From NCBI GenBank assembly GCA_003647375.1, contig QMMS01000066.1, forward strand, positions 1-17,134: 17,134 nt of DNA. Direction: 5' to 3'. Shown here one piece after another: positions 1 to 17,134 of the stretch (the first letter of the stretch is position 1; each line of letters starts with the position of its first letter). The position numbers and the translations under genes are program-made. This stretch comes from Deltaproteobacteria bacterium. GTDB lineage: Bacteria; Desulfobacterota; Desulfobacteria; Desulfobacterales; B30-G6. The notes beneath the pieces were generated by a model. That model saw nothing but the letters and a program-made list of their open reading frames with translations. It searched no databases and had not been told where the DNA came from.

Positions 1-1022
1 GGCCGATCTGAATAGATGAAAGCAAACAGGCTGTCGAATTCAACCCGCTCGATAAGCGCTTTGGTTTGTTCGAAATCAGCCCTGGTTTCACCGGGAAACC
101 CTACGATGATATCGGATGTAATGGCGATTTCCGGGCACGTTTCTCTCAACCTAATAACCTTCTCCAGGTACTTTTCGCGGGTATAGCGCCGATTCATTCG
201 TGCCAGTACGTCATTGGAACCCGATTGTACGGGCAGATGGATATGATAACAGAGTTTTTCCACCGATTGGAATGTGTCGATCAAATCATCCGACAAGTCT
301 TTGGGATGCGATGTCGTAAATCGAAGGCGAAACAAACCGTCAATGTCATTGATCTGTTTTAAAAGTGTCGGAAAATCGCAAAGATCCTGTTTTTGTCCAT
401 AGCTGTTGACGTTTTGTCCCAGGAGAGTAATTTCCCGGATACCGTTTACAACGAGTGACTTGATTTCACTTATAATTTTTTCAGGATCCCGGCTCATTTC
501 TCTTCCCCGGACATAAGGTACCACGCAATAGGTACAGAAATTATCACACCCGCGCATGATGGTGACAAACCGCGAAACCTCATGGGGTTTCGGGGGGGCG
601 GAAATATCTGCAGATTCCTGGATCACCTGTGACATATCAACATCGACGATTCGACATGGATGCTTCTCGATTCTCTCAATTGCAGCAGGCAGGCGATCGA
701 TGGCCTGGGTACCCAGGACAAAATCGATATGCGGCATCCGTTCGATAATCTTTTGCCCTTCCTGCTGGGCGACACACCCGCAGACACCCACTATCATACG
801 AGGTTTATCGCGTTTCATTTTTGCAAGACGACCCAGAAAACTAAAAGCTTTCTGCTCTGCTTTTTCTCTTATGGAACAGGTGTTTATGATGACCAAATCC
901 GCGTCTTCAACCCGAGTGTCCGTAACATATCCAATTCGATGCAGCCGTTCTGCAATCTGTTCGGAGTCATAAACATTCATCTGACACCCGATGGTGTTTA
1001 TATAGAGTTTTTTAATCTTCAT
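1..1022 (-). CDS. miaB: MiaB, tRNA-2-methylthio-N6-dimethylallyladenosine synthase (3' end cut off)
   Basis: This is a radical-SAM methylthiotransferase that adds the 2-methylthio group to i6A37 of tRNAs reading UNN codons; it acts in the cytoplasm. Translating the minus strand from the ATG at 1022 gives 340 uninterrupted residues up to the window edge, against about 440 for the family, so the last hundred or so residues (rest of the radical-SAM barrel and the TRAM domain) lie outside. The N-terminal UPF0004 domain begins MKIKKLYINTIGCQMN and has its three cluster cysteines in the contexts IGCQMN, INTCSIR and GVCGCVAQ. The radical-SAM motif CDNFCTYC sits near residue 160, followed by EITLLGQNVNSYG, TTSHPKDL, HLPVQSGS and DIIVGFPGET, all typical of MiaB rather than RimO or MtaB. 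The DUF4911 gene lies 63 bp upstream on the same strand. Confidence 0.97.
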   Translation of the reverse strand, partial: MKIKKLYINTIGCQMNVYDSEQIAERLHRIGYVTDTRVEDADLVIINTCSIREKAEQKAFSFLGRLAKMKRDKPRMIVGVCGCVAQQEGQKIIERMPHIDFVLGTQAIDRLPAAIERIEKHPCRIVDVDMSQVIQESADISAPPKPHEVSRFVTIMRGCDNFCTYCVVPYVRGREMSRDPEKIISEIKSLVVNGIREITLLGQNVNSYGQKQDLCDFPTLLKQINDIDGLFRLRFTTSHPKDLSDDLIDTFQSVEKLCYHIHLPVQSGSNDVLARMNRRYTREKYLEKVIRLRETCPEIAITSDIIVGFPGETRADFEQTKALIERVEFDSLFAFIYSDR

Positions 1023-1069
1023 TTAACCCATTGTCATTTTTAATTGTTTTACTCGAAATCTGATTTGAT

Positions 1070-1112
1070 TTTCGCTCTTGCTGCCCTAAATATTGGGGCA
1101 GCAAGAGCGAAA
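1070..1112. terminator. Perfect 17-bp stem-loop at the DUF4911/miaB junction
   Basis: The arms 1070-1086 and 1096-1112 are exact reverse complements (core cgctcttgctgccc / gggcagcaagagcg) around a 9-nt loop, and pairing can continue a few bases further with minor mismatch. The stem covers the last nine codons and the stop of the DUF4911 gene. There is no clear U-tract on either side, so it is not a textbook Rho-independent terminator. It may act as an attenuator or an RNA-processing/stability hairpin between the two cotranscribed genes. Confidence 0.45.
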
Positions 1113-1322
1113 GTCAAATGGCTCCATGAAAATATCCTTCTGTAAATCTTTCATAATACCCGTCACTTCCCCTTCGCAGCCTGGTGGGATCTTAAGAGAA
1201 ATCAGGCCAAGTCCGGCATCCACCGTGGACATGGTCACAATCCCGTCACAGGCCTCGAGAATAAATTTCAGAAAACCGATTTGTCTTCGGTCTACCCTGT
1301 AATATTGAACAGTCGATTCCAT
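1086..1322 (-). CDS. DUF4911 domain protein (78 aa)
   Basis: A small cytoplasmic protein of unknown function. The stretch METIV-like start, YYRVDRRQIGFLKFILEA, then GLGLISLKIPPGCE and a C-terminal DLQKDIFMEP matches what I recall of the DUF4911 family, short proteins common in Desulfobacterota and some Firmicutes. I chose the ATG at 1322 because the family normally begins just before the YYRVDRR segment. An in-frame ATG at 1388 would add 22 residues unlike the family and would run through an RNA hairpin (1332-1350). The ribosome binding site is weak. The gene lies 63 bp upstream of miaB on the same strand and divergently from recJ. The product ends in CCPNI, and its two adjacent cysteines are encoded inside the strong stem-loop at 1070-1112. 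No function should be assigned beyond the family name. Confidence 0.8.
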   Translation of the reverse strand: MESTVQYYRVDRRQIGFLKFILEACDGIVTMSTVDAGLGLISLKIPPGCEGEVTGIMKDLQKDIFMEPFDFRSCCPNI

Positions 1323-1331
1323 AGTAGATAC

Positions 1332-1350
1332 CCGAGTCCAAAGGACCCGG
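1332..1350 (-). promoter_or_regulatory. Small hairpin in the DUF4911 leader
   Basis: On the minus-strand RNA, 5'-CCGGGUCC and GGACUCGG form an 8-bp stem (one G-U pair) with a UUU loop, ending 9 nt before the chosen AUG. It lies where a ribosome binding site would normally be and no good Shine-Dalgarno is visible outside it, so it could limit translation initiation. This is inference from sequence only. Confidence 0.35.
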
Positions 1351-1395
1351 CACTGATTCAACCCTATAAGAGTTAACGTTATGCACATTCAGCGT

Positions 1396-1430
1396 GTGAT
1401 AAATTCTAAATCCAAATATCAAATGCTCAA
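1396..1430 (+). repeat. Short AT-rich intergenic repeat, copy 1
   Basis: The 18 bases GTGATAAATTCTAAATCC are identical to 3261-3278, and the following AAATATCAAATGCTCAA matches 3303-3319 with one difference. This copy therefore looks like the copy downstream of recJ with the middle 24 or so bases missing. It sits in the divergent DUF4911/recJ region in the same orientation as copy 2. Confidence 0.7.
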
Positions 1431-1526
1431 CGGAATAAAATCGTTTCACAATTTTATAGATTACCATCATCATCCTTTGTTTGGCAATAAAAGATTTTCT
1501 TATGAATAGCGTCACTATCCTGCTTG

Positions 1527-1535
1527 TGATATAAT
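1527..1535 (+). promoter_or_regulatory. Extended -10 promoter candidate immediately before recJ
   Basis: The sequence TGATATAAT is a perfect extended -10 (TGn plus TATAAT). No good -35 is found at the normal spacing, which is acceptable for extended -10 promoters. Transcription would be predicted to start at about 1541-1543, at or next to the recJ ATG, giving a leaderless or nearly leaderless message. Confidence 0.5.
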
Positions 1536-1542
1536 CTGCTGC

Positions 1543-3264
1543 ATGCAGAAAACATGGGAGATTCAAACAACAGATACCGACGCCACAGCACGGGTGGTCA
1601 GTCTTTTAGGCTGCCATCCTGCAACGGCTTCGATATTGGTTCAACGGGGACTGGATTCCGAAAAAAGCATTCAGGCGTTTCTACATCCATCTCTGCACCA
1701 CCTGCGCCCACCTTTCGGAATCACAGGCATGACCGAGGCTGTTACACGCATCAGCAACGCCCTCCTGGACACAGAGAAAATTCTCATTTTCGGGGACTAT
1801 GACGTGGATGGCGTGACGGCCACAACCCTGTTGTATCAATTCCTGAAAGCAATCGGAGCGGATGTCTCCTTCTATATTCCGCACCGCGTCACCGAGGGAT
1901 ATGGTCTGAAAGCATCTCATATCACGGATATCGCCATCCCAGGGAAAATAAAAGTTCTATTGACCGTGGATTGCGGCGTGTCGAGTCACGAGGCCGTGTC
2001 TCTGGCGAAGGACAATGATATCGCTGTTATTATAACGGATCATCATGATATTCCCCAGAAATTGCCTGACGCACTGGCTGTCATCAACCCCAAAAGGCAC
2101 GACTGTCATTCAGGCCTGGAAAACCTGTCCGGTGTGGGGCTCGCATTCTATCTGGCCGTGGCGTTACGAAAACACCTTCGAGATCAAGGTTTTTTCCAAA
2201 GTAGAAAGGAGCCGAATCTAAAAAAAAGCTGTGATCTCGTAGCCCTGGGAACGGTTTCCGATATGGTGCCCCTGGTGCACGAAAATCGTATTTTGACCTG
2301 CACAGGGATCGAAATTCTCAGATCTGCAAACAGACCCGGCATCAAAGCCCTGGCAGATGCCTGCGGCGTCGATCACCGTCATATCGATGCACAGGACATT
2401 TCTTTTCGGTTTGCCCCTCGCATCAATGCGGCCGGCAGAATGGACCATGCCGAAATCGCGGCGCGACTCCTGAGGACCCACCGCCCTGAAAAAGCAGGGC
2501 AGGATGCAGACCTGCTCAGCAAATTCAATTCACAACGGCAACAGGAAGAAGAAAGCGTTCTGGCAGATATTTTAGCACGACTGGACAAAGATCCGAGCCT
2601 TGCACGAAAAAACTGTATGGTTTTTGCGAGCCCGGACTGGCACGAGGGTGTGGTGGGCATTGTCGCTGCCAGGCTGACCCGTCTTTATTTTAAACCGGCC
2701 ATCCTCATATCCGTAAAAAAAGGCCTGGGAAAAGGTTCTGCCAGGAGTATCCCCGGTATCGATATCCGTTCTGCGCTGACAGCCTGCGCTCATATGCTGC
2801 ATGGGTTCGGCGGCCATCCCATGGCAGCCGGATTACAAATCCCGGCTGATCAGATAGAGCCCTTTTGGAATCGATTGAACCAGGTGATCGGCCAGGTAGC
2901 TTCACCCCAGGATTTCATACCAAAAATCACCATTGATTATACATTGGATCTGTCTGATATTACAACGAAACTACTTGATGAAGTCACTTCCCTGGGCCCT
3001 TTTGGCGTTCAGAATCCCGAACCTATTTTCATGGCCAACAATGTCCATGTTCACACCTCTAAGATCGTGGGCAAAGGCCACAGGCGCATGCGCTTGTCAG
3101 GCTCCTCCAATAAAAAAAGCAAGGGTCTGTGGGCCATCCAGTTCAATGCGGATCCAGATTCCATCCATGTGGATCAGTTCACGAAAATCGCCTATTGTCT
3201 CCAATGGAATCGATGGAACGGCAATAAATCCATCCAGTTGTTGGTTAGCGATACCCAAATGTGA
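1543..3264 (+). CDS. recJ: RecJ, single-stranded-DNA-specific 5'-3' exonuclease
   Basis: RecJ degrades single-stranded DNA 5' to 3' in recombination (RecF pathway), mismatch repair and base-excision repair, using Mn/Mg bound by a DHH domain. The 573 residues are the usual length. The DHH domain shows DYDVDG (85-90), TVDCGVS (141-147), TDHHD (165-169), INPKRHD (181-187) and the GTVSDMVPL motif (236-244). RINAAGRMDHAE (293-304) follows, then the DHHA1 domain with GGHPMAAG (423-430), and a C-terminal OB-fold from about 460 containing GPFGVQNPEP. The start at 1543 fits the family N-terminus (short basic stretch, then W-E-I), although no Shine-Dalgarno is visible and an extended -10 lies directly upstream. 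The stop codon lies inside repeat copy 2. All catalytic motifs are intact. Confidence 0.97.
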   Translation: MQKTWEIQTTDTDATARVVSLLGCHPATASILVQRGLDSEKSIQAFLHPSLHHLRPPFGITGMTEAVTRISNALLDTEKILIFGDYDVDGVTATTLLYQFLKAIGADVSFYIPHRVTEGYGLKASHITDIAIPGKIKVLLTVDCGVSSHEAVSLAKDNDIAVIITDHHDIPQKLPDALAVINPKRHDCHSGLENLSGVGLAFYLAVALRKHLRDQGFFQSRKEPNLKKSCDLVALGTVSDMVPLVHENRILTCTGIEILRSANRPGIKALADACGVDHRHIDAQDISFRFAPRINAAGRMDHAEIAARLLRTHRPEKAGQDADLLSKFNSQRQQEEESVLADILARLDKDPSLARKNCMVFASPDWHEGVVGIVAARLTRLYFKPAILISVKKGLGKGSARSIPGIDIRSALTACAHMLHGFGGHPMAAGLQIPADQIEPFWNRLNQVIGQVASPQDFIPKITIDYTLDLSDITTKLLDEVTSLGPFGVQNPEPIFMANNVHVHTSKIVGKGHRRMRLSGSSNKKSKGLWAIQFNADPDSIHVDQFTKIAYCLQWNRWNGNKSIQLLVSDTQM

Positions 3265-3330
3265 TAAATTCTAAATCCCAATATCGAAATACGAAACAAT
3301 TCCAAATATCGAATGCTCAAATGAATGAAA
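3261..3330 (+). repeat. Short AT-rich intergenic repeat, copy 2 (contains the recJ stop)
   Basis: It begins with GTGATAAATTCTAAATCC, identical to copy 1, then a middle part with atatcgaaatacgaaac, and ends with AAATATCGAATGCTCAA, nearly identical to the end of copy 1. The TGA inside its first four bases is the recJ stop codon, so the element begins exactly at the gene end. The alternating 'aaat/gaaat' composition is reminiscent of dispersed intergenic repeats I have seen in Desulfobacterota genomes. Copy number in this genome is unknown from the window. Confidence 0.65.
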
Positions 3331-3391
3331 TATACGGCTAAAGGTTTACCCGCCCGTTTTGTGGTGTGCTAAAATTTCTACTCCAGCAGGG

Positions 3392-3419
3392 TTTACATGG
3401 GATGATTTCTTGTTATTAT
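3392..3419 (+). promoter_or_regulatory. Sigma-70-type promoter candidate for the PEP-synthase-like gene
   Basis: TTTACA (3392-3397) and TATTAT (3414-3419) each differ from the -35/-10 consensus at one position and are 16 bp apart. The predicted start near 3426 would give a leader of about 35 nt with an AGGGG ribosome binding site five bases before the ATG at 3461. This is consensus matching only. Confidence 0.4.
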
Positions 3420-3460
3420 TTATAAATAAGCTTTCATGAGATATCGATTGAGGGGTATGA

Positions 3461-6028
3461 ATGCTGATTGGAGATCTCTTTAAATACTGGACGTATCAAC
3501 TTTTTTCACCGGGAACGGTGTTAAAGGAAAAGTATGCCGCTTTCAAATCTCTTTTGACCCATGACAAACGCTCACATGAGCTCATGGCCGAGCTGGAGGA
3601 AATTTATTACAACCATCAAAAAATGGATTTCAGCGCCATTGAAAAATTGTGCTCTGAACTTTCTCTGCAGGTAGCCGGGATTGTCGATGACCTATCCAAG
3701 GTATGCCCGGCCTGCTACCCGGATCTTTTATTTTATCACAAAAAAATCGATTCCTATATCCGCTTCATGACGACGCCCAAAGAAGCTGTCGTCTCGCCTC
3801 CCTATGCTCTCCTCCTGGATGAAACAGGTCCGGAAGATCTTGGACTGGTGGGGGGGAAAGCACTGAATCTCGGTATCGTCAAAAAGATACTCGGGCATAC
3901 GGTACCCGAGGGCTTTGTGATTACGACCAATGCCTACCACCGGTTCATGGAAGCAAACCACCTCAGGAAAGAGATCGACCATAGGATGTCAACCATCGAT
4001 ATTGACGACACAGCATCCCTGTCCGTCATTTCCGGGGAAATCAGGAACCTGATTGTAACCGCCAGGGTCCCCCCGGAGATCGAAGCGGAAATTATCGAAT
4101 ATCACCGCTCAATGGCTCTGCCTGAAAAAACCGCCCCGGGTGTTGCCGTGCGAAGCAGCGCCGTGGGCGAGGATTCCCAGGCCTCTTTTGCGGGGCAATA
4201 TATGACCGCTTTGAATGTAAGAAAGGAAAATCTGGTCAAGACCTACCAGGAAATCATTGCCAGCAAATATTCACCCGAAGCCATTTACTACCGGATCAAC
4301 TACGGTCTTCTGGATAGCGACACCCCCATGGCGGTTCTGGTCTTGAACATGATCGATGCCGTAACAAGTGGTGTCATGTATACCGGGGATCTCGGAAATT
4401 CTGAATCCGGCAACCTGAAAATACATGCCATCTGGGGACTTGGTGAGCTCCTGGTGGGCGGACAGACCCCTGCAGACATCGTGACGGTTTCGAAAGAACC
4501 TTCCCCCCGGATCATTGATAAGCTGGTTGCTTTAAAACCGCTACAAATAGTGTATAGCCCGGATGTGAAAACCAAATCCATTCCTGTGGAAGAGCTCAAG
4601 CAAAAGGCACTGTCCATCGATGACCGTTGCGCGGAAAAACTAGCCGAATGGGGCCTGGCACTCGAAAAGTATTATGGCAAACCTCAGGACATTGAATGGT
4701 GCATCGACCGCTCGGGAAATATCTTTATTCTTCAATCCAGACCTTTGAGGACGGGCGTACCGCGATCCCTCACCAGACCCGAGTGTGATTTCAGCGATGT
4801 CCGGAACGAAATACTTGTGTCCGGTGGAGAACGCGCTGCCTATGGTATAGGATCCGGCAAGGTCTTTCAAATAATAAACGAATCCGACATTGATGCTGTC
4901 CCGGATGGATCCGTACTGGTGGCGGGAGATGCATCGCCAAAATATGTCAAGGTAATGAACCGACTCTCCGCCGTGGTCACCGATACCGGCAGTTCGGCCG
5001 GTCATTTTGCATCGGTTGCCCGTGAATTTGGCGTCCCGACCCTGGTAAACACACGCAACGCCAGCGCTGTTCTCGATCATGGCCAGACGGTTACGGTTCA
5101 TGCGGATGGCGGGACCGTATATGCCGGCACGGTCACCCGGATGTTGGAGAGCCCCTGCGCCAAAGCGAACCTGATCGTAAACAGCCCTTATATGAGAAAA
5201 TTGCGCTACATCATGAAATTCGTCTCAACCCTGGACCTGGTTGACCCTGACCATAAGTCGTTTACACCTCAGCACTGCAGGTCGTTCCACGACATCATCC
5301 GATTTTCCCATGAAAAAGTCGTACAGGAAATGTTTCATATCTCGGACAACCGCTTGAGAAAACTTAGCCTGGCAAAAAAACTGGCATCCACGATTCCGAT
5401 GCAGTTTTACGTCCTCGATGTCGGTGGGGGGCTAAGAGATGATTCGAAACAGGATAAAGAGGTACGCATCGACGATGTCCAAAACAAGGCCATGCGTGCA
5501 TTGTGGACAGGGCTGACCCACCCTGATATTCCCTGGGGCGCATTCAATCACTTTGACTGGGAAGCACACGACAGGATCGTTATGAGCGGGGGCATCGCGA
5601 GTCCGAAATCAACCATGTTTGCAAGCCATGCCGTCATTTCCGCCGAATATATGAACCTGAACCTCAGATTCGGCTACCACTTTGTCATCGTGGATGCGTT
5701 GTGCGGTGGTGAAAGGTCGGACAACTCTATTCTGTTTCGTTTTTCCGGCGGGGGCGCGGATCTGGCGCAGAGAATGCTTAGGGCAACCTTTTTAAAGCAG
5801 GTTTTAAATCGCCTCGACTTCAATGTAACCGTAAAAAGCGACCTGATCGATGGACAACTCAAGGGGGCAGACATAGATACGAACCTTCAAAGACTGGAGA
5901 TGATCGGACGTCTGTTAGGCGCCAGCCGACTCATGGATATGTACCTGAAAGATGCATCCATGATCGAAGGATTTGTTGACGATTTCATGCAGGGACGCTA
6001 TCATTTTGCTTCGTTCGATGTGAAATAA
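3461..6028 (+). CDS. PEP-synthase-like dikinase (ATP-grasp + phosphohistidine domain) with an unrecognised C-terminal domain
   Basis: An 855-residue multidomain protein. Residues 1-115 are a helical N-terminal region I do not recognise, with CPAC at 82-85. Residues about 118-430 are the PEP/pyruvate-dikinase ATP-grasp domain: GLVGGKALNLG (128-138), PEGFVITTNAY (149-159), AVRSSAVGEDSQASFAGQY (229-247) and a terminal IEWCIDRSGNIFILQSRP. Residues about 475-560 are the swivelling phosphohistidine domain; the motif reads DTGSSAGHFASVAREFGVP with candidate phospho-His 515, where classical enzymes have TSHAA. The PEP/pyruvate TIM barrel is absent. Residues about 575-855 instead form an unfamiliar domain with YVLDVGGGL, GGIASPKSTMF and FRFSGGGADLAQRML. 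The protein can probably phosphorylate its histidine from ATP, but the acceptor is unknown, so it should not be called PpsA. An AGGGG site precedes the start. A strong terminator follows the stop, with a phosphatase gene beyond it. Confidence 0.9.
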   Translation: MLIGDLFKYWTYQLFSPGTVLKEKYAAFKSLLTHDKRSHELMAELEEIYYNHQKMDFSAIEKLCSELSLQVAGIVDDLSKVCPACYPDLLFYHKKIDSYIRFMTTPKEAVVSPPYALLLDETGPEDLGLVGGKALNLGIVKKILGHTVPEGFVITTNAYHRFMEANHLRKEIDHRMSTIDIDDTASLSVISGEIRNLIVTARVPPEIEAEIIEYHRSMALPEKTAPGVAVRSSAVGEDSQASFAGQYMTALNVRKENLVKTYQEIIASKYSPEAIYYRINYGLLDSDTPMAVLVLNMIDAVTSGVMYTGDLGNSESGNLKIHAIWGLGELLVGGQTPADIVTVSKEPSPRIIDKLVALKPLQIVYSPDVKTKSIPVEELKQKALSIDDRCAEKLAEWGLALEKYYGKPQDIEWCIDRSGNIFILQSRPLRTGVPRSLTRPECDFSDVRNEILVSGGERAAYGIGSGKVFQIINESDIDAVPDGSVLVAGDASPKYVKVMNRLSAVVTDTGSSAGHFASVAREFGVPTLVNTRNASAVLDHGQTVTVHADGGTVYAGTVTRMLESPCAKANLIVNSPYMRKLRYIMKFVSTLDLVDPDHKSFTPQHCRSFHDIIRFSHEKVVQEMFHISDNRLRKLSLAKKLASTIPMQFYVLDVGGGLRDDSKQDKEVRIDDVQNKAMRALWTGLTHPDIPWGAFNHFDWEAHDRIVMSGGIASPKSTMFASHAVISAEYMNLNLRFGYHFVIVDALCGGERSDNSILFRFSGGGADLAQRMLRATFLKQVLNRLDFNVTVKSDLIDGQLKGADIDTNLQRLEMIGRLLGASRLMDMYLKDASMIEGFVDDFMQGRYHFASFDVK

Positions 6029-6063
6029 ATATCCCGCTCTAACGATCGGGATATTTATTTCAC
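6020..6063 (+). terminator. Terminator after the PEP-synthase-like gene
   Basis: The arms 6020-6036 and 6047-6063 are perfect 17-bp reverse complements (gtgaaataaatatcccg / cgggatatttatttcac) around a 10-nt loop. The GC-rich top and the T-rich descending arm fit a Rho-independent terminator. The left arm includes the stop codon. Confidence 0.75.
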
Positions 6064-6073
6064 ATTATTAAAG

Positions 6074-6242
6074 AATGGAACCCCACGGGTAAACCCGTGG
6101 TCCCATTAAAATACCCGTCTTCGCCTTCGGCTACGCCGCGGTTATCCGCCTTGCCTTAGGGGTGACATCGTGCCGTAGCAATTAACCTTTGCTTTTGCAT
6201 TCATCCACGGGCAAACCCGTGGTATTCTGCGAAGGCGGATAA
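6074..6242. repeat. Composite palindromic (REP-like) spacer
   Basis: Two near-identical 18-base palindromes, ccacgggtaaacccgtgg (6083-6100) and ccacgggcaaacccgtgg (6205-6222), differ at one base and lie 122 bp apart. Between and beside them, ttatccgcctt (6142-6152) is the exact reverse complement of 6232-6242. The block cgtcttcgccttcggctac near 6116-6134 resembles the one at 11709-11729. The GC-rich hairpins stand out from the AT-rich spacers elsewhere and suggest a small mobile or REP-type element. No coding potential is seen. Confidence 0.65.
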
Positions 6243-6262
6243 AAAGGAAACGTTAAAGACCG

Positions 6263-6769
6263 ATGAGTATTCCTGTACGACTTCGAAACTTTCTGAAATC
6301 TTTACGCAAGATTGAAACCATGCCGAAATACGAACTCGCATGGATAACAAAAAATCTGGCTGTCGGCCATGCTCCTATCGAAGACGATGACCTTGAAGCG
6401 ATCAAGGATCAGGGAGTCGGCGCCATCGTCAATCTTTGTGGTGAATTTTTTGACCTGCATAAAATAGAAAAGAAATCCGGATTTGAAGTTCTTTACTTCC
6501 CGATTCCCGATGAATGCGCGCCCGATATGATAAAATTGGAAATGGCAATTCAGTGGGTAGAGGACACCGTATCAAGAGGAAAAAAAGTCCTGGCACATTG
6601 CCGTTTCGGCGTGGGAAGAACCGGAACTTTCGTGACAGCCTATCTCATGCATACCGGGCTGAGCATGAAAGCGGCAGAAAAAAAACTGAAGTATTCCCGA
6701 GCCAATCCCAGCAACTACTGCCAGTGGAAACTGCTGCGAGACTATAAAAAAATACTGAACCGTAAATAA
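6263..6769 (+). CDS. Dual-specificity/tyrosine phosphatase family protein (168 aa)
   Basis: A small cytoplasmic cysteine phosphatase of the DSP/PTP superfamily that would hydrolyse phospho-tyrosine/serine/threonine or another phosphomonoester. The P-loop is HCRFGVGRTGTF (112-123), with nucleophile Cys113 and phosphate-binding Arg119. A candidate general acid, Asp83, lies in PIPDECAP about 30 residues before, as usual for the fold. No membrane segment or signal peptide is seen. The start at 6263 is the first ATG in frame, with AAGGAAA some 15 bases upstream; the second Met (residue 20, 6320) is an alternative and would still leave the whole catalytic domain. It follows the PEP-synthase-like gene on the same strand but is separated by a terminator and a repeat spacer, so cotranscription is doubtful. 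Its stop is 5 bp from the convergent regulator gene. The substrate is unknown. Confidence 0.9.
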   Translation: MSIPVRLRNFLKSLRKIETMPKYELAWITKNLAVGHAPIEDDDLEAIKDQGVGAIVNLCGEFFDLHKIEKKSGFEVLYFPIPDECAPDMIKLEMAIQWVEDTVSRGKKVLAHCRFGVGRTGTFVTAYLMHTGLSMKAAEKKLKYSRANPSNYCQWKLLRDYKKILNRK

Positions 6770-6774
6770 TATCG

Positions 6775-8166
6775 CTAGGTTCTGTAAATCTCTGCCTTGA
6801 TCCCGTATCGTTTAATGATCTGCTGAAGTGCCTGACGCTCCATCCCGCACTGTCTGGCCGACCGTGTGACATTACCCTTGTTCAAGGAAAGAAGATCTCC
6901 GATATAGGTGTGATTGAACGCTTTGAGGGTTTGCTCTTTAGCCTGCCGGTACGGCGCATCCTTGTATGCTGCTCTGTATGTCATGGACTTTCGATTATTT
7001 TCGCTCAAACCGACATCATGGGGCATGATTTCATCTGATGACGAAAAAAGTATGCCCCGCATGATCAGGTTCTCCATTTCCCTGACATTTCCTTCCCAAC
7101 TCATATTCGTAAAGGTTCTGACCAGTTCGCCGGAAAGTCGTTTCAAGGGTTTGTCCATTTCTTCACAATGCTTCTCCAACAAGTGGTTGGCAATCAGCGG
7201 AATATCTTCGGGATGCTCCTTGAGGGCAGGCAGTTTGACGGGCAGCACGTTCAGTCGATAGAAAAAATCCTCCCTGAATTCACCTTTCTTGATCTTCTCT
7301 CTCAAGAGCTGATTGGTCGATGCAACGATGCGGACATCGATCTTTACCGCTTTTGTATCACCCAGCGGCTTGACCTCTTTTTCCTGCAGCACCCTCAGCA
7401 ACTTGGTCTGAATCGCAGGGTTCACGTCTCCTATTTCATCCAGGAATATGGTTCCGGTGTGGGCTTCCTGGAACAAACCGGTTCTGTCCTGCGTCGCATG
7501 GGTGAACGCACCCTTTTTATACCCGAAAAGTTCACTTTCTAAAATATTTTCAGGAATGGTAGGACAGTTCACCGCTATAAACGGCCGTTTTCGGCGATTA
7601 CTCAGGGAATGTACAGCCCTTGCCGTCAGGTCTTTGCCGCTCCCCGAGGGACCGGTGATCAGCACCGTGAGGTTGGTGGCGGCTACCATCTGAATGGTTT
7701 CATACAACCGCTGCATGCTGCGGCTTTTTCCAACCAGATTGTGAAATGTTGATTCACCGCTGCAAGCCCTCTGGAGACGGGTGTTTTCCCGGATCAGTTC
7801 ACCTCTTTCCAAAGCCTTTTTCAGGCGCATAATCAATGCCTCATGCTCAAAAGGTTTGGTGATGAAATCGTATGCCCCTTGCTTCATGGCTTCCACGGCC
7901 ATCTCAACATGACCGTAGGCCGTCATCATTATCACGGTCAGGTCTGGAATATCTTTTTTAACGATTTCCAGCAGTTCCAAACCACTCATCACCGGCATTT
8001 TGATGTCCGCCAAAAGCAGGTCATAGGACGTTTGAGACAACATCTGAATCGCTGCCTGGGCTGATGGCGTGGTATCGATACGGCAATCCAGTTCAGACCC
8101 CAGACTCCTCTTCAAGAGATGGAGCATATCGGGTTCATCGTCGACGACTAATATTTTGCATGGCAT
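6775..8166 (-). CDS. Sigma-54-dependent response regulator (NtrC family)
   Basis: A 463-residue two-component activator that would remodel sigma-54 RNA polymerase at -24/-12 promoters. Receiver domain (1-120): acidic pair in VVDDEPD, phospho-acceptor Asp54 in LLADIKMPVMSG, Thr82, and Lys104 in ITKPFE. AAA+ domain (about 142-375): Walker A GPSGSGKD (172-179), the sigma-54-contacting loop reading GAFTHA (219-224) rather than the canonical GAFTGA, Walker B GTIFLDEIGD (238-247), and REDFFYRL (298-305) with the arginine finger region. The C-terminal Fis-type helix-turn-helix is at about 430-453 (NKGNVTRSARQCGMERQALQQIIKR). An AAGGAG site lies 8 bases before the ATG and 20 bp after the kinase stop, so it is the last gene of the permease, membrane protein, kinase, regulator operon. 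Plausible targets are the -24/-12 elements at 14127-14143 and 14528-14543. Confidence 0.95.
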   Translation of the reverse strand: MPCKILVVDDEPDMLHLLKRSLGSELDCRIDTTPSAQAAIQMLSQTSYDLLLADIKMPVMSGLELLEIVKKDIPDLTVIMMTAYGHVEMAVEAMKQGAYDFITKPFEHEALIMRLKKALERGELIRENTRLQRACSGESTFHNLVGKSRSMQRLYETIQMVAATNLTVLITGPSGSGKDLTARAVHSLSNRRKRPFIAVNCPTIPENILESELFGYKKGAFTHATQDRTGLFQEAHTGTIFLDEIGDVNPAIQTKLLRVLQEKEVKPLGDTKAVKIDVRIVASTNQLLREKIKKGEFREDFFYRLNVLPVKLPALKEHPEDIPLIANHLLEKHCEEMDKPLKRLSGELVRTFTNMSWEGNVREMENLIMRGILFSSSDEIMPHDVGLSENNRKSMTYRAAYKDAPYRQAKEQTLKAFNHTYIGDLLSLNKGNVTRSARQCGMERQALQQIIKRYGIKAEIYRT

Positions 8167-8186
8167 GCGTTAATTCTCCTTGGGGT

Positions 8187-9680
8187 TCAGACAGCAGGAA
8201 GAGTCACCGTAAACGTCGTTCCAACACCTGTTTTGCTATCGACAAAAATATGGCCCCCATGGTTTTTTATGATCCCGTAGCTGACAGACAAGCCCAGCCC
8301 TGTACCCTCTCCCGTGGGTTTGGTGGTAAAGAAAGGGTCGAAAATATTTTTAAGATGTTTTTTCTCAATCCCATGACCATCGTCTTTCACTTTGACAATA
8401 AGATCGCCTGCCGGTTCGCTCAAATCCGTGGAAATCCATATGCGACCCTTTGTCCCGACAGCGTGTATGGCATTCACCACAAGGTTGATAAGAACCTGTT
8501 TGATTTTCTTCTCGTCCACCAGGAGCGGCTGTACACCCGGGTTGTATTCTTTTTCTATTACGATGTGTTCAATATCTGAGTGGTGCTGCACAAACGTGAG
8601 CACATCTTCGATGATCAGATGAATATCCAGCATCTCTTTTTGGGTCTCCGACTTCCTGGAAAAACTCAGCAAATCTTCAACAATGGTCTTACAACTCCTG
8701 ACGTGTTTCTCGATGGTTTTCAGATCGACATAACGCTCGGATGTATTTTTTTCGCCTCTCAACAGGAGTTGGGTATAGCCCAGAATGACGCCCAAGGGGT
8801 TGTTGATTTCATGCGCAACGCCGGATGACAACTCGCCGATAGATGCCAGCTTGTCAGCCTGGGCAAGCTGTTCTTCCATGAGCTTTCGCTGTTCGATATC
8901 CTTTATCAAAAAGTGAATGGTCTCGGACTCGTCATCGGATGTTTCAGCCATGCTCCCACTCAAAAGTATCCGTTTGACAGCGCCATCTGATGCGATAATC
9001 CCCAATTCAACAACGGAAATTGATCGTTCATTTTGGATGGATGCCATCACATCACGCCAGTTTTCAGGTTCGGCTATGAAGTCGCTGATATTTCTATTCT
9101 CAATTCCATCCGTTTCCCTGTCCAGCCCCAGTAGGTTGTATCCGGACGGATTTAGATTGACAATTTTTCCATTTTTTCCCGTCACCAGGATAATATCCTT
9201 GGATACCTCAAAAATCTTACGGTACTTGTACTCGGAGACTGAAAGAGCGTTGGTGCGTTTTTCAACCAGTTTTTCCAGGTTCTGGTTGAGAAACACCAGC
9301 TCCTTATGGGCCGATTGAAGGGCCTGCCTGTCCTTGCGGATAAGCTGGTATATCTTCCAGATTCGTTCGAAAAAAAGAGTGACGGCACCGACGACAATGA
9401 ACATGAATGTATTGATGGCGCCACTGAAAGGGCGGACGATATTCCAGAAAGGTTTCTGGTCGGCAATCAGGAGCAAATCTTTCAATATGTGCCCGGCTGA
9501 TCGGGATACAGCAAAACAGGAAAGTGCCAGGCATATCCACCAGAGATAGGTCCAGATAAGATTGTCGTTATCCTGTTTGCGCAGTTTAAACACAATCCGC
9601 AAAGAGAGAAAGGACAAAACAATCATCAGGAACGAACCGATAAGATCGACAATCAATATGGGGATTGAAGATATGATCAT
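8187..9680 (-). CDS. Membrane-bound sensor histidine kinase (PAS, HisKA, HATPase)
   Basis: A 497-residue kinase, partner of the adjacent NtrC-type regulator. The frame is open further upstream (to 9848), but the ATG at 9680 is the likely start. It overlaps the TGA of the preceding gene as ATGA, and the segment upstream reads as a shadow of that gene. The N-terminus has three predicted membrane helices (about 4-30, 42-62, 85-106); helix 2 ends in SRSAGHILK with His64. A coiled coil follows (about 115-150), then a PAS domain (about 150-265), HisKA with His290 in SSGVAHEINNPLG, and the HATPase: N-box in INLVVNAIHAV, G1 DDGHGI (433-438), FDPFFTTK and G2 GTGLGL (459-464). There is almost no periplasmic loop, so the signal is probably read in the membrane or through the neighbouring membrane protein. 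All catalytic boxes are intact. Confidence 0.93.
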   Translation of the reverse strand: MIISSIPILIVDLIGSFLMIVLSFLSLRIVFKLRKQDNDNLIWTYLWWICLALSCFAVSRSAGHILKDLLLIADQKPFWNIVRPFSGAINTFMFIVVGAVTLFFERIWKIYQLIRKDRQALQSAHKELVFLNQNLEKLVEKRTNALSVSEYKYRKIFEVSKDIILVTGKNGKIVNLNPSGYNLLGLDRETDGIENRNISDFIAEPENWRDVMASIQNERSISVVELGIIASDGAVKRILLSGSMAETSDDESETIHFLIKDIEQRKLMEEQLAQADKLASIGELSSGVAHEINNPLGVILGYTQLLLRGEKNTSERYVDLKTIEKHVRSCKTIVEDLLSFSRKSETQKEMLDIHLIIEDVLTFVQHHSDIEHIVIEKEYNPGVQPLLVDEKKIKQVLINLVVNAIHAVGTKGRIWISTDLSEPAGDLIVKVKDDGHGIEKKHLKNIFDPFFTTKPTGEGTGLGLSVSYGIIKNHGGHIFVDSKTGVGTTFTVTLPAV

Positions 9681-10165
9681 GATTCGGTTTTGACTCCTGC
9701 TGCGGTCCGAGTGTTCTTTAAAATGGTCTTCAAGCCGAAATAGAGAAAAAACATGGCGGGAACACAGAGTAAATGATCTAGCTTCATCAGATAATACAGG
9801 ATCGTAATACTGTCCTGCCCCTGGGAATTGTCGATCTTGATATGCCATAAATCGATCTTGGTGATCCCGAGAATGTCGAGGTACTCATCCAGGAAATGAA
9901 CTGCTGCTGCATCTATATTCCAGACAATGAACAACACCGCAGCAATTTGAATGTACCTCCAGCCTCTCTCCTTTGTGAGATTTCGCTGGCGTAACCAGAA
10001 TTCCAGACTCCACATGGAAATGATAAAAAAGATGTGGGCCATCTGGTGTACATAAAGGCCTTCCGGCTGCCCATGGGTCTGGGTGGCCAGAGCAGGGTCG
10101 GCAAAAACAAATAACCCTGCAATGCTGAAAGCAAAAAATGACAGTGCGGATCGCATGGGTATCAT
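9677..10165 (-). CDS. His-rich small membrane protein, likely accessory sensor subunit (162 aa)
   Basis: I do not recognise a named family. The N-terminus (1-28, ending ALA-TQ) looks like a cleavable signal peptide or first helix. It is followed by hydrophobic helices at about 38-58, 72-92 and 122-148. Histidines lie at or within helices: His31, His40, His44 (YVHQMAHIFFIISMW), His90 (AAAVHFLDE), His108 and His131 (KLDHLLC). This pattern could bind heme or a metal, but that is inference. Its ATG overlaps the TauE stop and its TGA overlaps the kinase ATG, both as ATGA, which implies translational coupling and a stoichiometric link to the kinase. An AGAAGG ribosome binding site lies 7 bases before the ATG. 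A Met at residue 4 is an alternative start. The tight coupling to a kinase with membrane helices but little periplasmic domain suggests a sensor partner. Confidence 0.85.
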   Translation of the reverse strand: MIPMRSALSFFAFSIAGLFVFADPALATQTHGQPEGLYVHQMAHIFFIISMWSLEFWLRQRNLTKERGWRYIQIAAVLFIVWNIDAAAVHFLDEYLDILGITKIDLWHIKIDNSQGQDSITILYYLMKLDHLLCVPAMFFLYFGLKTILKNTRTAAGVKTES

Positions 10166-10914
10166 AGCAAAGCCTTCTGCAGCAGTTTTAGAAAAAACAA
10201 CAATAGAAAAATACCGAAAATTTGGCGAACCGTCCTTCCTTTCAGCTTTTCGGACATGATCCGCGAGCCGATCTGTCCGCCTGCAAATGAAAAAAATGCA
10301 GCCGGCAGAATAAACTTCCAGTCGGTACTCGCCAGGGAGATGTGGGCGATAAAACCTGAAAAAGAGGAGAAAACTACAATGAAAATTGAGGTTGCAGCAG
10401 CCGATTTTGTCGGCATCTTCAACACATAGATGAGAAGCGGCACAATAAATACGCCACCGCCGATGCCCAGAAGGCCGGCCATCAAGCCGACCGTGATACC
10501 GATGACAGTGCCTCCAATCACCCTGCTCTTAACATTGGTTTCCAGCGCTCTCTCCACGACCTTTCCGGGAAAAAGCATTCGCATGGAAGCCAGAAGTATG
10601 ACCAGGGCCAGGATTCCCGAAAAAACCCTTATATCGATGAGACCCGTCAGCATAGCCCCAAACGGAGCGGCCAGTGTAGACGATATCAAAAGGGGAATGG
10701 CCGTTTTTATATCGATCATCTTCTTGCGATAGTAGGTTATGGCTGCGGAAAAAGCGGCAATCCCGTTTAAGAAAAGGGAGGCGGATACAGCGGTGGTTAA
10801 TGGAAATCCGAGCAATACAAACAGGGGTGAAAAAATGAGACCGCCCCCCAATCCGACCATGGTGAGGATCAAGGAGGAAAGGAAAATGATAACAAACAAA
10901 AGGGATGTCGACAT
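10162..10914 (-). CDS. TauE/SafE family anion permease (250 aa)
   Basis: An inner-membrane protein of the TauE/SafE (formerly DUF81) family, whose characterised members move sulfite, sulfoacetate, taurine-related or other small anions. It shows the two inverted-repeat signature loops, GLGGGLIFSPL (21-31) and GIGGGVFIVPL (150-160), and about eight hydrophobic helices; 250 residues is the normal family size. It is the first gene of the four-gene operon with the His-rich membrane protein, kinase and regulator. A permease translated together with a kinase may be a sensing partner (transporter-coupled sensor) as well as a transporter. No strong Shine-Dalgarno is visible before the ATG at 10914, but the family N-terminus agrees with this start. 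The substrate cannot be assigned; sulfite or another sulfur oxyanion is a guess from the neighbours. Confidence 0.92.
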   Translation of the reverse strand: MSTSLLFVIIFLSSLILTMVGLGGGLIFSPLFVLLGFPLTTAVSASLFLNGIAAFSAAITYYRKKMIDIKTAIPLLISSTLAAPFGAMLTGLIDIRVFSGILALVILLASMRMLFPGKVVERALETNVKSRVIGGTVIGITVGLMAGLLGIGGGVFIVPLLIYVLKMPTKSAAATSIFIVVFSSFSGFIAHISLASTDWKFILPAAFFSFAGGQIGSRIMSEKLKGRTVRQIFGIFLLLFFLKLLQKALL

Positions 10915-11040
10915 AGATTCTATGGTAGCGCCTGAAAAGGGTTAACTTGCAACTCAGTATTCAGTTTCATCAAAATCGATTTGGATTATCGAACCCAACA
11001 GGTTTCATATTTTAAGAATTCAAATGAATCAAATCCTTTG

Positions 11041-11064
11041 AAATTATTTCTAAATCCCATATTC
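11041..11064 (+). repeat. Degenerate relative of the recJ-flanking repeat
   Basis: TTCTAAATCCC (11048-11058) followed by atattc matches the core of the repeats at 1396 and 3261, within an AT-rich spacer rich in 'aaat' words between two minus-strand genes. The match is short, so this may be chance or composition. Confidence 0.35.
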
Positions 11065-11085
11065 TTATAATTTGAAACGCTCATC

Positions 11086-11673
11086 TTAGGTTAGAGATGA
11101 CCTCGCCTTAACCCGTTTGTAATACTTAGCCACCACAAACCATATCAGATATACCATCAGAAGGGATACAACAAACCAGAAAAGGGCCCCGACCATGACC
11201 GGTTCTGCGCTAAATTTCGAAAACCTGAAAACATATCCACGGCCGAATTTTTCGATCAATTTGTCTGTCCGGAATGCCTCATTCACATAGGCAGCCATGC
11301 ACAGAATGGGCAGGTAGGTGGTGAGAATACCTTTGAGCAATCCTTCGAAAAAGAAGTCGTAGTACACTTTGTTGAGCTTGGCCTTGTCTATATTTTTTGC
11401 AAGGGCTTTGCCTTTTTCCCGGTCTTCACAAGTCAGTGCTTCATTGCGAAGTTTGAACCAGTGGTTAAACTCTTTTTGCAGTGCCTGGTATCGTTTTGTG
11501 GTGTAAAATCTGTTGAATGTTTTTGTAAAACAAACCGTAAGCAAAACAAGGATCAAAACAATCAAAGCAGGACCCAACGGGATGAGCGGCGTGAGGATAC
11601 GATCCATCAGACCGACCAGATAACTTATACCCGTAGCGATTTTGATCCATAGTATGTCTAAAAATTTATCCAT
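11086..11673 (-). CDS. Three-helix membrane protein resembling the Oxa1/EMC3 (DUF106) insertase fold (195 aa)
   Basis: I cannot place this in a family by sequence alone. The layout is an amphipathic N-terminus (1-25), helix 1 (about 28-50), a charged, probably coiled-coil cytoplasmic stretch (about 55-105, KTFNRFYTTKRYQALQKEF onward), helix 2 (about 108-131) and helix 3 (about 158-183) with a basic tail. Helix, coiled coil, then two helices is the topology of the Oxa1/YidC/EMC3/DUF106 superfamily of membrane protein insertases, and the length fits the prokaryotic DUF106 members. No Shine-Dalgarno is visible before the ATG at 11673; Met23 at 11607 is an alternative. It lies between the two TauE/SafE operons, with a terminator upstream and 171 bp before the next permease. 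It could assist those permeases or be unrelated. Confidence 0.75.
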   Translation of the reverse strand: MDKFLDILWIKIATGISYLVGLMDRILTPLIPLGPALIVLILVLLTVCFTKTFNRFYTTKRYQALQKEFNHWFKLRNEALTCEDREKGKALAKNIDKAKLNKVYYDFFFEGLLKGILTTYLPILCMAAYVNEAFRTDKLIEKFGRGYVFRFSKFSAEPVMVGALFWFVVSLLMVYLIWFVVAKYYKRVKARSSLT

Positions 11674-11707
11674 AAATAAAATTGCTGCGCACTTTTATAT
11701 GCAGCTT

Positions 11708-11737
11708 CCGTCTCCGCCCTTCGGGCTACACCGAGAC
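11708..11737. repeat. REP-like hairpin related to the 6116 block
   Basis: The outer arms gtctc (11710-11714) and gagac (11733-11737) enclose an inner gccc-ttc-gggc hairpin. The sequence ccgtctccgcccttcgggc resembles ccgtcttcgccttcggc near 6115-6131, allowing small indels. It lies in the 5' region of the three-helix membrane protein gene, in a GC-rich island within AT-rich sequence. Confidence 0.5.
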
Positions 11738-11771
11738 AAGTCGCCGCTATGCAACGCAGAACTGTTCAATA

Positions 11772-11806
11772 AAAAAGGGGGAAGGTGCTTTCCCTTCCCC
11801 CTTTTT
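11772..11806 (-). terminator. Rho-independent terminator after the TauE/periplasmic fusion gene
   Basis: The arms aaaaagggggaagg (11772-11785) and ccttcccccttttt (11793-11806) are perfect 14-bp complements around a 7-nt loop. The A- and T-tracts at the two ends let it work on either strand. It lies 15 bp beyond the stop of the minus-strand gene at 11822 and separates that operon from the downstream membrane protein gene. Confidence 0.88.
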
Positions 11807-11821
11807 ATCACATGTTATTCG

Positions 11822-13522
11822 TTATATCCAGATTTCAATCTTAAAGAACCTGAAAAACAGGAAGAACAGGGTAATGGCCAGAACGATCTTGAGTGTTTTT
11901 TCACTGAAGAGCTTCTGTGCCCGACTCCCCAGCATACCACCGGCAAACCCGCCGATGATAATAGCGATCATCAGCACCATGTCCGGAAGATAACCGGTCA
12001 TCAGGTACCCAATAAAAGCGCCGATACTGGAAAAACAGGTCCCTATAAGTGAAATCGGTACGGCAACATACATGGGCAGCGCCCCCAGTGTGGTCATGGC
12101 AGGAACGAGCAGAAAACCGCCGCCGATACCAAAAGATCTGGAAACCACACCGATGGCCAGGCCGAGAATCGCAAAGAGCAGTGGATTGATGGTGAACTCT
12201 TCACCCCAGAATTTGAACCGGTAGTCTGTGATACCGGTCTTGACCGGTTCGATTTTACCCATTTCAACGGATGTACCGTCGGTCTTGGCTTTGGCAACGG
12301 CATCGTTGAATTTCTTGACCATGGCCTTGATGTTTTTGCGTTTTTCCATAGCCTTGGGCATCAATTCCCTGATGGTCTGAACACCCATGATAACCACCAG
12401 AACCGCCAACCATTCCTTATAGGCTTTCATGGGCAGATAGGCTGAAACATATTTACCAAGCCAGATGGACCCGATGAAAATACCCACGCCAAAGGAAATG
12501 CCCACCGGCCAGGCCACACGTTTTTCCACGACCGCATAGCGATAGAAAGATCCCAGGGGTGAAAACAGGGTCAATGCCATGTTGGAAGGTTTCAACACGT
12601 TGGCGGCGTTTATGCCGACGGGTCCTGCTGTCTGAACGATCAGGATCTGGAAGGCCGCCATGAGCATGCCACCGGCCGCACCGATCATGGAAAAATAAGT
12701 GCCCACGAGAATCGCACCGAGGATGATCCAGAGGGGATTCATATAACGGAATCCTTTGCTGAGCCAGAAACCATTTTTGAGAACCTTGAAAGACCCGCTT
12801 TCGGCGCCGTTGACATAAACGTCAAATTCGGTGTTCGGAGGGGTGTGACGGTACGATTTATATGACACGTTGAATTTACCCGTGGCTTTGTCCAGATTGA
12901 CGGATGTGCCCTTGTCCCAGTATTTTCCGCTCTTGCCGAAATCGGTAATGACCGTTCGGGAGAAAATGGTCACATTTCCAACTTTACTGCTTTCTTTGAC
13001 AATAGTGTTGATGCCATAGTTGGATTCATTGGCATACCTGAGAAAATTCCATTGTGCCTCGCTCTTGATAGGCCCCATCATGCTTTTGGCCTGGGCATCG
13101 ACTTCATCAAACTTCTTTTTCAGGTAATACATGGTCGAGGAATACAGTCCTTTACCTTTGCCCATAAGAACGGATGGCCCACCGAAACGCTTTTTACCCT
13201 CATTCCCAAATGCCTCCGGATTGGTCGTCAACAAATAGTAAAGGGGTGGAATTTCAGTGTCGAGGTCAAATTTAGCTTTATCTGCGTCTTTTTTCAGCCG
13301 TTTGACCTCATGGACGCCATTTGTGTCCTTTGGGGCGAACAGGTCTTGCATGGCCACTACAATGTACAAGTCCGCACCCGGTTCAATCGTGCCTTCGATG
13401 GTAACCGTGTCACCGGCCTTGAACTCGCTGTCGGAAATGGTGGCTGTCGTTGCGCTGAAACCAGGTACGGACAGTGCAATTATCATTAAAAACAATGTGA
13501 TTGGAAAGATAATTTTTTTCAT
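11822..13522 (-). CDS. TauE/SafE-type permease with signal peptide and large periplasmic N-terminal domain (566 aa)
   Basis: The start is the ATG at 13522, with AGGAGG 7 bases upstream; the frame is open to 13609 but that extension has no merit. Residues 1-24 are a signal peptide (MKKIIFPITL, hydrophobic core, then FSA-TTA). Residues about 25-258 are a soluble extracytoplasmic domain beginning with a beta-rich, Ig-like segment (EFKAGDTVTIEGTIEPGADLYIVV). From about 262 the TauE/SafE membrane domain follows, with signature loops IGAAGGMLMA (280-289) and FGIGGGFLLVP (464-474). A charged cytoplasmic loop of about 60 residues (388-445) separates the two halves. Ordinary TauE/SafE proteins are about 250 residues, so this one doubles the size by adding a likely substrate-binding or partner-binding domain. 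The four-helix protein gene lies 118 bp upstream on the same strand, and a strong terminator follows. Sulfur-anion transport is inferred, not shown. Confidence 0.92.
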   Translation of the reverse strand: MKKIIFPITLFLMIIALSVPGFSATTATISDSEFKAGDTVTIEGTIEPGADLYIVVAMQDLFAPKDTNGVHEVKRLKKDADKAKFDLDTEIPPLYYLLTTNPEAFGNEGKKRFGGPSVLMGKGKGLYSSTMYYLKKKFDEVDAQAKSMMGPIKSEAQWNFLRYANESNYGINTIVKESSKVGNVTIFSRTVITDFGKSGKYWDKGTSVNLDKATGKFNVSYKSYRHTPPNTEFDVYVNGAESGSFKVLKNGFWLSKGFRYMNPLWIILGAILVGTYFSMIGAAGGMLMAAFQILIVQTAGPVGINAANVLKPSNMALTLFSPLGSFYRYAVVEKRVAWPVGISFGVGIFIGSIWLGKYVSAYLPMKAYKEWLAVLVVIMGVQTIRELMPKAMEKRKNIKAMVKKFNDAVAKAKTDGTSVEMGKIEPVKTGITDYRFKFWGEEFTINPLLFAILGLAIGVVSRSFGIGGGFLLVPAMTTLGALPMYVAVPISLIGTCFSSIGAFIGYLMTGYLPDMVLMIAIIIGGFAGGMLGSRAQKLFSEKTLKIVLAITLFFLFFRFFKIEIWI

Positions 13523-13640
13523 TAAGATCCTCCTACTAAATGGGTTGTTGAAGTCATATGAAATTAAAACTGATAAAAATGTGAATGTCCTCCCCTCCTT
13601 TCGGTACACATAATTTAAAGGTGCAATCTAAACCTTATAT

Positions 13641-14069
13641 CTATTTTTTCAGGTTGAAATACTTTATGGCCAGCATACCGCCGAGCCCGCTGGTTACAAT
13701 TCCCACAAAAAGCAGCGTAGCCAATTCTTGCATACTAATGAGAAAAACACCGGCGCCACGAAAATACATGATATTCAAAAATGCGGCTGTAGCAAGGACC
13801 ATGGCCACCCCCGATCCGATGGATATCACCCGCTTGTATTTGAAGCTATCTCGGGTTTTCTCGAGTACCATGTAGCCGGTAAGGGCTGTGTTGAATCCGA
13901 TAATGACCGGCAGAATATTTCCGACGCCGGCACTCAGCGTCATGCCGGAAAGAAACAGTACCAGAATAACCGCCCCTATCGATCCGGCCAGGATGCTGAA
14001 GAAAACCTTGCCAAACCGCGTGGAAACGATTTTCATGATTTGATCGATATAATAATTGACATTGAACAT
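13641..14069 (-). CDS. Four-helix membrane protein upstream of the TauE fusion (142 aa)
   Basis: I do not recognise a named family. Four hydrophobic helices are clear at about 22-44, 50-70, 80-102 and 114-136, with short basic loops (EKTRDSFKYKR at 70-80, NLKK at the end). There is no soluble domain, no cysteine and few charged residues in the helices. It is the first gene after the sigma-54-type promoter at 14127-14143 and is followed 118 bp later by the TauE/periplasmic fusion, so it is probably a small subunit or partner of that transporter. The ribosome binding site before the ATG at 14069 is weak. A 14-bp perfect palindrome lies 13 bases upstream of the ATG. Function is unknown. Confidence 0.85.
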   Translation of the reverse strand: MFNVNYYIDQIMKIVSTRFGKVFFSILAGSIGAVILVLFLSGMTLSAGVGNILPVIIGFNTALTGYMVLEKTRDSFKYKRVISIGSGVAMVLATAAFLNIMYFRGAGVFLISMQELATLLFVGIVTSGLGGMLAIKYFNLKK

Positions 14070-14081
14070 AAGAGCTTCTAG

Positions 14082-14095
14082 TCCTCAATTGAGGA
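14082..14095. promoter_or_regulatory. Perfect 14-bp palindrome in the leader of the four-helix/TauE operon
   Basis: The sequence tcctcaattgagga is a perfect palindrome 13 bases upstream of the ATG at 14069. If transcription begins near 14116 it lies in the untranslated leader, where it could be an operator or an mRNA hairpin covering GAGGA. Confidence 0.5.
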
Positions 14096-14126
14096 ATTAA
14101 AGTATACAGAACAATCTCATATCCGA

Positions 14127-14143
14127 AGCAAACTGTATGCCAC
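14127..14143 (-). promoter_or_regulatory. Sigma-54-type -24/-12 promoter facing the four-helix/TauE operon
   Basis: The minus strand reads GTGGCATACAGTTTGCT. It matches the consensus TGGCAC-N5-TTGCT at TGGCA and TTGCT, with the invariant GG (14141-14140) and GC (14129-14128) exactly 10 bases apart. The predicted start is near 14116, about 47 nt before the ATG at 14069. An NtrC-type activator is encoded at 6775-8166. Confidence 0.65.
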
Positions 14144-14155
14144 TACAGCTACTAT

Positions 14156-14179
14156 GATCGAAACCAATGGGTTTTCATC
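14156..14179. promoter_or_regulatory. Imperfect inverted repeat upstream of the sigma-54-type promoter
   Basis: gatcgaaacc (14156-14165) and ggttttcatc (14170-14179) are inverted repeats matching at 8 of 10 positions around a 4-base centre. The dyad starts 13 bp upstream of the -24 element. It could be an activator or repressor site; enhancers usually lie further away (80-150 bp), so confidence is low. Confidence 0.35.
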
Positions 14180-14527
14180 GGATATCAATTAAAAATACTG
14201 TTTATTATCTATCAGTTAAAATGTTGGTTATCACTTTGAGATCCATGAAATATTCTTTTTCCTTCCAAATGGTATTGCCGGTCTTAGCGCAATTAAAATA
14301 TTGCACCCAGGAATGAATTGTAGGAATAGCCGCAATTTAAAGCAAAAAGCTGAGCGCAATAAAATTATTTCGATGCCATACTTTTAATTCATCTTGTCCT
14401 GTTAACCTTGCGTTATCAACCGTTACCGGGGTAAGATATTTATCTTGATAATTGAACAACATCATGTAAATATTAACTATTTTAAGATAAGAAAAATAAA
14501 CCAAAGGACCCCCAAATCCGCAATTGC
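14180..14527. other. AT-rich divergent intergenic region, no gene seen
   Basis: This is the central part of the roughly 640-bp gap between the minus-strand gene starting at 14069 and the plus-strand gene starting at 14712. It is strongly AT-rich with many stop codons in all frames. A 66-residue frame at 14445-14645 exists, but a sigma-54-like element falls inside it and I do not call it. The length and composition suit enhancer sites and DNA bending for sigma-54 promoters on both sides. Nothing else is recognisable. Confidence 0.6.
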
Positions 14528-14543
14528 TGGTATGAATATTGCT
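14528..14543 (+). promoter_or_regulatory. Weaker sigma-54-type -24/-12 element facing the oxidoreductase operon
   Basis: The plus strand reads TGGTATGAATATTGCT. The invariant GG (14529-14530) and GC (14541-14542) are correctly spaced by 10 and the -12 part TTGCT is perfect, but the -24 part is TGGTA instead of TGGCA. It would give a leader of about 158 nt before the ATG at 14712. In an AT-rich region a chance match is possible. Confidence 0.42.
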
Positions 14544-14711
14544 ATTGTCTATCCAGTTATATGTATAATAATTTTATTTACGACATTGATATGGATAAAG
14601 ACTTCCAGAGTCACAGATGAAAATCAATTTTCGATAAATACTTGATTAGGGTTCAAATATGACTGGGTTTATTGTTAATTTCCAGCAAATGAATTAATTT
14701 CGGAGGAAACT

Positions 14712-16796
14712 ATGGAAAAAGAAGTGTACACGTTATGTTTCATGTGTTCTGTACGCTGTCCCATCAAAGTACAGGTTAAAGACGGCCAGGTGAAGTGGAT
14801 CGAAGGAAGTCCGGTTGTGCCTGGAATGGAGGGAAGTCTGTGCCCGCGAGGAGCTGCCGGTATCTCACTTCTCTACGACAATGAAAGGTTACAGTCGCCG
14901 ATGATCCGGGTTGGAGAACGGGGATCGGGCCACTTTCGAAAGGCTTCCTGGGATGAGGCGCTCGACATGGTGGGTGAAAAATTGAAGGGTGTAATCGACA
15001 AATACGGTGGTCACAGTGTTGTTCTGGGAGAACGAACGCAGTTGGCAACCCATGTGAGCAAGACTTTCTTGAAAGCGATCAAATCCCCCAACCACTTTAC
15101 CCACGATGCCCTCTGCAAGGGATCCGTCAATACAGCCTGTCGATCCCTTTTTGGATACACGGATGCACAGATGAGCATGGACTACAAGAACACCAAGCAC
15201 ATCGTGATGTACGGGCGCAATCTCTTCGAAGCTATCGAAGTCAAACCGGTCAATAATTTGATGGATGCGCTTGAAAAGGGCGCCAAGCTCACCTATATCG
15301 ACCCTAGAGTGACCAAAACCGCCACCAAATCTCATCGCTACTGGATGATACGTCCCGGAACCGATCTGGCACTCAACTATGCCCTGATACACGTGATACT
15401 CAGGGACCAGCTTTATGACAGCGCATTTGTTGACCGCTGGGTGATCGGCCTTTCCGAACTCCAGGAGTTTATCGGGCCCTACACACCGGAATGGGCTGAA
15501 AAGGAGACAGACATACCGGCCCATGAAATCGAACAGCTGGTAAGGGAAATCGCCCAGGAAGCACCCCATGTGATTTTTCATTTCGGTTACCGCGGCGCCA
15601 ACCATGCCAATGAAATCTATATGCGCCTATCCATCATGATACTGAACACTCTAATGGGCAGCATCGAAGCCAAGGGTGGATTTTTTATTAAAAAGGGGCC
15701 CGGTGAAGAGGGCGGCAAACCCGCCAGAAAGCTCACGGAACAAAAATTTGAGAAAATCGGCGTCCCCCGCTTCGACAAGGTGGGAACCCCGGATTTCCCC
15801 CTGCCTGATCCGGCCCATGGCGTCGGCCAGATGCTCCCGTATGCCATCCTCAATAAAGACCCCTACCCTATCAAGGCGCTCATCGCCTTCCGGTTTGACC
15901 CCATCATGTCCATTGCAGACACCAATCTGACCAAAAAGGCGCTGGATGAACTGGACCTGATCGTTGCCATCGATATCAACTACAGTGATATTGCCTGGTA
16001 TGCCGATGTCATTCTTCCCGAATCGACTTACCTCGAACGGACCGACTGCGTGCAACAGGCCAATGGGCTCAAACCACAGATATTTCTCAGACAGCAGGTT
16101 GTCACACCGCGATATGATACCCGCGAGGGCGCCATGATCCTCAAGCAGATCGGCGAGCGCATTGGAATCGGTTCGTTTTTCCCGTTTGAAGACATGGAAG
16201 ACCTGGTGAAGTGGCAACTGGAGGGAACGGGATTCGCAAGAGAAGACTTCAATGCCAAGGGCTTTGTGGCCTATGGCAAAAAGCAGATTTTCTGGGATCG
16301 AAAGGACGGGATCAAATTCAAGACACCTTCCGGTAAAATCGAATTTAAATCTTCCTTGCTTGAAGATGCCGGCTTTCAATCGTTTCCGGAGTATGAAGCC
16401 ATGCCTTCACCACCTGAAGGTCAATTCAGACTCACCACGGGGCGGAATGCACTGCACACGCATTGCTCTACACAGAATAACCCGTACCTGAATGAAATAT
16501 CACCGGAAAATGTGCTCTGGATCAACAAGGAAAAGGCAGCAGCGCTCAACATCAACAACGGAGATATGGTGGAAGTTTACTCCAGTCGCGGTTCCGGCAC
16601 CATCAAGGCCATGGCCACAGACCTGATTCACCCCGAAGCCGTATTCATGCTGCACGGGTTCGGCCATGAAGCCAAAAAGGCCTCACGATCCTACAACAAA
16701 GGCGTCAATGACTCAGTGCTGATGGAGAACACATCAGACATGATCGGCGGGAGCCCGGCTTTGCACGATACTTTTGTGAATGTCAAACCCGCATGA
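14712..16796 (+). CDS. Molybdopterin oxidoreductase, PhsA/PsrA-like catalytic subunit without Tat signal (694 aa)
   Basis: The catalytic subunit of a complex iron-sulfur molybdoenzyme of the DMSO reductase superfamily. The N-terminus has the 4Fe-4S motif Cys9-X2-Cys12-X3-Cys16 and Cys44 (LCPRG). HDALCKGSVN carries Cys135, a candidate molybdenum ligand as in PhsA/PsrA/NapA-type enzymes. Molybdopterin-binding segments follow (YIDPRVTKTA, RPGTDLALNYALIH), as do DVILPESTYLERTD and a C-terminal PhsA-type cofactor domain (TTGRNALHTH, then FMLHGFGHEAKKAS). PhsA and PsrA normally start with a twin-arginine signal; here the cluster motif begins at residue 9 with no RR signal, so the subunit should stay in the cytoplasm. 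A GGAGG site precedes the ATG. The Fe-S subunit gene follows 68 bp later. A membrane subunit may lie beyond the window. Thiosulfate, polysulfide or another sulfur compound is the best guess for the substrate, but formate- or other-substrate relatives cannot be excluded. Confidence 0.93.
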   Translation: MEKEVYTLCFMCSVRCPIKVQVKDGQVKWIEGSPVVPGMEGSLCPRGAAGISLLYDNERLQSPMIRVGERGSGHFRKASWDEALDMVGEKLKGVIDKYGGHSVVLGERTQLATHVSKTFLKAIKSPNHFTHDALCKGSVNTACRSLFGYTDAQMSMDYKNTKHIVMYGRNLFEAIEVKPVNNLMDALEKGAKLTYIDPRVTKTATKSHRYWMIRPGTDLALNYALIHVILRDQLYDSAFVDRWVIGLSELQEFIGPYTPEWAEKETDIPAHEIEQLVREIAQEAPHVIFHFGYRGANHANEIYMRLSIMILNTLMGSIEAKGGFFIKKGPGEEGGKPARKLTEQKFEKIGVPRFDKVGTPDFPLPDPAHGVGQMLPYAILNKDPYPIKALIAFRFDPIMSIADTNLTKKALDELDLIVAIDINYSDIAWYADVILPESTYLERTDCVQQANGLKPQIFLRQQVVTPRYDTREGAMILKQIGERIGIGSFFPFEDMEDLVKWQLEGTGFAREDFNAKGFVAYGKKQIFWDRKDGIKFKTPSGKIEFKSSLLEDAGFQSFPEYEAMPSPPEGQFRLTTGRNALHTHCSTQNNPYLNEISPENVLWINKEKAAALNINNGDMVEVYSSRGSGTIKAMATDLIHPEAVFMLHGFGHEAKKASRSYNKGVNDSVLMENTSDMIGGSPALHDTFVNVKPA

Positions 16797-16832
16797 CATC
16801 GGGCAGACGGATCTACACGTTTATTTAAAAAG

Positions 16833-16853
16833 TAAAATCGTAAAACGATTTTA
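16833..16853 (+). promoter_or_regulatory. Intercistronic hairpin before the Fe-S subunit
   Basis: taaaatcg and cgatttta form an 8-bp stem with a 5-nt loop directly upstream of the GGAGG ribosome binding site. It could tune mRNA stability or expression ratio between the two subunits. It is short and AT-rich, so weak. Confidence 0.35.
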
Positions 16854-16864
16854 TGGAGGACTGA

Positions 16865-17134
16865 ATGAGCAAATACTACCTGATACAGGATACCAAGAAA
16901 TGCATTGGCTGTCATGCATGTGAAATCCAGTGTAAAAGCAACAAGTCTTTGTCCGTGGGGCCGCGACTTTGTCAAATTATAGAAGTCGGCCCACAACTCA
17001 TCGATAATGTTCCACGGGCTTCCTATATCTTTATGCCCTGTTTCCATTGCCAGAACCCCTGGTGCGTGGCAGCCTGCCCCACCGGCGCCATGACCAGACG
17101 GGATAAGGACGGTATCGTGTTTGTGGACCACAAC
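16865..17134 (+). CDS. 4Fe-4S dicluster electron-transfer subunit, PhsB/PsrB-like (3' end cut off)
   Basis: The first 90 residues of a ferredoxin-type subunit that would carry electrons between the molybdenum subunit and a membrane or soluble partner. The start at 16865 (MSKYYLIQDTKKCIGCHAC) has GGAGG 5 bases upstream. Two cysteine clusters are visible: Cys13, Cys16, Cys19, Cys23 (CIGCHACEIQCK) and Cys59, Cys62, Cys67, Cys71 (CFHCQNPWCVAACP), then TGAMTRRDKDGIV. This is the order found in DmsB/PhsB/PsrB/NrfC-type subunits, which usually hold four clusters in about 180-240 residues, so more than half is missing at the window edge. It is 68 bp downstream of the molybdopterin subunit on the same strand, so one operon. 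No signal peptide is seen, in agreement with a cytoplasmic complex. Confidence 0.93.
   Translation, partial: MSKYYLIQDTKKCIGCHACEIQCKSNKSLSVGPRLCQIIEVGPQLIDNVPRASYIFMPCFHCQNPWCVAACPTGAMTRRDKDGIVFVDHN

What the first reader, a model, noticed from the sequence alone, without database searches (positions are those of the whole stretch)
6775..17134. Candidate sigma-54-controlled module: permeases, His-rich membrane sensor, kinase, NtrC activator and a molybdenum oxidoreductase
Seen: an operon permease/His-rich membrane protein/kinase/NtrC regulator, a second operon with a four-helix protein and a TauE-periplasmic fusion, and a divergent molybdopterin oxidoreductase operon, with -24/-12-like elements facing outward on both sides of the shared intergenic region. 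Known: NtrC-type regulators act on such promoters, TauE/SafE proteins move small (often sulfur) anions, and PhsA/PsrA relatives reduce sulfur compounds. Inferred: all parts form one sensed transport-and-redox pathway. I know of no described system with this combination.
Basis: partly seen in the sequence, partly recalled or inferred. Interest (0 to 1): 0.72.

Follow-up and report, generated by a model that had tools for sequence, protein, structure and literature searches.

The report
Sulfate-reducer transporter and molybdoenzyme regulon
A group of genes for membrane transporters, a molybdenum enzyme and a membrane sensor that probably switches them on recurs together in many sulfate-reducing bacteria, most likely as one regulated system for handling a sulfur compound whose identity is still unknown.

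Summary
In detail: TauE permease, 4-His membrane protein (HisTM), kinase and NtrC regulator; a 142-aa/TauE-fusion (TauF) operon; divergent molybdopterin oxidoreductase (MoOR) plus FeS. The window's two best -24/-12 matches are the two facing outward in the shared gap. The linkage is real: of 31 TauF loci with at least 9 kb both sides, 28 carry HisTM+kinase+regulator and 26 a MoOR; in 297 genomes 49 of 57 HisTM genomes have MoOR (15.2 expected). The -24/-12 sites recur, and a palindrome, TGCAATA-N4-TATTGCA, lies upstream of MoOR in 35 of 76 module loci, 0 of 35 MoOR loci without the sensor; degenerate copies sit between the window's promoters. A dikinase and phosphatase (3461-6769), outside the finding, often travel along; TauE2 is least conserved. 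76 of 79 MoOR genomes are DsrA+, so a sulfur-respiration link is likely, but substrate and direction are inferred. Some TauF genomes lack sensor or MoOR. My searches found no description of the combination; pieces (TSUP under sigma-54, Psr/Phs-like subunits beside complex I) are in print. A new variant of known kinds with an uncharacterised sensor family.

The parts
3461..6028 (+). 855-aa dikinase-like protein: PPDK_N ATP domain and PEP-utilizer His domain (His515); C-terminal domain unmatched in PDB sequences, no pyruvate/PEP barrel family found
   Evidence: in 22 of 80 TauF loci
6263..6769 (+). DSP-type phosphatase next to the dikinase
   Evidence: in 21 of 80 TauF loci
6775..8166 (-). NtrC-type response regulator (receiver, sigma-54 AAA+; GAFTHA loop in place of GAFTGA)
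8187..9680 (-). histidine kinase (hydrophobic N-terminus, PAS, HisKA, HATPase_c); start overlaps the stop of HisTM (ATGA)
9677..10165 (-). HisTM: signal peptide plus three long predicted helices; His40, 44, 90 invariant and His31 nearly so
10162..10914 (-). TauE/TSUP permease, 250 aa (least conserved part)
11086..11673 (-). 195-aa membrane protein, nearly always near TauF
   Evidence: 77 of 80 loci
11822..13522 (-). TauF: signal peptide, about 230-aa beta-rich domain (periplasmic by topology), TSUP domain
13641..14069 (-). 142-aa small membrane protein, first gene of the TauF operon
   Evidence: 51 of 80 loci
14127..14142 (-). -24/-12 promoter element of the TauF operon
14288..14305 (.). candidate regulator box (2 mismatches to TGCAATA-N4-TATTGCA)
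14355..14372 (.). weaker candidate regulator box (3 mismatches)
14528..14543 (+). -24/-12 promoter element of the MoOR operon
14712..16796 (+). MoOR: PhsA/PsrA-like molybdopterin oxidoreductase without a signal peptide; Cys9/12/16/44 for a 4Fe-4S cluster, Cys135 as the likely Mo ligand
16865..17134 (+). 4Fe-4S subunit (DmsB/PhsB type), cut by the window end

Best explanation
A sigma-54-dependent regulon of sulfate reducers. HisTM and the kinase sense, at the periplasmic face, a redox or sulfur signal (inferred), perhaps through a haem or metal held by the conserved histidines. The kinase phosphorylates the adjacent NtrC-type regulator (family knowledge), which binds TGCAATA-N4-TATTGCA boxes between the two divergent operons and activates both outward -24/-12 promoters (predicted from recurring sites). 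The products are a TSUP carrier with a periplasmic domain (TauF) plus small membrane partners, which move a small sulfur anion (inferred), and a cytoplasmic PhsA/PsrA-like molybdoenzyme with an FeS subunit, in many loci also with NAD(P)H/FAD or Nuo-like subunits, which exchanges electrons with that compound (thiosulfate, polysulfide or sulfite chemistry; inferred). The dikinase/phosphatase pair belongs to the unit in an unknown role.
For: Synteny: of 31 TauF loci with at least 9 kb both sides, 28 have HisTM+kinase+regulator, 26 MoOR, 30 P195, 14 dikinase, in several gene orders. Co-occurrence in 297 genomes: HisTM 57, MoOR 79, both 49 (expected 15.2, p 9e-27); TauF 17, with HisTM 15, with MoOR 15; within the 144 DsrA+ genomes HisTM x MoOR 48 against 29.0. 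Of 15 HisTM-selected loci from TauF-less genomes that hold a MoOR ORF, 13 have a TSUP gene within 5 kb. Regulatory DNA: -24/-12; box at <=2 mismatches upstream of MoOR in 35 of 76 module loci against 0 of 35 MoOR loci without the sensor (overlapping loci removed) and 5 of 312 control ORFs; held-out regions 12 of 198 (p 0.007). Sulfur link: 76 of 79 MoOR genomes DsrA+ against 68 of 218 others; best solved relative 2vpw, listed as thiosulfate reductase (T. thermophilus PsrA by recall), 396 bits, next 197; a CoA-disulfide-reductase-like/rhodanese gene beside MoOR-TSUP in L161, L163, L164, L165 (domains scanned on the L165 copy). Cytoplasmic: 0 of 113 MoORs show a Tat-like motif before the first cluster Cys.
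Against: No chemistry or transport shown. MoOR scores under the PhsA equivalog cut-off (614 against 694), and DMSO-family enzymes vary widely in substrate. MoOR occurs without HisTM in 30 of 79 genomes, and 6 of 35 MoOR loci without the sensor still have a -24/-12 match. More than half of module MoORs (41 of 76) lack a box at <=2 mismatches. G306 and G307 (loci L063, L071) carry TauF with neither HisTM nor MoOR found; G309 and G310 (L050, L046) lack HisTM; completeness of these genomes is not told. The window's own boxes are degenerate (2 and 3 mismatches; 3 matches in the window against 1.0 expected, 14 of 200 shuffles reach 3). The held-out box test is modest. Kinship is not told, so p-values ignore shared descent. 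HisTM gave no PDB match, so haem/metal is a guess.
Confidence: 0.55

Rival explanations
1. The unit is one regulon, but MoOR does not act on a sulfur compound: it is an electron-input or output subunit (NuoG-like), or an oxidoreductase/hydratase of an organic or C1 substrate, and TSUP carries that substrate.
For: MoOR lies within 5 kb of complex I genes in 8 of 27 loci from HisTM-less genomes; NuoE/NuoF/HoxU-like and GltD-like flavoproteins adjoin it in many loci; acetylene hydratase and a formate dehydrogenase-type FdhF are next-best solved relatives.
Against: Near restriction to DsrA+ genomes (76 of 79); clear best match to PsrA/PhsA; neighbouring CoA-disulfide-reductase-like/rhodanese genes in four loci; PMC5165239 places a complex I-linked subunit of this kind with thiosulfate or polysulfide reductases (passage; orthology to MoOR not tested).
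Confidence: 0.2
2. An overflow or stress unit: TauF exports sulfite or another oxyanion when the Dsr pathway is saturated or oxidised, with MoOR re-reducing by-products such as thiosulfate or polysulfide; it is not a growth pathway.
For: TauE of Cupriavidus is described as a sulfite exporter (cited in passages of PMC5840216 and PMC3949148); inducible two-component control.
Against: A TauE/SafE permease and PhsAB are among the labelled transcripts of Ca. Desulfobulbus rimicarensis, read there as disproportionation (PMC7117923, passages; orthology not tested). Direction of transport unknown.
Confidence: 0.17
3. Neighbours only: synteny kept in related genomes, with no common function.
For: TauE2 and P142 are patchy; kinship is uncontrolled; exceptions G306, G307.
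Against: Rearranged orders with the same partners, co-occurrence within DsrA+ genomes, and boxes absent where the sensor is absent.
Confidence: 0.06

Closest known systems
Thermus thermophilus PsrA (2vpw) / PhsA thiosulfate reductase (CISM family)
   Same: Fe4S4 + molybdopterin domains, Cys at the Mo-ligand column, DmsB/PhsB-type FeS partner
   Different: No signal peptide, under the PhsA equivalog cut-off, NAD(P)H-flavoprotein neighbours in many loci
Complex I-linked Psr/Phs-family subunits of Thermodesulfovibrio (PMC5165239, passages)
   Same: A and B subunits beside nuo genes without nuoEFG; MoOR-FeS beside nuo genes was seen here in L148, L151-L154, L156-L158, L169
   Different: No TSUP, sensor or sigma-54 unit mentioned in the passages seen; orthology not tested
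TSUP permease operons under sigma-54 activators in Desulfovibrio vulgaris (PMC4641369, sections 7 and 20)
   Same: EBP-controlled TSUP permease (DVU0110/DVUA0057 on DVU0132-0133)
   Different: No molybdoenzyme or HisTM mentioned in those sections; homology to TauF not tested
MOLY cluster of sulfur disproportionators (PMC12998232, section 13)
   Same: CISM A and B subunits in Desulfobacterota
   Different: MolyA predicted extracellular and with a TorD-type chaperone; MoOR here has no signal peptide (a TorD-MoOR fusion does occur next to TauF in L064)
Sulfate uptake gene clusters of Desulfosarcina (PMC11887813, section 14)
   Same: Transport genes with two-component systems and CBS proteins in related bacteria
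   Different: DASS/SulP carriers, Cache-domain kinases, WalR-type regulators; no sigma-54 activator mentioned in that section

Membership tests
NtrC-type sigma-54 activator | receiver plus Sigma54_activat AAA+ domain over Pfam cut-offs | tested here: met
   (103.6 and 227.3 bits)
NtrC-type sigma-54 activator | GAFTGA loop contacting sigma-54 | tested here: inconclusive
   GAFTHA in the window; of 96 regulator-cluster members 30 GAFTHA, 28 GAFTGA, 20 GAFTNA, 9 other, 9 unmatched
TSUP/TauE | PF01925 over cut-off | tested here: met
   TauE2 162, TauF 109.2 bits, cut-off 32.6
TSUP/TauE | transport of sulfite or an organosulfonate | not testable with these tools
   -
CISM / DMSO-reductase family | Fe4S4, molybdopterin and dinucleotide-binding domains | tested here: met
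   Cys9/12/16/44 and Cys135 invariant in 12 of 12
PhsA thiosulfate reductase (NF012032) | equivalog score of 694 bits or more | tested here: not met
   614.1 bits
PhsA thiosulfate reductase (NF012032) | exported (Tat) catalytic subunit (recalled as typical) | tested here: not met
   first cluster Cys is residue 9; 0 of 113 relatives with a Tat-like motif by a simple pattern
MOLY cluster | exported MolyA | tested here: not met
   no signal peptide
MOLY cluster | adjacent TorD-type MolyC | not tested
   the window ends inside FeS; unlabelled neighbours in other loci were not scanned for TorD
D. vulgaris DVU0110/DVUA0057-TSUP regulons | orthologous regulator and permease | not tested
   -

The most novel reading that the evidence does not exclude
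Sulfate reducers own a dedicated, sigma-54-switched sulfur-intermediate shunt: a periplasmic-domain TSUP carrier plus a cytoplasmic thiosulfate/polysulfide molybdoenzyme coupled to NAD(P)H (or, in relatives, directly to complex I), turned on by a new class of sensor in which a small three-helix protein (HisTM) holds a haem or metal for a partner kinase; a dikinase with an unknown acceptor domain completes it.
Probability: 0.28. Interest if true: 0.78.

Novelty: new variant of a known kind. Interest (0 to 1): 0.56.

Why it matters
TSUP carriers are abundant in sulfate reducers but their substrates are unknown (passages of PMC5840216, section 7 of PMC4641369). A tightly linked, regulated partnership with one molybdoenzyme family narrows the search, gives a testable binding motif, and points to an undescribed way in which sulfate reducers may sense and handle sulfur intermediates. 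It also singles out an uncharacterised sensor family (1190 homologues with E<=0.001; none of the 120 listed bears a Pfam domain).

Tried and rejected
Whole genome of the window: none held. sigma-54 consensus with the wrong spacer: discarded; GG-N10-GC alone is at chance, 119 against 120. Rfam (gathering threshold) and tRNA scans: nothing. Plasmid search with TauF: no match. TauF model: mean pLDDT 60.8, membrane part unusable; no PDB match with E<=0.001. HisTM model good (86.7) but 0 PDB matches with E<=0.001. PDB sequence profiles for dikinase C-domain, HisTM, TauF: nothing credible. PADLOC for dikinase and phosphatase: none. sigma-70 and terminator scans near chance (21 against 16.9; 10 against 12.4), not used. 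Formate dehydrogenase not favoured: the residue after Cys135 is Lys, Gly or Ala, not the His of the Cys/Sec-His pair (motif recalled; alignment). Dropped before counts: hits of about 112 bits (partial TSUP, in G023, G043, G157, and a second one in G277); MoOR hits of 643 bits or less (G219, 709 bits, cut by a contig end, was kept). Scoring limits of 3 to 12 candidates per genome in the phylum searches may hide members.
Full report
What is there. The first 6.8 kb hold miaB, DUF4911, recJ, a dikinase-like gene and a DSP phosphatase. Then, on the minus strand in transcription order: P142 and TauF (13641-14069, 11822-13522), P195 (11086-11673), and TauE2-HisTM-kinase-regulator (10914 down to 6775), with ATGA overlaps at TauE2/HisTM and HisTM/kinase. 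On the plus strand MoOR and FeS start at 14712.

Is the promoter claim more than chance? In the window alone the pattern count is not: TGGCACG-N4-TTGCW with up to 3 mismatches gives 18 matches against 24.0 expected. Yet the only two 2-mismatch matches are the two in the shared gap, pointing outward. In 80 TauF loci from genome contigs (135 stretches encoded a relative, the best 80 kept) plus the window, scores of 11 or more (maximum 19.5; weights recalled) occur upstream of MoOR in 32 of 54, P142/TauF 18 of 38, TauF without P142 11 of 37, against P195 6 of 75, HisTM 9 of 54, c8 2 of 30, dikinase 2 of 20 (regions under 300 bp left out). Many misses appear to be loci where the gene lies inside a same-strand operon or in the Desulfobulbales-type order (maps); I did not count these.

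Do the parts belong together? Of the 80 loci, many short: HisTM 62, kinase 60, regulator 55, MoOR 57, P195 77, P142 51, dikinase 22, phosphatase 21, TauE2 7. Of 31 with at least 9 kb both sides: HisTM 29, all three sensor/regulator genes 28, MoOR 26, P195 30, dikinase 14, phosphatase 14, TauE2 2 (tblastn bit thresholds). Orders differ: divergent in Desulfosarcina-like loci; MoOR-FeS-c8-CBS-c9-P142-TauF on one strand in Desulfobacula; HisTM-kinase-MoOR-FeS-TauF-P195-dikinase-phosphatase-regulator in several Desulfobulbales. Of the five long loci without MoOR, the genomes of L012 and L013 carry it about 12.5 kb from HisTM and that of L065 about 78 kb away, L014's has a fragment at a contig end, L053's none at E<=1e-120.

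Independent sample. 297 genomes of the phylum (names and kinship not told): full-length TauF 17, HisTM 57, MoOR 79, with a gap between 886 or more and 643 or fewer bits, plus one cut copy of 709. HisTM and MoOR together 49 against 15.2 expected; TauF with each 15 of 17; without either, G072 and G277, of which G277 has a full-length relative of the 931-aa TorD-MoOR beside TauF (L081). DsrA over cut-off in 144 genomes: MoOR 76 of 79, HisTM 55 of 57, TauF 16 of 17; genomes without MoOR 68 of 218; within DsrA+ genomes HisTM x MoOR 48 against 29.0. So shared sulfate-reducer ancestry alone does not explain the link, though kinship inside that group may explain part.

Loci fetched by HisTM from TauF-less genomes (38 of the 42 such genomes): 15 hold a MoOR ORF, and 13 of these a TSUP gene, often shorter or split, within 5 kb. 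The transporter is exchangeable; sensor plus MoOR is the more constant pair. The other 23 have no MoOR ORF in the stretch; in 11 of them the kinase matches only at 25-31% over about 212 aa, six of these near lnt/era-like genes, which looks like a paralogous use. MoOR-selected loci from HisTM-less genomes (29 fetched; 27 with the ORF): TSUP within 5 kb in 9, complex I genes in 8. Second MoOR loci of HisTM genomes, without L170 (8 with the ORF): TSUP 5, complex I 1.

A regulator box. Exact gapped palindromes in MoOR upstream regions give GCAATA-N4-TATTGC in 9 loci (one pair, L016/L089, is the same contig); the top palindrome in five shuffles reached 2. As TGCAATA-N4-TATTGCA with up to 2 mismatches there are 76 matches in 167 sequences, 62 of them within 700 bp upstream of a module gene; one shuffle of 171 sequences gave 10. 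Upstream of MoOR: 35 of 76 in sensor/TauF loci, 0 of 35 in MoOR loci without the sensor, p 9e-8; 5 of 312 control ORFs. A -24/-12 match is present in 38 of 76 and 6 of 35, 20 of 312 controls. The motif was found in these same MoOR regions; on regions not used to find it: 12 of 198 (5 of 30 for P142) against 5 of 312, p 0.007, modest. The window has 14288-14305 (2 mismatches) and 14355-14372 (3), about 150-230 bp from each promoter, a usual enhancer distance (recalled).

The enzyme. MoOR has the Fe4S4, molybdopterin and dinucleotide domains, Cys9/12/16/44 and Cys135 invariant in 12 of 12, and no signal peptide (0 of 113 relatives with a Tat-like motif). Best NCBIfam PhsA, 614 bits, under its cut-off of 694; best solved relative 2vpw 396 bits, then acetylene hydratase 197. 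FeS is DmsB/PhsB type; c8 is a GltD-like FAD/FeS protein, c9 a HoxU/NuoG-N-like FeS protein, with NuoE/NuoF in some loci. So it is PhsA-like in make-up but cytoplasmic and probably NAD(P)H-linked: it is not filed as PhsA.

The sensor. HisTM: in a 46-row alignment His40, 44, 90 invariant and His31 in at least 90%; model pLDDT 86.7 with three long helices after the signal peptide. That the His sit together at the periplasmic face is my inference from topology; no coordinates were measured. No PDB relative by sequence or fold; 1190 homologues, none of the 120 listed with a Pfam domain. Haem, metal or quinone is open.

Literature. Searches: (open-licence PMC only; one search found no paper with 5 of its 6 terms; only the top listings were looked at). 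Seen as passages or named sections: PMC4641369 (sections 7, 20: TSUP permeases under sigma-54 activators, substrates unknown), PMC5840216 (passages: TSUP in all 44 genomes, function not predictable), PMC5165239 (passages: Psr/Phs-family A and B subunits beside a complex I without NuoEFG, coupling to sulfur compounds proposed), PMC7117923 (passages: TauE/SafE permease and PhsAB among labelled transcripts), PMC12998232 (passages and section 13: MOLY), PMC11887813 (passages and section 14), PMC3949148, PMC3333781, PMC4911364, PMC3739170 (passages); PMC10553843 held none of the four terms asked. Nothing that I saw describes the combination; subscription papers were not searched.

Verdict. Chemistry, transport direction, and the roles of the dikinase and TauE2 remain inference.

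Noticed in passing
3461-6028: Dikinase with a C-terminal domain unmatched in PDB sequences; the C-domain profile matches in 107 of 297 genomes, up to 8 matches each (8 was also the number scored per genome).
   Followed up: partly
6775-8166: Regulator sigma-54 contact loop reads GAFTHA; GAFTHA/GAFTNA make up 43 of 65 regulators close to HisTM.
   Followed up: partly
L148, L151-L154, L156-L158, L169: The same MoOR-FeS pair beside complex I genes; in L153, L154, L156 also next to an NrfD-like membrane protein, a multihaem-type cytochrome and a CCG/FeS protein.
   Followed up: partly
L161, L163, L164, L165: CoA-disulfide-reductase-like/rhodanese fusion gene beside MoOR-TSUP-c14 (domains scanned in L165 only).
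   Followed up: partly
L151 11411-13126; also L155, L099, L101, L105: TauF-like transporter split in two genes: extracytoplasmic-type domain plus half TSUP, and the other half.
   Followed up: partly
L064 872-3667; L026, L044, L047, L052, L057, L061: MoOR of about 930 aa near TauF, in L064 with a fused TorD-like chaperone domain (the others by length and similarity only).
   Followed up: partly
L108, L111, L117, L120, L121, L125: HisTM paralogues beside a different, weakly matching kinase and lnt/era-like genes (names recalled from sequence starts), without a MoOR ORF in the stretch.
   Followed up: no
11773-11810: GC-rich inverted repeat flanked by A and T runs between TauF and P195, a possible bidirectional terminator; such hits are at chance level in the region.
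   Followed up: no
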